The translations under genes were made by a program, and so were the position numbers. A stretch of 64,000 nucleotides of DNA from Vulcanimicrobiota bacterium (GTDB lineage: Bacteria > Vulcanimicrobiota > Vulcanimicrobiia > Vulcanimicrobiales > Vulcanimicrobiaceae), in assembly GCA_013036105.1 (NCBI GenBank), contig JAAXCX010000001.1:1-64000 (forward strand), read 5' to 3'. Positions 1 through 64,000 of this stretch are shown here, in pieces. How positions within the stretch are numbered: the first letter of the stretch is position 1; each line of letters starts with the position of its first letter. A model generated the notes under the pieces. It saw only the letters and a program-made list of their open reading frames with translations, had not been told where the DNA came from and ran no database searches.

Positions 1-1
1 T

Positions 2-352
2 TGCTGATTCGCTGAAGACTACTTCGCCGAAATAAGTGCGTAAACGCACGGTGAGAGTGTGGTGCTTGCCGGGTTTGTTGGCCTTCCACGTGTCGTGCCA
101 GCGCTTGAGCGCCTTCGCTTTCATCTCAGCTTCAGCCGCCCCATCCATCTCGCTCATCTGCTCTGCTTCGACAAAGACGTCGAGCGTCGTGCCCTTTGCG
201 TCGAACCCGGTGATGACTGGATTGTACTGCGTTTTGAGCCGTTCGACCGCGCGAAGTTCCCGCGCAGCAGCGGTATCGGCGGCGCCTTGGGGCGCCGTCT
301 GTGAACATCCGGCCAGCATGAGCAGCGCGAGCATCGCGCGAGCGGCTTTCAT
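2..352 (-). CDS. Putative lipoprotein, 3' end beyond window
   Basis: Open frame running off the left edge; 117 codons are visible. The N-terminus is a type II signal peptide with two Arg/Lys near the start, a short hydrophobic stretch and the lipobox LAGC (Cys at about residue 16), so the product should be lipid-anchored on the periplasmic side. The mature part is Lys/Glu-rich and ends, as far as visible, in a beta-type stretch (LTVRLRTYFGEVVFSES). I recognise no family. It is divergent from the flagellar cluster, with a 44-nt gap that must hold both promoters. The start was chosen as the only ATG that precedes the signal sequence. Confidence 0.72.
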   Translation of the reverse strand, partial: MKAARAMLALLMLAGCSQTAPQGAADTAAARELRAVERLKTQYNPVITGFDAKGTTLDVFVEAEQMSEMDGAAEAEMKAKALKRWHDTWKANKPGKHHTLTVRLRTYFGEVVFSESA

Positions 353-374
353 CTTCCGGCCATCTTTCGTTCAC

Positions 375-396
375 GCCCGCCGTCTACCATGCGGGC
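375..396 (+). promoter_or_regulatory. Hairpin abutting the flgF-like start codon
   Basis: GCCCGC (375-380) and GCGGGC (391-396) form a perfect 6-bp stem with a 10-nt loop, and the ATG at 397 follows directly. No Shine-Dalgarno sequence is visible between the stem and the start. The stem could limit ribosome access, but a 6-bp GC stem is not rare in DNA this GC-rich. Confidence 0.25.
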
Positions 397-915
397 ATGG
401 ATGGCATAGCATGGGCGGCGAGCGCGATGTCGGCAGCGCAAACGCGGCTGGAGATAGCCGCGCAGAACCTCGCCAACGGATCGACCGACGGTTTCAGGCG
501 CAGCGTCGCTCGCGGTTGGCTGCGCGCCGGCGGCGTTAGCGTGCAAGGTGTTGCGGACGGCGAACAGGGCGCGCTCCGCCGCACGGGCAGAGCGCTCGAC
601 CGCGCTATCGTCGGCGAGGGCGCATTCGTGTTGCGTACAGCCGGCGGCGCCACGATCCGGACGCGCAGCGGCGCATTCACGCGCGACCGCTTCGGCGCGC
701 TGCGCGACGATCTCGGCCGGAGGTTGGTGAACACCGCGTTGGCGCGCGGGTCCTACGTGCGCGCCGGCTTCCTGGAAAGTTCCAACGTCGACGCGGCCGG
801 CGAGATGGTGAACGTGCTCGAAGCCGAGCGGTCGTTCGAAGCGGCGCAGAAAATTTTGAGTGCGATCGATCAGAGCTCGCAGCGCGCCGGTTCCAAGATG
901 TCGGATTTCAAGTGA
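397..915 (+). CDS. flgF: Flagellar basal-body rod protein, short FlgF-like
   Basis: 172 aa. The N-terminal rod motif (AAQNLANGSTDGFRR) and the C-terminal rod/hook motif (FLESSNVDAAGEMVNVLEAE, then SFEAAQKIL) mark it as a member of the FlgB/C/F/G/E axial family, exported by the flagellar type III system to build the rod. FlgF proteins are usually near 250 aa; this one is shorter because the variable middle between the two conserved ends is reduced. It overlaps flgG by GTGA, so the two are translationally coupled. FlgF versus a second FlgG cannot be settled from sequence alone. Confidence 0.85.
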   Translation: MDGIAWAASAMSAAQTRLEIAAQNLANGSTDGFRRSVARGWLRAGGVSVQGVADGEQGALRRTGRALDRAIVGEGAFVLRTAGGATIRTRSGAFTRDRFGALRDDLGRRLVNTALARGSYVRAGFLESSNVDAAGEMVNVLEAERSFEAAQKILSAIDQSSQRAGSKMSDFK

Positions 916-1637
916 ACCGCGCGCTCTACGCCGCCGCCACCGGAATGGCGGCGCAGCAAAATAATCTCGAGATTGTCGCCGACAACCTGGCCAACGCCGA
1001 CGTCGCCGGATTCAAGGGCGCCGCCGAAACATTTACCGACATCGCGACCCGCGGCGGCACGCTGGGAACGGCCCCGGCCGGCGCGCATGTGATGTTCACG
1101 CAGGGAAAGTTGGAACGCAGCGGCGGTCCGTTCGATCTGGCGATCCAGGGAGCCGGGTTCTTCGCGGTCGCAGACGGTGCGGGGCGTGCGGCGTTCACGC
1201 GCAACGGCGAGTTCTCGCGCTCGCCCGACGGCGCGCTGCGAAATGCGCAAGGACGCCGTCTTATCGGAGCGCGCATTCCGCCGGACGCTATCTCGGTGAG
1301 CGTTGCTTCCAATGGCGTGGTGACCGCGCAGACTGCGGCGGGCGGGAAGACATGCGGGCGCATCCGGTTAGCGGAGTTTTCATCTCCGGAGTATTTGGAG
1401 TCGGCCGGCGGCACGCTCTTCTTCGAAACCAAAGCGTCGGGAAAAGCGCGGTTCGTCGATCCGGGCAAGCGCGGCGGTCCCGAGTTGAAGTTCGGCATGC
1501 TCGAGCGATCCAACGTGACGATCGTCGAGGCGATGATGCAGATACTCGCCGCGCAGCGTGCATATGAAGCCAACGCCAAAGGCGTGCAAGCGGCCGACGA
1601 GATGATGCGCATCGCCGACAATTTGAGCCGTGATTGA
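912..1637 (+). CDS. flgG: Flagellar basal-body rod protein FlgG-like
   Basis: 241 aa, GTG start overlapping the previous stop (GTGA). It begins with the axial-protein motif (LYAAATGMAAQQNNLEIVAD, then NLANADVAGFKG), has the central FlgG-type stretch (FDLAIQGAGFFAV, FTRNGEFSRSPDG), and ends with the conserved C-terminus (LERSNVTIVEAMMQILAAQR, then YEANAKGVQAADEM). Length is close to the usual ~260 aa. The product forms the distal rod. Together with the upstream paralogue and the downstream sigma factor it forms a compact flagellar unit. No L-ring, P-ring or hook genes lie in the window. Confidence 0.92.
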   Translation: MNRALYAAATGMAAQQNNLEIVADNLANADVAGFKGAAETFTDIATRGGTLGTAPAGAHVMFTQGKLERSGGPFDLAIQGAGFFAVADGAGRAAFTRNGEFSRSPDGALRNAQGRRLIGARIPPDAISVSVASNGVVTAQTAAGGKTCGRIRLAEFSSPEYLESAGGTLFFETKASGKARFVDPGKRGGPELKFGMLERSNVTIVEAMMQILAAQRAYEANAKGVQAADEMMRIADNLSRD

Positions 1638-1785
1638 AGGCTCCGACGCCAGGCGAATCGCGGCGCTTTCGCTCGAACCGGTGATCGAAAGCGTCTTGGC
1701 TCCGCTTTCGGAGGCGATGGGCGAATTCGGGGAACTCGTGGCCGAGTCGTGCGCGGAGAAGATCTCCTCGCAGCTCACGCCATGA
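1630..1785 (+). CDS. Small ORF, 51 aa, between flgG and fliA
   Basis: GTG at 1630 lies inside the 3' end of flgG, and the stop at 1783-1785 overlaps the ATG of fliA at 1782 (ATGA). The predicted peptide is acidic and helical (SLEPVIESVLAPLSEAMGE, then GELVAESCAEKISSQL). The evidence for a real gene is positional: coupled at both ends, filling exactly the space between two flagellar genes, with codon use like its neighbours. I know of no family; a small flagellar regulator or chaperone is a guess only. Confidence 0.55.
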   Translation: MIEGSDARRIAALSLEPVIESVLAPLSEAMGEFGELVAESCAEKISSQLTP

Positions 1786-2453
1786 GCGCGCGTGAAGCGG
1801 TGATCCGTTCCTATTTTCCGCTGGTGCGCAGCATCGCGCGCCGCATACAGCGCATGGTTGCCGGAAGCGATCTCGACGATTTAATCGGCGACGGCTGCGT
1901 CGGATTGATCCGTGCAGTGGACGCGTTCGATCCGCAACGCGGCCCGGAGATGCGCGTCTACGTTTCGCGCGTCGTCGCCGGAACGATGCTCAACGGTCTG
2001 CGCCGGCTCGACCCCGTTTCAGAACGGGTGCGGCGCGAACTGCGGGAGGCCGAACGCGAGCGTTATGCGCTCGCGCTTGACAGCGGCGTCATTCCGTCGC
2101 AAGTCGAAATGGAGATGCGCAGGCCGTCGCTGCGTCGCGCCGCGCTGCACGCTTACCGGTACGCGCCGCTCTCGCTCGATTCGCCGCTGCCCGCCGACGA
2201 GTCGCTGCAGCCCGATTGGACGCAAGATCCGGCGCGGCTGGCGGGTCAGACGATGCGCCGCGAATACATTCACAACGCACTGATGAAATTGACGCGCCGC
2301 CAGCGCAGCGTCGTCACGATGTACTATTACTCCAACAAGTCGCTCTACGAAATCGGCCGCGCGCTCGCGATTTCGCCGCAGCGCGCTTCGCAGCTGCACG
2401 TAACCGCTCTGCGCAACTTGCGAAAGGTGCTCGATGCTTCGGCCCTGGGTTGA
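1782..2453 (+). CDS. fliA: Flagellar sigma-28 family RNA polymerase sigma factor
   Basis: 223 aa. Region 2 is visible near the N-terminus (PLVRSIARRIQRM, then DLDDLIGDGCVGLIRAVDAF and RVYVSRVVAGTMLNGLRRLD), region 3 in the middle, and region 4 with its helix-turn-helix at the C-terminus (LTRRQRSVVTMYYYSNKSLY, then EIGRALAISPQRASQLH). Length and arrangement match FliA/WhiG/SigD. Linkage to flgF and flgG favours a flagellar role. The ATG at 1782 is chosen because it overlaps the upstream stop (ATGA) and places region 2 at the normal distance; an in-frame start at 1749 would lie wholly inside the upstream ORF. Confidence 0.9.
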   Translation: MSAREAVIRSYFPLVRSIARRIQRMVAGSDLDDLIGDGCVGLIRAVDAFDPQRGPEMRVYVSRVVAGTMLNGLRRLDPVSERVRRELREAERERYALALDSGVIPSQVEMEMRRPSLRRAALHAYRYAPLSLDSPLPADESLQPDWTQDPARLAGQTMRREYIHNALMKLTRRQRSVVTMYYYSNKSLYEIGRALAISPQRASQLHVTALRNLRKVLDASALG

Positions 2454-2712
2454 GTCGTCTTCCGTGCCGGCGGCGCTGCCGTACGCGCTGTTACCCGATG
2501 ACGAACTGGAAACTCCCGTCCTTCCGCGCGAGCATCCGCGCTGGGTGCGCGATGCGCTCGCGGTTTCTTCGCGCGCGCGGCGGTTGTTCGCGGCCTTACG
2601 CCCGGCGGCGTTTTCCGTGCTTGGCTTTTGGGACCATCAAACGCGCGCTGTTACGATTGGCGGAAGAACGCTGGGCGTGGACTCAAGCGGGAGCTATTTC
2701 GCCGTGCAATAG
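2434..2712 (+). CDS. Small conserved-looking hypothetical protein
   Basis: 92 aa, starting 20 nt inside the 3' end of fliA and ending 30 nt inside the 3' end of the convergent CPBP gene. No membrane segment or signal peptide is visible. The C-terminal part (GFWDHQTRAVTIGGRTLGVD) looks like two beta strands joined by a turn. Overlap with fliA suggests it is the last gene of the flagellar cluster. I do not recognise a family; the reading frame has no competing gene on either strand over 2454-2682. Confidence 0.55.
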   Translation: MLRPWVESSSVPAALPYALLPDDELETPVLPREHPRWVRDALAVSSRARRLFAALRPAAFSVLGFWDHQTRAVTIGGRTLGVDSSGSYFAVQ

Positions 2713-3486
2713 TGAGTTGCGCCGGTGTCTTGCCAGCTGCGCGTACGCGACGACAGATGCAATGCCGAAAATTACGACCGCGCCCAGCGATTCCCACAGC
2801 GAAAACCGGGCGGCCGGTGACGGCCATACCACGGTGAGGAAGAGCAGCAGTCCGGCGGCATGGATGATGATGCCGGGCACGATGGAATTTGTCAGGTAGG
2901 CCATTGTGCCAAACACGATATCGATTAAAAGATAGAACAGCACGACTTGCCATGCGAAGCCCTGCGTGAAGCCATGCGCGGGCAGCATGAGCAGAGCCGT
3001 AACCGAAATCGCGGCCGCGCCGCCCATCCGCGGCTCGAGCGCGCCCTGCACGTAACCCCGAAAGGCCGCTTCTTCGGCGATCGCGTTGACGAGGGGTGAC
3101 ATCAAGAGGATGAGCGCTACCGTCAAGATCGGATAGTGCGAAAACGGCGGCAAGAGATGAGCCGGCATGACGGTCAGCCGCGAGAGCAGCAGCCATAAAC
3201 CGGCCAGCGACAGCACCGCGCACAGCCCGGCGATCGATGCGGTCAGAAATGTCCCGGCCGGCAATGTATGTGCGCGCAAAGCTTGTGACCGGTAGCCGGC
3301 CGATCTCCTCGGACCCCAACGTCCGCTCAAATACTGCCAAAGAATCCACAGCAGTACGCCCATGACCGGAACGCACCAGGGAAGCGCCGGCGACGTCCGC
3401 AGGTTCTCAAGCAGCAAGAACGACCACACGCCTCCGGTGATTCCGACCAAGAGAAATGCGAAGATAATAACGGCGAGAATTTTCAT
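2683..3486 (-). CDS. CPBP family intramembrane metalloprotease
   Basis: 267 aa with about six to eight hydrophobic segments. The three CPBP (CAAX protease/Abi, PF02517-type) motifs are present: EEAAFRG (tandem Glu and Arg), the second motif around LPAHGFTQG, and the third His in IIIHAAGLL. Members cleave membrane-anchored substrates inside the bilayer; the substrate cannot be deduced here. It is the last gene of the glycolytic operon, starting 4 nt after the purine nucleoside phosphorylase stop, and its 3' end overlaps the convergent 92-aa gene by 30 bp. Confidence 0.85.
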   Translation of the reverse strand: MKILAVIIFAFLLVGITGGVWSFLLLENLRTSPALPWCVPVMGVLLWILWQYLSGRWGPRRSAGYRSQALRAHTLPAGTFLTASIAGLCAVLSLAGLWLLLSRLTVMPAHLLPPFSHYPILTVALILLMSPLVNAIAEEAAFRGYVQGALEPRMGGAAAISVTALLMLPAHGFTQGFAWQVVLFYLLIDIVFGTMAYLTNSIVPGIIIHAAGLLLFLTVVWPSPAARFSLWESLGAVVIFGIASVVAYAQLARHRRNSLLHGEIAPA

Positions 3487-3490
3487 AGAC

Positions 3491-4243
3491 TTAAGCCGCC
3501 GCTACAACGCCGTCGAGCAGCGCGGCGAGCCGCGCTGCGGCCTGCTTCGCGATCGCGGTAACTTCTGCGTGCGACGTGTCGGCGGCGGCGACGGCGTTCG
3601 TGATCAGACTGACGCCGAACACTTCCATGCCGGCGGCGCGCGCCGCGATCGTTTCGAGCACCGTGGACATGCCGACCGCGTCGGCTCCAATCGTTCGAAG
3701 GTAACGCGCTTCGGCGGCCGTTTCATAGTTCGGCCCGAGCAATCCGGCATAGACGCCTTCGCGTACATTCGCATCGATGTTCCGCGCGGCTTCGCGCAGG
3801 CGCGGACTGTATGCATCGGTCATGTTCACGAACGGATCGGCAAGTTCGCTTCCCAGCAACGGATTGAGGCCGGTCAAATTGATGTGGTCGCTGATAAGCA
3901 TGAGATCGCCGGCGCGGAACTGTTCGTTGATCGCGCCCGCCGCGTTGGTCAGCAGAAGTTTCGACGCACCGTGCGCGCGCGCCAGCGCGACCGAGCGCGT
4001 GATTTCCGGTGCGCTAAATCCTTGATACCCGTGAACGCGGCCCGCGAACGCTAAGACGCGTTTGCCATGCCACTCGCCCGCGACCGCTTCGCCCGCGTGT
4101 CCCGCGAGTTTTGCGACGGGCAGTTTCAGCTCGCTGAACGGGATGCGCCCGCCTTCCGACCACGCGGGGATTGCGCCGCTAGCCAAAATTTCAGAGAGCC
4201 CGCTTCCGAGAACGAGCGCGATATCGATATCGCCGATCTTCAT
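3491..4243 (-). CDS. punA: Purine nucleoside phosphorylase (trimeric type)
   Basis: 250 aa. Phosphorolysis of (deoxy)inosine and (deoxy)guanosine to base plus (deoxy)ribose-1-phosphate. Signatures: LVLGSGLSE phosphate loop, the glycine/His stretch FAGRVHGYQG, LLTNAAGAINEQFRAGDLM, and the purine site with EVFGVSLITNAVA and a preceding GMSTVLETIAAR. Residue Asn in ITNA is typical for 6-oxopurine specificity. The start at 4243 gives ATGA overlap with the gpmI stop and the proper family N-terminus; a longer in-frame extension overlapping gpmI is not homologous. With deoB and pyrimidine nucleoside phosphorylase elsewhere in the window it makes a nucleoside-salvage set. Confidence 0.92.
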   Translation of the reverse strand: MKIGDIDIALVLGSGLSEILASGAIPAWSEGGRIPFSELKLPVAKLAGHAGEAVAGEWHGKRVLAFAGRVHGYQGFSAPEITRSVALARAHGASKLLLTNAAGAINEQFRAGDLMLISDHINLTGLNPLLGSELADPFVNMTDAYSPRLREAARNIDANVREGVYAGLLGPNYETAAEARYLRTIGADAVGMSTVLETIAARAAGMEVFGVSLITNAVAAADTSHAEVTAIAKQAAARLAALLDGVVAAA

Positions 4244-5739
4244 TGAATCAAGTCCTTGCCGGTCATTGCGGCCGGTACGGGCAGCCCGGCCAAGTGCAGA
4301 AGCGTCGGTGCGACGTCGCCCAGCTTTCCGCCGCTCTTGAGCGTGCACGTGAAATCTTTCGCCACCAGAACCAACGGCACGAGGTTGGTCGTGTGCGCCG
4401 TCAAGGGGTTTCCTTGCGGATCGATTTTCTCTTCCGCATTGCCGTGGTCGGCGGTAATTGCGAGCAATCCGCCCGCTTTCAGCGTCGCGCGCGCGAGCTC
4501 GCCCAGACATGTATCGAGCATCTCGACTGCCTCAACCGTGGGCTCCCATTTGCCGGTGTGCCCGACCATGTCGGCGTTGGCATAATTCATGACGATGACG
4601 TCGTAGGTGCCGGCGGCGATGGAATCGACGGCATACTGCGTGATTTCGCGCGCGCGCATAGCCGGTTCGAGATCGTAGGTGGCAACGCTGCGGTCGGATG
4701 GGATCAGTTTGCGGTCTTCGTTTTCGAAAACGTCTTCGCGTCCGCCGTTAAAGAAATAGGTGACGTGCGCGTACTTCTCGGTTTCGGCCAGGCGCAGCTG
4801 CCGCAGTCCCTGCTTCGAAACGATCTCGCCGAACGTATCGAATTGGGGGCGCGGACCAAAGAGCACCGGATTGGGAAACGTTTCGTCGTAGCGCGTCATC
4901 GTGGCGAAGAGAAAGTCGTCGTAGCCGGCCTGGTTGAAAGCCACGGTGAGCTGCCGCGCGCGATCGGGACGGAAGTTGAAAAAGATGCACGCATCGCCGC
5001 TGCGCACCGGCAAGCCTCCGGCGATGGTGGTCGGCTTGACGAATTCGTCGTTCTCGCCGCGTGCGTATGCCGCCGCGAGCGCGTCTTGCGCGGTCGGTGC
5101 GTCGTACTGCGCGCGCGCGTGAGCGATCGCGTCGAATGCCGCCTGTGTGCGTTCCGGACGATTGTCGCGGTCCATCGCATAAAAGCGGCCGATCACGGTT
5201 TTTATTGCCGCCGGCGACTTGAGCGAGTCCAGTTTCAGTTGCAGCGCGCCCAGATAGTCTCGTCCCGAACGCGGCGGCACGTCGCGCCCGTCGAGAAACG
5301 CATGGATTGCATAGTTTGCGCCGGCTCTCTGTATCGCGTCCACTAGCGCGAAGAGATGATCGAGCGAGCTGTGGACTTTTCCGTCGGATACGAGGCCCAT
5401 CAGATGGAGCGTTCCGCCGCTGCGCTGGACGTGCTCGGTGCAGGCATGGAGCGTGGCGTTCTGAGTAAAGGCGCCGGAGCGGATATCTTCGTCGATGATC
5501 GTCACGCCTTGGGCCACGACGCGACCGCTTCCCATGTTCGTATGGCCGACTTCGCTGTTTCCCATGATGCCTTTGGGAAGGCCGACGTATTCACCCGAAG
5601 CATTCAGCATCGTCCACGGGTAGCGTTCGAGTAAAGCGTTCCATTCCGGCAGACGCGCCGCTGCAATGGCATTGCCATGCAGCTCGTCGCGGCAGCCCCA
5701 CCCGTCGAGCACGCAGATGACGATGGGACGGAACCTCAC
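4240..5739 (-). CDS. gpmI: 2,3-bisphosphoglycerate-independent phosphoglycerate mutase
   Basis: 499 aa, normal family length. Interconverts 3- and 2-phosphoglycerate through a phosphoserine intermediate using two Mn ions. Motifs: N-terminal metal site VLDGWG, catalytic serine in MGNSEVGH, the substrate-binding stretch FLDGRDVPP, GRFYAMDRDNR, and C-terminal metal ligands in NYANADMVGHTG and ITADHGNAE. The GTG at 5739 overlaps the tpiA stop (GTGA) and puts VRFRPIVICVLDGW at the N-terminus; the longer upstream frame runs through tpiA and is rejected. Fifth gene of the glycolytic operon. Confidence 0.95.
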   Translation of the reverse strand: MRFRPIVICVLDGWGCRDELHGNAIAAARLPEWNALLERYPWTMLNASGEYVGLPKGIMGNSEVGHTNMGSGRVVAQGVTIIDEDIRSGAFTQNATLHACTEHVQRSGGTLHLMGLVSDGKVHSSLDHLFALVDAIQRAGANYAIHAFLDGRDVPPRSGRDYLGALQLKLDSLKSPAAIKTVIGRFYAMDRDNRPERTQAAFDAIAHARAQYDAPTAQDALAAAYARGENDEFVKPTTIAGGLPVRSGDACIFFNFRPDRARQLTVAFNQAGYDDFLFATMTRYDETFPNPVLFGPRPQFDTFGEIVSKQGLRQLRLAETEKYAHVTYFFNGGREDVFENEDRKLIPSDRSVATYDLEPAMRAREITQYAVDSIAAGTYDVIVMNYANADMVGHTGKWEPTVEAVEMLDTCLGELARATLKAGGLLAITADHGNAEEKIDPQGNPLTAHTTNLVPLVLVAKDFTCTLKSGGKLGDVAPTLLHLAGLPVPAAMTGKDLIQ

Positions 5740-6476
5740 GAAGCTTTTTCGCACAACGCCGCAAACGACGACGGGTCCAGCGAAGCGCCGCCGACGAGTC
5801 CGCCGTCGATCTCCGGCTGTGTGGTGTACGCGGCGATGTTTTCGGGTTTGACGCTGCCGCCGTAGAGAATCGGTACGTCGCGCAGTCCCGGCACGCAGGC
5901 GCGCATCTCGGCCATCACCGCATTGGCTTCGGACGGATCGCAGCTGCGGCCCGTGCCGATCGCCCAAATCGGTTCGTACGCGAGCACGACGCGCGCGACG
6001 TCGGCTTGGCTCAAGCCTTCGAGCGCGGCGCGCGTTTGAAGCGTGACGTGCGAAAGCGTTTTTCCGGCGTCGCGCAACGCGATCGTTTCACCGACCGCCA
6101 CGATCGGCGTTAGGCCGCCGGCCAGCGCAGCGGCCGTTTTGAGCCGTACCGTCAAATCGGTGTCCCCGAAATACTCGCGCCGCTCTGAGTGACCGATGAT
6201 GACATAGTGCACGCCGTATTCGCGCAGCATCGGCGCGGAGATGGCGCCCGTAAAAGCTCCACTCTCTTCCCAGTGCACGTCTTGTGCCCCCAAGCGCACG
6301 CGGCTGCCGTCGAGCTTCGCCCGAATCGCGGCAAGAGCCGTGAACGGCGGACAGAGCACGATTTCGACGCGCCCCGGAAGCGCGCTGGCGAGCGGCAGAA
6401 ATGCGTCGACGAACGCGACGGCTTCGCGTCCGGTTTTGTGCATCTTCCAATTGCCCGCGCAGATCACGGGTCTCAT
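5736..6476 (-). CDS. tpiA: Triosephosphate isomerase
   Basis: 246 aa, standard length. Interconverts dihydroxyacetone phosphate and glyceraldehyde-3-phosphate. All catalytic signatures are intact: Asn and Lys in CAGNWKMH, His in VIIGHSERR, Glu in AYEPIWAIGTG with the flexible loop following, and the phosphate-binding YGGSV near the end. ATG overlaps the pgk stop (ATGA), and its own stop overlaps gpmI, so it is coupled at both ends. Confidence 0.97.
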   Translation of the reverse strand: MRPVICAGNWKMHKTGREAVAFVDAFLPLASALPGRVEIVLCPPFTALAAIRAKLDGSRVRLGAQDVHWEESGAFTGAISAPMLREYGVHYVIIGHSERREYFGDTDLTVRLKTAAALAGGLTPIVAVGETIALRDAGKTLSHVTLQTRAALEGLSQADVARVVLAYEPIWAIGTGRSCDPSEANAVMAEMRACVPGLRDVPILYGGSVKPENIAAYTTQPEIDGGLVGGASLDPSSFAALCEKAS

Positions 6477-7651
6477 GCTTCGAGTGCCTTTATGCCCGGG
6501 AGTTCCTTACCCTCGAGAAATTCCAGTGTCGCGCCGCCGCCGGTGCTGACGTGGGTAACGCGCTCCGCGAAGTCCAGTTCTTCGGCCGCTGCTGCGGCGT
6601 CGCCGCCGCCCACGACCGTGCGCGCACCGCGCGCCGTTGCGCGCGCCATCGCTTCGCCGACTGCGCGCGTGCCTTCGCGGTAAGGCTTTTTCTCATAGAC
6701 GCCCATGGGTCCGTTAAAGACCACCGTGCGTGCCGCTTCGATCGTTTTAGCGTATGCGCCGGCCGTCTTCGGTCCGATATCAAGGATCATCGAATCGCCG
6801 ACGCCGGCGAGATCGACCGTGTGCGCGCCGGCATCGTCGTCGAACTTTGCCGAAACCACCGCGTCGACCGGGAGCATCATCTCGACGCCGCGCTTGCGCG
6901 CGTGCTCGAGCATCGCTTGAGCCGGTTGCAGATCGTCATCGCGCAGCGACGTGCCGACGTCGACTCCTTGCGCCGCCAAAAACGTGTTCGCCATTCCGCC
7001 GCCGATGCAAAACGCCGTGACGCGATCCATCAAGGTGTTGAAGACGCCGACCTTGTCTTTGACCTTCGCACCACCGATGACGCAGACGTACGGTTTTTCC
7101 GGATCGTTCAAGAGCTTCGAAAGCTCGGCGATCTCGGCTTCCATGAGCAAACCGGCAAAGCTGGGCAAGCAATGCGCGACGCCTTCGGTCGAAGCGTGGG
7201 CGCGGTGCGCCGTTCCAAAAGCGTCGTTGACGTAGAGATCGGCGAGCGTTGCGAGCTGTTTTGCGAAATGCGGATCGTTGCGTTCTTCACCCGGTTCGAA
7301 GCGAACGTTTTCGAGCATCATCATCTGTCCGTCGCGCAGCGATTCCGCGGCCGCTTGCGCGGCGGGACCGACGACGTCGGGCACGAGCGGCACATCGCAG
7401 TGCAGGCGTTCGCTGAGCGCGGCGGCGACCGGCTTCAGCGTATATTTCGCGTTGCGCTTGCCCTCGGGCCGTCCCAAATGGGAAACGATAATCGTGCGCG
7501 CGCCCCGATCGGCCAGATAGCGCAGCGTCGGCAGCGCGGAATCGATTCGTTTGTAGTCGAGAATCCGGCCATCTTTGAGCGGCACGTTGAGGTCTTCGCG
7601 GAGCAGCACGCGCTTGCCGCGCACATCCGCGTCTTTCAGTGTGCGAAGCGT
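6473..7651 (-). CDS. pgk: Phosphoglycerate kinase, probable non-AUG (ACG) start
   Basis: 392 aa from the ACG at 7651. Transfers the acyl phosphate of 1,3-bisphosphoglycerate to ADP. Motifs: GKRVLLREDLNVPL, SHLGRPEG, LLENVRFEPGEE-like MMLENVRFEPGEE, IGGAKVKDK, and the C-terminal nucleotide site VVGGGDAAAA with STGGGATLEFLEG. The first ordinary start in frame is GTG at 7624, but family-like residues lie upstream of it (LRTLKDADV), and no ATG, GTG or TTG precedes them. An ACG four nucleotides after the gapA stop would give MLRTLKDADVRGKRV, a typical family N-terminus. Gene identity is certain; the start is inferred. Confidence 0.93.
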   Translation of the reverse strand, partial: TLRTLKDADVRGKRVLLREDLNVPLKDGRILDYKRIDSALPTLRYLADRGARTIIVSHLGRPEGKRNAKYTLKPVAAALSERLHCDVPLVPDVVGPAAQAAAESLRDGQMMMLENVRFEPGEERNDPHFAKQLATLADLYVNDAFGTAHRAHASTEGVAHCLPSFAGLLMEAEIAELSKLLNDPEKPYVCVIGGAKVKDKVGVFNTLMDRVTAFCIGGGMANTFLAAQGVDVGTSLRDDDLQPAQAMLEHARKRGVEMMLPVDAVVSAKFDDDAGAHTVDLAGVGDSMILDIGPKTAGAYAKTIEAARTVVFNGPMGVYEKKPYREGTRAVGEAMARATARGARTVVGGGDAAAAAEELDFAERVTHVSTGGGATLEFLEGKELPGIKALEA

Positions 7652-7655
7652 GGCA

Positions 7656-8690
7656 CTACGCTCGCGCGGGTATTTTTTCGAGGACCAGCGCAGTGAGGTC
7701 GGCCAGCCGGCACGAGTATCCCCACTCGTTGTCGTACCAGGCCGCGATCTGCACGAGATCGCCGTTGGCGTTGGTCAGCAGCGAATCCACGATCGAACTG
7801 TACGTGGACTTCTTGAAGTCGCTCGAAACGAGTTCTTGTTCGCAGTACTGCACGTATTCGCTCAGTTCGCCGCCGGCGGCGCGTTTGAGGATCTGATTGA
7901 CTTCGTCTTTGGTCGTCTCGCGCTTGACCTGCGCGACGAGATAGATCATCGAAACCGTTGCGGTCGGAACGCGCAGCGCGAAACCGTCGAAGGTGCCTTT
8001 GATCTCGGGAATGGTGAGGTACAGCGCTTTGGCGGCGCCCGTCGATGTGGGAATGATGTTCGTCGCCGCGTTGCGCGCGCGGCGCAAATCTTTGTGCGGC
8101 GCATCCAAAATATTCTGATCGTTCGTGTAGGAATGGATCGTCGACATGAATCCCTTGACCCAGCCGAGATGGTCTACGATGGGTTTGACGGCGGTGGCTA
8201 AACAATTCGTCGTGCACGATGCATTGGAGATGATGTTGTGCTTTTCGGGATCGTAGTTGCCCTCGTTCACGCCGAGCACGATCGTGATATCCTCGCCCTT
8301 GGCGGGCGCCGAAATCAGCACTTTTTTGGCGCCGCCGCCCGTGATGTGGGCGCGCGCTTTTTCGGCATCGGTAAATAGGCCGGTCGACTCGATCACGACG
8401 TCGGCTCCTAAATCTTTCCACGGAAGTTTTCCGGGATCGCGCTCGGCGAGCACCGTGATCTTGCGCCCGTCAATGACGAGCGAGCCGCCTTCGCAGGAGA
8501 CGTCGCCTTCGAACGTGCCGTAGTTGGAGTCATATTTGAAAAGATGCGCGCATTCCGTGGCGGTCGTGAGGTCGTTCACGGCGGCGATTTCGACTCCGGG
8601 ATGCCGCTCGAGCAGCGCTTTGGTAAAGTTTCTTCCGATGCGGCCGAAGCCGTTGATACCGATTCGCATAGAACTTTTGCCTTTAGTCAT
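7656..8690 (-). CDS. gapA: Glyceraldehyde-3-phosphate dehydrogenase (type I)
   Basis: 344 aa. Oxidative phosphorylation of glyceraldehyde-3-phosphate. NAD-binding [10 protein letters not shown] near the N-terminus, catalytic Cys in SNASCTTNC, catalytic His in [10 protein letters not shown], and the C-terminal [10 protein letters not shown]. Two starts are possible: ATG at 8690, overlapping the whiA stop (ATGA), or ATG at 8669, which begins MRIGINGFG as in most relatives and has AAAGG 9 nt upstream. Cofactor preference (NAD versus NADP) was not assigned. Third gene of the rqcP-whiA-glycolysis operon. Confidence 0.96.
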
Positions 8691-9574
8691 CTCGAGCCGG
8701 ATTCCCCGCGCAGGCGGCGCGCGAGGCGCGCCAGCGCGTACAGGCGGCTGCCCGCGGCCGGTTTGGATATGGGCGGACTGCAGCGCTTGCCCAATTCCGC
8801 CAAACTTTCGTCCGGATAGTTGATGCGCAGCTCGGCGATTTCGCGCAAGGCTGCGGTGAGGTGGCGCAGACCGTGCGCGGAGCTCACGTAATCGATGATC
8901 TCGCGCTGCGCTGCGGCCGCGCCGGCGACGCGTTCGAGATTGGCCGCCTCGGTGTTCACTAAGCGGTGAATGCGATTTTTGGTTTCCTTCAGCGCGTGGA
9001 TGCCTTCGAGTTCTAAGACAGTGTGATGCGCGCCGGTGACGCCGAAGAATTCGACGATCGCCTCGAAGTCTTTATAGTAGAGGGTCGTGCGTCCGCTGCG
9101 ATTCATTTTTTTCGGGGGACCGGCAACGGCGCGCAATATCCATTCGAGCCGCTCGGCGCGCTCGCGATCCGGCGGGACGAATTCCAAATGATACCCTTGC
9201 GATCCGGCGGAGACCGAACCGCACGTTAAAAACGCGGCCCGCGCTTCCATCACGCGGTCGCACTTGCGTACAGGCTTACGCGCGCGTTCGGCATCGACCG
9301 GAATCGCGATCCGCTGCGCCGCGTTTGTCATCCTGAGCAGCGCGCCAGAGCGCGCCGGCCGAAGGGCCGAGGAGCGCGCGAAGCGCGCGTCTCGAGGGGA
9401 AAGCCTCACTAACAGCCGCGCCACCGCGTTGCGATGCGTCACGAAGTACGTGCGCTTGCCGATCGATCGCGTGCCGTAGAGCACGAGCCCTGCGAGCAAC
9501 GCCTGCCGGCAGTGCGTTTCCGCGGGCAGGTTGCGCGCCAGCGCGTCCTTCGTGTCGGCGGAAAGATTACGCAT
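8687..9574 (-). CDS. whiA: WhiA-family DNA-binding regulator with in-frame repeat insert
   Basis: 295 aa. WhiA proteins join a LAGLIDADG-homing-endonuclease-like N-terminal domain to a C-terminal helix-turn-helix and act in sporulation or division control. The C-terminal signature is clear ([20 protein letters not shown], then [13 protein letters not shown]), as is the linker [19 protein letters not shown]. Residues about 59-83 ([19 protein letters not shown] onward) are not family-like and correspond to a dispersed DNA repeat on the other strand (9327-9399). Its start overlaps the rqcP-like stop by 8 nt, and its stop overlaps gapA (ATGA). Whether it directly regulates the glycolytic genes behind it is unknown. 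Confidence 0.88.
9327..9399 (+). repeat. Dispersed repeat copy A, inside whiA
   Basis: 73 nt starting GTCATCCTGAGC and ending TCGAGGGG, containing CGAAGGGCC and an inner GC palindrome (GCGCGCGAAGCGCGCG). It shares both ends and internal blocks with copies at 13216-13275, 16634-16693 and 21606-21696. It runs antisense to whiA and is read through in frame. Confidence 0.7.
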
Positions 9575-9842
9575 CGTCGTCGGGCCGGTCGTCGACGATA
9601 TCGTAGAGCGCGGCAGGTTTGACAGAGGGCGTCATGCGCAGCGGCACTTCGCGGATGCGCACGGTGACGTACCTGGTCGCGTAGTGGATGACCAGAACGT
9701 CACCGGGACGCACGTCGTAGCCGGGCTTGAGCGGCCTGCCGTCTTTGGTTATGCGACCGTGAACGAGCGCTTCGTGCGCCTCGCTGCGCCGCTTGCTGAG
9801 CCGCGAGATCTTCATGAACTTATCGAGCCGCACCGCAGCCAT
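9567..9842 (-). CDS. rqcP: S4-domain RNA-binding protein, RqcP/YabO-like
   Basis: 91 aa from ATG 9842. The S4 fold is evident: MAAVRLDKFMKISRLSKRRS, then AHEALVHGRI and GYDVRPGDVLVIHYATRYVT. Length, the RLDKFxKxSRLxKRR start and the C-terminal extension match RqcP (YabO) of Firmicutes, which works with RqcH in tagging nascent chains on stalled 50S subunits; Hsp15 is the alternative family. It heads the operon leading to whiA and glycolysis and is divergent from the MATE gene. A longer in-frame extension (to 10037) overlaps the MATE gene and lacks homology. Confidence 0.82.
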   Translation of the reverse strand: MAAVRLDKFMKISRLSKRRSEAHEALVHGRITKDGRPLKPGYDVRPGDVLVIHYATRYVTVRIREVPLRMTPSVKPAALYDIVDDRPDDDA

Positions 9843-9888
9843 TTCCCGGAAAAAGAGATTAGCACCCTGCTCGCCAACCCGAGCGCCG

Positions 9889-11286
9889 ATGGCGACGGCA
9901 GCTCGCCCGGCCATGCGCCGCGGCCAGGTCAACATCTTCGACGAAAGCCGGCCGATGTGGCGGCTCTTCCTGATTTTCCTCGTACCGCTGCTGCTCAGCA
10001 ACGTGTTGCAGTCGGCGTCGCAAACGGTGGCCAGCATTTATCTGGGCCAGCTGATCGGCGTGCGCGCGCTCGCGGCAGTCTCCGGAATCTTCCCGATCAT
10101 TTTCTTGCTGATCTCGTTCTTGATCGGCCTCTCCAGCGGCAGCACGATTCTGATCGGCCAGGCGTTCGGCTCGGGCAACGTCCCCGCGATGAAACGCGTG
10201 GCAGGCACGACGCTTTCGATTAGCGTCATCCTCGGCGTTATCGTCGCGATCATCGGGATTTTCCTGAGCAACGACCTGCTGCGGCTCATCCAAACGCCGG
10301 CCGACATCTTGCACGACGCGACCGTGTATTCGCAGCTCATTTTCTTTTCGTGCCCGATGCTCTTTCCGTACTTGGCGTATACGACGTTCATCCGCGGCAC
10401 CGGCGATTCGCAAACGCCGTTTTACTTTCTGATCGTCAGCGCGATCCTGCTGGCTGTTCTTACGCCGGCGTTCATTTTGGGCTGGGGCGGTTTCCCGCGC
10501 TTGGGCGTATCCTCGGCGGCGATCGCGGGATACATCAGTAACTCGATCGCCTTTGTCGCGTTGCTCGTGCTTTTGGCGCGCCGTAAAGATCCGCTCTCGT
10601 TCGATTTCGAAATGATGCGCGACATGCGCGTCGATTGGAAAATCATGAAAACCGTCGTGCGCCTGGGCGTGCCGATCGGTTTGCAAGTCATTATGGTCGC
10701 GCTGGCGGAGATCGCGGTCATCAGTTTCGTGAACCGCTTCGGCTCGGACGCGACCGCCGCATACGGCGCGGTCAACCAAATCGTGGGCTACGTGCAGTTC
10801 CCCGCGATCAGCATCGGCATTGCCGCATCGATTTTCGGCGCGCAGTGCATCGGCGCCAAACGTGAGGACAAGCTCAATAGCGTGATCCGTTCGGGCGTCG
10901 GTTTGAACTACGTCATCGGCGGCATCATTATCGTGCTGTGCTACATCTTTGCGTGGAATATTCTCGGGTGGTTCGTCACATCCGAGCGTCCCCTGCATAT
11001 CGCGCACGCATTGCTGATGATCACGCTTTGGAGTTATCTGCTCTTTGGCAACTCGTCGGTACTGAGCGGCGTCATGCGCAGCAGCGGCACCGTGTTTTGG
11101 CCGACGTTCAACGGTATCTTCGCGATTTGGGCCGTGGAAGTGCCGGCGGCATGGATCCTGATGCACAAGTACGGCATCGACGGCATTTGGATGGGCTATC
11201 CGATCGCGTACTGCGTCGTGTTGCTCTTACAATTCGGCTATTACGAGCTGTTCTGGAAGCGCATGACGCACGAGCGGCTGATATGA
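9889..11286 (+). CDS. MATE family efflux transporter
   Basis: 465 aa, about twelve hydrophobic helices in two six-helix halves. Typical MATE features: the first-helix stretch PLLLSNVLQSASQTVASIYL, GSTILIGQAFGSGN, TFIRGTGDSQTPFYF after helix six, and GSDATAAYGAVNQIVGYVQF in the second half. The family exports cationic drugs or metabolites using Na+ or H+ gradients; the substrate is unknown. ATG at 9889 or 9913 could be the start; neither has a strong Shine-Dalgarno. The stop overlaps the next small gene (ATGA). Confidence 0.9.
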   Translation: MATAARPAMRRGQVNIFDESRPMWRLFLIFLVPLLLSNVLQSASQTVASIYLGQLIGVRALAAVSGIFPIIFLLISFLIGLSSGSTILIGQAFGSGNVPAMKRVAGTTLSISVILGVIVAIIGIFLSNDLLRLIQTPADILHDATVYSQLIFFSCPMLFPYLAYTTFIRGTGDSQTPFYFLIVSAILLAVLTPAFILGWGGFPRLGVSSAAIAGYISNSIAFVALLVLLARRKDPLSFDFEMMRDMRVDWKIMKTVVRLGVPIGLQVIMVALAEIAVISFVNRFGSDATAAYGAVNQIVGYVQFPAISIGIAASIFGAQCIGAKREDKLNSVIRSGVGLNYVIGGIIIVLCYIFAWNILGWFVTSERPLHIAHALLMITLWSYLLFGNSSVLSGVMRSSGTVFWPTFNGIFAIWAVEVPAAWILMHKYGIDGIWMGYPIAYCVVLLLQFGYYELFWKRMTHERLI

Positions 11287-11495
11287 TCCGTCGAGTATGG
11301 GTCTCGCCCGAAGAACCCACCTGGAGCGATATTTTGGAAGAGATACTCGCTTTTCGGGAAGAGTTTCTCGAGCGGTTCGAGCGGCTATTCCGGAAATTTG
11401 ATGCTATGGACGAAAAATGTGCGGAGTGGACCCGCGCGCGGAGGTTTCGGAAACATTACGTTCGCTGCAAGGAATCATTGCGGCAACATTTGTAG
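11283..11495 (+). CDS. Small charged hypothetical protein, 70 aa
   Basis: ATG overlaps the MATE stop (ATGA). The peptide is rich in Glu, Arg and Phe and predicted helical (ILEEILAFREEFLERFERLF). No signal peptide or membrane segment. It is followed 15 nt later by another coiled-coil gene, so the pair may act together, possibly as accessory subunits; nothing identifies a family. Confidence 0.6.
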   Translation: MIRRVWVSPEEPTWSDILEEILAFREEFLERFERLFRKFDAMDEKCAEWTRARRFRKHYVRCKESLRQHL

Positions 11496-11510
11496 TGCTT
11501 GATAGCGCTT

Positions 11511-11903
11511 ATGGATAGAGACCCGACCACCCGCGAGCTTTTGGACGCCTTGATTGATTTCAAGGACGGACTAGCTGTTCAACTAGACAAGCGATTTGCG
11601 ACGGTTGACAAACGATTCGATCTCGTAGATGCCAAGCTCCTTGAACACGACAAGCGTTTTGAGGTTGTTGACGGCCGCCTCAGCGGCTTGGAGTTTCACG
11701 TGGGCTCCTTGGATCGGCGAGTCGGCCACATTGAAACACGGCTGGAAGGCGTCGAGACACGCCTTGAGGGCGTCGAGACGCGTTTGGAGCACGTAGACAC
11801 GCGCCTCGAAAACGTTGGGACACGAGTTGTGAACACCGAAATACAGGTCGGCCACATTGGCACGACCGTCGAACAGCTGCAGCGGCGCCTACCCGCTTAC
11901 TAA
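11511..11903 (+). CDS. Coiled-coil heptad-repeat protein
   Basis: 130 aa from ATG 11511 (an in-frame TTG at 11499 is possible). After a short N-terminal stretch ([20 protein letters not shown]) nearly the whole protein is a heptad repeat with units such as [14 protein letters not shown] and RLENVGT, predicting a long trimeric or dimeric coiled coil similar to many small bacterial proteins of unknown role. The 3' end overlaps the convergent Kal-like gene by 4 bp. Cytoplasmic, no membrane segment. Confidence 0.72.
11739..11822 (+). repeat. Tandem 21-nt coding repeat (four units)
   Basis: Four consecutive 21-nt units at 11739, 11760, 11781 and 11802, each encoding one heptad of the form R-L-E-x-V-x-T. 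The first two units are nearly identical, pointing to recent slippage duplication within the coiled-coil gene. Confidence 0.75.
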
Positions 11904-12298
11904 GTTCGTTTCTTCTTTCGCGGAGTGACGCACGTCCCGGAAGCGCGGCATACGACGATCGGTTCCGCGAGCGCGTCCGCGGCCGACGGTCCGACATCCG
12001 GGCGGGCAGCGATCACTTTGCGCGCTTCAAACGACATCTTACGCGACGTATTGCCGGTGCTGTCGATGCGGCCCGACGCTTCGATGTAGTCGCCCGCGCG
12101 CACGGGCGCGAGAAACTCGACGCTGTCGTAACCGGCGAACAAACCTTCGTCGCCATCCAGACGGATGAGCAGCTCCGTCGCAACGTCGCCGAAGAGTTCG
12201 AGCATGCGCGCTCCGTCGACCAAGTCGCCACCGTAATGTGCGTCGCTCGAACTCATGCGCACGCGAATGATGCTCGTTACGCTTTTGCCAGTTTCCAC
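11900..12298 (-). CDS. kal: Hotdog-fold protein, 3-aminobutyryl-CoA ammonia-lyase (Kal)-like
   Basis: 132 aa, GTG start inside the last codons of yabN. The sequence matches my recollection of Kal, the small hotdog enzyme that deaminates L-3-aminobutyryl-CoA to crotonyl-CoA in lysine fermentation: [59 protein letters not shown], and [10 protein letters not shown] near the end. None of the other lysine-fermentation genes is in the window, so the physiological substrate may be a different acyl-CoA. Co-transcribed with yabN; 3' end meets the coiled-coil gene with a 4-bp overlap. Confidence 0.75.
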
Positions 12299-13497
12299 AA
12301 TTCCTCGAGTTCGTCCAGCGTCATGTCCGCGAGCGACTTGCCTTCTTTGGCGGCGCGCGCTTCCATAAAGGTGAACCGCTTGTAGAATTTCTCGTTCGCT
12401 TCGCGCATCGCGGCCTCCGCGTCGATGCCAAGCGCGCGCGACAGATTGACCAGCGTGAAGAAGACGTCGCCGAGCTCTTCGCGCACGTGCGGATCGTCCT
12501 GCTTGGCGCGCCGGGCTTCGGCCAGCTCGCGCAGCTCTTCGACGAGCTTGTCGAGAATTTGCGACGCCGCCGGCCAGTCGAAACCCACGCGCGCGGCCTT
12601 CTCTTGCATGCGCTGGCCGCGCTGCATCGCGCCAAGATGGCGCGGAATACCGTCAAGGCGGCTGCGCCGTTTGCGCCCGGTGGCCTCTTCGGCTTTCAGG
12701 CGCTCCCAATTTTTCCACTGCGCATCAACGTCTTCGATCACCGCTTCGCCGAAGACGTGCGGATGGCGGCGAATCATTTTGTTTGAAAGCGCGTCGATCA
12801 CGTCGGCGCTCGTGAACCGCCCCGTTTCGCTGCCGATCTGCGCGTGGAAAACGATCTGCAGCAGCAGGTCGCCGAGCTCTTCGCTCAGCGCCTTTTCGTC
12901 GTTCTGCTCGATCGCCTCGACGACTTCGTAGGTTTCTTCGATCAGGTACGGCACGAGCGTGCGGTGCGTCTGTTCGCGATCCCACGGACACGACCGCCGC
13001 AGGCGCGCCATGATTTCGATCAAGTCGTTCCACGTGTGGTGGGTCGAGGCCGGCGGCAGCGGCACGAGCGGCATCGCCATAGCTGCGGAAAGTGTGTCGC
13101 GCGGAACTCCGGGCACGATCTCCGTTTGTACGCCGCGGCTTTCGAGCGCGCGCACGAATTGCGGCAAACCGGGGAAGTCCGAGAGGGGATTGCCGAGTAT
13201 TCCTATTGCCACCCTCCCCTCGACCTGCGCACTCTTGGTGCGCTGCTCGGGGTCCTTCGACGAGCTCACGATGACATTAACCACGTTCTCGATCGCATCT
13301 GATGCGCCGCGCACGAAGAGCGCGGGATCGGCGGCGAGATCGCTGACAAGCTCGACGCCTTGCGATTCGATGTAAGCAATCAGTTCGGCCGGCGCGAGCA
13401 TGAGCGCGGCGCGCCGCGACGCGCGCAGCGCGTCCAGACTTCCCAGCGTGAGCAGTCCCGGATCGCCCGGCCCGAGCCCGACGATGCGAACCCGCGT
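12277..13497 (-). CDS. mazG: YabN-type protein: shortened tetrapyrrole-methylase domain plus MazG
   Basis: 406 aa from an ACG at 13497. The C-terminal two thirds is a full double-MazG NTP pyrophosphatase: [58 protein letters not shown], and second-domain [12 protein letters not shown] with the metal-binding Glu/Asp residues. It removes non-canonical nucleotides. The N-terminus has the methylase signature [14 protein letters not shown] but the domain is shorter than usual and carries a repeat insert ([20 protein letters not shown]). No ATG, GTG or TTG precedes the signature; the ACG 5 nt after the previous stop is the best placed start. First ATG in frame is 13401. Confidence 0.87.
13216..13275 (-). 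repeat. Dispersed repeat copy C, inside yabN/mazG
   Basis: 60 nt. On the minus strand it starts GTCATCGTGAGC and ends TCGAGGGG. By my base-by-base count it matches copy B (16634-16693, also 60 nt) at 47 of 60 positions. Here the element lies in the coding orientation and encodes [20 protein letters not shown]. Confidence 0.75.
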
Positions 13498-13502
13498 GGC
13501 GG

Positions 13503-14438
13503 CTACTTCGTCTGCGCTGGCGCCGGAGCGGGTGCGGCCGCGCCCGGAAGCGGCGTCGGGAACAGACCTGCGAAGCGCTGATCGCTGACGTCGATCTTTG
13601 CGGTTTGCTGCAGCTGCTGCAAGAACTGCTGGATGAGCGGACTCTCTTGCTGCTGTTTGAGCGCCTGCGTGATCTTGGCCGTCGAATTGGCTAGCGTCGC
13701 CTTCACAGCGGGTGTGCGCGCCTCGATCTGAATGATATGGTAGCCCAAAGGCGATTTGATCGGCGCGCTGATCTTTCCGACCGGCCCGCTGAACACATAC
13801 GCGTCAAACGTCGGCACCATGCGGCCGCGCGGGAACAGACCGAGTTCTCCGCCGTTATCTTTGCTGCCGGGATCCATCGAGTATTGTTTTGCTTCGGCGG
13901 CAAAATCTTTGCCCGCCTTGAGATCGGCTTCGACCTTCTGTGCGGTGGCAAGATCCGCAACCAGGATGTGGCGGGCGCGCGCCTGTGCCGGCGTATCGAG
14001 CTGCGCGTGGTTGAGTTTGAAGTACGCGGCGACTTGGCTCGGCGGAATGTGCACGTTCGCGCCGACCGCCTTGTCGAGAACGATCTGGCGGCGGATCAAG
14101 TCTTGCACGTCCTGCTCGGAGAGGCCGCGAGCTTTGAGCAACTGATCCCACTGATTGGCGGGATACTGTGCTTTGTACTGATTTTCGATCTTGTCGATCT
14201 CGGCTTGCGAGACGGTAATCTTATGGCTTTGCGCATACTGGTCGATCAGGTCGTCGGTCACCATCAACTGCAGCACGTTGCGTGCCGTGACGGGAGTCGA
14301 ACTGTTCTCGAGTTTGGTGTCAAGCTGATCGCGAGTGATCGCCTGACCGTTTACGGTTAAAATCGTGCTGCCGCCGGAACCGCATGCGGTAAGTGTGGCC
14401 GCGAGCAACAGCGCGGCGAATCCTGTACGTTTTATCAC
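13503..14438 (-). CDS. Parvulin-type peptidyl-prolyl isomerase lipoprotein (PrsA/SurA-like)
   Basis: 311 aa, GTG start 24 nt after the mfd stop. A type II signal peptide (ALLLAATLTACGSGG, Cys about residue 17) predicts a lipid anchor. A SurA_N-like helical region follows (AEIDKIENQYKAQYPANQWD), then a parvulin domain (ARHILVADLATAQKVEADLK, YSMDPGSKDNGGELGLFPRG, and SPLGYHIIQIEAR). The tail is Ala/Pro-rich. Its role would be folding of secreted or outer-membrane proteins. It occupies the place of spoVT/yabM in the Bacillus mfd-yabN neighbourhood. The longer ATG start at 14501 would overlap mfd and gives a poorer signal peptide. Confidence 0.88.
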   Translation of the reverse strand: MIKRTGFAALLLAATLTACGSGGSTILTVNGQAITRDQLDTKLENSSTPVTARNVLQLMVTDDLIDQYAQSHKITVSQAEIDKIENQYKAQYPANQWDQLLKARGLSEQDVQDLIRRQIVLDKAVGANVHIPPSQVAAYFKLNHAQLDTPAQARARHILVADLATAQKVEADLKAGKDFAAEAKQYSMDPGSKDNGGELGLFPRGRMVPTFDAYVFSGPVGKISAPIKSPLGYHIIQIEARTPAVKATLANSTAKITQALKQQQESPLIQQFLQQLQQTAKIDVSDQRFAGLFPTPLPGAAAPAPAPAQTK

Positions 14439-14461
14439 CGCCGCCCGATTCGCGCCGGGCC

Positions 14462-17400
14462 CTAAATCGCCTCTAACAGGTCGCGCAGCAGCGGCATCCA
14501 TATCGTTTCGGGCGACGCGCCGCCGCGCAGCGCGGGCAGTTCCACGAGCACTTTTCCGTCGCCGAAGCGATACCGGTTTCCGGTCAGTTGTCCGAAGCGC
14601 GCGATCGCGCTGGGCGCCAGCGCGAAGCTGGAACCGACGCCCAGCGTCAGGCGCTTCTCGTCAACGATGACGCGCGTCACGTGTTTTTGCAGCGCGATCG
14701 CGCGCAACTTCGTGAGCTCGACGAGATTTTCCAGCGGTTTGGGAAACGGGCCGAACCGATCGCGTACGCCGGCGGCAACCTCTTCGACTTGTGCCTGCGT
14801 GCGCGATCGCGCGAGCTGCTGATAGATCGCAATCTTTTGCGAAACTTGCGGCACGTAGTCGTTGGGAATGTAGGCGTCGATCTTGACGTCGATAACGGCT
14901 TCGCGCTGCTCTTCGAGTGCGCTTTGCTGTCCTTTGCGTTCGGCGATCGCTTCGGCCAGCAGCTGGCAGTACGTATCGAAGCCCACCGACGCGATGAAGC
15001 CCGACTGCGCTGCGCCCAGCAAATTGCCGGCGCCGCGAATTTCGAGATCGCGCATCGCGATCTGCAAGCCGCTGCCCAAATGCGCGAATTCGCGAATCGC
15101 CTCGAGGCGGGCCTTGGCTTCTTGTGAAAGCGACTTATCCGCTTGATAGAGCAAATACGCGTACGCCTGATGGTTCGACCGTCCGACGCGCCCGCGCAGT
15201 TGGTAGAGCTGCGCCAGGCCGAACTTGTCGGCGTCATTGACGACGATCGTATTGACGTTGGGGATGTCGATGCCGTTTTCGATGATCGTCGTCGCGACGA
15301 GCACGTCGATGTCGCCTTCGATAAACGCTTGCATGACCGGCTCGATTTCGGCCTCGGTCATTTGTCCGTGTCCGACGGCGATGCGCGCGCGCGGAACCAA
15401 GCGCTCCAATGCGTTCTTAACGGCATAGATCGACTCGATCCGGTTGTGCAGATAGTAAATCTGTCCGCCGCGGTCCAGTTCGGCCGTGATCGCGCGCTGT
15501 ACTACGGCGTCGCTCGCCGGCACGACGACGGTTTTGATCGACATGCGGTTCTTGGGCGCGGTTTGAATGAGTGAGAGATCGCGCACGCCCATGAGTGACA
15601 TGTGCAGCGTGCGCGGAATCGGCGTAGCCGAGAGCGTCATCACGTCGACGCTCGCGCGCAAGTGCTTGAGGCGCTCTTTTTGCATAACGCCGAAGCGCTG
15701 CTCTTCGTCAACGATGATCAGCCCGAGATCGGCGAAGACAACGTCTTTTTGCAGCAGGCGGTGCGTTCCGATGACGAGGTCAACGCGCCCTTGCGCCAAC
15801 TCGCGCAAGATCTCGAGCTGCGCCTTCTTGCTCTTAAAGCGCGAGAGCTCTTCGATGCGGATCGGAAATCCCGCGAAGCGGCTTGCGAACGTCCGGTAGT
15901 GCTGTGCGGCCAGCAGGGTGGTCGGGACCAGCAGCGCGACTTGTTTCTTGTCCGCGATGGCTTTAAACGCCGCACGGATTGCGACTTCGGTTTTTCCATA
16001 ACCGACGTCGCCGCAGACCAACCGGTCCATCGGGCGCGCGCTTTCCATGTCGGCTTTCGATTCGTCGATCGCCTTGCGCTGATCGGGAGTTTCTTCATAG
16101 GGAAAGGCTTCTTCGAGTTCTGCTTGCCACGGCGTGTCCGGTGCAAAGGCATGTCCGCGCGCCATCTCGCGCTCGGCGTACAACTCGACCAAACCATCGG
16201 CGATTTTCCCCAGAGACTCCGAAACTCGCGACTTGGTGCGCGCCCAATCGGCGCCTCCCATGCGCGAGAGCCGCGGCGTCGCGCCTTCAGCCGCACTGTA
16301 TTTGGCGATCTGGTGCATCTGCGTGACCGGCACGAGCATGCGATCGGTGCCGGCATAAGCGAGATCCAAATAGTCTTGCGTCGCGCCCAGAATCGTTTCG
16401 GTCCGCAATCCCAGGTATTGGCCGATCCCGTGCACGTTATGCACGACATAATCTCCCACGCGCAGATCGGCGAGCGTGACGGGCACGCCTTCCTTGACCG
16501 CGCGGATCTTGACGCGCTTGGGCGGCTGCCCGTAGATCTCACGATCGCCGAGCACGCGCAAACGCAACTCCGGAACGACGAATCCGCTCTCGATCGATCC
16601 GTGATCCACAAATATGGCGGGATGGCTTTTGGTGTCATGGTGAGCTTGTCGAACCACCCCGAGTAGCGCCCCGGAGGGGCGCATATCGAGGGGCCCCACG
16701 CCCAAACCAGCCGCGTGTACGATGTCCGCCGTGCGCGCGGCGCCGGTCGTGACGAGCGCGATCGTTTCGCCGGCTTGCGTCCAATCGCGCAGCGATTCGG
16801 TGAACATTGTGATCTGGCGGTTGAAATGCTCGGCCGGGCGCGTTTCGAGCACGAACGACTGGACGACGTGTGGCAGCCACTCCAGGGACTGCGCGCTTTC
16901 GATCGCTCCGGGAAACGCCATCCCCGCCATTCGCGCAAACCAACCGGAGAGATCGCGCAGCCGTGGATACGGTGCAATCACTTCGCCGAGCAGCGATTCC
17001 TGTACGTCAGCCGAGCGCACCGAAAGCTGATCGGATGCGAGCGCTTCGAGCAAGACGCTTTGCTCGCGCAAGCGTTCTTCGTCGAGCGCGCGCTCGAGCG
17101 TCGCGAGCATGCCCGGTTCGTCGAGCACCAGCGTCGCGTGCGCGGAAAGATAATCGAGCACGGTTTCACGCTCGTCGAACGCCAGCGACAGCCACGCCGG
17201 CGGTATTTCCGCACCTGACTCGAGATGCGAACGAACGGCACGCGCGACATTGTCGGGCGCGTCTATCCGCTCGAGCACGCGCGCGCGCAACGCTTCGTCG
17301 CGCGGGATTTCACTCCACGGAACGATCTCGATCTCGCTCAGCGTGCCTTCGCTGCGCTGCGATTCCAATTCGAACGGCCGGATGGTCTCGACCGTGTCGC

Positions 17401-18055
17401 CGAAAAACTCAACGCGCGCCGGACGATCGGCGGTCGGCGGAAACACATCGACGATTCCGCCGCGCACGGCGTATTCGCCGGCGGCGCTCACGACGTCGCT
17501 GCGCCGGTAACCCAAGCGGTACAGCGCGCCGAGCGTACGATCCCAGCCCGCGTCGCCGCCCACGCTCAGCGTGAAGCGGGATTCCATAAAGAGCGCGCGC
17601 GGCACGATGTACTGACGAAGCGCACCCAGCGGTGCGAGAAGTATTCCGGGCTTGCCATCGGCCAGTTCGGCCAGCATCGCCATGCGCGCGGAGTGCTCCG
17701 ACGGGCTTTCCAGAACGCCGACGGCTTCATCGCGCGAACGCAACAGCGAGACGCTGCGGGCTTCGTCTTCCTCCAGAAAATAGAGCAGGTCGGTGAAGGC
17801 GCGCTCGGCGGCGTCGGCGGTCGGCATGACGACAAAGAGTTGGCCGCCGATCGCTCGGTAGAGGGCTGCCAGGAGCGCCGGCCGGGCCGCCGGGATCGTC
17901 TCGTGCAGTGCGTAGAAGCCGCGCCCTTGACGCAGGCGCTCGACGAGCCCAGCGACGGGCTTGGCGCTCTGCAGGGCATGGAGCAGCCTCCCCGCGAGCG
18001 TTTCCCCGGGGGCCGTCGTCTTGGCAGGCGCGGTTCCCAACAACTCCCGCTGCAA
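14462..18055 (-). CDS. mfd: Transcription-repair coupling factor Mfd
   Basis: 1197 aa, close to the family's usual ~1150-1180. An SF2 translocase that dislodges stalled RNA polymerase and recruits UvrA. N-terminal UvrB-like module (LGALRQYIVPRALFMESRFT, YAVRGGIVDVFPP), RNAP-interaction domain (LRVGDYVVHNVHGIGQYLGL), helicase motifs I (CGDVGYGKTEVAIRAAFKA), II (DEEQ in LIIVDEEQRFGVMQ), III (SATPIPRTLHMSL), V and VI (TIIENGIDIPN, QLRGRVGRSNHQAYAYLL) and a C-terminal regulatory domain. Residues LDMRPSGALLGVVRQAHHD come from a dispersed repeat (16634-16693). Start is a TTG; upstream lies the hsp20 promoter region. Confidence 0.97.
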   Translation of the reverse strand: MQRELLGTAPAKTTAPGETLAGRLLHALQSAKPVAGLVERLRQGRGFYALHETIPAARPALLAALYRAIGGQLFVVMPTADAAERAFTDLLYFLEEDEARSVSLLRSRDEAVGVLESPSEHSARMAMLAELADGKPGILLAPLGALRQYIVPRALFMESRFTLSVGGDAGWDRTLGALYRLGYRRSDVVSAAGEYAVRGGIVDVFPPTADRPARVEFFGDTVETIRPFELESQRSEGTLSEIEIVPWSEIPRDEALRARVLERIDAPDNVARAVRSHLESGAEIPPAWLSLAFDERETVLDYLSAHATLVLDEPGMLATLERALDEERLREQSVLLEALASDQLSVRSADVQESLLGEVIAPYPRLRDLSGWFARMAGMAFPGAIESAQSLEWLPHVVQSFVLETRPAEHFNRQITMFTESLRDWTQAGETIALVTTGAARTADIVHAAGLGVGPLDMRPSGALLGVVRQAHHDTKSHPAIFVDHGSIESGFVVPELRLRVLGDREIYGQPPKRVKIRAVKEGVPVTLADLRVGDYVVHNVHGIGQYLGLRTETILGATQDYLDLAYAGTDRMLVPVTQMHQIAKYSAAEGATPRLSRMGGADWARTKSRVSESLGKIADGLVELYAEREMARGHAFAPDTPWQAELEEAFPYEETPDQRKAIDESKADMESARPMDRLVCGDVGYGKTEVAIRAAFKAIADKKQVALLVPTTLLAAQHYRTFASRFAGFPIRIEELSRFKSKKAQLEILRELAQGRVDLVIGTHRLLQKDVVFADLGLIIVDEEQRFGVMQKERLKHLRASVDVMTLSATPIPRTLHMSLMGVRDLSLIQTAPKNRMSIKTVVVPASDAVVQRAITAELDRGGQIYYLHNRIESIYAVKNALERLVPRARIAVGHGQMTEAEIEPVMQAFIEGDIDVLVATTIIENGIDIPNVNTIVVNDADKFGLAQLYQLRGRVGRSNHQAYAYLLYQADKSLSQEAKARLEAIREFAHLGSGLQIAMRDLEIRGAGNLLGAAQSGFIASVGFDTYCQLLAEAIAERKGQQSALEEQREAVIDVKIDAYIPNDYVPQVSQKIAIYQQLARSRTQAQVEEVAAGVRDRFGPFPKPLENLVELTKLRAIALQKHVTRVIVDEKRLTLGVGSSFALAPSAIARFGQLTGNRYRFGDGKVLVELPALRGGASPETIWMPLLRDLLEAI
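16634..16693 (+). repeat. Dispersed repeat copy B, inside mfd
   Basis: 60 nt, GTCATGGTGAGC at the left end and TCGAGGGG at the right, with an inner palindrome (GCGCCCCGGAGGGGCGC). 47 of 60 positions match copy C. It lies antisense to mfd and is translated in frame between the UvrB-like module and the RNAP-interaction domain, an inter-domain site that may tolerate insertion. Confidence 0.78.
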
Positions 18056-18084
18056 CCCCGGTTTTTCCCCGTTGGTTTCTACCC

Positions 18085-18111
18085 TTAGCAGTCCTTGACT
18101 GAGAGTGCTAA
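18085..18111 (+). promoter_or_regulatory. CIRCE operator (HrcA-binding inverted repeat)
   Basis: TTAGCAGTC, nine bases, then GAGTGCTAA. The consensus is TTAGCACTC-N9-GAGTGCTAA, so spacing is exact and only one base differs. It lies 22 nt before the hsp20 ATG. The spacer contains TTGACT (18095-18100), which could be a -35 box covered by the operator. HrcA would repress hsp20 until heat shock. hrcA itself is not in the window. Confidence 0.88.
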
Positions 18112-18132
18112 ATTAGTGTTGAGGAGGTAGTT

Positions 18133-18519
18133 ATGAGCAATCTTCTTAGCCGCGATCGCAATGGCGCCAACGGCAGCAACCTGCTTGCCCGGCCGCTGGG
18201 AGACCTGTGGGGTGACCCCTTCCGCAACCTGTTCTCCATGAGCCCTTTATCCGGAATGGAAGTGTCGCGCACCGAGACGGGCTACGACGTCGAAATTCCG
18301 GTGGCCGGTTTCCGGCCCGACCAAATCGAGGCGACACTGGAAGACGGCGTCCTGACGGTTCAGGCCAAAAACGAGAAGCGTTCGTTCACGCGCAGCTTGG
18401 TCGTTCCCGACGATGTCGATTCCGAAAGAATCGACGCCAAAGTGGAAGATGGCATGCTGATGCTGACGCTGACGCTCCATCCGAAAGCTCAGCCCAAGCG
18501 AATTACGATCAAAGCGTAA
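18133..18519 (+). CDS. hsp20: Small heat-shock protein, Hsp20/alpha-crystallin family
   Basis: 128 aa, slightly short. The alpha-crystallin domain spans about residues 38-128: VSRTETGYDVEIPVAGFRPD, LEDGVLTVQAKNE, FTRSLVVPDDVDSERIDAKV and the GMLMLTLTL strand that matches the A-x-x-x-n-G-v-L motif. It is an ATP-independent holdase for unfolding proteins. A strong Shine-Dalgarno (GAGGAGGT, 18121-18128) precedes the ATG and a CIRCE operator lies upstream. Monocistronic: a hairpin terminator follows the stop. Confidence 0.94.
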   Translation: MSNLLSRDRNGANGSNLLARPLGDLWGDPFRNLFSMSPLSGMEVSRTETGYDVEIPVAGFRPDQIEATLEDGVLTVQAKNEKRSFTRSLVVPDDVDSERIDAKVEDGMLMLTLTLHPKAQPKRITIKA

Positions 18520-18540
18520 CTCCAATACAGTAAGTCCACG

Positions 18541-18574
18541 GGCGCCGCTCGAATGAGTGGCGCCTCGTGTTTTT
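18541..18574 (+). terminator. Rho-independent terminator after hsp20
   Basis: GGCGCCGCTC (18541-18550), loop GAAT, GAGTGGCGCC (18555-18564): a 10-bp stem with one G-U pair, followed by a U-rich tail TCGTGTTTTT. The tail contains the GTG proposed as the start of the next gene. Confidence 0.82.
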
Positions 18575-19010
18575 CATGCTCGTCATGACCGCAGCTTCTA
18601 CGGCGTGCACGTTTCGGCCGCAGTTGCAGTTGGAACCGGCGGTTTCACACGTACGCGTCACCGGCGCTTCGAGTGCGTTTAGCGCGAGCGCAGACCTAGC
18701 GCTATCGGTTCGTACGGTCAAAGGCGCGGTACCCTCGAACGACGCCGGTTTGCGCGCGCACGTCGCCGGATATTATGCGATCGCGCAGGGCCTCGCGCAA
18801 AGATCGTCGCTTCGCGCGATTGGATCATCGCAAACGCAGGCCCAGGCGCGGTTACAAAAGGCCGTGGCGCAAGTTGTGCGCGACGCGAATACGGAATACG
18901 CACGCCAGATTCGTATCTACGACAACGTCACCGAAAACGGGAGAGCGCAGGGCCAGGGGCCGGCGTATGGTTTCCCGGGAGGCCCAAACGCGGGCGTGTA
19001 TTGTCCGTGA
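18567..19010 (+). CDS. Putative lipoprotein of unknown function
   Basis: 147 aa from GTG 18567. A hydrophobic N-terminus (VFFMLVMTAASTAC) ends in a lipobox-like STAC; positive charge before it is missing, so the true start may lie elsewhere. The mature part has an Ala/Gln/Arg-rich helix (SSQTQAQARLQKAVAQVVRD) and a Gly/Pro-rich end (GQGPAYGFPGGPNAG). The start falls in the U-tract of the hsp20 terminator, so expression by read-through or from a promoter within hsp20 has to be assumed. The stop overlaps the next gene (GTGA). Confidence 0.62.
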   Translation: MFFMLVMTAASTACTFRPQLQLEPAVSHVRVTGASSAFSASADLALSVRTVKGAVPSNDAGLRAHVAGYYAIAQGLAQRSSLRAIGSSQTQAQARLQKAVAQVVRDANTEYARQIRIYDNVTENGRAQGQGPAYGFPGGPNAGVYCP

Positions 19011-20533
19011 CGACCGGCATACGAGTTTTTGTCATGCTGGCGTTGACTTTACCGCAAGCTATTCTGAGTGATTCGCGGTTGGATGTGGTCGAAGCTAAAG
19101 CGAAGGCCCTCCTACGGAGCGGCTTTTCCGCGGGGGCAGGTATCTATTCGCCCGTGTTCATTCGCGATTACAATACATTCTTGCCGGCGAGCTGCGAAGT
19201 GCTTCCGGCGCGCGACATCAAAGCTCATCTCGTCCCATTTTTGTTTCTTCAAACACCCGATGGTGGAATCGGCGACGCTTACGAAGAGACCAAACCTCAA
19301 CAGCAAAAGAAAACGCTGCTCGATGGCGTCGTCGATCCGAAGGGCACGGTCGAATCCGACCAAGAGAGTTCGTTGGTGCAGGCCGTTTACAAGTATATTG
19401 CCTGCAGCGGCGATCGAGCATTCCTGAATAAAAAGATCGGCGGTATGGCGGTCTCCGATCGACTGGAGTCCGCGCTTGAATTTATCCGGCGCGAGAAACT
19501 CGACGCGCACTTCGGGCTGGTTACGGCGGGTACAACCATCGACTGGGGAGACGTTCAGGCCGAAGATGTTCCGGGCGCTGCGCTGGACGCACAGTCGCAC
19601 GTAGCGATCTCGATATACGCCAACGCGATGTACATCATAGCACTTGATGACTTCGCGAGCTTGTTGAGCCGGGGCGACGTGCGCCGTCAGGGGTTGCTGG
19701 ATCTCAGAGACTCGATCGGCGCCAACGTCCGGCGATATCTGTGGGATGAGAAGCGACAGAAGTTCAAGCCGCACGTGTATCTCACGTCTTCGCCCTTTCC
19801 GCCAAGTTTTGACGAGAATGCCATTCTCTATGAGGGAGGAACGGCAGTCGCCATTGAGGCGGGGTTGCTTTCCGAGCCGGAGATCGCGCAAGCCAACGCG
19901 CAGATGCTCGCGGCTCAGCGCGCCTCCGGCGCCTTCAGTATCTCCGGCAGTATCTCTCCGCCCTACCCGTTGGGATTATTTCAGCACCCGCTTCTGTGTG
20001 AGTTTTGCTACCAAAACGGCGGCATGTGGCCGTGGTTTGCCGGCAGAATGGTGCGGCAACTCGCCTTACACGGAAAACTGCGAGAAGCGTACGACGAAAT
20101 GCAGCCGCTGCTCGATCAGGTCATCGATAACGGGGATTTCTTTGAGTGGTACACGCTTGCGAACAAACCGTCGGGGGCGCCGAATTTTCGGGGCGGCGCC
20201 GGCGTCTTCGTTCAAGCGATCGAGTCGCTGCGCGCGGCTGCGAAAGCTTCACCGGAAGGGGCCGGACAGAATTTTGTGACCGGCTCCTGGTCGTACGCGA
20301 TCCTTCCGCCGGGCTTCGCATGGAAGCAGCAAAAGGATCCGTCGTCGGGCGATACCGTGTACTATGGCACGGCTCCGCCGGATGTGCAGGCGCCGCTATC
20401 ACCGGGCGACACCGTCTACGTCGGACCGGATTCAGCGTTTTATTATTTCAAGCACGCCCCCCCGATTACGCCGGACGATCTAAAGGGCAGATGGGTTCCG
20501 TTGCATACGCTTCCATCGCCCTCCGCGCTGTAG
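19007..20533 (+). CDS. Secreted six-hairpin glycosidase-like protein
   Basis: 508 aa, GTG overlapping the previous stop. A signal peptide (VFVMLALTLPQAILS) is followed by what looks like an (alpha/alpha)6 toroid: FIRDYNTFLPAS, DQESSLVQAVYKYIACSGDR, DWGDVQAEDVPG, YQNGGMWPWFAGRMVRQLAL and EWYTLANKPSGAPNFRGGAG. The pattern resembles debranching-type or GH15/GH63-like glycosidases, with acidic residues in the EW/DWGD stretches as candidate catalysts. Substrate unknown. The preceding lipoprotein is coupled to it. Its last 54 bp overlap the convergent GT87-like gene. Confidence 0.68.
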   Translation: MTTGIRVFVMLALTLPQAILSDSRLDVVEAKAKALLRSGFSAGAGIYSPVFIRDYNTFLPASCEVLPARDIKAHLVPFLFLQTPDGGIGDAYEETKPQQQKKTLLDGVVDPKGTVESDQESSLVQAVYKYIACSGDRAFLNKKIGGMAVSDRLESALEFIRREKLDAHFGLVTAGTTIDWGDVQAEDVPGAALDAQSHVAISIYANAMYIIALDDFASLLSRGDVRRQGLLDLRDSIGANVRRYLWDEKRQKFKPHVYLTSSPFPPSFDENAILYEGGTAVAIEAGLLSEPEIAQANAQMLAAQRASGAFSISGSISPPYPLGLFQHPLLCEFCYQNGGMWPWFAGRMVRQLALHGKLREAYDEMQPLLDQVIDNGDFFEWYTLANKPSGAPNFRGGAGVFVQAIESLRAAAKASPEGAGQNFVTGSWSYAILPPGFAWKQQKDPSSGDTVYYGTAPPDVQAPLSPGDTVYVGPDSAFYYFKHAPPITPDDLKGRWVPLHTLPSPSAL

Positions 20534-21907
20534 GACAACCCAAAGAATCAGCGGGATGGCGAACTCGCTGCAAACGATCGCCAAGCTGAAAGCGCGCGGC
20601 ACGTCGGTCGTAGCGTCAGGAAAATAGCGCGCGGCAACGCACAGCGTTAGCGCCACGATCGTCCAAGCTGCCGGAGTCTCCCATGCCACAAACGCGATCG
20701 GCAGAATCCACAGCGCATACCATGGATAAGGATTGGGGATGGCGATCCATAGCGCCAACGCGAGAAGAGGCGCGCCCTGAAGTTCTTTCTTGCGCAGCAT
20801 GATAACGCCGGCAGCCGCGCACACCGCCGCGCCGGCGCTTGTGACGGCAAGCGTGACGGGGGTTCCTAAGAAGAGATTGAGCGCGTATTGTAACGAGAAT
20901 TGCGGAAAATACCCGCCATGCCCCGTGTCGCGTGAGAGTTGCTCAAACGCCGGCCACGCAACCGCTGCGGTGGCGGCTAGTCCCAACGCTGTCCCCAACC
21001 ATACTCGCGAGCGTGAAGACGATGACGCGTACATCAGCGGCGCAGCGGCAGCAGCGAGCAATCCGGGCGCTTTCACCAGCCCCGACAACGCGACGACCGC
21101 GGCTCCGACAAATGGACGCCCGCGCGCGAGCAGCGCGAACCCCGCCAGGACAATCGCGATCAGCAACGTGTCGTTATGTCCTTCGGCTGCACTCCAGATC
21201 GCCACGGGATTGAGAGCGATGCCGAGAGCGGCGGCGGCGCGCGTCGATGCGGGAAAAGCGGCAAACGCCAGCGGTGCACACAGAACCAGCGCTGCGCATG
21301 CGCCCACCCGGAGCGCCCACAACGGTGCGGCCGGGCCGAATCCAACAAAGATCGCAACGATCGTTCGCGCAAAGCTGACGAATGCCGGCCCGTACACGCA
21401 CGCCGGCGGCGGGTTTCCCCACTGCCACAGAACCGCATCGATCAGTGGATCGCGCACCGCAATGGCCGCGTGCGCATAGGGATTGAGGCCGTGCAGTGCC
21501 ATCAATCCATATCCGGCATAGGCGTAGACGTCGCTCGAAAATACCACCGGAAAAAAGAGCGCTGCTGCGCATGCCAGCGCACAATAAGTCATCGTGGGGC
21601 GCGTTGTCATCATGAGCGTAGTCGAATGACCTGCCGGAGTCCTGAGCGAGCGAAGCGAGTCGAAGGGAGCCTCCGGTTTGGACGCAAGTCGAGGGGGTGT
21701 TAGGCACGCAATGTATCCGATGCTCGCGATCGCGATCGCAGCGAACAGCGCGAGAAACATGAGCGCGCCGAAGTTCCCCCAGTACGTCACCACAACGAGC
21801 GGTTGGGCGAGGTCTACGCCAAACGCCCGGGGCGCGTGCACAAGCAGCAGCCGGCACGCAATGGCGCCGGCCGCAAATCCTACCGGAACAAGAAGAGCTA
21901 AACGCAT
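20480..21907 (-). CDS. GT87-like membrane mannosyltransferase-type protein
   Basis: 475 aa with roughly ten membrane helices. The GT-C pattern is seen in FSSDVYAYAGYGLMALHGLN (acidic residues on the first large periplasmic loop, then NPY), PVAIWSAAEGHNDTLLIAI and IPNPYPWYALWILPIAFVAW. Members use polyprenyl-phosphate sugars to extend envelope glycans. Residues PPRLASKPEAPFDSLRSLRT and the stretch after it correspond to a dispersed repeat (21606-21696). ATG 21907 overlaps the end of the Wzy-like gene by 10 nt. Confidence 0.78.
   Translation of the reverse strand: MRLALLVPVGFAAGAIACRLLLVHAPRAFGVDLAQPLVVVTYWGNFGALMFLALFAAIAIASIGYIACLTPPRLASKPEAPFDSLRSLRTPAGHSTTLMMTTRPTMTYCALACAAALFFPVVFSSDVYAYAGYGLMALHGLNPYAHAAIAVRDPLIDAVLWQWGNPPPACVYGPAFVSFARTIVAIFVGFGPAAPLWALRVGACAALVLCAPLAFAAFPASTRAAAALGIALNPVAIWSAAEGHNDTLLIAIVLAGFALLARGRPFVGAAVVALSGLVKAPGLLAAAAAPLMYASSSSRSRVWLGTALGLAATAAVAWPAFEQLSRDTGHGGYFPQFSLQYALNLFLGTPVTLAVTSAGAAVCAAAGVIMLRKKELQGAPLLALALWIAIPNPYPWYALWILPIAFVAWETPAAWTIVALTLCVAARYFPDATTDVPRAFSLAIVCSEFAIPLILWVVLQRGGRWKRMQRNPSAL
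21606..21696 (+). repeat. Dispersed repeat copy D, inside the GT87-like gene
   Basis: 91 nt beginning GTCATCATGAGC and ending TCGAGGGG, as in copies A-C. It is longer because it contains a second internal TGAGC unit (CCTGAGCGAGCGAAGCGAGT, then CGAAGG). Antisense to the host gene and read in frame. Confidence 0.68.
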
Positions 21908-23178
21908 GCCGGTTCGCGCTCGCGAGCCGGCGCCGCAGCGAGTTGCGCCGCTCCAAGTCCGAGGACGATCCACCACCAGCCGCCGACTTTGGGATAGAAG
22001 ACCAGGAGATCAACGACTTGGTGCAAGCTGATCGCAATACTGCCGGCGAACGCGCCTAAGATAAACGGCGAACGAAAACGATCGCGCATAAACGTTGCAA
22101 TCGACGTATATGTGAGCCACAACGTGGCGGCGAACAGCGGAAGGCCGCCTTCGACGAGCGACTGCAAATACAAACTGTTCGCGTGCGTGCGCACGCCGCG
22201 CAAACCGGTGAGCGGAATCTCCAGTTCAAAGTTTCCGGCGCCCACGCCAAGGATGGGATGCTGACGCCATAATGCAAACGCCGCGCGCCAAAGCTTCGAC
22301 CGAGTCCCGACTCCGCCGGCATACGACGAGTCGCTGAAATCATAGAGCCGGAAAAACACAAATGAGTGAGCAAGAAAACCGACCGCACCGATGCCCGCTG
22401 CCAGGCCGGCAGCCATGTATGCCAAGGGCCGGGCGATGTGATGGCGCAGCGTCAATGCGACGACCAGGACGCCTGCCGTCGCACCCAGCGCGCCGCCGCG
22501 CGAAAATGTCAGCACGTCGGCCAGCACGATGAGAAACAGCGCAGAATGAATGACGAGCGACGGTGATTCCAGAGCGAGCGCAAAAATCAGCGGGATCGCA
22601 ACGTCAAAATATCCGGCGAGTTGATTGGGACCTTCGATGGGTCCCGCCACGCGAAACATTTCGTGGCCGTTGATGCGCAAGACCGACGCAGCCCCAAAGA
22701 ACTCTTGCGAGAGTGCCAGGAGCGAAACAAGAATGATCACGGCTACGCAGGCGTTGCGAACGAGCAACGCATCGGGCTCGAGCCGATAGGCGCACACGAT
22801 CGCCATGAAGAGCAGGACGTACTCAACCGCCTTGAGCGATTCGCGCAATACCGGCGCATGATGTGCGGCGGCCGCGACGCTTAGAACCGTGGCCGCGAGC
22901 ACCAGAACTCCGGCGAACAGAATGGCACGCGGCGCACGTGCGGCAAAAGGCGCAAACCATCCGCGATGCGTCGCGAGCCCGAGCAGAACGCCAAGGAGCG
23001 TCGCCTTTGGAAGCGTCACCGTCGTGATCCAGATATCCCCGTAAATTGCAAACGGCTGCACGACAATGAGTAGTGCGACCGCATACGCGGGGCGCCGTAT
23101 TGCGATAACAGCGGCAGCGGCAAAAAACGCGACGTACGCGATGACGGAAAGTGCGTCCGGCGGAGGATACGTGGTCAC
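21898..23178 (-). CDS. O-antigen ligase/polymerase-like membrane protein (Wzy_C type)
   Basis: 426 aa, about eleven membrane helices. Characteristic are VLTFSRGGALGATAGVLVV and the large periplasmic loop FALWRQHPILGVGAGNFELE with RTHANSLYLQSLVEGGLPLF (the conserved H-N pair of the Wzy_C family). It would polymerise or ligate glycans at the outer face of the inner membrane. Partner of the GT87-like gene with which it overlaps. Divergent from the pyrimidine nucleoside phosphorylase; the 40-nt gap holds both promoters. Confidence 0.85.
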   Translation of the reverse strand: MTTYPPPDALSVIAYVAFFAAAAVIAIRRPAYAVALLIVVQPFAIYGDIWITTVTLPKATLLGVLLGLATHRGWFAPFAARAPRAILFAGVLVLAATVLSVAAAAHHAPVLRESLKAVEYVLLFMAIVCAYRLEPDALLVRNACVAVIILVSLLALSQEFFGAASVLRINGHEMFRVAGPIEGPNQLAGYFDVAIPLIFALALESPSLVIHSALFLIVLADVLTFSRGGALGATAGVLVVALTLRHHIARPLAYMAAGLAAGIGAVGFLAHSFVFFRLYDFSDSSYAGGVGTRSKLWRAAFALWRQHPILGVGAGNFELEIPLTGLRGVRTHANSLYLQSLVEGGLPLFAATLWLTYTSIATFMRDRFRSPFILGAFAGSIAISLHQVVDLLVFYPKVGGWWWIVLGLGAAQLAAAPAREREPACV

Positions 23179-23218
23179 TTCGGCGGGCTTCGTTGGGGCT
23201 TACGCGAAATCCGTCGCT

Positions 23219-24490
23219 ATGGACGAAACCGCGATGCGACATTGCATCGAACGAAAGCGCGACGGTCATGCCCTTTCGGCCACCGATTGGGACGGCATCA
23301 TCGACGGTTTCATGGAAGGCCGCATCGACGAAGCGCAGACGGCGGCGCTATTTATGGCTTGCGTGTGGCGCGGCATGACCTTCGAAGAAGCGCACGCGCT
23401 GACCGACGCCATGGTGCGCAGCGGCGAAACGGTGACGTTCGATCGCAGCAAAGGTATTATCGTCGATAAGCATTCCAGCGGAGGCGTCGCCGATATCGTT
23501 TCGCTGGTTGCGGTTCCACTGGCCGCTGCATGCGGGGCGCGTGTCGCAAAACTCTCCGGACGCGCGCTCGGACATACCGGCGGCACGATCGACAAACTCG
23601 AGGCGGTGCCGGGATTTAACGCGGCGCTGTCGCTCGACACGTTCCTCCGTCAAGTCGAATCGATCGGCTGCGCGATCGCAGCCCAGACGCAGGCGCTCGT
23701 TCCGGCCGACAAGCGCATCTACAACCTGCGCGATCGCACCGGAACGGTTCCCGCGATGGGGCTGATCGCCGCTTCGATCGTTTCCAAAAAAATTGCGTGC
23801 GGCGCACACGCGATCGTGTACGACGTAAAGACTGGACCGGCGTCATTTACGCCTGCGCCGGATCAAGCTCGAGAGCTCGCACGCTGGCTGGTTGAGATAT
23901 CCAAGGGTTTCGGCCGCAAAGCGATCGCGTTTGTGAGCGACATGCATCAGCCGCTTGGGCGCACCGTCGGCACCGGCATAGAAATGGTGGAAGCGCGCGA
24001 CATTTTGCGCTCAAGACAAGGGGCGGAGCCCGAGCGCAGTCGCGGGGTTCAGCTGATCCTAAAAATCGTGGCCGCGCTGTTAGATGCATCGGAGATCGCC
24101 GATGGCGAGGAGCGCGCCGCTCAAGCGTTAGCCGACGGAACCGGCTATGCGAAGCTCGTCGAGATGGTCGAGGCGCAAGGAGCCTCGCGCGGCGCGCTCG
24201 AGGGAATGGAACTTGATGACAAACCGCTGACCGTCAAAGCTTCTCACGCCGGGTACGTGCACTCAATCGATGTCGTGCACTTGGGAAATGTGGGCCGCCG
24301 CCTCTCGCAACACGACAAGCTCGGCGGTTTATTCGTCAACGCACAGATTGGCGACTTCGTCGAGGCCGGCCAGCCGCTTGCGCGCGTGTACGGACGGGAT
24401 AAAGAGCATGTTCGCAATCTCGAAGCGTCATTTAAAATCGGAGCCGATCCGGTTGAACCGCCGCCCCTAATTTACGATGTAGTGAATTAA
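23219..24490 (+). CDS. pdp: Pyrimidine-nucleoside (thymidine) phosphorylase
   Basis: 423 aa. Phosphorolysis of uridine/thymidine. Signatures: IERKRDGHALSATDWDGIID, phosphate-binding KHSSGGVADIVSLV, SGRALGHTGGTIDKLEAVPG, YNLRDRTGTVPAMGLIAASI, VYDVKTGPASF. Residues LRSRQGAEPERSRGVQ do not look like the family, and the matching DNA (about 24007-24048) has repeat-like GC blocks. ATG 23219 gives a normal N-terminus (MDETAMRHCIERKRDG); upstream starts would enter the divergent gene. Confidence 0.92.
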   Translation: MDETAMRHCIERKRDGHALSATDWDGIIDGFMEGRIDEAQTAALFMACVWRGMTFEEAHALTDAMVRSGETVTFDRSKGIIVDKHSSGGVADIVSLVAVPLAAACGARVAKLSGRALGHTGGTIDKLEAVPGFNAALSLDTFLRQVESIGCAIAAQTQALVPADKRIYNLRDRTGTVPAMGLIAASIVSKKIACGAHAIVYDVKTGPASFTPAPDQARELARWLVEISKGFGRKAIAFVSDMHQPLGRTVGTGIEMVEARDILRSRQGAEPERSRGVQLILKIVAALLDASEIADGEERAAQALADGTGYAKLVEMVEAQGASRGALEGMELDDKPLTVKASHAGYVHSIDVVHLGNVGRRLSQHDKLGGLFVNAQIGDFVEAGQPLARVYGRDKEHVRNLEASFKIGADPVEPPPLIYDVVN

Positions 24491-24491
24491 C

Positions 24492-25451
24492 TTACGAGCG
24501 CTCGATATCTGAGATCAAATACAGCGGGCGGGCCTTGACCTCATCGTAGATGCGTCCGATGTATTCGCCCAAAATGCCGATGCCGATCAACTGAACACCG
24601 CCCAAGAATAAAATCACGACCATCGTCGAGGCCCAGCCGCGCGCATATTCCGGCGTGCCGAGCCGGAAGGCTTTGAAAAAGATGATCGTCAGCGCGTAAA
24701 TGAACGATGCCGTACTCACGGTAAAGCCCAAATAGGTTGCGAAACGCAGCGGCACGTCGGAGAACGACGTGACGCCGTCGATCGCAAATTTCAGCATCTT
24801 TGAGATCGGATACTTACTGGCGCCATAACGGCGCTCGTCGCGATCGTACTCGACCGGCGTCTGCGCGAAGCCGGCCCAGCTGACCATGCCGCGCAAAAAG
24901 CGGTGGCGTTCGCGCGATCGTTTCAACACTTCCACGACCCTGCGGCTCATCAGGCGAAAGTCGCCGGTGTCCATCGGAATCGACACGTTGGTCAGGCGCC
25001 GGATGATCCGGTAAAACGCGCGCGCGGTGGCGAGTTTGAACGCACTCTCGCCTTTGCGGGTGCGCCGCACCGCATAGACGACGTCGTAACCGGCACGCCA
25101 TCGTTCGACGAACTCCGGAATCAATTCGGGCGGATCTTGCAGGTCGCCATCCATTAAGACGACGGCCTCGCCGCGGGAGACGTCGAGTCCGGCAGTGGCC
25201 GCAAGCTGATGTCCGAAGTTCCGCGAAAGATTGACAAAGACGACATGCGGCCGCCGGCGCAGCTCTTCGCGAATGCATTGGGCGGTTGAATCGCTGCTTC
25301 CGTCGTTCACGAGGATGAGTTCGTAGTTCGGCCGGTCGGGCAGCGCATCGAGAATGCCGGTCACGCGCTCGACGAGCGGGGCGACGTTCGCGTCTTCGTT
25401 ATAAAGAGGTACGACGACGCTCAAAGTGACGGGCGCTACGTTGGCAGCCAT
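24492..25451 (-). CDS. GT2 glycosyltransferase, GtrB/DPM1-like with two C-terminal helices
   Basis: 319 aa. GT-A fold with VVVPLYNEDANVAPLVERV, ELILVNDGSSDSTAQCIREE, NFGHQLAATAGLDVSRGEAV, DxD-type LMDGDLQDPPELI and TGDFRLMSRRVV, then two membrane helices near the C-terminus (TYLGFTVSTASFIYALTIIF; VVILFLGGVQLIGIGILGEY). Such enzymes charge undecaprenyl or dolichyl phosphate with glucose, mannose or related sugars for GT-C enzymes such as the nearby GT87-like protein. ATG 25451 chosen from the family N-terminus; longer upstream frame overlaps the divergent gene. Confidence 0.92.
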   Translation of the reverse strand: MAANVAPVTLSVVVPLYNEDANVAPLVERVTGILDALPDRPNYELILVNDGSSDSTAQCIREELRRRPHVVFVNLSRNFGHQLAATAGLDVSRGEAVVLMDGDLQDPPELIPEFVERWRAGYDVVYAVRRTRKGESAFKLATARAFYRIIRRLTNVSIPMDTGDFRLMSRRVVEVLKRSRERHRFLRGMVSWAGFAQTPVEYDRDERRYGASKYPISKMLKFAIDGVTSFSDVPLRFATYLGFTVSTASFIYALTIIFFKAFRLGTPEYARGWASTMVVILFLGGVQLIGIGILGEYIGRIYDEVKARPLYLISDIERS

Positions 25452-25515
25452 CGTCGAGCCGTTCGCCACCCCTCGATTGTATGGCCTCCAGCGACGGACG
25501 GGGAAGAGATACGCA

Positions 25516-26037
25516 ATGGGAAGAGCCGTAATCGTCCTACTGACCTTCGCGTGTGGCGCCGCAGCCGGCTGGTACGGACGCGATATCTGGGCGCGCTTTG
25601 GGGCATTTGCACCGGTTGCGGTGGCGTCGCCTATTCCAGTCACTATCGTTACGCCGCCCCGCGCCGCGACCAGCGCGACCGTCTCGCAGAGGCCGGGCAG
25701 CGGAGCAGCCGCGTTGCCCATGCCTTCAGCGACTGTGCTCATGTCGTCGCCGAACGATCCGCCTGCAATCATCGGGGTCGCGCTGAGTTCTCCGGTCGCT
25801 GTGGACGGCCAAACCATTACGGGCACGGTGAAAACGTCTTCAAATGTCGCGAGCGTAGAAGCTCGCATCGCCGGCTATTCCGCCGGCTTAACAAAGGTCG
25901 GCGTCGGAGAGTTTGTGCTGGCCTATAAAGTGCCCGAACTGCCGCCGTTCTTGCGCCGCACATACAGCGTGCAGGTTATCGCGCGTAACTCGCGCGGCGA
26001 CTCGGCAACGAGCTCTTTTCCGCTCACCGTACGTTAG
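25516..26037 (+). CDS. Membrane-anchored Ig-like domain protein (tandem paralogue 1)
   Basis: 173 aa. ATG 25516 has GGGGAAGAG upstream. An N-terminal hydrophobic anchor (AVIVLLTFACGAAAGWYGRD) is followed by a Pro/Ser/Thr-rich linker and a C-terminal beta-sandwich-like domain of about 90 aa (IIGVALSSPVAVDGQTITGT onward, with FVLAYKVPELPPFLRRTYSV). That domain aligns along its length with the next gene's C-terminus. Family not recognised. Probably extracytoplasmic. Confidence 0.68.
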   Translation: MGRAVIVLLTFACGAAAGWYGRDIWARFGAFAPVAVASPIPVTIVTPPRAATSATVSQRPGSGAAALPMPSATVLMSSPNDPPAIIGVALSSPVAVDGQTITGTVKTSSNVASVEARIAGYSAGLTKVGVGEFVLAYKVPELPPFLRRTYSVQVIARNSRGDSATSSFPLTVR

Positions 26038-26046
26038 CGTTCTACG

Positions 26047-26508
26047 ATGTTACGAATGGTTTTCGCGCTGCTCTTTGCGAGCGTTCCCTTGGCTGCTTTT
26101 GCGCAAAGCACTCCGCCGGCGCCGCTCCCTTCAGCATCACCGTCTCCGTCAGCCAGCATGACGCCGACGGCCTCGCCGATCACGTCACCGTCGCCGATGC
26201 CCACGCCGCTCGTATTGCCGCCAGCTGCTCCGCCGCAGATTCTGGCGATTAGCATTAACCAGCGAATCTTTCATAGCGGTGATCTGTTTTCAGCAAAAGT
26301 GATCACGTCCACCAACGTACCGGCCGTCGAGTTGCGGGTTATTGGGAAAGTGGTTCGCTTCACGCGCGTTGATTTTGGCATTTGGGAGCTGACCTACAAG
26401 CTGCCCAATATTCCACGGCGTTTCTTACGCGACTACCCGGCGCAGATCGTCGCGATGAACACCGTTAACGTCTACGTCTCGCGCGATATCACGCTTTCGC
26501 TGCGCTAA
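26047..26508 (+). CDS. Secreted Ig-like domain protein (tandem paralogue 2)
   Basis: 153 aa. Signal peptide (MVFALLFASVPLAAFAQ), a Ser/Pro/Thr linker of about 40 residues, then a domain homologous to the previous gene: STNVPAVELRVIGKV against SSNVASVEARIAGYS, and WELTYKLPNIPRRFLRDYPA against FVLAYKVPELPPFLRRTYSV. It starts 9 nt after its paralogue's stop, so the pair is an operon that arose by tandem duplication. Its stop overlaps the convergent gene by 4 bp. Function unknown; the Pro-rich linker suggests crossing of the cell wall or display on the surface. Confidence 0.68.
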   Translation: MLRMVFALLFASVPLAAFAQSTPPAPLPSASPSPSASMTPTASPITSPSPMPTPLVLPPAAPPQILAISINQRIFHSGDLFSAKVITSTNVPAVELRVIGKVVRFTRVDFGIWELTYKLPNIPRRFLRDYPAQIVAMNTVNVYVSRDITLSLR

Positions 26509-27332
26509 GGTGCGGGCGTCGGCCGGGGCGGAAGATTCGGGAACGGCGCCGGGTTGTATGGCGTCGGCATCGTTTGCGGGATCGGGATTGATGCGCCCGC
26601 TTGTTGATCCGCCCAGTTGAACACCGTCTGCGTGAACGTCTGCGCGTCCTCGTCGCCGATGCAGATGGGATAGGGCTCTTGCTCTATTCCGTTTCTTGCC
26701 AGCTGAACGGATTGCATCGAGCCGCGATCAAAGAGCACATGCATCACGGTCCCGGAGAGCAACTTGAGTTGGACTCGGTAGTGAAGTGTATCGCGCCGAT
26801 CCAGCCGGTAGGCTTGCGCGTTCCAACCGCTCTGGTCTGTGGTCATGTAGACGTTGTCCGTTAACGGCGTCGTCGCAGGAACTTGCACGGTAATATTGAG
26901 CGTGACGGATTTGCCGGGTCTCACACTCGCGCAGCGCGAGCCATTCAGTTGCGGCGCGAGATCAGGATTTGGGGCCGGCGTTGAGAGAGCAATCACGAAT
27001 TTGCGAATTGCACCGTAGTCGCCATCGGCCGGCAACTTTGCGTTCGTCAGCTCAATTTTTGTGACGATTCCGGTCGCATCGAAGGTGACGCGGCCGTATT
27101 GACGCGGCCGCGGCGGGCCTGCCGGCGCGCCTGATTTCAGGTCGACGACGCTGACGTTCGGAGCCACCTTAAATCCATCGCCGGAAGTGAAGAAGACGTA
27201 CCCCGCTTCGTAGTCGAGGATCTGCGCCGTGACGGTCACTATCGCAGCCTGCGCGGATGCCTGGAAAACGCTAGCGGAAAAGATACTGAACACTAGCAGC
27301 GCGCTTAGTATGATTTGGGCCGTCCGGTTCAC
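26505..27332 (-). CDS. Secreted protein with possible carbohydrate-binding C-terminal domain
   Basis: 275 aa, GTG overlapping the stop of the upstream barrel gene (GTGA). Signal peptide with Ala-rich cleavage region (SASVFQASAQAA). Residues about 130-235 (VYMTTDQSGWNAQAYRLDRR, LHYRVQLKLLSGTVMHVLFD, NGIEQEPYPICIGDEDAQTF) resemble starch-binding/CBM20-like beta domains by pattern; I cannot confirm this. The tail is Pro-rich. Coupling to the OstA-barrel gene suggests that both work at the outer membrane. Confidence 0.62.
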   Translation of the reverse strand: MNRTAQIILSALLVFSIFSASVFQASAQAAIVTVTAQILDYEAGYVFFTSGDGFKVAPNVSVVDLKSGAPAGPPRPRQYGRVTFDATGIVTKIELTNAKLPADGDYGAIRKFVIALSTPAPNPDLAPQLNGSRCASVRPGKSVTLNITVQVPATTPLTDNVYMTTDQSGWNAQAYRLDRRDTLHYRVQLKLLSGTVMHVLFDRGSMQSVQLARNGIEQEPYPICIGDEDAQTFTQTVFNWADQQAGASIPIPQTMPTPYNPAPFPNLPPRPTPAP

Positions 27333-29797
27333 TGCATCACCTGAAACACGAACTGCGGGCTCCACCGTAGATTGGAATAGTTAAAATAATACGCGCGCTG
27401 GATATCGATTGACATGTGCGGATTTATCCGCATGCGCACGTCGGCCGTGATGTCGTACGGCGGCTGCCCCAGATAATTCTGCACCGTTGAATTTCCGAGC
27501 ACGTCAGGTTGCGCGAACTGGAAGAAAAAGGGAATCGGCGCCGGAAAGTCTTTGTGCTGGCGCGCCAGCAGGTTGAATGTAAAATTGCCGCGGTTACTGT
27601 AATTGAGGCCCAAGCTCAGCGTACGAAATGTTGCCGCGCCGTGAAAGGCTTCGTATCCGGGGAAGGCAATGCCGTTGACTACCGGGGTGAAGCCGGGGTA
27701 GATCGTCGATTGCAACGACCCATAGTAATCGCCGACGTTCTGCACGGAGTAGTCCAGGTAAGTCAGAAAATGTGCATCTAGGATTTTGCTCACGCTTATT
27801 TTGGCTTGCGCCGTGTCTATGTAGTGCGGCGCAGAGTTCCATTGACGCTGCTTATCAAAAGAAGCGTTGATCGCGTAATACTTCGTCGCCACGTTCAGAT
27901 CGGGTCCGATCTTAAAATCAGGCATGTAAATTTGAAAGCCGAGCTGGTGCTGCCAGATCGTCGTGTAATTAACTCCGCCCAGCGTCTGCAGGCCGAGGCT
28001 GTCATGCTGAAAACCGAAGCCATAGGTGATGTGCGCCCACAGTCGCGTGTCACCGTGGAAGAACGGCGTTATTGGGTGATCGAAGGTTTGGCCGGCGATC
28101 ATGAGGCTCGAAGGATGGTTAGGGACCGTGCAATGGTTCTGATAGCATCCGAGCGGAAGCAATGAGAAGTTCTCGAATTGGTAATTCGCCTGCAAGAACG
28201 ATCCGCTGAGCGCTTGCGTAGCCTGAACGGTCGTCACCTGTTGCGATTCCAGCGGTGAACGTAGCCCAAATTGAAAGGTATGTAACTGCGTAAAAGTCCG
28301 TATCTGCGTCCGGGCGGACGGCCGGTCGGACAACAGGAGCGCCCAAAACTTTGATGGCCGCGTCAGCGGATTAACCGAGAAAACCGCGTACGCTTTCTTG
28401 CCGCTCAGGTGCTGCTCGAAAGACATATAGGTCTTGTTGACCGTGTCGTAACGGAAATGGAGCGCGCTGATTGCGTTCGCGCTCCCCGCAAATTCCCACG
28501 TCGCGTCATAGTTGGCGCCGGCCAGAGAGTTGTCGCCCAGATGCTGATCCGCTGAGAAGTTTACGTAATACGAAGGGACCGGAACATAAAGCCCAGCGCC
28601 GGCTCCTACGTCAAAGCGGCCGCCCGGGAAGCGCACAAACGATTTCGCGGCGATAACGGCCGACGTCGTAACGAGGTACGGCTTTGCGTCGCCCAGGTCG
28701 GGAAAGTAAAACGTATCGCCCGGCATGTCGCGCCCCTTGGCCGGGTTGGCAAAATCGCCGTTGACGAAGGTCCAGCGGTCCGGAATCCCGGTCGCCGATT
28801 GCGATTCGCGCGTGAGCGGGACGAAATAAATTCGATCGAATTCCAGAAAGTCGGCGAGCGCGGCGCCATCTTGCGCACCCGCAGCATCGGCCATGTGCAC
28901 GTGGCCGGCGAGCAAGAACCGGTTCAATTTTAAATCCATCGAGAACGTGTCGCCGGACATCGTCATTCCGTTTGACGTGCGAATTCGTACGTTTCCGTCG
29001 GCTTCCACCAGAAACCGGTCGTAAAAGAACTGAACGCGATTGGCGTTCAGACGAAGCAGCGTCGTGCCAGGTCGAGGGGTTGTTGAAGGTGTGGGCGCAG
29101 GTGCAGAGCGCACCGCCAACACGGCCGGTGATGCTACGGGTGTCGGCGCAGGCGCGGGGCTCGAAGTTGCCTTAGCGATCACGTTCTTTGTGACGGGTGC
29201 TTGAGCGATGACCTTTTTTGCGACAGGGTGCTTTACGGGAGGCGGGATTAATACTGCGACCCGTTGGACGCCCTGCATATTGGCTCCGGTAAGGTCCGTG
29301 CCCGCAAGATTTGCGTCAACGAGTTTTGCGTTTTGCAAATTTGCCGTTTGCAGGTTAGCGCCGAATAGATCAGCCTTGTGCAGATTCGCGCCGCGCAGAT
29401 CCGCGCCATAAAGGAGCGCGCTTTGCAGATTCGCGCCCCGTAAGTCCGCGTCCTGAAAGATGGTGCCTTGTGAATTCGCTTGCTGCAGGCTCGCGCTGGA
29501 AAGCGTAGCTCCTCGAAAATTAGCGCCCTGCAAGCTTGCGCTTTCCAAATTGGCGCCGCGCAAATTTGCGCCGCGCAGATTCGCGCCGCGCAGATCGGCG
29601 CCTTGCAGATCGGCGCGCTGCAGATTGGCGTTTTGAAAGTTGAGATTTTGAAGACTAGCGTTCTCGAAATTAGCGCCGATCAAGTTCGCGTTAACGTATG
29701 AGACCGGCTGTGCGCCCGCCGGCGGCGGCAGAGTTCCACCCAGGAGTGCGACGAGACACGCGATTGCAAGAGATTTGCGAACGAGGAAAAGACGCAC
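27329..29797 (-). CDS. Pentapeptide-repeat / OstA-like / outer-membrane barrel fusion
   Basis: 822 aa from GTG 29797. Signal peptide (SLAIACLVALLGGTLPPPAG), about 28 pentapeptide repeats of the A(D/N)LxG type (residues about 36-175), a Pro/Ala/Thr linker, an OstA/LptA-like beta domain (VQFFYDRFLVEADGNVRIRT, LKLNRFLLAGHVHM; about 235-330), and roughly 500 residues with alternating aromatic beta strands ending in a Phe-rich C-terminus (RWSPQFVFQVMQ). The second half resembles LptD-type barrels, pointing to a diderm envelope. Pentapeptide solenoids fused to such a barrel are unusual. The longer upstream frame has no signal sequence and overlaps deoB. Confidence 0.72.
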   Translation of the reverse strand: MRLFLVRKSLAIACLVALLGGTLPPPAGAQPVSYVNANLIGANFENASLQNLNFQNANLQRADLQGADLRGANLRGANLRGANLESASLQGANFRGATLSSASLQQANSQGTIFQDADLRGANLQSALLYGADLRGANLHKADLFGANLQTANLQNAKLVDANLAGTDLTGANMQGVQRVAVLIPPPVKHPVAKKVIAQAPVTKNVIAKATSSPAPAPTPVASPAVLAVRSAPAPTPSTTPRPGTTLLRLNANRVQFFYDRFLVEADGNVRIRTSNGMTMSGDTFSMDLKLNRFLLAGHVHMADAAGAQDGAALADFLEFDRIYFVPLTRESQSATGIPDRWTFVNGDFANPAKGRDMPGDTFYFPDLGDAKPYLVTTSAVIAAKSFVRFPGGRFDVGAGAGLYVPVPSYYVNFSADQHLGDNSLAGANYDATWEFAGSANAISALHFRYDTVNKTYMSFEQHLSGKKAYAVFSVNPLTRPSKFWALLLSDRPSARTQIRTFTQLHTFQFGLRSPLESQQVTTVQATQALSGSFLQANYQFENFSLLPLGCYQNHCTVPNHPSSLMIAGQTFDHPITPFFHGDTRLWAHITYGFGFQHDSLGLQTLGGVNYTTIWQHQLGFQIYMPDFKIGPDLNVATKYYAINASFDKQRQWNSAPHYIDTAQAKISVSKILDAHFLTYLDYSVQNVGDYYGSLQSTIYPGFTPVVNGIAFPGYEAFHGAATFRTLSLGLNYSNRGNFTFNLLARQHKDFPAPIPFFFQFAQPDVLGNSTVQNYLGQPPYDITADVRMRINPHMSIDIQRAYYFNYSNLRWSPQFVFQVMQ
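29273..29692 (-). repeat. Degenerate 15-nt tandem array encoding pentapeptide repeats
   Basis: About 28 consecutive five-codon units, the most uniform of them encoding LRGAN and LQGAD. The DNA units share a GCGCCG/GCAGATT core. The units drift at both ends of the array, as in a slippage-expanded solenoid. Confidence 0.85.
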
Positions 29798-29852
29798 TGT
29801 CGCGTTTTCCTGGAGGCCACATCCCCGGCCTTTTCGAAGGGCGAGGTTCTTC

Positions 29853-30983
29853 ATGTCGCGTTTTGCCGCATTCGTCATCGATTCTGGTGGAGTTGGCGCG
29901 CTGGACGATGCCTCCACGTATGGAGATGCGCCCGGCGCTAATACCATAGGTAACGTAGCCGAACGACTCGGAGGTCTTAGTCTACCCAATTTCGCGAGGC
30001 TGGGGCTGGGCTGCTTAACTCCGATCCGGGGGGTGCCGGCCGTGAGCGATCCCCGCGCGCGCGTGGCGCGTCTTCGGGAGAAAAGTAAGGGCAAAGATAC
30101 GATTACCGGCCATTGGGAAATGGCCGGCATCGTGACCGAGACGCCGTTTCCAACCTATCCGAACGGATTTCCGGCGGATGTTGTAGCCGAGTTTACGGCT
30201 ATCGCAGGCAAGGCCCCGCTCGGCAATAAGACCGCCTCGGGCACCGAGATCATCGAAGAGCTCGGTCCGGAACACATGAGGACGGGGCAGCCCATCCTCT
30301 ATACCTCGGCCGACTCGGTTTTCCAGGTCGCGGCCCACGAGGACGTCGTTCCCCTGCCGATACTCTATGAATGGTGCGAGCGGGTGCGCGCGATGCTCGT
30401 GCCCCCGCACGGGGTGAACCGCGTGATTGCAAGGCCGTTTACGGGGTCCCCTGGAGCATTCGTACGGACCCCCAACCGCCGCGACTATGCGATCGAGCCT
30501 CCCCCCAGCCTCCTCGACCGGTTGGCCGGGGAGGGCATCCCGGTCCACGCAGTGGGTAAGATATGCGACATCTACTGCGGCCACGGCATTACTTCGTCGG
30601 TACGGGTGACCGATAACCGGGACGCGATGGAAAAGGCCTTCGATCTCCTGGAAAGGGTCGATCAAGGATTTATCTTTGTCAACCTTAATGACTTTGATTC
30701 GAAGTACGGACATCGGCGCAACGTTCGCGGGTATGGTGAAGCACTGGAAGCGCTCGACGCTCTGGTCCCGCGCTTGGAGTCGTATTTGAAACCTAGTGAC
30801 GAAGTGATATTCACCGCTGACCACGGCTGCGATCCGACCGCGCCGGGCAGCGACCACACGCGCGAGTACGTGCCCTTTGTTCATTTGGGACCGGAGGCCG
30901 GGGCGAATATGGGTGTTGTCGACGGATTGGATCTGGTGGGCAAGACGGTGGCGGCCTCACTGGAGCGGGCGTTGTGCAAGTGA
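29853..30983 (+). CDS. deoB: Phosphopentomutase
   Basis: 376 aa. Interconverts (deoxy)ribose-1- and -5-phosphate, the step after nucleoside phosphorylases. Alkaline-phosphatase-superfamily metal sites: FVIDSGGVGALDDA at the N-terminus, KDTITGHWEMAG with the phosphorylated Thr, and VIFTADHGCDPTAPGSDHTR with the C-terminal Asp/His ligands; also YCGHGITSSVRV and NLNDFDSKYGHRR. ATG 29853 with GCGAGG upstream fits the family; divergent from the barrel gene with a 55-nt gap. The sugar transferase begins inside its last codons. Confidence 0.95.
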   Translation: MSRFAAFVIDSGGVGALDDASTYGDAPGANTIGNVAERLGGLSLPNFARLGLGCLTPIRGVPAVSDPRARVARLREKSKGKDTITGHWEMAGIVTETPFPTYPNGFPADVVAEFTAIAGKAPLGNKTASGTEIIEELGPEHMRTGQPILYTSADSVFQVAAHEDVVPLPILYEWCERVRAMLVPPHGVNRVIARPFTGSPGAFVRTPNRRDYAIEPPPSLLDRLAGEGIPVHAVGKICDIYCGHGITSSVRVTDNRDAMEKAFDLLERVDQGFIFVNLNDFDSKYGHRRNVRGYGEALEALDALVPRLESYLKPSDEVIFTADHGCDPTAPGSDHTREYVPFVHLGPEAGANMGVVDGLDLVGKTVAASLERALCK

Positions 30984-31666
30984 TACGCGACGAAGTCGCG
31001 ACTCACGCCGTCATCCCGCGAAGCCCGCAGGACGTTGAGGGACGTGGCAGCCGGGCCGTGCCGCAATGGTGGTGGGCTGCCAAACGCGCGACCGATATCG
31101 TGCTTGGCTCCCTGCTCATGCTTTTGGCACTGCCAGTTATCGCGCTCGCGGCGATTGCGATCATGCTGGTGGATCGCGGTTCGCCATTTTATGCGCAGCA
31201 GCGCGTCGGCAAGAACGGTAAGTGTTTCCGCATGTTCAAGTTGCGTACGATGGTGCGCGGTGCTCATGCGATGCGTGACGAGATTCTACATCTTAATGAA
31301 GTTGAAGGGCCGGTTTTTAAGATCCGTAACGATCCGCGTCTGCATCCGATCGGTGCATTTCTGCGGCGGACAAGCATTGACGAACTGCCGAATCTTCTTA
31401 ATGTCGTAATCGGTGACATGTCACTGGTTGGCCCGCGTCCTCCGCTGCCTTCCGAAGTGGAACATTATTCAGCGGCGGCAGAACGCCGGCTGAGCGTGCC
31501 CCAGGGTATCACATGCCTGTGGCAGATCAACGGGCGTTCAAACGTATCCTTTGAGGAGTGGATGCAACTCGATAACCGCTATATCAACAACTGGTCGCCT
31601 TGGTCGGATCTGGCGATATTGCTGAAGACGATTCCGGCTGTGATCCGGAAGGACGGCGCGCATTAA
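30974..31666 (+). CDS. Polyprenyl-phosphate sugar-1-phosphate transferase (priming enzyme)
   Basis: 230 aa, GTG start within the 3' end of deoB. Bacterial sugar transferase family (WcaJ/RfbP C-terminal type): one re-entrant hydrophobic helix (VLGSLLMLLALPVIALAAIA), then QQRVGKNGKCFRMFKLRTMV, catalytic Asp-Glu region RRTSIDELPNLLNVVIGDMS and LVGPRPPLPSEVEHY. It attaches the first sugar phosphate to undecaprenyl phosphate and so starts the repeat unit of the glycan made by the following cluster. The N-terminal 30 residues (HAVIPRSPQDVEGRGSRAV) lie in DNA resembling a dispersed repeat. Confidence 0.92.
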   Translation: MQVIRDEVATHAVIPRSPQDVEGRGSRAVPQWWWAAKRATDIVLGSLLMLLALPVIALAAIAIMLVDRGSPFYAQQRVGKNGKCFRMFKLRTMVRGAHAMRDEILHLNEVEGPVFKIRNDPRLHPIGAFLRRTSIDELPNLLNVVIGDMSLVGPRPPLPSEVEHYSAAAERRLSVPQGITCLWQINGRSNVSFEEWMQLDNRYINNWSPWSDLAILLKTIPAVIRKDGAH

Positions 31667-31736
31667 GCCACGTCTTCATGTCGTTTATCCCGTCGCACCA
31701 ACTCGCGTCGCGCTTGCAGGCTCGACGCTTTTTATC

Positions 31737-33281
31737 ATGGCGGCGACCCTCGGTTCCACCGTCCTTGGGTTTGGCCGGGAGGTCGTGAGCGCCAGATATT
31801 ACGGTACGCAATGGCAGATGGATACTTTTTTGGCTGCTGCGGTAGTTCCCACGATTCTCTTCGGAGTCTTCAACGGAGCGCTTATTAGCGCGCTGGTCCC
31901 AACTTTTTCCGAGTACCTGACTCACGGCCATGAAAAAGAGGCCTGGAGCCTCGCCAACACCGTGATAAACGGGCTCTTCATCGTCCTGGCCGCTTGCGCG
32001 GTCCTCGGGTACGTCTTCGCACCGTGGTTCGTGCCGGTCATCGCCCATGGCTTTCCGGCTCCCCAAATGGGCGTGGCGATACACATGACGCGCTGGCTGA
32101 TGCCGAGCATCATTGCCGTCAGCCTTTCGGGAGTTTTTACAGCGATCCTCAACGCGCACCACCGGTTCCGTTCCGCCGCGCTAACGGGCGTCGCCGTCAA
32201 TGTCGTGACGATCACGACGGTGTTGCTTCTGAACCACCGCTTGGGAATCTTCGCCCTGGTATTGGGAACGTCGCTGGGACTCATCGCGCAAATGCTCGTG
32301 CAAATACCTGCGATACTACTGACCGGAAAATATCGTTTTACGCTCAACGTGCGCCATCCGGGCCTGCGCGGCATCGCTTCAGTGCTGGGGCCGATCGTCG
32401 TCGGCTCGGCGGCCGGTCAGACGGCGCTGTTTTTCGATCGCTATTTCGCCTCGACGCTGACGCCTGGCTACATCGCCGGCATGAACTATGCGACTAAGCT
32501 CGTGAATTTTCCGCAGCAGATCTTCGCCGCGGCGATCGCGACCGTGATCTTCCCGCTGCTCGCCGCGGAGTTTGCCAAATCGAACCGCGCCGGCGTGGGG
32601 CAAAGCGTCGTGATAGGTTTGCGGCTGGTGAATTTTATTATCATTCCATCCGTCTGCGCATTGATCGTGCTGGCCCGGCCGATCGTCCAGACGCTCTTCG
32701 AACGCGGCAGTTTTGGACCGACCGCGACGGATTTGTGCGCCGGCCTGCTGCCTTTTGCGGCAATCGGCCTGATCGCGCTGGCGGCGAACGTCGTGTTGAC
32801 GCGCGTCTGCTTCGCGTGCAACGAGACGAATTGGGCCGTTGTCGTTTCTGTCGTCGCGGTCGCCATCAACGTTGTGCTCTCGCTGGCGTGGCTGCCGACC
32901 CTCGGCGCCCGCGGCCTGCTGCTGGCTAACTCGCTGAGCCAAATTTTCCAGGCGGTGCTCCTCACGACCATTGTCGTGCGGATCGTGCGCGGTGTGAGCT
33001 GGATGACGCTCGTCGTCTCGGTCGCGAAAATCTTGGTCGCATCCGCCGTGATGGTCGGAACCCTGCATTGGATTCAAGCGCTGGGCGTGCAGCCGTCGCA
33101 CGCGTTCGCCTCACGGGCTTGGTTTTTGTTCGGGCAGATCGCGATCGGCGCACTGGTTTTCTTGGCGGTCGCGCGCATGCTTAACGTGGAAGAAATTCCG
33201 CTGGTCGTGCGCTTAATGCTGGAAAAGTTCGCCAAGAATATCCCCAGCGCTCCGGACAACCGCGAGGCTCCAATTGCTTGA
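31737..33281 (+). CDS. murJ: MurJ-like lipid II/polysaccharide flippase (MVIN family)
   Basis: 514 aa from ATG 31737; about fourteen helices. Family features are GFGREVVSARYYGTQWQMDT, FNGALISALVPTFSEYL, FDRYFASTLTPGYIAGMNYA and LFERGSFGPTATDLCAGLLP. Members flip lipid-linked sugars outward. In-frame residues before the ATG (VALAGSTLFI) complete the first membrane helix, so translation may begin upstream; available codons there are ATT at 31662, overlapping the previous stop, or ACG at 31653 after a GGAAGG. Location inside a glycan cluster leaves open whether it serves peptidoglycan or the exopolysaccharide. Confidence 0.9.
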   Translation: MAATLGSTVLGFGREVVSARYYGTQWQMDTFLAAAVVPTILFGVFNGALISALVPTFSEYLTHGHEKEAWSLANTVINGLFIVLAACAVLGYVFAPWFVPVIAHGFPAPQMGVAIHMTRWLMPSIIAVSLSGVFTAILNAHHRFRSAALTGVAVNVVTITTVLLLNHRLGIFALVLGTSLGLIAQMLVQIPAILLTGKYRFTLNVRHPGLRGIASVLGPIVVGSAAGQTALFFDRYFASTLTPGYIAGMNYATKLVNFPQQIFAAAIATVIFPLLAAEFAKSNRAGVGQSVVIGLRLVNFIIIPSVCALIVLARPIVQTLFERGSFGPTATDLCAGLLPFAAIGLIALAANVVLTRVCFACNETNWAVVVSVVAVAINVVLSLAWLPTLGARGLLLANSLSQIFQAVLLTTIVVRIVRGVSWMTLVVSVAKILVASAVMVGTLHWIQALGVQPSHAFASRAWFLFGQIAIGALVFLAVARMLNVEEIPLVVRLMLEKFAKNIPSAPDNREAPIA

Positions 33282-34635
33282 GCGCCCCTTTACCGAGTTC
33301 CGTAACGCTCGCTATGTCCTGAGGGTCATCCAGCGCAAGGCTCGGCTGCGTCGCAGACTGCGCAGCGATTTCGTGCGTGATGGTGCGATAGTCTTCGCGT
33401 CGACGATGATCGTGAACATCGTCAGCTACGCGATCCACTTTGCTTTGAGCCGGAAACTGGGCGTCACCGATTACGGCGTCTTTGCATCGCTTGTTTCGGT
33501 GCTCTCGATTGTGGGACTCCCCGGAGCGATCATGTCGCTCATCGTGGTGAAGTTCGTCGCGGAGCTTCATGCCGTCAATGACCGCGCGAAGATACGGCTC
33601 TTGGCGCTCCGGATCATGACGTTCGGCGGAGCGATCGGATTCATCTTCATCTTCCTGGCGGCCCTTTTGCGGCAGCCCTTCGGCACGTATCTGCGGTTGA
33701 CGGACACACGAACGCTCGTTGCCGCAGCGCTCACGCTCGCCATGACCTTCGCCCTACCGGCGATCCGCGGCGTCTTGCAAGGAACTCAGGACTTCATGTC
33801 GCTTGCGATCTCGACGTCGATCGAAGCGATTTTGCGTTTCGGCCTCGCGGTCGCTTTAGCTTCTGCCGGATGGGGCGTCTCGGGAGTCTTCCTCGGGTAC
33901 GTGTTGGCCGGAGTGGTCAGTTTCGTCTACACGATCATCGCTGTCCGCAAACATTTCGGCAAAGCCTCCGCGAAGCTGACCATCGACTGGCGCCGGCTCT
34001 TACAGTCAACCGGTGGGATCGTCGCTGGGACATCGGCCATCACACTGCTCACATTCATCGACTTGCCGCTCGTTAAACATTTTTTCGATCCGAAACAGGC
34101 CGGGATCTACGGCGCTGTGACGATTTGCGGCAAGATGCTCTTTTTCGCGATCGGTTTTATTCCGACGCTCGTCCTGCCCAAGGCCGCCGGGCGCGCGGCG
34201 CGAGGCGAGTCGGCCGCAAGCGTTTTACGTCACGCGCTGGCACTGACTTTTGCGCTGGCGTTTGTCGGCCTCGCGCTCTTCTTGTTCGCTCCGCAGCTCG
34301 TCGTCCGACTCACCTACGGCGCCGCCTTCTTGGGCGCGGCGAAGTACATTTTTGCCTATGGCATCGCAATGAGTTTGCTTGGAATGACGTACGTGATCGT
34401 GACGTATAAGATTGGTTTGCATCGGTTCGATTTCGTCGTCCCGCTCCTGGTTGCGGTGGTACTCGAAACTGGCGGCATCTATGCGTTCCACGCAACGCTA
34501 TGGAGCGTCGTCTCCGTCGTCGCGGGCGTCGCGGCGCTCAGCTTGATCTTTTGCGCAGTAAAGCTTCCTCAAGTGCTGACACAGAAGATCGCCGTGCCGC
34601 GCGCGGCCGCAAGCGGCGAAGCGGCGAGATTCTGA
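33274..34635 (+). CDS. Wzx-like polysaccharide flippase (MATE/MOP superfamily)
   Basis: 453 aa, TTG start overlapping murJ by 8 nt. Twelve or more helices. N-terminus FVRDGAIVFASTMIVNIVSY, SRKLGVTDYGVFASLVSVLS and GVLQGTQDFMSLAISTSIEA are typical for Wzx/RfbX exporters of lipid-linked oligosaccharide. Two flippases in tandem (this and murJ) is notable. Followed by a GT2 transferase 13 nt later. Confidence 0.88.
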   Translation: MLERPFTEFRNARYVLRVIQRKARLRRRLRSDFVRDGAIVFASTMIVNIVSYAIHFALSRKLGVTDYGVFASLVSVLSIVGLPGAIMSLIVVKFVAELHAVNDRAKIRLLALRIMTFGGAIGFIFIFLAALLRQPFGTYLRLTDTRTLVAAALTLAMTFALPAIRGVLQGTQDFMSLAISTSIEAILRFGLAVALASAGWGVSGVFLGYVLAGVVSFVYTIIAVRKHFGKASAKLTIDWRRLLQSTGGIVAGTSAITLLTFIDLPLVKHFFDPKQAGIYGAVTICGKMLFFAIGFIPTLVLPKAAGRAARGESAASVLRHALALTFALAFVGLALFLFAPQLVVRLTYGAAFLGAAKYIFAYGIAMSLLGMTYVIVTYKIGLHRFDFVVPLLVAVVLETGGIYAFHATLWSVVSVVAGVAALSLIFCAVKLPQVLTQKIAVPRAAASGEAARF

Positions 34636-34648
34636 GTCCGGCCGCGGC

Positions 34649-35902
34649 ATGAGCGAACCGCAGATTCGCATCGTCATCCCGGCTTCTAATGAAGAAGCCC
34701 GGATTTCTACGACGATTCGCGAGTACTGCGAGCACTTCGGCGCCCGCGCCCGCGTTGTCGTGGTTGCTAACGGCTGCAGCGATCGAACCGAGGAAATCGT
34801 CGAAGCGCTTCAAACGCGATACGCCAATCTAGCACTCATATCGATCGGCGCCAGGATCGGGAAGGGCGGTGCGGTTCGCGCCGGATTCTCGTCGGGCATC
34901 GAGCCGTTGCTGGGATTTACCGACGCTGACGGGTCGACGAGCGCTCGCGAGTTCGACCGCCTCATCACGAGCCTGCGCGAGTTCGAAGTGGACGGCATCA
35001 TCGGTTCGCGCTGGACGCGCGGAGCGATCATGCAGCGTCGGCAGCCCCTCGTTCGGCGTATCGCCAGCCGCGTATTCAATGGTTTGGTGCGCGTGTTTTT
35101 CGGACTTCCTTACCGCGACACGCAGTGCGGCGCGAAAATTTTTCAGCGCGGCGCGATCGTAAAAGTCCTGCCGCGCCTTGAAATATCGAACTTCGCATTT
35201 GATGTCGATTTGCTTTACCAGTTACGTCGCGCGGGCTGCTCCGTGCTGGAATCGCCAATTGCGTGGAGCGAATCTTTCACCGCGTCAAAGGTTCGTCTGT
35301 TCGGAGCATCGTGTTCGATGCTTTTAGCGATCGTTCTGCTCCGGGTGCGCGACTCGCTGCTCTCGCAAATCGCGCCATTCGAATACCTCGGCCGCCGTTC
35401 GCTCATTCCCGTCTGCGACGCGTTCACGCTGCTCATTCTTACGGCCCGTCAACCGCACGGCCGCGCGGTTGACGGGTACGTCAACGAGCTCGCTGAGCGC
35501 TGGCAGACGCTCGGTCATACGGTTCATTGGCTGCACATGGATGGTTGGGCAGCGCGGCTCAAAGTATTGCTGTGGTACGCGCTGTTCGGCCGGCGCGAGT
35601 ACGATGCGCTTGTCGAAGTCGCCTCGAGCAGACCGTACTTCATTCCGGCGTTCTCGATGAAACCGGCATTCTTGATTCTCTCGTCCGATCGGCCAGCGCC
35701 TTCGAAGTTCTATAAGCGCTGCTACGGCGCTGTGCAGAAAATCGTGCCGGGAAATTCGCCGGCGCCCGATCGGGCGGATGCAATTGTGCAACAGATCAAG
35801 TCGCGCGGTTTGTACGTCGCCGTCTTCGATCGGGCGGATGGAAATTGGTCGATCAACTACACCGATTCCGAGTCGCGTGTTGCGAGGCGCCAAAAGCTCT
35901 GA
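34649..35902 (+). CDS. GT2 glycosyltransferase with extra GT4-like N-terminal half
   Basis: 417 aa. Residues 1-235 are a GT-A enzyme of the dolichyl-phosphate glucosyltransferase (ALG5-like) type: IRIVIPASNEEARISTTIRE, VVVVANGCSDRTEEIVEAL, LLGFTDADGSTSAREFDRLI, YRDTQCGAKIFQRGAIVKVL. Residues about 255-400 resemble the first Rossmann half of a GT4 protein, and of the next gene in particular (YDALVEVASSRPYFIPAFSM against CDVLIDSENGIPFFTPVFSR), without the donor-binding second half. It may be a remnant of tandem duplication or an accessory domain. Its stop overlaps the next gene by four bases (CTGA). Confidence 0.85.
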   Translation: MSEPQIRIVIPASNEEARISTTIREYCEHFGARARVVVVANGCSDRTEEIVEALQTRYANLALISIGARIGKGGAVRAGFSSGIEPLLGFTDADGSTSAREFDRLITSLREFEVDGIIGSRWTRGAIMQRRQPLVRRIASRVFNGLVRVFFGLPYRDTQCGAKIFQRGAIVKVLPRLEISNFAFDVDLLYQLRRAGCSVLESPIAWSESFTASKVRLFGASCSMLLAIVLLRVRDSLLSQIAPFEYLGRRSLIPVCDAFTLLILTARQPHGRAVDGYVNELAERWQTLGHTVHWLHMDGWAARLKVLLWYALFGRREYDALVEVASSRPYFIPAFSMKPAFLILSSDRPAPSKFYKRCYGAVQKIVPGNSPAPDRADAIVQQIKSRGLYVAVFDRADGNWSINYTDSESRVARRQKL

Positions 35903-36996
35903 GAATCGGGATCTTTAATTGGCGCGACGTTAGACATCCGAAAGCCGGCGGCGCCGAGCAGTACCTTCACCGTCAGGCAGTTCATTGGATCGCGTCGGGA
36001 CATTCGGTGAAGTGGTTCGCGTCGCGTTTTCGCGGAGCACCCCGGCGTGACACCGTTGAGGGAGTAGAGATCTACCGCGCGGGCGGAGAGTACGGGGTCT
36101 ACGCGGCCGCGCCGTTTGCCTACTTCAAACACATGCGCGATTGCGACGTCCTGATCGACTCGGAGAACGGCATTCCGTTCTTTACTCCGGTATTTTCGCG
36201 CCGTCCGAAGGTTCTGCTCATGTTCCACGTTCATCGTAACGTTTTGCTCCGCGAATTGCCGCCGCCGGTGAATTGGTTGACCTGGGCGCTGGAAGTCTGG
36301 CTGATGCCGATTGTCTATCGCCGCGTCCCGTTCGTGGCGATCTCGGAGAGCACGCGCGACGAGATTGTCAAATACCGGTACACGTCGCTGCCCGTGACCG
36401 TCGTTCACAGCGGTGTGGACCTCAGTATGCAGCCCGGCAAGAAGCTTGCCGAGCCGTCCATCGTGTACTTGGGACGCGTCGTTCGCTACAAACGCATTCG
36501 CGAACTGCTGAAGGTCTTCGCCGCCGTGCGACGCCGCGTGCCGGCGCGTCTGTACGTGGCGGGAACCGGTGCGGATGTGGAAGCGTGCGAAGCGCTTGCC
36601 GAAGACCTCGGCATCCGCAGTTCGGTGTTCTTTACCGGTTTTATCGGCGAGGACGAAAAGCGCGCGCTGCTTTCGGGCGCCTGGGTCTTCGCTCAGCCCT
36701 CGCAAATCGAAGGCTGGGGCATCAGCGTTATTGAGGCGGCTGCGTGCGGAACGCCGGCTGTTTCCATGCGCGTTCCCGGACTACAAGACGCGATCGTCGA
36801 CGGACAAACGGGCAAGCTGGTGCGGACCTGGGATGAATTCGGCGACGCACTGACATATATTCTGACCGATGAAGCCGCCCGCGCATATCTTTCCGAGCAC
36901 GCGTTAAGCCATTCGCAGTCGTTTTCATGGCAAAAAAGCGCGGACCAGCTCCTGACGAGACTGGAGCAGGTGCGGGCGGAAGATTCCGCCTCGTAG
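35899..36996 (+). CDS. GT4 family glycosyltransferase, possible CTG start
   Basis: 365 aa from CTG 35899. GT-B fold: RIGIFNWRDVRHPKAGGAEQ, FVAISESTRDEIVKY, VVHSGVDLSMQPG, IVYLGRVVRYKRIRELLKVF, the donor-site FAQPSQIEGWGISVIEAAAC and GTPAVSMRVPGLQDAI. The N-terminus typical for the family (LRIGIFNWRD) starts at a CTG that overlaps the previous stop as CTGA, the same geometry as the ATGA couplings elsewhere. TTG at 35845 is the nearest ordinary start and would add 18 residues. Confidence 0.9.
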   Translation: MRIGIFNWRDVRHPKAGGAEQYLHRQAVHWIASGHSVKWFASRFRGAPRRDTVEGVEIYRAGGEYGVYAAAPFAYFKHMRDCDVLIDSENGIPFFTPVFSRRPKVLLMFHVHRNVLLRELPPPVNWLTWALEVWLMPIVYRRVPFVAISESTRDEIVKYRYTSLPVTVVHSGVDLSMQPGKKLAEPSIVYLGRVVRYKRIRELLKVFAAVRRRVPARLYVAGTGADVEACEALAEDLGIRSSVFFTGFIGEDEKRALLSGAWVFAQPSQIEGWGISVIEAAACGTPAVSMRVPGLQDAIVDGQTGKLVRTWDEFGDALTYILTDEAARAYLSEHALSHSQSFSWQKSADQLLTRLEQVRAEDSAS

Positions 36997-39395
36997 ATTC
37001 ATGGACGAGCGCCGTCGCGCTCGCCGGAATGATCTTTCTGCTCAGCTGGCCGTTCCTCATTGCTCCGGGACAATTCCTATACGTCCGGTATTTTGACGCG
37101 GATACTCTTTTCGGGCCTTTCTGGAAACTACGCGACTTGGTGAACGTCTGGGATGCACAATCCCATCTGGGCTATGCGCACGCGCGTGACTTGTCGTATC
37201 TATCTATTCAAGAGATCGTCTCGGCGCTAATGTCGCCATTGGGATCTGATTTTCGAAATCGCAGCTCGCTTGTCTGCGTCGCCCTGTTTGTATTTCTTGC
37301 GTTTTGGTGCTATCTGCGCGTGCACTTCCACCGCGTACCGGGCACGATCGCCGCCGTAGCGGCATTCTTTTATGCGGCCAATCCGTTCGTGGTCGCCTTC
37401 ATCCACGACGGCTACTCGGGCTTGCTCGTGGATTACGCCTTGCTCCCGGTAGCGTTGCTGATCGTCGAGTGGGCGAGGCGCAGAGGACGCCCGCTGATCG
37501 TGTCGTTCATACCGCTGCTCTTTCTGCTGACCGGGATGTACAATCTCACCTCCGTTTTGGTAGCGCTGATCGGAACGGCGGTTTTGGAGTTTGAATATCT
37601 TTGGAACGCGTTGCGAACGTCACGAGTCGCGGCCTGGGCGACGGCGCTCGCATTCTCGCTCAACCTCTATTGGCTGCTGCCGTTGCTTTACGACTTGGCG
37701 ATTCATCCCAAGCAGCCGATCCTTGCAGAGTCGGCGGGCGACATATCGGTCCTCACATCGGCAGGCACGCTGACCAATGCTTTTTTGCTACGCAGCTATC
37801 CGGAGCTCTGGACGAAAGCCTACGGTACGCGTGAGTGCGTGGGCTGCGCGTTTTACGAGTCGCCCTGGTTCATGATGGCCATGTTTGCGATCGCCGTCTG
37901 CGCCATTGTGGGACTGCTCAGAGCGCGCCGGATCGGTTTGCTCGTGGCTCTGGCAGCCTCGATCCTGATTGCGACCGGGTATCACTATCAAAGCGAGATT
38001 TTAGGAATTCCGTATTTGATCCTGATGGGTCTGCCCACATTCGATGCCTTTCGCAGCAACGTAAAATTTTCGGCCCTTACTGCCGCGTTCTATAGTATCG
38101 GCTTGATGTATTTTTACGTCATGCTGCCGCGGTGGCGCGCGCGATTTGCGGTCGCGAGCGCGATAGCTGTTGTCCTCATCGCGCTGCCTTATGTCACCGG
38201 AAGACTCATCGAACGCAGCCCCGACAGCCCGCCGCGCTTCCCGAATTTTGTCGTGACGATTCCTGAGTATTATAGCGAGCTGCGCCAGCACGCGAACCTT
38301 CTCCCCGACGAACGTCCGACGTTGATGCTGCCCAACATGCCGCTCGCCGCCTACCGCTGGGGCGCATACGGCAACGATTTTCTGCCCGCTTTTCTTGGGA
38401 AGCCGACGCTGGCTGTGAGTTATTTGCCGCAACCGAGCTGGCAAATGGAACAGATTTTGCAGAAGCTGACCGCGCGGCGCGGCTCCCGCGAAGGGCGCCA
38501 GTCACTCCTGCGAGCGCTTGGGATTTCGCGCATACTCTATCGCGATGACGTCGGCCAGACTTATGCGCTTGCGCCGTCCGAATTTGGAAAGCCGCTAGCG
38601 ACGTTCGGCGCGATGCACGTGCTCGACAGCGCAGGCGCATTTCCACAATTTGCGGTCGCCCGAGAGATGGATCCCGTATCGGGTGTCACGGGAATCGCGA
38701 GTTACGCCGGATTCTGGAGTAGGCCGACTCGCGGATTCGACGGCGCGCGGGACGGCGCGGCGGTTTGCGCCGGCCGCGCGCAAATCGGATTGGACGTCGT
38801 TGAAATAGGGCGCAAGCATACACAAGTTTTAGCTATTCCCACGACGTGCAGCCACAAGCTCCACGTCGCATTGGTGTTGGACCGCGCTGGCGTGCGCGAT
38901 TTCGGGATCGCTGAGGACGGTCGCGTGCCGACGGTTTTGCGCGTGGCATCGGGACCGCGTGGAACCGCTCTGGCGACATTCGTGATGCCGGCAGGACGAC
39001 ACACATATATCATCAGTGGAAGGCGAAACGCGATCGTGACAGGGGTTGCGGGCGTAAAAATATCGCGCGCGCCCTATCGGATCATGCAAGCCGCTTGGTC
39101 GCGCGTCGGCCAAGTCGGCTACCGGTTTGAACCACTGCCCTTCTCACATTACTTGATCTTTAATCAGAATTTCGATCCGTCGTGGGCGGGGTACGTGCAA
39201 GCGGATGGGCGATGGCGCCCGCTTTCGAATTTCATGGCGGACGGTTATGCCAACGCGTGGGACGTGCCGGCGCAGACTCCGCTGGTCATCGTCAATACGC
39301 TGCAAATCACTGCGTGGATTGCTGCAGCGCTCACGCTTCTGCTGCTGGCGCTGTACCTGTACGTCTTGGCGCGCGGACTGCGCGGGGACGCGTGA
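36927..39395 (+). CDS. Large GT-C-like membrane protein (giant paralogue 1)
   Basis: 822 aa if started at ATG 36927, which overlaps the previous gene by 70 nt. An in-frame ACG at 37005 (9 nt after that gene's stop) or ATG at 37029 would start right at the first helix. About ten to eleven helices in residues 35-430 with a long first loop (FDADTLFGPFWKLRDLVNVW), then a periplasmic beta-rich part ending in FNQNFDPSWAGYV and MADGYANAWDVP and one last helix. The layout fits AftD/YfhO-type lipid-linked sugar transferases. Sits between two GT4 genes. Confidence 0.78.
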   Translation: MAKKRGPAPDETGAGAGGRFRLVDSWTSAVALAGMIFLLSWPFLIAPGQFLYVRYFDADTLFGPFWKLRDLVNVWDAQSHLGYAHARDLSYLSIQEIVSALMSPLGSDFRNRSSLVCVALFVFLAFWCYLRVHFHRVPGTIAAVAAFFYAANPFVVAFIHDGYSGLLVDYALLPVALLIVEWARRRGRPLIVSFIPLLFLLTGMYNLTSVLVALIGTAVLEFEYLWNALRTSRVAAWATALAFSLNLYWLLPLLYDLAIHPKQPILAESAGDISVLTSAGTLTNAFLLRSYPELWTKAYGTRECVGCAFYESPWFMMAMFAIAVCAIVGLLRARRIGLLVALAASILIATGYHYQSEILGIPYLILMGLPTFDAFRSNVKFSALTAAFYSIGLMYFYVMLPRWRARFAVASAIAVVLIALPYVTGRLIERSPDSPPRFPNFVVTIPEYYSELRQHANLLPDERPTLMLPNMPLAAYRWGAYGNDFLPAFLGKPTLAVSYLPQPSWQMEQILQKLTARRGSREGRQSLLRALGISRILYRDDVGQTYALAPSEFGKPLATFGAMHVLDSAGAFPQFAVAREMDPVSGVTGIASYAGFWSRPTRGFDGARDGAAVCAGRAQIGLDVVEIGRKHTQVLAIPTTCSHKLHVALVLDRAGVRDFGIAEDGRVPTVLRVASGPRGTALATFVMPAGRHTYIISGRRNAIVTGVAGVKISRAPYRIMQAAWSRVGQVGYRFEPLPFSHYLIFNQNFDPSWAGYVQADGRWRPLSNFMADGYANAWDVPAQTPLVIVNTLQITAWIAAALTLLLLALYLYVLARGLRGDA

Positions 39396-40492
39396 AGCGC
39401 CTGCTGGCCCCACTATGGTATCCGCCCGAACCGAGTTTCGCCGGCGGCTTTTACCGGGCGAAGCGCATTCTCGAATCGCTCCGGCAGTGGGAGCCTTACG
39501 TCATCGCGAGCGATACGTTTCCTATTTCCGGCGCGCACGTACGCCGCTATCCCACGGCACTGCTGCGTGCGAACTCGGCCCTGATATTTAAGGTAATGCG
39601 CGCCTTGAACTGGGGGTGGAGCGCGGCGGCGATCGTCTTCCTCGCGCTTCTGCGGCGCCGAAGGTACGATCTGGTCTATGCTGGTCCCAGCGAAATCCTT
39701 CCGATTTCGCTTTCCGCGCTGGTTATCGGTAAACTGCTTCGAATTCCGGTCGTGTTGTGTAACCAAAACGTTCGCGATACGGAGCTCTGGGCGCTCAATC
39801 GTGCCATTCACCAGGCGGCGGACGTCATCATTACCGTTTCGGAAGCGTTGCAAGGCGAACTTCGGCGCGAGGGTTTGCACGGACCGGTATTCGTCGGAAC
39901 AAACGGCGTTGACGATTTCAGCGTTCCGGGAAAGCCCCCGGTGTACGATGCGGTCTTTGTCGGCCGGCATACCGAAGGCAAGGGCATCTTCGATCTCTTC
40001 GCTATCTGGCGGATCGTCTGCGATACCAAACCCGGTGCGCGGCTCGCGTGCGCAGGATTCATTCCGCCGCACCTCGAGAATCGCATCCGCGGGACGTTGC
40101 GCGATCTGCGCCTAGAGGAACGGGTAGCGCTCCTGGGTCCCGTCGTCGAGGACGAGAAGTGGCGGCTTTACGCCGTGTCGCGAATCTGCGTCTTTCCTAG
40201 CCACGTCGAGGGTTGGGGCATCGTCCCGATTGAGGCCCACCTCGCCGGTCTTCCGGTGGTGGCCTATGCCCTCGGCGCGTACGCCGACACTATCGCCCAA
40301 AGTCCGGGCGCAACGCTCGTGCCCGTCGGTGACCTGGACGCGTTCGCGGAAGCGACAAGCGCGGCGCTAGATGCTACGCCCGATAGCGAAAAGCTGCATG
40401 CCTGGGCAAGATCCTTTACGTGGAGAGCCGCGGCAGACCGCGAAGAGCTGCTCCTGGATCGCGTTTTGCAACACGCGAGACAAAGATCATGA
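39392..40492 (+). CDS. GT4 family glycosyltransferase
   Basis: 366 aa, GTG overlapping the previous stop (GTGA). GT-B fold: N-terminal KRLLAPLWYPPEPSFAGGFY, middle VITVSEALQGELRREG and GTNGVDDF, then DAVFVGRHTEGKGIFDLFAI and the donor-site CVFPSHVEGWGIVPIEAHLA with GLPVVAYALGAY. A longer in-frame start at 39182 would run inside the giant gene and is rejected. Its own stop overlaps the methyltransferase start (ATGA). Confidence 0.92.
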   Translation: MKRLLAPLWYPPEPSFAGGFYRAKRILESLRQWEPYVIASDTFPISGAHVRRYPTALLRANSALIFKVMRALNWGWSAAAIVFLALLRRRRYDLVYAGPSEILPISLSALVIGKLLRIPVVLCNQNVRDTELWALNRAIHQAADVIITVSEALQGELRREGLHGPVFVGTNGVDDFSVPGKPPVYDAVFVGRHTEGKGIFDLFAIWRIVCDTKPGARLACAGFIPPHLENRIRGTLRDLRLEERVALLGPVVEDEKWRLYAVSRICVFPSHVEGWGIVPIEAHLAGLPVVAYALGAYADTIAQSPGATLVPVGDLDAFAEATSAALDATPDSEKLHAWARSFTWRAAADREELLLDRVLQHARQRS

Positions 40493-41109
40493 ACGAGAAT
40501 CCCGAGCACTACTACGAACACGGCGGAGCGAAGAGCGATTATGCCATCGCGACGATCCTACTGGGAATCGGGTCTAGCGGCTTAGGTCGCGTGCTGGACA
40601 TCGGTTGCGGAAATGGGAAGGTGCTCGAAGCTCTAGGTGCTCGTTCCGCGGATCTCACCGGCATCGACGCATCCGCGGGCGCAATAGACCTCGCGCGTCA
40701 GCGCGTGCCTCAAGCTAGTATCATGGTCGCTGACGTGGAAGGTATTCTTCCGTTTGGCGACGCCGCCTTCGATACAGTGCTCATGCTCGATGTCCTCGAA
40801 CATTTGCGCAGTCCGGCGAAAGCCCTAATAGAAGCTCGACGTGTGTTACGCGCCGGTGGCCGGCTCGCGGTCACCACTCCAAACGCAAACTCCCTAATGC
40901 GGTACGTTCGTGGAAGGAATTGGTTTGGCGTAGCTGACCCGGGGCACGTGTCGTTGTACACGAGCTTTACCCTGGACCATTTGCTAGAACGCGCCGGATT
41001 CAGAATTTCGATGCGGCGGATTGAGCCTTTTACGGGAATGCTTGCTGATCCGATCCTGCGTGTTCTCAGGGTTGGCGGAACACTTTTTGTCGTTGCAGTG
41101 AAAGCATAA
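40489..41109 (+). CDS. Class I SAM-dependent methyltransferase
   Basis: 206 aa, ATGA overlap with the GT4 gene. Motif I VLDIGCGNGKVLEALG, acidic residue of motif II LTGIDASAGAIDLA, motif III/post FDTVLMLDVLEHLRSPAKAL and RVLRAGGRLAVTTPNANSLM: a UbiE/Methyltransf_11-type fold. In this context it probably methylates a sugar of the glycan or a terminal residue. The last 44 bp overlap the convergent giant paralogue 2. Confidence 0.9.
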   Translation: MNENPEHYYEHGGAKSDYAIATILLGIGSSGLGRVLDIGCGNGKVLEALGARSADLTGIDASAGAIDLARQRVPQASIMVADVEGILPFGDAAFDTVLMLDVLEHLRSPAKALIEARRVLRAGGRLAVTTPNANSLMRYVRGRNWFGVADPGHVSLYTSFTLDHLLERAGFRISMRRIEPFTGMLADPILRVLRVGGTLFVVAVKA

Positions 41110-43351
41110 GGAGTTGAATCAGAGCGGCCATCAAGACGGCAAAAGAAATCGTGAGCGCTGCAAAGTACGCTCTGGCCGGCCCGAACATAAGGGTAGCCGA
41201 CCCTCGCACGCCGCGTGGAAAGACCCACGCGTTCGCGTAGCCGTCCGCACGGACGTGGATGGCGTCACAGGAAATGCACTCCCAACCCGGGTCGAAGCGC
41301 TCCCGCAGGACGAGAATCGCTCCCGGTGGTGCTTGAAGTGAAAGGTTTGATTGCCAACGTCTGTCTTGCACGACGACAAGGCTCCGATCCGCGCGCGACA
41401 ATGACCGGACAAACGCTATGCGTCTCCCTGTGATTGCTTCGGAGATGGCAATCGGCGCTGTTCCTCGAAACGTTGCAGTTCCGTTACAATCAAACACCGA
41501 GAAGTGTGCGTCGACGGCTTTGCTATAGATGCAGCCTACCGCACTCAATTTGCCGTCGGCGGATCCCGCGAGCACGCTGCTGTGTGATGGCAAGATCACC
41601 GTCGCTTGTGGCAAGGTCGTGAATATCCCCGAGGGGCGGTCATAGATCCACGCGGGCAGGTTGCTCCAAAGCGACGTCCGTGCCCAACTTTGTCTCGGAT
41701 TGACGGAGACGGATAGAGCGTTCAAATCGACCTGTGTGCCATCCATTCGCTCGACCGCGTCTAAGGAGGCGCCGGAAAGCCATGCAATCCGCTCCCCGCG
41801 TTCGGTTGATAGCTGCCAATACTTTTGCTCCGCCGCGGGGAGTTTCGGTAAGACCCTTTTCAACTGGGGCTCATAGGCAGAGCTCTGCTGCACGCCCGGG
41901 ACCGAGAGTGTGTAGCTGATGGCGAGCTGGCGCAGTAACGCGGCCGGAATCTTTCGGTTGGCGCTTTGCCTGCTGACAATTGACGCGATCGGAGTTTCCG
42001 ACAAGGTAGCAAGTGCGCTTGCGTGTTCGCCAATAGGTAACATGAATGGAGACAGCCCATTATGCGGCTCGCCGGCCAATGACTGTGGAAGCCCGCTCGG
42101 GACGGGTAAATAGCGCGTCAGTCCGGGCGCAGCTGCTATCTGGTCGATGCGCATTGCACCTTCGCGCGACAACGTATAAAAGGGCAAGTTCTTGGTTTCG
42201 TAAGCGGTGACGCTCAACGATGTCGCGATCAAAATTAGGCACACGGGCAGCGTGCTAAGTCGGAACTTAGCGCTGGTTGCAAGTGCCTGTATGGCGCATC
42301 CGATCAGCATCGCATAGCAAATCGCAACAACTGCTTCAAAAGCATAAAGTTCGCGGAAAGGTGCAAAAGCGATGGTGTGCTCCACAAAATAGCGGAGAAT
42401 AGGCGCAAGCGGTCCATAGAAACCAGCGACCATTAACATTGCAGGGATTCCTGCGAGGATCCAGGCGCGCTGAGCGCTGCGCACAATAGCGATTATCGCG
42501 CCTGCCAGGGACGCAATCGGAAAAACCCAAAGCGCATTTTGCAGCCAGCTGGGAAGTGCGCTATCGTACCCGCCGATGTAGCCAAGGAATCGCAGCGCCG
42601 CTGAAAACGGGGTGCTTTGCGATTCTTCCCAATGAACAAGTGGACGGTACACTGCAAGGTTTGCGCCGGAACCCGAATACGCGGCTAGCAGCCACTGCGG
42701 CATTGTGAAAATCAAGGCGACAGCCAGGGCCGGTAAGCCAGTTCGTAACAGCCACGTTGGGCCAAGGCGCAAGCCCAATAGAATGCCGAGTGCTGTTCCA
42801 AAAACAAGAAATTGTTGCTGAGCGCCGGCAAGGCCAAGTAAAGTTCCCAGCAACAGGGGCCGCGTACGGGTCTTGGGGTCAACGAGCCCCGCGAGGAAAC
42901 AGGGCAGCAGCGCATACGAAAACAAGAAATGCAAATGCCCCGCGTGCACCTTGTTTAGTATGACCGGGTTGCCTATATAGAACGCAATCAAACAGAGGGA
43001 TGAAGCGGGAACAAACTGAGAAGCGCGGGCTAGCCAAGCGATCCCGCAAACGGCGACCGCGAGCAATATCAGCAAATAGAACAACAAGGCCGGGTGCGGT
43101 CCCAGGGCTGCGCACAATGATCCTGAAATGGCATAAGGTAGCCAAGGTTCGGGGTAGCTTTGTGGGGCACCAAGTCCCGTTGAGTTCCACGGCTCGCTGC
43201 CTAGGTGCGCAAATGGTATGCATTGTGCCTGATGCAATGGCCACTGCCAGTCCTGTTCGAAGGCAGGCACTCCGGTGCTGTATGCCAACGGAGATAGAGC
43301 CAGCATAGCGAGAGCCATGGCGAGCAGCACGTGTGCAATTCTGAATCGCAT
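41066..43351 (-). CDS. Large GT-C-like membrane protein (giant paralogue 2)
   Basis: 761 aa from ATG 43351. About eleven helices in the first 430 residues with a catalytic-type first loop (FAHLGSEPWNSTGLGAPQSY), HAGHLHFLFSYALLPCFLAG, then a beta-rich periplasmic part closed by LRERFDPGWECISC and RADGYANAWVFPRG and a final helix. The C-terminal signature matches paralogues 1 and 4. On the opposite strand to its neighbours and divergent from paralogue 3, with a 150-nt gap. Likely an undecaprenyl-linked-sugar-dependent transferase or related envelope protein. Confidence 0.78.
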   Translation of the reverse strand: MRFRIAHVLLAMALAMLALSPLAYSTGVPAFEQDWQWPLHQAQCIPFAHLGSEPWNSTGLGAPQSYPEPWLPYAISGSLCAALGPHPALLFYLLILLAVAVCGIAWLARASQFVPASSLCLIAFYIGNPVILNKVHAGHLHFLFSYALLPCFLAGLVDPKTRTRPLLLGTLLGLAGAQQQFLVFGTALGILLGLRLGPTWLLRTGLPALAVALIFTMPQWLLAAYSGSGANLAVYRPLVHWEESQSTPFSAALRFLGYIGGYDSALPSWLQNALWVFPIASLAGAIIAIVRSAQRAWILAGIPAMLMVAGFYGPLAPILRYFVEHTIAFAPFRELYAFEAVVAICYAMLIGCAIQALATSAKFRLSTLPVCLILIATSLSVTAYETKNLPFYTLSREGAMRIDQIAAAPGLTRYLPVPSGLPQSLAGEPHNGLSPFMLPIGEHASALATLSETPIASIVSRQSANRKIPAALLRQLAISYTLSVPGVQQSSAYEPQLKRVLPKLPAAEQKYWQLSTERGERIAWLSGASLDAVERMDGTQVDLNALSVSVNPRQSWARTSLWSNLPAWIYDRPSGIFTTLPQATVILPSHSSVLAGSADGKLSAVGCIYSKAVDAHFSVFDCNGTATFRGTAPIAISEAITGRRIAFVRSLSRADRSLVVVQDRRWQSNLSLQAPPGAILVLRERFDPGWECISCDAIHVRADGYANAWVFPRGVRGSATLMFGPARAYFAALTISFAVLMAALIQLLMLSLQRQKVFRQP

Positions 43352-43501
43352 GAGAGGTCTAACTAAATCTGCCGGACTAGGTAGGAGAAACACGGGTTGT
43401 AAGTATTCGCGCCAGGGCACTCTTCGAGCCTTGCAACGTTTTCGCGAAATCGAGATGAAATTTATGAAAACGTACCACTTGAGTACTGCTGGCTAAACAT
43501 T

Positions 43502-46500
43502 GTGAACGTTCGCATCGTGATGGACAACTTAGGGACGCTCCTAAGGAAGCACTGGCCTATTCTACCCAGCATTCTGATCGCCATGTGGCTTTTTCGCGGC
43601 TGGTATGTAACCGCAGGTTATCTTACGTTCGGCGATTTCGGACCGGGCCGATGGCAGCTTGATCCCAGTGAATCCTTTCATATATGGGATTACGCCTGGC
43701 AGCTCGGGCGTGCAGATTCGACTTATTTTTGGCTTCGCTATTTTCACGCTTTGGCGGCGCACGCACATCTTGGCTATCCAATAACGGAGCGGGTACTCTT
43801 TTTTTATCTTACGCCACCGTTGTTGATTGTCGGCATGTACGTTCTGGCCCTGGAGCTGACGGGCAATCCCCTCGCGGCGGGTGTATCGGCTCTATGCTTG
43901 ATACTCGGCCCTGATTTTCTTGTGCGTGCAATAGGAGGGCACGAAGTAGCCCTAGGAGGCTTATCGGCTGCGCCGTGGTCGCTATACGGAGCGGTTCGAG
44001 CCATACGAACCGGCCGAGTAGGATGGTTCGCATTCACAGCGCTAACGTTTGTGTACGGTACCGTTTTCGATGTCCGCTGGACATTACCGACACTTATTGC
44101 GACCGGCCTGTTCAGCGCAGCTCTCGCGCTCGAGTCTCGTGCGAGATGGTTCCGCGCTGTTGCCTTGTGCCTTTTTGCGGTGACGGGCGTCGTGGTGCCG
44201 AATCTGCCTTGGATTTTGGCGCACCTCGCCGGCGGAAACAGCGTTCCCCTCCCGCCCGCGTCGCATTACGATACGATCTGGATCGGAAGGCTGAGTTTTG
44301 CAAATGCGTGGGATGCACTGGCGGGATGGAATCCTACGATTGCGAGCGATTTCTCCCAAGGTATCTTACGATTTGCTCATGCTCCTGTGTTTGGCCTGTT
44401 ATTTGCAGCTTTGGTCGCGTTATGCGCATTGAGGTTGCGCACGTGGATCGCCATGGCTGCACTCGTCGCTTATATCGTATTTGCTTTTCTGTTCAAGGGG
44501 TCAAACCCACCGCTCGGAAGCCTATACAGTTGGCTATTTGTTCATCTCCCTCTATTCAATCTGTATCGTGAGCCCGTAAAATTTGGTGGAACCGTTTCCC
44601 TTTGCGCGGCTGTTGTTCTCGCTTACGGAATCAGCAGTTTTAGGACGCCGTGGAAGAGCGCTGTCATGGCTGGTTTGTCAGCCGCTGCCGTCATCGGTTT
44701 GAGCTATTCCGTGCTTGCGGCGGGGCCGGGCGGTACACTTCAGTCTCGTTCCATGCCGGAGCGGTATCGCGTTGTCGATCGGTATTTCCGGCAAGACGAT
44801 CGATTTGGGCGAATATTATGGCTCCCAGATGTTTCCAGGTGGTTAGTAAGCTCGGCCCTGCATCCGTTTGTCGACGGAGTCGAGATCGGCTATGCGGATT
44901 TTGAACCGTTCTCAGCAGGCGATGTACTTGGCTACGTTCAATCGCCGCTTTTCCCATGGCTGCTTCGGGCTGGGGCCTTCCGATACGTCGCGGTTGATAC
45001 AGACACGCAAAACGATAGCACATTCCGATCTGCGTCATTTAGGCTTCCCGATATTTTGGCCGCACTTAAGGCCGTATCAGATCTTCAACCTGTGAAGCAT
45101 ATAGGCTCGGTTATTGTCTATCGTGTGACAGGGGAATCGCCGGCTGTGTGGAGCTCGCGGGTCGGGCTTAGGGCGTCCGGTCACCCGTCGGGACTCGCGG
45201 CGCCTGCCCTCTTAGGGTTGCTCCCGAAGGGTGTGCCTGTGGCGTTAAACCCGGGGAAGTCACCAATAGCGTTCGGTGGACAGGTTTCTCTAAATGGCGC
45301 CAGCGGTCGCGATTCTGCGTCGACGGCGGATGCGAGAGCCGTTGTCGCTGATTCGGTTGACGAGGGAACGCGAAAGGGCGTGCCGTGGGTTAGTCAGCTT
45401 GGCGTAGATCGCGGAAGCTGGACGACCCGAATATCCCTAGGCGTTTCCACTCTACCATTGGATCCCGTGGCCGCAATTGCTCGCCCCGCTCTGGCGGGAA
45501 CGATCGCCTCTTTCAGAGGGGCCTTTCTTGGGCCCGGCAGGCCCCCAGGCTTCATGACGAGACTGCCATTAATCGGCCGTGATGTGCGTGTTCCAGAAAT
45601 CCCGATCGTCCTAGGCCCGGCGATTCGGTTCAAGGGCGACGCATCAGGCCCGCCGGTAACGTTTGTTGCCCAATTTTTCGATTCCCGCACCCACCGAAGT
45701 TATTATACGGTGGGACCGACTTTCGAACATCTCCTTCCGGCGACAGCGTTGGACGTACGAACATCGCTGTTTGAAACGCTTGTTGAAAGCGAGCCGGCGC
45801 TCTTGCGCGCCGACCATTTTGATGATTTGCTGCTGCAGCGTATTGCTCTCATACAAGCAGGTGGAGCGCCGCGATCTTTGGGAATGCGAATCGACCTTGC
45901 GGGTTCGCGCGGAACGTTGGCCACGGATGCTACAGCGCTTGAACCATCCAACTATTCTTGCGCGAGATGTATTCGAAGCGCCGGTTCGCTGGAACTTATA
46001 TTTTCCGGTAGGGCGCGCAATCCCAAGTCGTGGAGTGGGCATGCAGCCGTGATATACCCGCGCGGTAACCCTCCGTTAACAGCATTCGTCACCAAAGACA
46101 GCCGGCTATTTCTTGAGGGTATCACTGTCCTGGGGACCGGGTTCAGGTATCGGAAATCAGCCATTGCGAACATCGAAGATGCACCGGATGTTGTCCCTAT
46201 TACTCTTCTCAGCAGGGTGCGGTTAACCCGTGGAGACCTTGTGCTGAGAGTTAGAGGTGCGCATCCAACGCTGCGTTTTAGACTGGTGTTATTTGTTCGC
46301 GACGGGCGAGCGGGAGAATTCGTGCAAGATGTACCCTGCTTACCGTTGTTGAGCGAATGCGCTGCAGAAGTGAGCCTCGACAAGGCACTCTTTGACGCAG
46401 GTAGCGGCTCGGTTCGAGGTATCGTATTGCTAGCTATCCGGCGAGACTACAAAAAACCGATCATCGACAGAATTACTTCTGTGGACAGCTACCTTGTGAA

Positions 46501-47026
46501 TGACGGGGCCGCACACCTATTGCCAAAAGCGTGGATGGAATCAAAAGGTGGTATCTCGACGATTATGACCGACCGCATAGTAACCTCTGGAGGAGAAACG
46601 ATTGTAACGAGCTTCGGCGCTCCTAGTGGAATTTTGGCCGTTGGTGTCGCCCATGGAGGCGCCCTTGCTGTGCGCTCGAAGGCCCAACCTCTCATTCCCG
46701 GGCGAGAAGAGCTCTCGTTCACAGATCGGTCTGGCAACCAATGGCTCGTGCTTGCCGAGCGCTACGATCCGCAGTGGCAGCTGCTGGATGCATATGGCCG
46801 AGGGATTGGGAGACATTTTGTTAGTTACGGTCTCTTTAATAGCTGGTATATTGCGGGTGGATTGTCCGGTACATACCGCTTGACTTACACTGGGGAGGCG
46901 GTCGCTAGGTTCGGCACGGTCCTTGCTCTGGCACTCTCCGCAACTCTATTGATCCTGAGTCTTTCATTGGCCAGGCGGCGCATTAGGATTCAGCCTAATG
47001 CGCCGCAAGGGCTCGCGAACGACTAG
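43502..47026 (+). CDS. Large GT-C-like membrane protein (giant paralogue 3)
   Basis: 1174 aa, GTG start. Around ten helices up to residue 400 (first loop FGDFGPGRWQLDPSESFHIW), then a very long periplasmic part of more than 650 residues, ending in VLAERYDPQWQLLDAYGRGI and YGLFNSWYIAG and a last helix (TVLALALSATLLILSLSLA). The closing motif diverges from the DGYANAW seen in the other three, but position and pattern are the same. Domain length is like the AftD arabinosyltransferases of actinobacteria. Codon use is less GC-biased than in the first 40 kb. Confidence 0.75.
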   Translation: MNVRIVMDNLGTLLRKHWPILPSILIAMWLFRGWYVTAGYLTFGDFGPGRWQLDPSESFHIWDYAWQLGRADSTYFWLRYFHALAAHAHLGYPITERVLFFYLTPPLLIVGMYVLALELTGNPLAAGVSALCLILGPDFLVRAIGGHEVALGGLSAAPWSLYGAVRAIRTGRVGWFAFTALTFVYGTVFDVRWTLPTLIATGLFSAALALESRARWFRAVALCLFAVTGVVVPNLPWILAHLAGGNSVPLPPASHYDTIWIGRLSFANAWDALAGWNPTIASDFSQGILRFAHAPVFGLLFAALVALCALRLRTWIAMAALVAYIVFAFLFKGSNPPLGSLYSWLFVHLPLFNLYREPVKFGGTVSLCAAVVLAYGISSFRTPWKSAVMAGLSAAAVIGLSYSVLAAGPGGTLQSRSMPERYRVVDRYFRQDDRFGRILWLPDVSRWLVSSALHPFVDGVEIGYADFEPFSAGDVLGYVQSPLFPWLLRAGAFRYVAVDTDTQNDSTFRSASFRLPDILAALKAVSDLQPVKHIGSVIVYRVTGESPAVWSSRVGLRASGHPSGLAAPALLGLLPKGVPVALNPGKSPIAFGGQVSLNGASGRDSASTADARAVVADSVDEGTRKGVPWVSQLGVDRGSWTTRISLGVSTLPLDPVAAIARPALAGTIASFRGAFLGPGRPPGFMTRLPLIGRDVRVPEIPIVLGPAIRFKGDASGPPVTFVAQFFDSRTHRSYYTVGPTFEHLLPATALDVRTSLFETLVESEPALLRADHFDDLLLQRIALIQAGGAPRSLGMRIDLAGSRGTLATDATALEPSNYSCARCIRSAGSLELIFSGRARNPKSWSGHAAVIYPRGNPPLTAFVTKDSRLFLEGITVLGTGFRYRKSAIANIEDAPDVVPITLLSRVRLTRGDLVLRVRGAHPTLRFRLVLFVRDGRAGEFVQDVPCLPLLSECAAEVSLDKALFDAGSGSVRGIVLLAIRRDYKKPIIDRITSVDSYLVNDGAAHLLPKAWMESKGGISTIMTDRIVTSGGETIVTSFGAPSGILAVGVAHGGALAVRSKAQPLIPGREELSFTDRSGNQWLVLAERYDPQWQLLDAYGRGIGRHFVSYGLFNSWYIAGGLSGTYRLTYTGEAVARFGTVLALALSATLLILSLSLARRRIRIQPNAPQGLAND

Positions 47027-47234
47027 AAGCTCCGAACCCCGATGGGGTAAAGGAAGGGTTATCGCGTTTCCCGGCAAACGCCACAGCTCGTTCCAAACCG
47101 TGACTTTGTATTGTTGAAGGTTTTTTTGCGAATTCAACTTGCCCGGCGGGCCTGTCTTTGTCGGCGAAAAAAATACCCTCTATTGTTTAGCCGTGCGGCA
47201 CGCTCAAGGGCGCGGAGGATTGGGGTAACAGTGT
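47027..47234. other. 208-nt intergenic region
   Basis: No ORF of note. A weak hairpin (CCCC-GAT-GGGG) lies just after the upstream gene, a TTGAA...TTCAA stem with a T-run follows around 47113-47140, and GGAGG occurs about 16 nt before the next ATG. None is strong enough to call a terminator or promoter. Confidence 0.4.
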
Positions 47235-48569
47235 ATGTCGCGGACTGACACCTGGATCGGACCGCCTCAACGGATATCCCGTGGAGTCGCCAATCTGGAG
47301 ACCGGGATTCTATCGCACGATATTCGCTTAACACGAACTCCCGTGGCCGTAGTTTCACCTTATGCGTTAAGTGCAGACGATGTCGGTGGGCCGCACGATT
47401 CAGCGCTAAATTGGTATACGCGTAAATTGACGCAGTCGCTTCATTTGCAAGGTTGCGAAGTCACTGTCATATCCTCTTCAGGGGATCAGTCTCAGCCGTG
47501 GACTGACGACGGGGTGCGAATTGTGCCGACATTCGTTCGCGGAAAGTTGAACGCGGCCGCAAAGATTTTTTTTGGTGCTTTTCGGTCGAGGGCAAGAGTC
47601 GTCCATTTTCAGCACGAGCTTTTTGCTTATGGCGGCATTTTTACGGCTTTTACAATACCGCTTTGCGTAGGCATGCTGCGCTTCGTCCGCCGTCGGATTG
47701 TAACTACCGTGCATGGCGTTATTCCGCTAGACAAAATTGACCGGGATTTTGTCCACTCCAACAGAGTCGGCGGCGGGGCTGCCCCGCCCGCTTTTGTCCG
47801 TTTTGTCTGGAAAGCTCTCGTTCGTATGGTCTGTGGTTTCAGCGATGTGGTACAAGTCCATGAAGAACAGCACCGCCTGAACCTCGTACGTCAGTACGGG
47901 GTGCGAACTCCAATTATCGTCATTCCGATCGGTATAGATGTCGAAAACTCATCCCCGGTGAAAGTCAATGCTCGAAGGGCGCTCGCACTCGGCAGTGACG
48001 ATGAAGTGCTTTTGTTTTTCGGGTATTTTGCCTCATACAAAGGGCTTGGGGAGCTAATCGCCGCTATGGCGCTGGCGTTCGATCGCCGTCCTAAACTTAA
48101 AATCATTTTGGCGGGCGACGTGTCATCTCGACTAAAAAAGCATAACGGCACGGATCAGATCTTGCGGAAGCACAACGTTGATTCGAATCGGGTGGTCAGG
48201 TTGGGCTTCGTACCGGAATCGATGGTCAGCACCGTGTTTTCCGCGGCGGACGTCCTGATTCTGCCGTACACAATGTCAATGTCATCGAGCGGCCCCATGT
48301 CGATTGGCCTAAGCTACAAGATTCCGATTTTGCTTTCATCGGCTTTTCATGACGCCTTGCCGAGCTTCCCCGGAATGTTCCGGCCGGTACCTCAGGAAAT
48401 AGCAAGTGCTGTCTGCAGATTTTTTGATGACAAATCGTTGCGTCAAGCCATCGAGCAGCGGTGCAATGTGCTACGAAACGAACGGGCTTGGCCTAATGTG
48501 GCGCACAGAGTACATGCTATGTACTCCTCGGTACTGCGCCCGAACTACCAAAAGGCACTGACGCAATAG
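47235..48569 (+). CDS. GT4 family glycosyltransferase
   Basis: 444 aa. GT-B fold with N-terminal VAVVSPYALSADDVGGPHDS and TRKLTQSLHLQGCEVTVISS, RIVTTVHGVIPLDKIDRD, VVQVHEEQHRLNLVRQYGV, IVIPIGIDVEN, then LLFFGYFASYKGLGELIAAM and the donor site VLILPYTMSMSSSGPMSIGL. The usual E-x7-E is altered to a Ser-rich stretch (SSSGPMSIGL), as in some GT4 subfamilies, so activity is likely but the donor is uncertain. The first 33 residues are extra to the family; a later start is possible. Confidence 0.87.
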   Translation: MSRTDTWIGPPQRISRGVANLETGILSHDIRLTRTPVAVVSPYALSADDVGGPHDSALNWYTRKLTQSLHLQGCEVTVISSSGDQSQPWTDDGVRIVPTFVRGKLNAAAKIFFGAFRSRARVVHFQHELFAYGGIFTAFTIPLCVGMLRFVRRRIVTTVHGVIPLDKIDRDFVHSNRVGGGAAPPAFVRFVWKALVRMVCGFSDVVQVHEEQHRLNLVRQYGVRTPIIVIPIGIDVENSSPVKVNARRALALGSDDEVLLFFGYFASYKGLGELIAAMALAFDRRPKLKIILAGDVSSRLKKHNGTDQILRKHNVDSNRVVRLGFVPESMVSTVFSAADVLILPYTMSMSSSGPMSIGLSYKIPILLSSAFHDALPSFPGMFRPVPQEIASAVCRFFDDKSLRQAIEQRCNVLRNERAWPNVAHRVHAMYSSVLRPNYQKALTQ

Positions 48570-48575
48570 GTCGGA

Positions 48576-48595
48576 TGCTGCCGCAACAGGCAGCA
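48576..48595 (+). other. Intergenic hairpin
   Basis: TGCTGCC, loop GCAACA, GGCAGCA: a perfect 7-bp stem 6 nt after the GT4 stop and 31 nt before the next gene. There is no T-run after it, so it is not a classical terminator; it may slow exonucleases or act as an attenuating structure. Confidence 0.45.
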
Positions 48596-48626
48596 CATTA
48601 AGTAAGGCCGAAAAACGCGACACCAG

Positions 48627-51600
48627 ATGTCCAAATTAAGAGTGCCGGACGTGCCGCGTATTGTCGTACTCTTGATTGGGCTGCTTTTGGCTGTGGACGC
48701 CACGCTGAACCTTTTCGATCTACTTTCCTTTGCCAACATCGCTCCAGGCTTGCGGTCTTACGGTTCCGGCAGCTTGCAGCTATTGTTTAGTTCGACGCAG
48801 AACTATGGTCAGCCGGCGAACCTTTTGGAAATTGCATTTGAAGCGATAATCATCGTTGAAAGCTTAGCGGCACTCTTGTTTTTCCGGAACAAGGTGCGAG
48901 CAGCATTTGCGATTTCCGTAACCCTCGTCGGGATATGCGTCGTGGTGGAGCACGTACTTCATGCGGCCCAGCTCGAAGTTGGTCATATCGCCGTTTTGGT
49001 ACTTCTTTTGCTAGCCTATTCTTTTAGGGAACGCGAGGTCAGTCATGGAGTCTCGACTGGAGATACTCTTCAGTCGGCCGGTAGGCTCTTCGAGCCGAAG
49101 TCAAGGTTGCGCAGCTTCAGCAAAATAATTCTAAGTTACACTGCGCGTTTGCCCCAAGATCGTCGTGTTGGTCTATGTTTCTGCGTTATAATCGCGATCG
49201 CGTTCGGCGCACTGTTATTTGGCCAAGGGTTCTATGCTTTCGGAGATACCGATTTCCCGATACGCCTTTGGCCGCTCAGCACGTTTCTGCCGTTCGATTC
49301 CCGGTCCCAGCTTGGTTACGATAATGTCTACATAGGATTGCCGCGCATATTCATGATGCTCTTTGAGAACCTCTTATGGGCTATCTTCCACAACACGGCA
49401 GCGGTCTCGTTTATGTTTTATTCGGTTCTGGCCTTTATGGGAATGTGGGGCGTTTACAGCCTATTAAAGCGCGGATCAGTTCCCCCATTTGTGGCGGCCA
49501 TAGCGGGCGTTCTATATGTACTAAATCCATGGATGGCTGCGCGTATCAGCCAAACGAACGTGGTCATTGTGTATATGGCGGTTCCGATTTTCTACACTTT
49601 CGTCATGGATCTCTTAGCGCAGCCAAGGATCGAGCGATCTGCCCGAGTTGGACTCTTTGCTCCGATTCTTTTGTGCGCAATTAATATGACCTATATCGCG
49701 TTCGTCGGCACCGTGGTCCTTATAGTCGTGTATCAGATCGTGAATAACTACAATTTTGCACGACGGGTACTTGGGCTTGGTACGGCCTTTGCGTTTGGTT
49801 GCGGGATCAGCGCATTTTTCGTTTTGCCAGCCCTAGCGGAGGCATTGCAAGGCACGACGGGGGCTCTCGAGCACGTGGCTCGCTATTATTCGTTTGCGAG
49901 TTATCGCTCCTTCGCCTCGACTGCCGACTTCTACCATTTCATCAGGTACGAGGGTTTTCTATATGCGCCATGGCGAGCATGGCCGGATATTTGGCAGCTC
50001 GATTTGACGCTTCTTCCGATCGTCGTTTTCACTGTCGCAGGCTTTGGGGTCATTAACCTGCGTGCTTTGAATTCACGAGCTCGCGTACTTTTGTTATCCG
50101 GCCTAATGTTTGTCGCTATTTCCCTGTTCTTTACCCAGGGAACGTTGACCGCACCTCGGCTAGTGGAAGCGGTTTGGCGAGCTGTGCCGGGTCTTCGCGA
50201 ACTCGTCGATGCCGACTACTGGGGAATGTTATATTCTGCCGGAGCCGTTATGTTACTCGCTAGTTTTCCTGCGATAACGCGTTGGAGACGAGAAGCGCCG
50301 TGGTTACTTCTTGCTGGTGTACTATTCGGAAGTGCCCCATTCGTGCCGGGGTTGGGATTATTTGCGAAAGCGAACCCGCCGCGAATCTATCACGAACTGC
50401 CTGTGACAGGCGATGGCGAGCGCACTTTGTGGGAGCCGCAAACCTGGGCCAATCATTATACTTGGTCGCCCTACATGCTCGCTGGATGGCCAACCGTGGC
50501 TGTCGCCGGAGATTCATACGGCCCGTACGCGGCTGAAATCGCATCCCGCGATAGCTCGGATTTCAGTGCTTATGTGCACGATCAGCTCTCGGCGGCCGAA
50601 ACGCGCGGACTGGACTCCTTTCTCGACATGGCGCGGACTCGATACGTTTTGCTGACCGAGGACAAGGTCAGCGATCCGACCTACGCGCCTTACCCTGAAA
50701 GTGAGAGGGCTGCGCTTAACCGCTCGCTCGACCAACTATTGGACGCCGGAAGCTTTACGACCGTTAGAGGTTTGCGAGTTTTTGAGCCTCCCGACGATGT
50801 AGCAGCGAAGCTGTTGCCGCAAAGTCGGTGGTACCTAAAGTACGTACCGGCCAGTCGCGATGATTTTGCGGGGGACTTCCGCGGCCGCCTCGGGCTGACG
50901 CCATTGTCCTCGCTGCGCCGCAACCGAGCTTGGCCTGCCGACACGATATCGATGTTACCTATTTCAATTACCGAGTTGCCCGTAGCGGGATCCCAATGGC
51001 GCACGGGCCTCTGCGAGCCCCACTCCGACGCAAGGATCGATGGTTCTTTGGATATCCGCGGAAAAGCCGTGATTGGCACGGTCGGCCATCATTTGCGCTG
51101 CGCCAGCCTTTCGATCGTGCTGCCAGCTGGCGTGAATGCTCTTGAGATACCCACGCGAACTATGGATGCGGTTCCAAGCGGTACCCTTGTCACAAAAGAG
51201 CAAGGCAGGCAGCTAATCCTGTCTTCTGATGGTTCGTTGCGTCTAACCGTGCGCGCAGTGCGTCCCCAACTAGCGACTTTATTTGTTTATGTCGCGCCCG
51301 GTAGGCGGGGTCAGGTAGCGTATGGTCCTGTGCGAGATACACTCTGGCCGAGCGGTCGCTTCGAAATTCTGGGTTTAGATTTTTTTCCGAAGGATATTCG
51401 GGCAGCATTTGCTCGCGCGGAACGCGAGGCGCGGCATGTGCGTATTCTTCGGGCGGTGCATAGCCTTTCGGACGCCGTCTTCGTTGCCCACTCCGCAGTC
51501 GCAACGCATTCCTCGCTTGACCGTATCCCTGTCGTCGCGCGGTACGGACTGAGCGATGCTATTCTCGCGGAGCCGGTACGCTTGCGTACCGTCCCTCGCA

Positions 51601-52541
51601 TCGAAGCCTTGGGAGCTGGGGATTCACTCCTGTCGGTCCCGGATTCTGCAAATCTGACTATCCAATACATTCCCATGGGCGTCGCCCCGGTGAACGCGAC
51701 AGCCGTGATCGACGGGAAAGCGATTCCCGCCACCTCGTTACTAACGAAGCGAAATGTTAGTGCACGCCGGATTGAATTGCTCCCTTTGAGTCACGAAACT
51801 GTGCCGTTCAACTCGCGCGCCTGGATCGTCGGCGTCTGTGATGGAACGAAGTCTGGCACGGGCTCGCTCTCATTCTCAGGCGGATTTGCCCTAGGACGCG
51901 CCGGGACTCGAACTTGGTGCATGAGCCGGACCGAGGAATGGGCAGTGGGCGTTCATTCCGTCAGCGTCGGCGTTAAGGCCATCGGGCTGACACCTCGTGG
52001 GCTTATCCAGATCAATGGTGACCAGCTACCGCTGGATTGGAACGCCTCCGGGACGATGACATCGAAGGTAGTGTTAGGGCGTCGCTCAACTGTTCAGATT
52101 TTCTTATACGTGGATACCGGTCCACGAACCAATGAAATTCGGTTCACGTCCTTTGAAGATTCCACTTGGCCTTCCGGCAATGTTCTTGTAGGCACAGCAT
52201 CCCACACCCCGCCGGCACCCTCCGCTCGTCTTCTCAATCTCCAAAGACGTCCTCTCTCCTACAGCGCGACGCTAGAGGGCTGCGATAGTGGATGCATTGT
52301 TGTTGCGGCATGGTCGTTTTCGCCAATTTGGAAGGCAAACGTTGGGGGAGAAGACTTGACCCATGTGCATGCCAACGGTTATGCCAATGCTTGGGTGGTC
52401 CCGCCGCAGCGCGGGCCTTCAACGATCAAGGTCTATTACGCAGTTGGAATCGTTTACTACGTCGGACTCGTTCTCTCGACGCTATCCATGGTGTTCCTGG
52501 CGCTCCTTGCCTTGAGGTCTAAGCACCGCGCAGAGCTTTAG
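48627..52541 (+). CDS. Large GT-C-like membrane protein (giant paralogue 4)
   Basis: 1304 aa, the largest gene of the region. Four helices at the N-terminus (residues 10-140) look like an extra module; the main membrane part follows (YAFGDTDFPIRLWPLSTFLP as first loop, VLYVLNPWMAARISQTNVVI). The region from about 600 to 1260 is periplasmic and beta-rich and seems to contain two similar halves (each with a MSRTEEWAVGVHS- or LCEPHSDARIDGS-like block followed by VFLYVAPG/IFLYVDTG). It ends in AAWSFSPIWKANV, HANGYANAWVVP and a final helix. AftD/YfhO-type layout. Last 60 bp overlap the convergent GT2 gene. Confidence 0.76.
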   Translation: MSKLRVPDVPRIVVLLIGLLLAVDATLNLFDLLSFANIAPGLRSYGSGSLQLLFSSTQNYGQPANLLEIAFEAIIIVESLAALLFFRNKVRAAFAISVTLVGICVVVEHVLHAAQLEVGHIAVLVLLLLAYSFREREVSHGVSTGDTLQSAGRLFEPKSRLRSFSKIILSYTARLPQDRRVGLCFCVIIAIAFGALLFGQGFYAFGDTDFPIRLWPLSTFLPFDSRSQLGYDNVYIGLPRIFMMLFENLLWAIFHNTAAVSFMFYSVLAFMGMWGVYSLLKRGSVPPFVAAIAGVLYVLNPWMAARISQTNVVIVYMAVPIFYTFVMDLLAQPRIERSARVGLFAPILLCAINMTYIAFVGTVVLIVVYQIVNNYNFARRVLGLGTAFAFGCGISAFFVLPALAEALQGTTGALEHVARYYSFASYRSFASTADFYHFIRYEGFLYAPWRAWPDIWQLDLTLLPIVVFTVAGFGVINLRALNSRARVLLLSGLMFVAISLFFTQGTLTAPRLVEAVWRAVPGLRELVDADYWGMLYSAGAVMLLASFPAITRWRREAPWLLLAGVLFGSAPFVPGLGLFAKANPPRIYHELPVTGDGERTLWEPQTWANHYTWSPYMLAGWPTVAVAGDSYGPYAAEIASRDSSDFSAYVHDQLSAAETRGLDSFLDMARTRYVLLTEDKVSDPTYAPYPESERAALNRSLDQLLDAGSFTTVRGLRVFEPPDDVAAKLLPQSRWYLKYVPASRDDFAGDFRGRLGLTPLSSLRRNRAWPADTISMLPISITELPVAGSQWRTGLCEPHSDARIDGSLDIRGKAVIGTVGHHLRCASLSIVLPAGVNALEIPTRTMDAVPSGTLVTKEQGRQLILSSDGSLRLTVRAVRPQLATLFVYVAPGRRGQVAYGPVRDTLWPSGRFEILGLDFFPKDIRAAFARAEREARHVRILRAVHSLSDAVFVAHSAVATHSSLDRIPVVARYGLSDAILAEPVRLRTVPRIEALGAGDSLLSVPDSANLTIQYIPMGVAPVNATAVIDGKAIPATSLLTKRNVSARRIELLPLSHETVPFNSRAWIVGVCDGTKSGTGSLSFSGGFALGRAGTRTWCMSRTEEWAVGVHSVSVGVKAIGLTPRGLIQINGDQLPLDWNASGTMTSKVVLGRRSTVQIFLYVDTGPRTNEIRFTSFEDSTWPSGNVLVGTASHTPPAPSARLLNLQRRPLSYSATLEGCDSGCIVVAAWSFSPIWKANVGGEDLTHVHANGYANAWVVPPQRGPSTIKVYYAVGIVYYVGLVLSTLSMVFLALLALRSKHRAEL

Positions 52542-53207
52542 GATATCCATTGGGATTCGCCAGATGCGCTTACCGGCAAATCGGGTCGGCCGTATCTCAC
52601 GCACGTTTACGGGCAGCTCCAATATTTTAAGTCCCGCGCGCTCGGCACGGATCATGAGTTCCGTGTCAAATATATCACTATTCGTGACACACTTCCCAAC
52701 GATCGGAAGTATGGCTTCGCGTCGCATTATCTTTATCCCGTGAGTATCGGTACCGTTGTAACCAAGAAGAGTTCGTAGGAAAATACGATTAAAAAGCTTG
52801 CTGATGAGCCTTCTGTAAACATTCCGGCCGTCCGAGGACCCGGGAAGTAGCTTTGAGCCATTGACGATATCATACTGCAGGTTATCTACTTTGGAGAGAT
52901 AGAGAAAACGTTTGTCCCAAAAGTCGACGTTAAAAATCACGATAAACCGTCCGCTAGATGCTTCGATTCCTCTAATCAGAGCAATTCCGTAACCGGGCTC
53001 TTTTACGACAAGTATTTGTGTCTGCTGGTTCGCTTCAGCAAAATCCTGAACTTTCGCGACTGTGCTGTCGATGCTCCCGCTCTCTATGACAAGCATCTCG
53101 TAATCGATGCCGATCTCAATGCATGCGTCGCGGATACCTTCGAGGCAATCCGTAATTTGCTCTTGTTCGTCGCGAGCCGGCACCAGGATCGTAACGTCGT
53201 GTTGCAT
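52482..53207 (-). CDS. GT2 family glycosyltransferase
   Basis: 241 aa. GT-A fold: TILVPARDEQEQITDCLEGI, YEMLVIESGSIDSTVAKVQD, PGYGIALIRGIEASSGRFIV, the metal-site variant FNVDFWDKRFL and TDTHGIKIMRREAILPIVGK. No membrane helices. Dolichyl-phosphate mannose synthase-like by pattern. Lower GC than the flanks. Divergent from the LegB-like gene (78-nt gap) and convergent, with a 60-bp overlap, to giant paralogue 4. Confidence 0.87.
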   Translation of the reverse strand: MQHDVTILVPARDEQEQITDCLEGIRDACIEIGIDYEMLVIESGSIDSTVAKVQDFAEANQQTQILVVKEPGYGIALIRGIEASSGRFIVIFNVDFWDKRFLYLSKVDNLQYDIVNGSKLLPGSSDGRNVYRRLISKLFNRIFLRTLLGYNGTDTHGIKIMRREAILPIVGKCVTNSDIFDTELMIRAERAGLKILELPVNVREIRPTRFAGKRIWRIPMDILKLCAVLRPQGKERQEHHG

Positions 53208-53285
53208 TCATTTTCGTTTTTGCGAATGCGATCCACGTCCCTTCCCCATGGCAGGATTCGATCAGTTAGCGGTAAAGCGACCCGA

Positions 53286-54263
53286 GTGCGGATACTCATA
53301 TCGGGCGCGGGCGGTTTCATAGGAAGTCATCTCGCGGAAGCTTCGGTTCGTGCCGGTTACAACGTTCGTTGCATGGTAAATTACAATTCACGCAGCGATA
53401 TGGGTCAGATTTCCGAGCTTGACGCGAATATTCGGTCGGACCTTGACGTGAGGGTAGCGGACATCCGTGACTCCGAGGCGGTGATGGCTTGCTGTGAAGA
53501 CGTCGATGTTATTTTCCATCTGGCTGCTTTGATAGGCATTCCTTATTCCTATCTCGCACCTCGTTCTTACATACAAGTGAATGTTACCGGTACGATGAAC
53601 TTCTTGAACGCAGCTCGTCGATTAGGGATTGCACAATTCGTGCAGACGTCCACTAGCGAAGTCTACGGTTCTGCACAATATGTTCCGATCGATGAAAAGC
53701 ACCCGCTTGTGGCTCAGTCTCCCTACAGCGCTTCAAAAATTGCCGCGGATAAACTCGCGGAAAGCTATGCACTTTCGTTTTCGCTTCCTGTAGCAATCAT
53801 TAGGCCGTTTAATACCTTTGGACCTAGGCAGTCGTTACGCGCCATCATTCCGACGTTGGCGAGTCAACTATTGGATAGAGATGTATCGGAAGTTCATGCG
53901 GGATCGCTTCATCCTGTAAGGGACTATACCTATGTAGCAGATACCGCGGCGGCATTTATTAAGACAATTGGCTGCGCTATTGAGCCAGGACAGACGATCA
54001 ACCTAGGCACGGGCGTCGGTTTTTCGATCGCGGAGATTTATGCGAGGCTTCAGGACATCTGCGAGGTGGAAAAGCCTATCGTGCAAGATGCGGAGCGTGT
54101 ACGCCCCGACAATTCTGAAGTGGCTCGGCTTATATCGGATAATGCGCTCGCGCGCAAACTGTTAAATTGGGAGCCGAAAGTCTCCTTCGACGCCGGCCTC
54201 AAGAAGGTCGTGGCCCACCTTAGGACGCGCGGATTGTCGCAGACGTCAGTTTATTACCGCTAA
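53286..54263 (+). CDS. NAD-dependent nucleotide-sugar 4,6-dehydratase, LegB-like
   Basis: 325 aa from GTG 53286. Extended SDR: RILISGAGGFIGSHLAEASV, DVIFHLAALIGIPYSYLAPR, TSTSEVYGSAQYVPIDEKHP, catalytic YSASK, RPFNTFGPRQSLRAIIPTLA and VRDYTYVADTAAAF. The IPYSY and STSEVYGSAQYVPIDEKHPL patterns are those I associate with LegB (UDP-GlcNAc 4,6-dehydratase of legionaminic acid synthesis). Other legionaminate genes are absent, so a related UDP-sugar product is likely. The longer frame upstream to 53016 overlaps the divergent GT2 gene and is rejected. Confidence 0.87.
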   Translation: MRILISGAGGFIGSHLAEASVRAGYNVRCMVNYNSRSDMGQISELDANIRSDLDVRVADIRDSEAVMACCEDVDVIFHLAALIGIPYSYLAPRSYIQVNVTGTMNFLNAARRLGIAQFVQTSTSEVYGSAQYVPIDEKHPLVAQSPYSASKIAADKLAESYALSFSLPVAIIRPFNTFGPRQSLRAIIPTLASQLLDRDVSEVHAGSLHPVRDYTYVADTAAAFIKTIGCAIEPGQTINLGTGVGFSIAEIYARLQDICEVEKPIVQDAERVRPDNSEVARLISDNALARKLLNWEPKVSFDAGLKKVVAHLRTRGLSQTSVYYR

Positions 54264-54265
54264 CG

Positions 54266-54973
54266 ATGCAGGCAATTATATTGGCGGGTGGCAGGGGCAC
54301 GCGGCTCGCTCCGTACACAACGGTTCTTCCCAAACCTCTGCTGCCGGTCGGTGAGCTCCCCATTTTAGAACTTATTATTAGGCAGCTGCGTGCATCGGGC
54401 TTTCAGCGTGTTGAGATGGCCACGGGCTATTTATCCGGACTCATAGAGGCATATTTTGGAAACGGATCGCGCTGGGGAATAGAGATCCGCTACCATATTG
54501 AGGAATCTAGGGCTGGAACCGCCGGTCCCTTATTCCTAATGCGGGACGTTTTAGAGGAAACGTTCCTTATCATGAATGGGGACGTCCTGACCGATTTGGA
54601 TTTTGGGGCACTGTTAGCGCAACATCGTGAGAGCGGAGCTTTACTAACGGTCGCCACGTGCCAGAGAGATGTAACCTTACCTCTAGGCGCTATCATTAGG
54701 GTTCCAGATGGACGCATCAGCGATTACATTGAGAAACCAACCTACCACTTCGAGTGCTCGGCGGGGATCTATGCGGCAGATAAAGCGATCGTGTCGCTCA
54801 TTGAACCTGGTCATCCCGTTGATCTGCCTGACCTCGTAAGGATCCTCATCGCCCAAGACAAGCACATCGAGCCCTTCCCTATCCCGGGTTTTTGGCTCGA
54901 TATCGGCACACCTGAGGATTATCGTCTGGCCAATGAACAGTTTGAGCAGCGCTTTGCGCACTTAATACAATGA
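54266..54973 (+). CDS. Sugar-phosphate nucleotidyltransferase
   Basis: 235 aa, 2 nt after the LegB-like stop. Activates a sugar-1-phosphate with an NTP. Signature AIILAGGRGTRLAPYTTVLP with PKPLLPVGELPI, TAGPLFLMRDVLEETF, metal Asp in LIMNGDVLTDLDF, and the C-terminal GFWLDIGTPEDYRLANEQF typical of RmlA/GlmU/ManC-like and LegF/HddD-type enzymes. It lacks the extra left-handed helix domain of GlmU. Overlaps the next SDR gene (ATGA). Confidence 0.88.
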   Translation: MQAIILAGGRGTRLAPYTTVLPKPLLPVGELPILELIIRQLRASGFQRVEMATGYLSGLIEAYFGNGSRWGIEIRYHIEESRAGTAGPLFLMRDVLEETFLIMNGDVLTDLDFGALLAQHRESGALLTVATCQRDVTLPLGAIIRVPDGRISDYIEKPTYHFECSAGIYAADKAIVSLIEPGHPVDLPDLVRILIAQDKHIEPFPIPGFWLDIGTPEDYRLANEQFEQRFAHLIQ

Positions 54974-55860
54974 TTATCGGGGTGACGGGCGCGCGGTCGG
55001 ACATATCTTCAGCCCTCGCTGTGGCTTTACAGTCGTCAGGTCATCAAGTTAAGCTCGCGCCACCCAGCGAGACGGTGAACCTACTGGGCGATGTTCGACT
55101 AGTCCAGGCTTGGCTCCAAGAATCAGAACCAGATGTCTTGGTTCACTTGGCCGGAAGTAAACCTCCCGCATCCATCCGGGATATGTTCGCGAACAATGTG
55201 GGCGGAACGTGCGGCCTCGTGGAAGCCATGAACCGGGCCGGATCGGGCGCGCGGCTTGTTATCGCGTCCTCAGCTTCGGTGTATGGCGCCTTAAGGCCCG
55301 GCGAAATCGCCACGGTCCACCGTGCGTTGCGCCCAGCAAATCCATATGGATGGTCCAAGGTAAGCCAGGAAGATCTGGCGACGCGAGCGTGCGCCGGCGT
55401 GCGCCCACTGACGATTGCGCGAATATTCAACGTCGTAGGCGCCAGTCACGACGCCTATAGTGTCCTTCCTTCGCTTGTCGGCCGGATTAAGGGCTATCGC
55501 TCAGGCGACGTATTGCACGTGAAGGCAAGCAACTGTGTACGTGACTTTATTGATGTGACAGACGTGGCCAGCGCTTTAATAGCGGCGTGCGACGCGGAAG
55601 CCTCGTCAGGCATCGTGAACGTCTGTACGGGAATTCCGACTACTGTCATGCACCTTGCGCAGATGATTTCCGACTATTTATCAAAGCCGGTGCGTTTTGA
55701 ATTTCTGCAGGCAGATGAGACTGATGGAGACGTCCTGCGCTCGGTGGGAGATCCGTCTCAGGCGCAAGCCCTCGGGTGGCAACCGCACAGCTCGCTTGAA
55801 GTTGCTATTAAAAGAACGGTCAGTCAATTGAAAACACTACCGATTTCAACAATGGTTTAA
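54970..55860 (+). CDS. NAD-dependent epimerase/dehydratase (extended SDR)
   Basis: 296 aa. Rossmann GVTGARSDISSALAVALQSS, VLVHLAGSKPPASI, VIASSASVYGALRPGE, catalytic YGWSK, RIFNVVGASHDAYSVLPSLV, CVRDFIDVTDVASALI. The glycine motif is G-x-x-G-x-x-(D)-I rather than the normal GxxGxxG, so cofactor binding may be weaker. Probably acts on the same nucleotide sugar as the two upstream genes, as a 4-epimerase or reductase. Stop and the following ATG share a base (TAATG). Confidence 0.86.
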   Translation: MIIGVTGARSDISSALAVALQSSGHQVKLAPPSETVNLLGDVRLVQAWLQESEPDVLVHLAGSKPPASIRDMFANNVGGTCGLVEAMNRAGSGARLVIASSASVYGALRPGEIATVHRALRPANPYGWSKVSQEDLATRACAGVRPLTIARIFNVVGASHDAYSVLPSLVGRIKGYRSGDVLHVKASNCVRDFIDVTDVASALIAACDAEASSGIVNVCTGIPTTVMHLAQMISDYLSKPVRFEFLQADETDGDVLRSVGDPSQAQALGWQPHSSLEVAIKRTVSQLKTLPISTMV

Positions 55861-56864
55861 TGGAGAACACGACCTCTTGCGAAAACGTCACGCTCCTCGT
55901 GCTGACCTACGACCAGTTGCCGCTGCTGAGACAGTGCCTGGAATCCGTACGCAATTACAATGTTGTGGTTATTGATAACGCTTCAAAAGAGAATATTGAG
56001 AGTGTAACAAGTAACTTTCCTAATATTAGTGAAGTGATTCGTTTTCCTGAAAACCAAGGATTTGCCGGGGCGTACAACTCGGCAATGGACTCAGTGCGTA
56101 CTCAGTACGTCATTTTGCTAAGCAACGATACCATTGCTGCGCCAGGCTGTATTGAAGAGCTCGTCCGGATTCTTGAGTCCGATTCGTCGATTGGAATCTC
56201 CGCTCCCGTTTTATACAATTTGGACGGAAGCGTGCAAGACATCGGTTGGGATTTAGATTTTTTCGGCTTTCCGGTAGAACCCCAACGCAAAAAAGAGAAC
56301 TGGGAGGTTTTTTATGCCAGTGGCTGCCTATTAGCGATGCCGACAGCGCTCTTTAAGCAAATAGGGGGTTTCAGCCGCCACTTCGAGTTCTTCGTCGAGG
56401 ATGTTGACCTATGTTGGAAGGCGCGCCTTCATGGTAAACGCGTGGTTGTCTCCGAACGCGCGAAATTATTTCATGTTCGTGGCGCAACGCTTGGCGGTGG
56501 CGAACAAGATAGCGCCTCAAACACGACCTCTGCACGGCGCACATTTTTCCGTGAGCGCAATATCCCGTTGGCGTTCGTCCAAAACCTTGAATTTTTCCAG
56601 CTGCTTTGGCGACTGCCGCTTTACGTTGTAAACAGCCTGTTCGAAGCGCTGGGGATGGCCTTGGCCGGCCAATTTCCAATCGCTAAAGAGTATTTTCGAG
56701 CTTGGAAGGGGTTCTTCGGATTGCTCCCGGTGGCGTTATGCGTACGTCGCAAAGTTCAGGCACGCCGCCAAGTGCGGGATCGCTATATTCTCTCGTTTTT
56801 AAAAATGCGTAATAGAAAAATGGAACTCGTCTTCAAACGAGGATTGCCGCTCCTAAAATCATAG
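55860..56864 (+). CDS. GT2 family glycosyltransferase (rhamnosyltransferase-like)
   Basis: 334 aa. GT-A: TLLVLTYDQLPLLRQCLESV, VVVIDNASKENIESVTSNFP, FPENQGFAGAYNSAMDSVRT, VILLSNDTIAAPGCIEEL, GCLLAMPTALFKQIGGFSRH and the catalytic FVEDVDLCWKARLHG, then HVRGATLGGG. This is the WbbL/RfbN subgroup usually assigned to rhamnose or dideoxysugar transfer. Last gene of the plus-strand legB-like run; convergent with rfbH (9-nt gap). Confidence 0.9.
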   Translation: MENTTSCENVTLLVLTYDQLPLLRQCLESVRNYNVVVIDNASKENIESVTSNFPNISEVIRFPENQGFAGAYNSAMDSVRTQYVILLSNDTIAAPGCIEELVRILESDSSIGISAPVLYNLDGSVQDIGWDLDFFGFPVEPQRKKENWEVFYASGCLLAMPTALFKQIGGFSRHFEFFVEDVDLCWKARLHGKRVVVSERAKLFHVRGATLGGGEQDSASNTTSARRTFFRERNIPLAFVQNLEFFQLLWRLPLYVVNSLFEALGMALAGQFPIAKEYFRAWKGFFGLLPVALCVRRKVQARRQVRDRYILSFLKMRNRKMELVFKRGLPLLKS

Positions 56865-56873
56865 ACCTGAAAG

Positions 56874-58196
56874 CTAGGCAACGCTACTCCGGCGTTTCCC
56901 AAAGTACTGAGCGAACGATTCTGACATGTACTCAATGTGCGTGCTGGTCAAGCCTGGAAAGACGCCTACCCAGAACGTGTCGTTCATGATCTTGTCTGCG
57001 CTCTTAAGGTCCCCCGAGATGCGCTTATTAATATGTTGATAGGCTGGCTGCCTGACAAGGTTGCCCCCGAATAACAGCCTTGTTGAAATGCGGCGGGACT
57101 CCAAGTGCGCAATGATATCTTTTCGCATTTCCGATCCGTTCGAGCGAATTGTTATCGGAAAGCCAAACCAGCTCGGCTCTGTACCGACGACAGGCTCGGG
57201 AAGGATCAGCGCTTCCTCGAACGGCGCGAGCATGGATCGGAGAAGCGCCCAGTTTTCGCGACGTTTGGCGACGAAGCCGGGAAGTTTCCTAAGCTGTGAA
57301 ATTCCGATTGCGGCCTGCATATCGGTCATTTTGAGGTTGTATCCAGGTCGCGTGTAAATGTACTTGTGATCATAGCCATCGGGCAGGTCGCCGAGCTGCC
57401 ACTGGAATCGCTTCCCGCACGTATTTTCGCAGCCAGGCGCACACCAACATGCACGGCCCCAATCGCGCCAAGATTCGACAAGTTTCTCAAACCGGGCGCC
57501 GCATAAGACGGCTCCGCCTTCCCCTGTCGTAATATGATGAGCGGGATAGAAACTCACTGTCGCAAGGTGACCAAAGGCGCCCACGTGGACTCCTCCAATC
57601 GAGGCTCCAAGCGCATCGCAGCAGTCCTCAATTAACCACAATCCGCGTTGGTCGGCTAGCTCACGCATGAGGTCGGCGCGAAACGGATTACCAAGCGTGT
57701 GCGCCAACACGATTCCCCGTGTTCGCGGCCCTATTGCGCTCTCTACTGCGTCTACGGCAACATCGTAGGTTGCAAGCTCACTGTCAACAAAAACAGGAAC
57801 CAGGCCGTTCTGCAGAATTGGGTTGAGAGTCGTGGGAAAACCGGCCGCAGCTGTAATAATCTCGTCACCGGGTTTGAGTCCTTTGCCCCCGAGCTCTTCA
57901 GAGGTCAACGTCGAAAGTGCGACGAGATTTGCCGACGAGCCGCTGTTAACGAGTTTGGCGAAGCGCGTGTGAAATTGGCTAGCTAGTAGATTTTCAAATT
58001 CCTTGGCGAACCTTCCCGTCGTTAACCAGAGGTCGAGCGATGCTTCGATCAACGATGCAAGGTCGTCGGCATCTAATACTTTGCCGGAGACGGGCACTGG
58101 CGAAAGCTGGGGATCGAATGCCGTAGAAGGATACACGGCCTCGAAGTATCTGCGTGCGGATTCCACGACCCGGCTCCGAAGAATCGGTTCATCCAT
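56874..58196 (-). CDS. rfbH: CDP-4-keto-6-deoxyglucose-3-dehydrase, RfbH/AscC (E1) type
   Basis: 440 aa. PMP-dependent enzyme that removes the 3-hydroxyl of CDP-4-keto-6-deoxyglucose. Aspartate-aminotransferase fold (NSGSSANLVALSTLTSEELG, DEIITAAAGFPTTLNPILQN) in which the PLP lysine is replaced: SFYPAHHITTGEGG has His220/His221 where aminotransferases have Lys. Cysteines 192, 250, 252 and 260 reproduce the C-x57-C-x-C-x7-C spacing I recall for the E1 [2Fe-2S] cluster. Start at ATG 58196, overlapping the epimerase stop by 8 nt. No E3-type reductase gene is present. Confidence 0.94.
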   Translation of the reverse strand: MDEPILRSRVVESARRYFEAVYPSTAFDPQLSPVPVSGKVLDADDLASLIEASLDLWLTTGRFAKEFENLLASQFHTRFAKLVNSGSSANLVALSTLTSEELGGKGLKPGDEIITAAAGFPTTLNPILQNGLVPVFVDSELATYDVAVDAVESAIGPRTRGIVLAHTLGNPFRADLMRELADQRGLWLIEDCCDALGASIGGVHVGAFGHLATVSFYPAHHITTGEGGAVLCGARFEKLVESWRDWGRACWCAPGCENTCGKRFQWQLGDLPDGYDHKYIYTRPGYNLKMTDMQAAIGISQLRKLPGFVAKRRENWALLRSMLAPFEEALILPEPVVGTEPSWFGFPITIRSNGSEMRKDIIAHLESRRISTRLLFGGNLVRQPAYQHINKRISGDLKSADKIMNDTFWVGVFPGLTSTHIEYMSESFAQYFGKRRSSVA

Positions 58197-58638
58197 GTTT
58201 GATGGACCAGTCGTAGGGGATGGTCGTATCGAATGGATCGCGGCGCACGATTTCGTCAGTCCGGTGAGGGACTGTTGCGCAGTTTGCGACCAGCGACACG
58301 CCTGGAACAATACTTTTGAAGCCATTCCAAATATTCGGCGGTATTGTCACAAGTGCATAATTTCTGTCACCAAGAAAAAATTCGTTCACCTCTCCACGTG
58401 TTTCCGAATTTGGCCGATCGTCGTAGAGCACGAGCTTTATCATGCCGCTGGGAACAGCATAGTTGAGAGTCATCTCCTTATGAAGGTGCCATGCCTTGAT
58501 AGCATTCGGATAAATGAGACTGAAGTAGATTTCGCCGAAGTGCTCAAAATGAGGGTCGCTCGCTTTTAACATATGCATGACGGCGCCGCGTTCGTCCGCG
58601 ATTACGTTCAGGGGTCGCAACTGGACGCCCTGGATCAT
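58189..58638 (-). CDS. dTDP/CDP-sugar epimerase, RmlC/AscE-like cupin
   Basis: 149 aa, ATG 58638 overlapping the rfbG stop (ATGA). Cupin-type RmlC family: IQGVQLRPLNVIADERGAVM, FSLIYPNAIKAWHLHKEMTL, MIKLVLYDDRPNS, ALVTIPPNIWNGFKSI. It is shorter than RmlC (~180 aa). Between rfbG and rfbH the most likely role is 5- or 3,5-epimerisation of the CDP-keto-sugar, as AscE does in CDP-ascarylose synthesis. The longer start at 58668 is less likely because it lacks the overlap geometry. Confidence 0.85.
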   Translation of the reverse strand: MIQGVQLRPLNVIADERGAVMHMLKASDPHFEHFGEIYFSLIYPNAIKAWHLHKEMTLNYAVPSGMIKLVLYDDRPNSETRGEVNEFFLGDRNYALVTIPPNIWNGFKSIVPGVSLVANCATVPHRTDEIVRRDPFDTTIPYDWSIKHG

Positions 58639-59615
58639 GTAAGAGTTGTTTCCGTCCGAGCATACCATTGAATTGCTTCTCGAAGTCCAGTGTCAAAATC
58701 TATGGCAGGGGCCCAGCCAAGCACGCGCCTTGCTTTATCAGAGGATAGGACCTGTTTCGGTATTTCAGCATGGGCTTCAGATAAGATATGGGGTAAAATC
58801 TCTTCGCAGTGCATGTGTTTTTGAATTCTCTGAACGACTTCAAGAACTGTTAATTCGTTGTCGGCGCTGAAATTAAATGAGTTCCCGCTTACTTCCGGAT
58901 CTTTAATTGCCTCGGCCAGCTTAATATAGGCGCGAACAACATCCCTGACGTGGAGGTAGTCGCGGACAAGAGTTCCGTCGCTGCGGATTTGTGGGGGCAT
59001 TCGTTCTTGTAATGCCTTAATCGTGCCTGGCACAATGCGGCTCCAATTTGTATCGCCGCCCCCGTAAATGTTGCCGCAGCGGGCGATGGTTATTGGAAGC
59101 CCGTAAGTTACATGGTACATCGTGCTGATCAGGTCCGTGCAGCTTTTCGAGACGTCGTAAGGGTGCTCGCCCTTCAAGGGATCGCTTTCTTCGTACTTCT
59201 CTCGCACGAGCGTGCCGTAGGCTTTGTCGCTCGATGCAATTACAATTGCTTCGCAACATGCTATTTGTCGGGCGGCATCAAGCAAGAGGTAAGTACCGCG
59301 AACATTCGATTCTAACGTCTCAACCGGGGACCGTAAAGCCTTCCCAACGAGCGTTTGTGCACCGAGATGAAAAATAATGTCTGGTTCGTGGTGATTAATG
59401 ATACGCTCAGAGAGACCGACTTCTTCAAGGTCGCCATGTACTACCACGACGCGATCGCTTAAATGCGATCGTGAGAATTCGCTTGCTGGATCGGCATCAC
59501 GAATGAGGCAGACAACCTTACTTTCAGCTTCGAGTAGCGCCTGCACTAGCCAGGAGCCGACAAACCCGCTGGCTCCCGTGACCAATATTGTCTTTCCCCT
59601 AAGGCTCAATCCCAT
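58635..59615 (-). CDS. rfbG: CDP-glucose 4,6-dehydratase
   Basis: 326 aa from ATG 59615 (TTG 59609 would give a TTGA overlap with rfbF). Extended SDR: LRGKTILVTGASGFVGSWLV, HEPDIIFHLGAQTLVGKALR, SPVETLESNVRGTYLLLDAA, IASSDKAYG, YDVSKSCTDLISTMYHVTYG, RCGNIYGGGDTNWSRIVPGT. HLGAQ and GGGDTNWSRIVPGT are the marks of CDP-glucose dehydratases. Converts CDP-glucose to CDP-4-keto-6-deoxyglucose for rfbH. Confidence 0.93.
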   Translation of the reverse strand: MGLSLRGKTILVTGASGFVGSWLVQALLEAESKVVCLIRDADPASEFSRSHLSDRVVVVHGDLEEVGLSERIINHHEPDIIFHLGAQTLVGKALRSPVETLESNVRGTYLLLDAARQIACCEAIVIASSDKAYGTLVREKYEESDPLKGEHPYDVSKSCTDLISTMYHVTYGLPITIARCGNIYGGGDTNWSRIVPGTIKALQERMPPQIRSDGTLVRDYLHVRDVVRAYIKLAEAIKDPEVSGNSFNFSADNELTVLEVVQRIQKHMHCEEILPHILSEAHAEIPKQVLSSDKARRVLGWAPAIDFDTGLREAIQWYARTETTLT

Positions 59616-60379
59616 ATTTTCCAAGGCGCTGCTCCGCTATCCCATAATTCGTCAAGAAGGCGTTTTTCGCGCAGGGTGTCCATCGGTTGCCAGAAATCCT
59701 CAAGGGGGTATGCGCTGAGCTGCCCGGCGGCGGCAAGGCGCTCCAGTGGTTGCCGTTCGAGTATAGTTGAATCGTCATCGAGAAAATCGAACACATCTGG
59801 TTGGAACACAAAAAAGCCGCCGTTGATCCAACCCTCGCCGACTTGCGGCTTTTCCTGAAATGACTCTACTATGCCTGCGTCATTCCAACTAATCGCACCG
59901 AATCTTGCCGGAGGCCTAACCGCTGTTACCGTTGCTATCCGACCGTGTTCTTGATGAAACCTCAGGAGATCATCAACTCGAATTCGGGCAACACCATCGC
60001 CATAGGTCAGCATGAATGCCTCAGATCCCAGAACGTCCTTCAATCGCGCCAAGCGGCCGCCGGTTTCGGTTTCCGCGCCTGTCTCGACAAGGTGAACCGA
60101 CCATGCTGGAACGCGTACGTCGTGCAGATCGATTTTACCCGACGACAGATCAATCTTGAAATCGCTGTTTCGCGGGAGGAAGTTCAAAAAAAAGTCCTTA
60201 ATGATCTCTCCCCGGTAGCCGAGCGCTATCACGAACTCAGTGAAGCCGCTCGCTGCATAGATTTTCATGATGTGCCATAGAATCGGATGCCCGCCAATCT
60301 CAACCATAGGCTTGGGTTTGGAAGATGTCTCCTCGGTCAGCCTGGTGCCGAGACCACCCGCCAGGATCACGACTTTCAT
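59606..60379 (-). CDS. rfbF: Glucose-1-phosphate cytidylyltransferase
   Basis: 257 aa, full length. Makes CDP-glucose from glucose-1-phosphate and CTP. KVVILAGGLGTRLTEETSSK with PKPMVEIGGHPILWHIMKIY is diagnostic, together with MLTYGDGVARIRVDDLLRFH, ARFGAISWNDAGIVESFQEK, WINGGFFVFQPDVFDFLDDD and the C-terminal FWQPMDTLREKRLLDELWDS. First gene of the CDP-dideoxysugar operon; it starts 6 nt from the divergent RmlD-like gene. Confidence 0.96.
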   Translation of the reverse strand: MKVVILAGGLGTRLTEETSSKPKPMVEIGGHPILWHIMKIYAASGFTEFVIALGYRGEIIKDFFLNFLPRNSDFKIDLSSGKIDLHDVRVPAWSVHLVETGAETETGGRLARLKDVLGSEAFMLTYGDGVARIRVDDLLRFHQEHGRIATVTAVRPPARFGAISWNDAGIVESFQEKPQVGEGWINGGFFVFQPDVFDFLDDDSTILERQPLERLAAAGQLSAYPLEDFWQPMDTLREKRLLDELWDSGAAPWKIWD

Positions 60380-60385
60380 ATTCTG

Positions 60386-61273
60386 ATGAATCTCCTTAAT
60401 GCGGAAATCGGGGAGCGCCCGATTCTGGTAGTAGGCGCCTCGGGTTTGGTAGGGGGGGCACTGTTACAAGGGCTCTTGCAACAAAGAATGCGTTGTGTCG
60501 GGACGCATCGGCAGCGCCGAACTGGAAACACGATTCATCTCGACATTGCTAACCATGGCGAGGCCATGCGGACCGTCTCCCGCGTAACACCATCAGCGAT
60601 TTTTTTTCCTGCTGCAACGACAAACGTCGAGCTCTGCGAGGCGAAGCCAGCGGAGACCTGGAAAACCAATGTAGAAGATGTCATAAAGTTTGCTGAAAAA
60701 TGTGACGCGGTGCCTTTCATTTATTACTCGTCAGAATATGTTTTCGACGGCTCGAATGGTCCGTACAGTGAATCCGACCAGCCGAATCCTATCTCTCAAT
60801 ATGGCCGGCAGAAAGTCGCCGCGGAGCAATATTTTTTAGCGCGTCCTCGCGCTTTGGTTATCCGAACTGTGCATGTTTTCGGGCCAGAAATTCAGAAAAA
60901 AAATTTTATTTATGGGCTAGTGAGAACACTTCGCGAAGGGCGGACTTTTCCCGTTCCACGTGACCAAATATCGACGCCAACTTATAGTCGGCAGTTAGCC
61001 CAAGCGTCCATAGAGTTGTTTCGTAGTAGGGTCACCGGGTTAGTACACCTTGTCGGAAGAGATCGGTTGAGTCGCTACGACTTCGCTCGTCGCGCGGCGA
61101 GTGCATTTAACCTTGACGAACGCATGGTAGTTCCTAGATATACCTCCGAAATGGGACAGGCGGCGCCGAGACCTCTGAGTGCCGGTCTTGTGAGCCGGCG
61201 AGTAAATTTGGGCGATCTTGGATTTACGGAAGTCAGCGTTGCAATTGACCGTGCAGTGCGCGAGATGTTTTAA
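60386..61273 (+). CDS. RmlD-like NAD(P)-dependent sugar reductase (SDR)
   Basis: 295 aa from ATG 60386. PILVVGASGLVGGALLQGLL, FFPAATTNVELCEAKPAETW, YYSSEYVFDGSNGPYSESDQ, catalytic Y-G-R-Q-K, FPVPRDQISTPTYSRQLAQA, HLVGRDRLSRYDFARRAAS. The VFDG...PYSE...P.N..YG pattern is that of dTDP-4-dehydrorhamnose reductases. In this neighbourhood it could perform the final 4-keto reduction of the CDP-3,6-dideoxysugar (AscF-like). It cannot start much later without losing the Rossmann motif. Confidence 0.88.
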   Translation: MNLLNAEIGERPILVVGASGLVGGALLQGLLQQRMRCVGTHRQRRTGNTIHLDIANHGEAMRTVSRVTPSAIFFPAATTNVELCEAKPAETWKTNVEDVIKFAEKCDAVPFIYYSSEYVFDGSNGPYSESDQPNPISQYGRQKVAAEQYFLARPRALVIRTVHVFGPEIQKKNFIYGLVRTLREGRTFPVPRDQISTPTYSRQLAQASIELFRSRVTGLVHLVGRDRLSRYDFARRAASAFNLDERMVVPRYTSEMGQAAPRPLSAGLVSRRVNLGDLGFTEVSVAIDRAVREMF

Positions 61274-61301
61274 TCTTTGGGCAGTTGGGCTTCCGCTTGG
61301 G

Positions 61302-61793
61302 TCACTTATTACCAATCGCCGTCTCGAAGGTTTTAACGTTGCGTAATCCGGCGTCGCGAAACGTCTGTTCGACCCCCGGAGCTTCATCGCCGGTGGCTTT
61401 ATAGGTGACGACGCTGCGGCCGGCCTCAATCGCGTCGTTATAGTTTTGCACTTGGTCTTCGGGAATCGGCCAATCAGCCAGGTGATCGATGATGTGCGGC
61501 TCGGCGAAAAAGCCGATGTAGCGGTTGTCGGAACTGATGTTCGGGACGTTCGGGTCGATGCTCGTAAGGATGCCTGTCGTGCCCGTGATGACGTCATGAG
61601 CCGTGTCCGTAGTCGTGTGACCTTGCCCGACGTGCATGAACGTAACGATCGATTCTTCATGGTCGTTCGTCGGCGCATCTTTCGTAATGACGGCCAGCTT
61701 GTCGCAGTTCACCGTGGGCGTGCTGCACAGACTATCTTCCAATTGACCCGGATCCGACGATTGCGCGATTCCCGCTACCAATTTTTCAGCCAT
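61302..61793 (-). CDS. Hypothetical protein, possibly general-stress GsiB/GSP17M-like
   Basis: 163 aa, cytoplasmic, acidic, with a GC-rich codon use like the core region rather than the glycan island. Pattern (KLVAGIAQSSDPGQ at the N-terminus, IPEDQVQNYNDAIEAGRSVV and FRDAGLRNVKTFETAI at the end) is reminiscent of the general stress protein 17M/YflT-type ferredoxin-like fold, but I cannot assign it. It lies 9 nt upstream of nothing shared: the aminotransferase gene ends 9 nt before its start, so they form one minus-strand unit. Convergent with the RmlD-like gene. Confidence 0.68.
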   Translation of the reverse strand: MAEKLVAGIAQSSDPGQLEDSLCSTPTVNCDKLAVITKDAPTNDHEESIVTFMHVGQGHTTTDTAHDVITGTTGILTSIDPNVPNISSDNRYIGFFAEPHIIDHLADWPIPEDQVQNYNDAIEAGRSVVTYKATGDEAPGVEQTFRDAGLRNVKTFETAIGNK

Positions 61794-61802
61794 GGTGCTC
61801 CT

Positions 61803-63011
61803 TTACGACGACATTTCCTTGACCGCCTTCGCGAGCCGGCCGATGCCTTCACGGATCTTTTCGGGGGACGCGTTAGAGAAATTCAGCCGCATGCCGTCGG
61901 TCACGTCGCAGTGCGGGTAGAACGAGACGCCCGGCACGAAGACCACGTTTTCTTTAGCCGAGATTTGCAGCAGATCAGTCGTGTCGACGCCGGTGGCACG
62001 CGCCCACAAGAACATGCCGCCTTGCGGCCGGTTGAAAGAAACGGTTTTCGGCATCGATTCGGCGAGCGCGTCGTACATGACGTCGCGGCGCTGGTGGTAG
62101 ACGCGCCGGATCGCCTGGACGTGTTCCTCAAACTCTTTGGCACGCGCGACGACGCGCGCGAAAATATATTGCGTGAGCGTGCCGCTCTGTAGGTCTGCGC
62201 CCTGCTTGGCAAGGACGAGCTTCTCGTGCACTTCGGGATCGCGCACGGCGAGCCACGCGACGCGCATGCCGGGCGCCAAGATTTTGCTACCCGTGCCGCA
62301 ATAGATAATCGTCCCGCTGGTCGGGTAGCTCACGAGCGGCGGGAGATTCTCGCCTTCAAAGCGCAGCTCGCCGTAGGGGTCGTCTTCGATGATTGGAACG
62401 CCGAAATGCTCGCAGATGCGCACGACCCGCTCGCGGCGCTCGCGTGAGAGCGTGCGTCCGGTCGGATTTTGAAAGTTGGCGACAACGTAAACGAACTTCG
62501 GCGGCGGCTGCGCGTGCGCGAGTACGTGCTCGAGCGATTCGGGAATCATCCCGTCCTCGTCGGTGTCGACCGCGAGATAGCGCGCTTGGTACGCGTCGAA
62601 GGCGTGAATCGCTCCCAAGTACGACGGGTTCTCCAGCACAATGTGATCGCCGGGGTCGACCAAAATCTTCGCAAGCAGATCGAGCCCCTGCTGCGAGCCG
62701 TTGACGATGATGATTTGGTGTGCATCGAACGGCGTCCCGAGCCGTCGCGTTAGACGCTGCGCCACCCATTCACGCATTTCCGGAATGCCGTCGGTTACCG
62801 TATATTGCAGCGCGCGCGCGCCGTACTCGTCCATGACCTCGCGCGTGCATTGCGCGATCGCTTCGGTGGGAAAGAGTTCGGGGGCCGGTAAGCCGCCGCC
62901 GAACGAGATAACGTGGGGCTGGAGCGTGACCTTAAGCATCTCGCGGATGGTGGAGGCGCGCATGTGCGCGGTCCGCGCTGCGAAGCGCACGGTGCGCGGG
63001 ACGGTAGCCAT
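61803..63011 (-). CDS. PLP-dependent aminotransferase (class I/II, 2-aminoadipate/AroJ type)
   Basis: 402 aa. Fold-type I aminotransferase: HVISFGGGLPAPELFPTEAI, YTVTDGIPEMREWVAQRLTR, IIIVNGSQQGLDLLAKILVD, ENPSYLGAIHAFDAYQARYL, VVANFQNPTGRTLSRERRER, IIEDDPYGELRF, PLP lysine in CGTGSKILAPGMRVAWLAV, and the C-terminal Arg in GMRLNFSNASPEKIREGI. This subfamily (LysN, Aro8-like, MocR-domain relatives) acts on aromatic or 2-oxoadipate substrates; specificity not determined. Complete N-terminus, no helix-turn-helix. Confidence 0.92.
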   Translation of the reverse strand: MATVPRTVRFAARTAHMRASTIREMLKVTLQPHVISFGGGLPAPELFPTEAIAQCTREVMDEYGARALQYTVTDGIPEMREWVAQRLTRRLGTPFDAHQIIIVNGSQQGLDLLAKILVDPGDHIVLENPSYLGAIHAFDAYQARYLAVDTDEDGMIPESLEHVLAHAQPPPKFVYVVANFQNPTGRTLSRERRERVVRICEHFGVPIIEDDPYGELRFEGENLPPLVSYPTSGTIIYCGTGSKILAPGMRVAWLAVRDPEVHEKLVLAKQGADLQSGTLTQYIFARVVARAKEFEEHVQAIRRVYHQRRDVMYDALAESMPKTVSFNRPQGGMFLWARATGVDTTDLLQISAKENVVFVPGVSFYPHCDVTDGMRLNFSNASPEKIREGIGRLAKAVKEMSS

Positions 63012-63112
63012 ACGCCAGCCGTATTCCCCGAAAACGGGGCTCCGCCCGCTGGCTTGGGCACCTCCTCAAGCACGGGATTGCGGAATGTAGTCACAAGCGC
63101 TACAATTCCGAA

Positions 63113-63415
63113 ATGGAACGCCGTACGGCCGGCATTCGGCATGCCAAGGAACATTTGAGCGCGCTCCTGCGGGACGTGAAAGAAGGGCATGAGTGGATTA
63201 TTTGCGACCGCGGAGTGCCGGTGGCGCGCCTGGTTCCCGCTAAAAGCGGGACGGAGGATTTGACCGCGTGGCTTCGCCGCATGGAAGAGATCGGCATGAT
63301 CGAGACCATGCCGTCCGACCCGGCGAGCCTGCCGTTGCGCATACGCCTTGATCCGCCGGACCTGGCGCAGCGGATGCTACAAGAAGATCGCAACGATGAT
63401 CGCCTCGCCCCTTAA
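63113..63415 (+). CDS. Type II antitoxin, Phd/YefM-like
   Basis: 100 aa. N-terminal Phd/YefM-type DNA-binding pattern (GIRHAKEHLSALLRDVKEGH, IICDRGVPVARLVP), followed by an Ala/Glu/Arg-rich disordered tail that would wrap the toxin. Its 3' end overlaps the PIN toxin by 20 nt, a usual arrangement. The pair would autoregulate through the 101-nt upstream gap. Confidence 0.88.
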   Translation: MERRTAGIRHAKEHLSALLRDVKEGHEWIICDRGVPVARLVPAKSGTEDLTAWLRRMEEIGMIETMPSDPASLPLRIRLDPPDLAQRMLQEDRNDDRLAP

Positions 63416-63821
63416 GCGGCTGACCTACTGGGACGCATCGGCAGTCATTGAAGCTTTGTTTCCGGCTCAACGTAGTGGGACGGCGGCAGCAGAAGCAAAG
63501 AGCGATGGCATAAATCTCGTGTCCTCGCTGGCTTGGGCTGAAGTGCACTCCGTCATCGCTCGTTTGCAGCAAGGGCGCAGCATCACAGATGTGTTGGCAA
63601 ATGACGCGCGCAAAGAGCTCCAAACGCGGCGGTGGCATTGGACCAATGTCGTTCCGGTACGGATAACGATCTTAGAACTGGCGAGCAGATGGCAGTTGCG
63701 CGGCGCTGACCTTTGGCATCTTGCTGCGGCAAAAACGTTGCAGAGAGATCGGCCCGAGCTGACGCTTCTTACATTCGATCAGCGCCTTCGCGTGGCCGCC
63801 GAAGGTGAAGGTCTGGCTTAA
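63396..63821 (+). CDS. vapC: PIN-domain toxin, VapC-like
   Basis: 141 aa from ATG 63396. PIN nuclease with the four acidic positions: Asp in TYWDASAVIEAL, Glu in SSLAWAEVHSVIARL, Asp in RGADLWHLAAAKTL and Asp in LLTFDQRLRVAAEGEG. Members cut tRNA or rRNA when free of antitoxin. The antitoxin directly upstream is Phd-like rather than VapB-like, a mixed pairing found in some lineages. Its stop and that of the convergent membrane protein share bases (TTAA). Confidence 0.9.
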   Translation: MIASPLKRLTYWDASAVIEALFPAQRSGTAAAEAKSDGINLVSSLAWAEVHSVIARLQQGRSITDVLANDARKELQTRRWHWTNVVPVRITILELASRWQLRGADLWHLAAAKTLQRDRPELTLLTFDQRLRVAAEGEGLA

Positions 63822-64000
63822 GCCGGCATCGGAGGCCCGCTCGGCGGCGCCGACATTGACGTGTGGGGTCCGCCGAACGTCGTTTCCCGGATGAAGGCCA
63901 GGATCGCAGAGCCAAGTCCTATCGTCCAGACCAGCGCCACCACGAACAGCCCGACCACCGGCAAGATCTCCGCGGCGCAGAGCACCACCAGGCCCAAGAT
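63818..64000 (-). CDS. Membrane protein C-terminus, 5' end beyond window
   Basis: 60 codons of a frame entering from the right edge. Two hydrophobic segments (LGLVVLCAAEILPVVGLFVV, then LVWTIGLGSAILAFI) followed by a short Gly/Pro/Ser/Met-rich tail ending SGPPMPA. The pair of helices and the polar tail resemble the end of polymer-forming-domain (bactofilin-type) membrane proteins, but too little is visible to assign a family. Confidence 0.65.
   Translation of the reverse strand: MLGLVVLCAAEILPVVGLFVVALVWTIGLGSAILAFIRETTFGGPHTSMSAPPSGPPMPA

Follow-up and report, generated by a model that had tools for sequence, protein, structure and literature searches.

Four divergent AftD-superfamily glycosyltransferases in an O-antigen-like locus of a Vulcanimicrobiota genome

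Introduction

The known role of AftD is in making actinobacterial arabinan. Like the Emb and Gtr enzymes, it takes sugars from lipid monophosphates at the external surface of the inner membrane, as described in the accessible parts of PMC11127046 and PMC8035078. According to the portion of PMC12041299 available to us, every GT-CA enzyme carries an essential Asp on the tip of its first juxtamembrane helix; AftD is also described there with bound acyl carrier protein. Among the papers listed in our literature searches, none dealt with GT-C genes of the kind described here in the phylum Vulcanimicrobiota. We report four such genes, found together in one polysaccharide locus, and compare them with these systems.

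Results

Gene content and architecture

The window, meaning the whole stretch of 64,000 nucleotides that was analysed, lies on a contig of 324,889 bases in a genome of 2.34 Mb that is 95% complete. Table 1 lists its relevant features, together with two genes just past its end. The open reading frames for four large multi-helix proteins, P0001 to P0004, are present at 36927-52541, as the first-pass annotation had stated; the length of 761 residues that it gave for P0002 is the one obtained from the ATG start. All four follow one plan by hydropathy, in which a helix-rich N-terminal half leads into a long soluble stretch and a single last helix. The C-terminal last helix is seen in 4/4 proteins by rough hydropathy, and the same method counts 9, 11, 8 and 14 helices for P0001 to P0004, so that the earlier figure of 10-15 holds approximately only. 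The long beta-rich part once ascribed to all four is visible in the low-confidence models of two of them, P0002 and P0003. The strong divergence reported outside the C-terminus is borne out, since no pair of the four gives a full-length BLAST match. Compared with its relatives in an alignment, P0004 has an N-terminal extension of about 180 residues and a longer periplasmic part. Residues 1-180 of P0004 (window 48627-49166) hold about four helices and are missing from its four relatives.

Table 1. Features of the locus. Positions are those of the window, except where the contig is named.
Feature	Position	Strand	Remarks
O-antigen ligase/polymerase family (Wzy_C)	21898..23178	-	PF04932 9e-16
GT2, ArnC/GtrB type, with C-terminal helices, polyprenyl-phosphate-sugar-synthase-like	24492..25868	-	PF00535; best NCBIfam models PgfS and ArnC, both sub-cut-off
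Initiating phosphoglycosyltransferase (Bac_transf)	30974..31666	+	PF02397 4e-61
MurJ-family flippase	31737..33281	+	PF03023 3e-81
Wzx-like flippase (Polysacc_synt)	33274..34635	+	PF01943 7.7e-13
GT2, N-terminal part polyprenyl-phosphate-sugar-synthase-like	34649..35902	+	PDB ArnC E 4.5e-10; DTQCGAK motif
GT4 glycosyltransferase	35845..36996	+	PF00534 6e-34
GT-C 1 (P0001)	36927..39395	+	822 aa; predicted AftD-superfamily GT-C; PF11847 49.7 bits; loop-1 D57/D59
Closing motif of GT-C 1, FDPSW...DGYANAW	39171..39260	+	aa 749-778
GT4 glycosyltransferase	39182..40492	+	PF13692 4.5e-21, residues 257-396
GT-C 2 (P0002)	41066..43420	-	784 aa from GTG, 761 aa from internal ATG
Closing motif of GT-C 2, FDPGW...DGYANAW	41225..41296	-	aa 709-732
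GT-C 3 (P0003)	43502..47026	+	1174 aa; hhalign 99.8% to AftD-containing cluster; D45 6/6
Closing motif of GT-C 3, altered, YDPQW...YGLFNSW	46763..46846	+	aa 1088-1115
GT4 glycosyltransferase, between GT-C 3 and GT-C 4	47235..48569	+	PF13439 2.5e-12
GT-C 4 (P0004)	48627..52541	+	1304 aa; D207 and D232 5/5
Closing motif of GT-C 4, FSPIW...NGYANAW	52317..52394	+	aa 1231-1256
GT2, DPM/ArnC/GtrB-like	52482..53207	-	PDB 9hwj ArnC 1.3e-9, 5mlz DPM synthase 5.2e-9, 5eke 2.5e-7
RfbH, RfbC-like cupin, RfbG-like, RfbF	56874..60379	-	NF011936 and TIGR02623 above cut-off; TIGR02622 below; cupin PF00908
GtrA-family gene, past window	contig 66624-67058 (L109:2624-3058)		GtrA at contig 66672-67016; about 14 kb beyond last GT-C
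DTQCGFK-type GT2, past window	contig 67055-67849 (L109:3055-3849)		directly after GtrA, ends overlapping

A shared C-terminal signature

Motif and profile searches find the closing motif in 4/4 proteins, altered in the third as had been claimed. A relaxed form of the motif gives four matches in the six frames of the window, against a mean of 0.0 in 100 triplet-shuffled windows. In the whole genome, the HMM search with the C-terminal profile A1 returns exactly these four proteins and no other at E<=10, and a combined profile (A3) likewise finds no additional family member in this genome. A leave-out profile, built from five relatives outside the window after exclusion of the window rows and of a P0001 relative with 60% identity, matches all four proteins (E 5.5e-22, 2.7e-14, 5e-14 and 7.6e-7) and 0/67 other control ORFs, so the shared C-terminal end is real. 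This control set is clean for the C-terminal profile only: six of its large ORFs match the P0002-subfamily profile and probably belong to the family as well, while lacking a C-terminus that scores. A 1197-residue ORF of the window (14462-18055, reverse strand) is among the control ORFs. A chance occurrence of the motif is ruled out by the shuffled windows and by the leave-out profile with its controls.

The profile A1, built from ten C-termini, matches the mycobacterial AftD chains 6w98 and 6wbx of the PDB near their C-terminus at E 1.2e-5, the next match being an immunoglobulin at 0.14. The P0002-subfamily profile, A2, matches the same place in AftD at 5.3e-8. The motif thus characterises the AftD superfamily and is not peculiar to this locus; in sequence it belongs to the final periplasmic domain of AftD from mycobacteria (PDB 6w98), and is not new. 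Two actinobacterial relatives, L050 and L055, also carry it; with PF11847 matches at 4e-66 and 8e-93 and F5/8-type modules, they are recognisably plain AftD proteins.

Membership of the AftD superfamily

P0001 passes the gathering cut-off of the AftD model PF11847 (49.7 bits vs 26). P0002, P0003 and P0004 have no PF11847 match at E<=1 and no Pfam family above cut-off, and Pfam recognises no CBM_AftD or F5/8-type module in any of the four. At E<=0.01, PF11847 matches 7/41 members of different subfamilies (41 of 43 intended rows; the two longest, L107 and the separately scanned L055, were left out) and 1/11 members of the P0002 subfamily (E 0.003). Profile-profile comparison by hhalign joins the four subfamilies pairwise at 93.3-99.4%, and joins them to a cluster with two actinobacterial AftD proteins at 96.3-99.8%, values that were obtained without a helical decoy and may be generous. 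Against the PDB, the combined profile matches AftD at 4.8e-57 over positions 61-1017 of 1034, a figure that is generous because the profile contains an AftD row; an oligosaccharyltransferase (OST) chain follows at 0.002, and GPCRs near 3. The P0003-subfamily (A7) and P0004-subfamily (A8) profiles by themselves match no PDB chain, and phmmer of P0001 and P0004 gives no match to PDB sequences. A mobile tail attached to unrelated proteins is ruled out for P0001 to P0003 by N-terminal HMMER and profile hits. The P0002-subfamily HMM reaches just the C-terminus of the P0004 cluster, and the N-terminal link of P0004 comes from profile-profile comparison alone.

The first-pass description of the proteins as AftD-like GT-C enzymes is supported by Pfam for P0001, by profile-profile comparison, by the PDB profile hits, and by superposition of the P0002 model. 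We assign all four to the GT-C enzymes of the AftD superfamily, as members of a divergent but recognisable kind.

Structure models

In the structure prediction and comparison with AftD that the first-pass annotation had called for, residues 8-419 of a low-confidence P0002 model (mean pLDDT 46.8, alignment of 8 rows) superpose on AftD with Z 19.3 and rmsd 3.9 over 343 residues. The first 45 structural matches of this model are all GT-C or GPI-transamidase-subunit chains, with Z down to 8.2, after which the value falls to 3.5. STT3 chains reach Z 18.4, a tie with AftD under the rule of the tool. Foldseek returns no E below 0.001 for the model, with AftD best at 0.011. The model thus predicts a GT-C helical core (GT-CA fold) in P0002. 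For P0003, whose model is poor (mean pLDDT 37.0), the best matches are again GT-C chains, STT3 at Z 10.6 and AftD at 9.3, with rmsd mostly >10.

Residues 415-545 of P0003 (window ~44744-45136) resemble the C-terminal globular domain of the archaeal OST AglB (3vu0), with Z 7.7 over 113 residues. Outside the helices, this is where the model is most confident, and AftD aligns across the same part; perhaps this is a domain common to STT3 and the AftD superfamily.

Conserved acidic residues of the first loop

An acidic residue, whose lack the first-pass annotation had named as grounds for refutation, is present in loop 1 of all four proteins; judged by sequence, every subfamily keeps it without exception (38/38 rows for P0002, 6/6 for P0003, 5/5 for P0004, 2/2 for P0001). 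In the P0002 subfamily the acidic positions kept in 38/38 rows are D57, in loop 1, and E357, which may be D or E, with no others. In the first loop of the other three subfamilies, D45 of P0003 is kept in 6/6 rows, D207 and D232 of P0004 in 5/5, and D57 and D59 of P0001 in 2/2, the last being weak because its rows are close relatives. In forced global profile alignments of very low score, from which rows with <=50 letters in the region had been dropped, D57 of P0002, D45 of P0003 and D207 of P0004 fall in register, and the loop-1 Asp of P0001 does not align with the other three. The relatives of P0002 are diverse enough to leave a small near-invariant set, such as D57, W58, W78, G84, R356, W713 and W732, that can guide mutagenesis and the definition of a glycosyltransferase family.

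Distribution and origin

At E<=0.001, 80/149 genomes of the phylum match the C-terminal profile, with 1-7 copies each. Selecting ORFs of >=700 aa with >=5 predicted helices and a C-terminal E<=1e-4 reduced 101 ORFs to 89, to which 2 were restored by hand; two rows of the resulting 91 are one protein in two records. These 91 members fall into 18 clusters, and the P0002 subfamily, which is phylum-wide, is the largest. In a tree of the 91, the four proteins are placed separately, each next to proteins of other genomes, and the starred branches force four changes; this is a quick tree with long branches, whose deep joins are unsure. Local tandem expansion is ruled out in that the four do not group on this tree. 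The earlier idea of an expanded family therefore holds for the phylum and fails for the locus. By their placements, each of the four belongs to a different phylum-wide subfamily, and the locus appears to hold a varying hand of old paralogues.

G002 is the genome of a close relative in the same genus. Its proteins are 72%, 61% and 34% identical to P0001, P0002 and P0003; P0004 has no relative in G002, and its best relative elsewhere is 25% identical. The same stretch of G002 contains two other family members, of 841 and 1082 aa. A P0001 relative (L047) occurs in the Candidatus Eremiobacterota bin JAAXCW010000005.1. Outside the phylum, a scan that catches close pattern matches only detected the C-terminal signature in Actinomycetota, Blackburnbacteria, Microgenomates and Omnitrophota.

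Locus surroundings

The region has several GT4 and GT2 genes, a methyltransferase and sugar-nucleotide genes. RfbF and RfbH score above their NCBIfam cut-offs, suggesting a pathway to a CDP-3,6-dideoxyhexose. The listed GT4 ORF at 39182..40492 overlaps GT-C 1, so its true start probably lies further in. Across 42000-62000, the second half of the cluster, G+C drops from ~0.60 to 0.51-0.58, as in laterally exchanged O-antigen segments.

GT2 genes resembling polyprenyl-phosphate-sugar synthases (ArnC, DPM synthase, GtrB) number three in the window and one just past it. A profile of these four GT2s has six matches genome-wide at E<=1e-10, of which four are the same genes and score best by construction; the fifth reads like another DPM-type enzyme, judged from its residues. 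The GtrA gene and the overlapping GT2 beyond the window are likely a flippase/synthase pair for a lipid-phosphate sugar. A GtrB-like GT2, GtrA and GT-C genes all lie inside ~43 kb and do not form one operon. No polyprenyl-phosphate-type GT2 in the window both adjoins a GT-C gene and is co-directional with it.

Genomic stretches around 53 relatives, hand-chosen from the stronger C-terminal-profile matches rather than from all 80 genomes, were surveyed without a random-region comparison: 33/53 have such a GT2 and 20/53 lack it, 21/53 have a phosphoglycosyltransferase, and 21/53 a MurJ-like gene. A single-sequence search found a GtrA-like gene in none of the 53. Seven loci of one genus (L072, L076, L080, L081, L082, L084 and L085) show the fixed order phosphoglycosyltransferase, MurJ, DPM-like GT2 and a GT-C of ~1350 aa, and in 6/7 another GT-C of ~750-1000 aa comes next. 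These seven are the best place for testing the pairing of GT2 with GT-C.

Discussion

The family relation, the conserved loop-1 Asp and the content of the locus are the basis on which a function can be proposed. Given their kinship with AftD and the company they keep, the four proteins most likely use lipid-monophosphate sugars on an O-antigen-like chain. We consider it probable that they are GT-CA enzymes of the AftD superfamily that move polyprenyl-phosphate sugars onto an O-antigen-like glycan in the periplasm, with the loop-1 Asp catalytic and the beta domain binding the acceptor. The GT2 synthases of the locus would synthesise the sugar donors in the cytoplasm, and GtrA or one of the MATE-like flippases would flip them across the membrane. 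At the periplasmic face of the inner membrane, each GT-C would then take a sugar from its polyprenyl-phosphate carrier; we infer that each may be served by a GT2 of its own. The acceptor may be the growing or the finished O-antigen-like glycan, so that the enzymes would build or decorate it. Within each enzyme, the active site would contain the loop-1 Asp, and the acceptor would be held by the beta domain at the C-terminus. Speaking against this reading are the three proteins with no Pfam family above cut-off, the lack of PDB matches for the P0003 and P0004 subfamily profiles by themselves, the poor models, and the GT2 genes, none of which in the window both adjoins a GT-C and runs in its direction, and which are missing from 20/53 of the stretches around relatives. 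The earlier suggestion of one transferase per linkage is compatible with four GT-C genes and four polyprenyl-phosphate-type GT2 genes in the region, and compatible is all that can be said of it. A broader proposal, which we hold to be doubtful, is that the surface glycan of this phylum is assembled or serotype-diversified largely in the periplasm, each locus drawing a different selection from a large set of ancient AftD-like GT-C subfamilies, with one linkage and its own polyprenyl-phosphate sugar for each enzyme. If true, this would parallel the periplasmic assembly of arabinan in mycobacteria, though with a mixture of hexoses and dideoxyhexoses.

Three other readings share part of this evidence. 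The proteins might be oligosaccharyltransferase- or polymerase-like, moving lipid-diphosphate-linked oligosaccharides in the fashion of STT3/PglB. STT3 stands close behind AftD for the P0002 model (the tie of Z 18.4 and 19.3), leads for the poor P0003 model (Z 10.6), and is accompanied there by the AglB-like domain at residues 416-543 (Z 7.7). Against this, the combined profile, which includes an AftD row, prefers AftD at 5e-57 to an OST chain at 0.002, and a common fold says nothing on the donor either way; we regard this reading as unlikely. Enzymes of the YfhO type, adding GlcNAc or a similar sugar to an envelope polymer, would follow the same three-component logic of GT2, GtrA and GT-C, as set out in the accessible part of PMC8035078. 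PF09586, however, matches none of the four window proteins (0/4, E<=1) and none of the 41 or 11 scanned members (0/41 and 0/11, E<=0.01), which makes a YfhO-type enzyme quite improbable and leaves the YfhO half of the first-pass label unsupported.

True arabinofuranosyltransferases, that is, AftD orthologues making arabinan from decaprenyl-phospho-arabinose, would account for the P0001 score above the PF11847 cut-off and for the C-terminal domain that the four have in common with AftD. No CBM_AftD or F5/8 domain occurs in any of the four, however, and PF04030 (DprE1 type) has 0 matches in the genome at E<=0.01, where a C. glutamicum control was positive. With a genome completeness of 95%, the missing DprE1 is no proof; the donor is nonetheless probably not an arabinose lipid, and arabinose transfer by these proteins is very unlikely. 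The arabinosyltransferase name of the Pfam model should therefore not be transferred to these genes. We return to AftD-superfamily enzymes acting on an O-antigen-like glycan as the preferred reading.

The closest known relative is AftD itself (PF11847, PDB 6w98/6wbx). Like the four, it has an N-terminal GT-C domain with a loop-1 Asp and, at the C-terminus, a beta domain marked by a P.W...G(W/Y)xx(G/A)W motif, after which comes a helix. Unlike AftD, the four have no recognisable F5/8-type or CBM_AftD modules, two are much shorter, three of the four fall below Pfam detection, and the setting is an O-antigen-like locus in a genome with no DprE1-type gene found. The GtrA/GtrB/Gtr systems of O-antigen modification resemble this locus in combining a lipid-phosphate sugar synthase, a flippase and a GT-C in a polysaccharide setting. 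The pentofuranose system of GT136 has the same trio of components, and GT136 likewise has a C-terminal beta domain, as far as the available part of PMC11127046 describes it. Both differ from the present case, in which a single locus holds four GT-C genes of four subfamilies, the last GT-C is separated by ~14 kb from GtrA and one GT2, and pairing is putative. YfhO (PF09586) is likewise large and of GT-C type, and its C-terminal part, located outside the cytoplasm, is thought to bind the acceptor, according to the same portion of PMC8035078; it differs in that no scanned member matches its model. The explanation at the level of the family is known and the setting is new; this is not a new kind of system. 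Here the AftD superfamily is a common, fast-diverging component of polysaccharide loci in another phylum, and the presence of four divergent members, three of which Pfam does not see, in a single O-antigen-like locus is relevant to the classification of glycosyltransferases.
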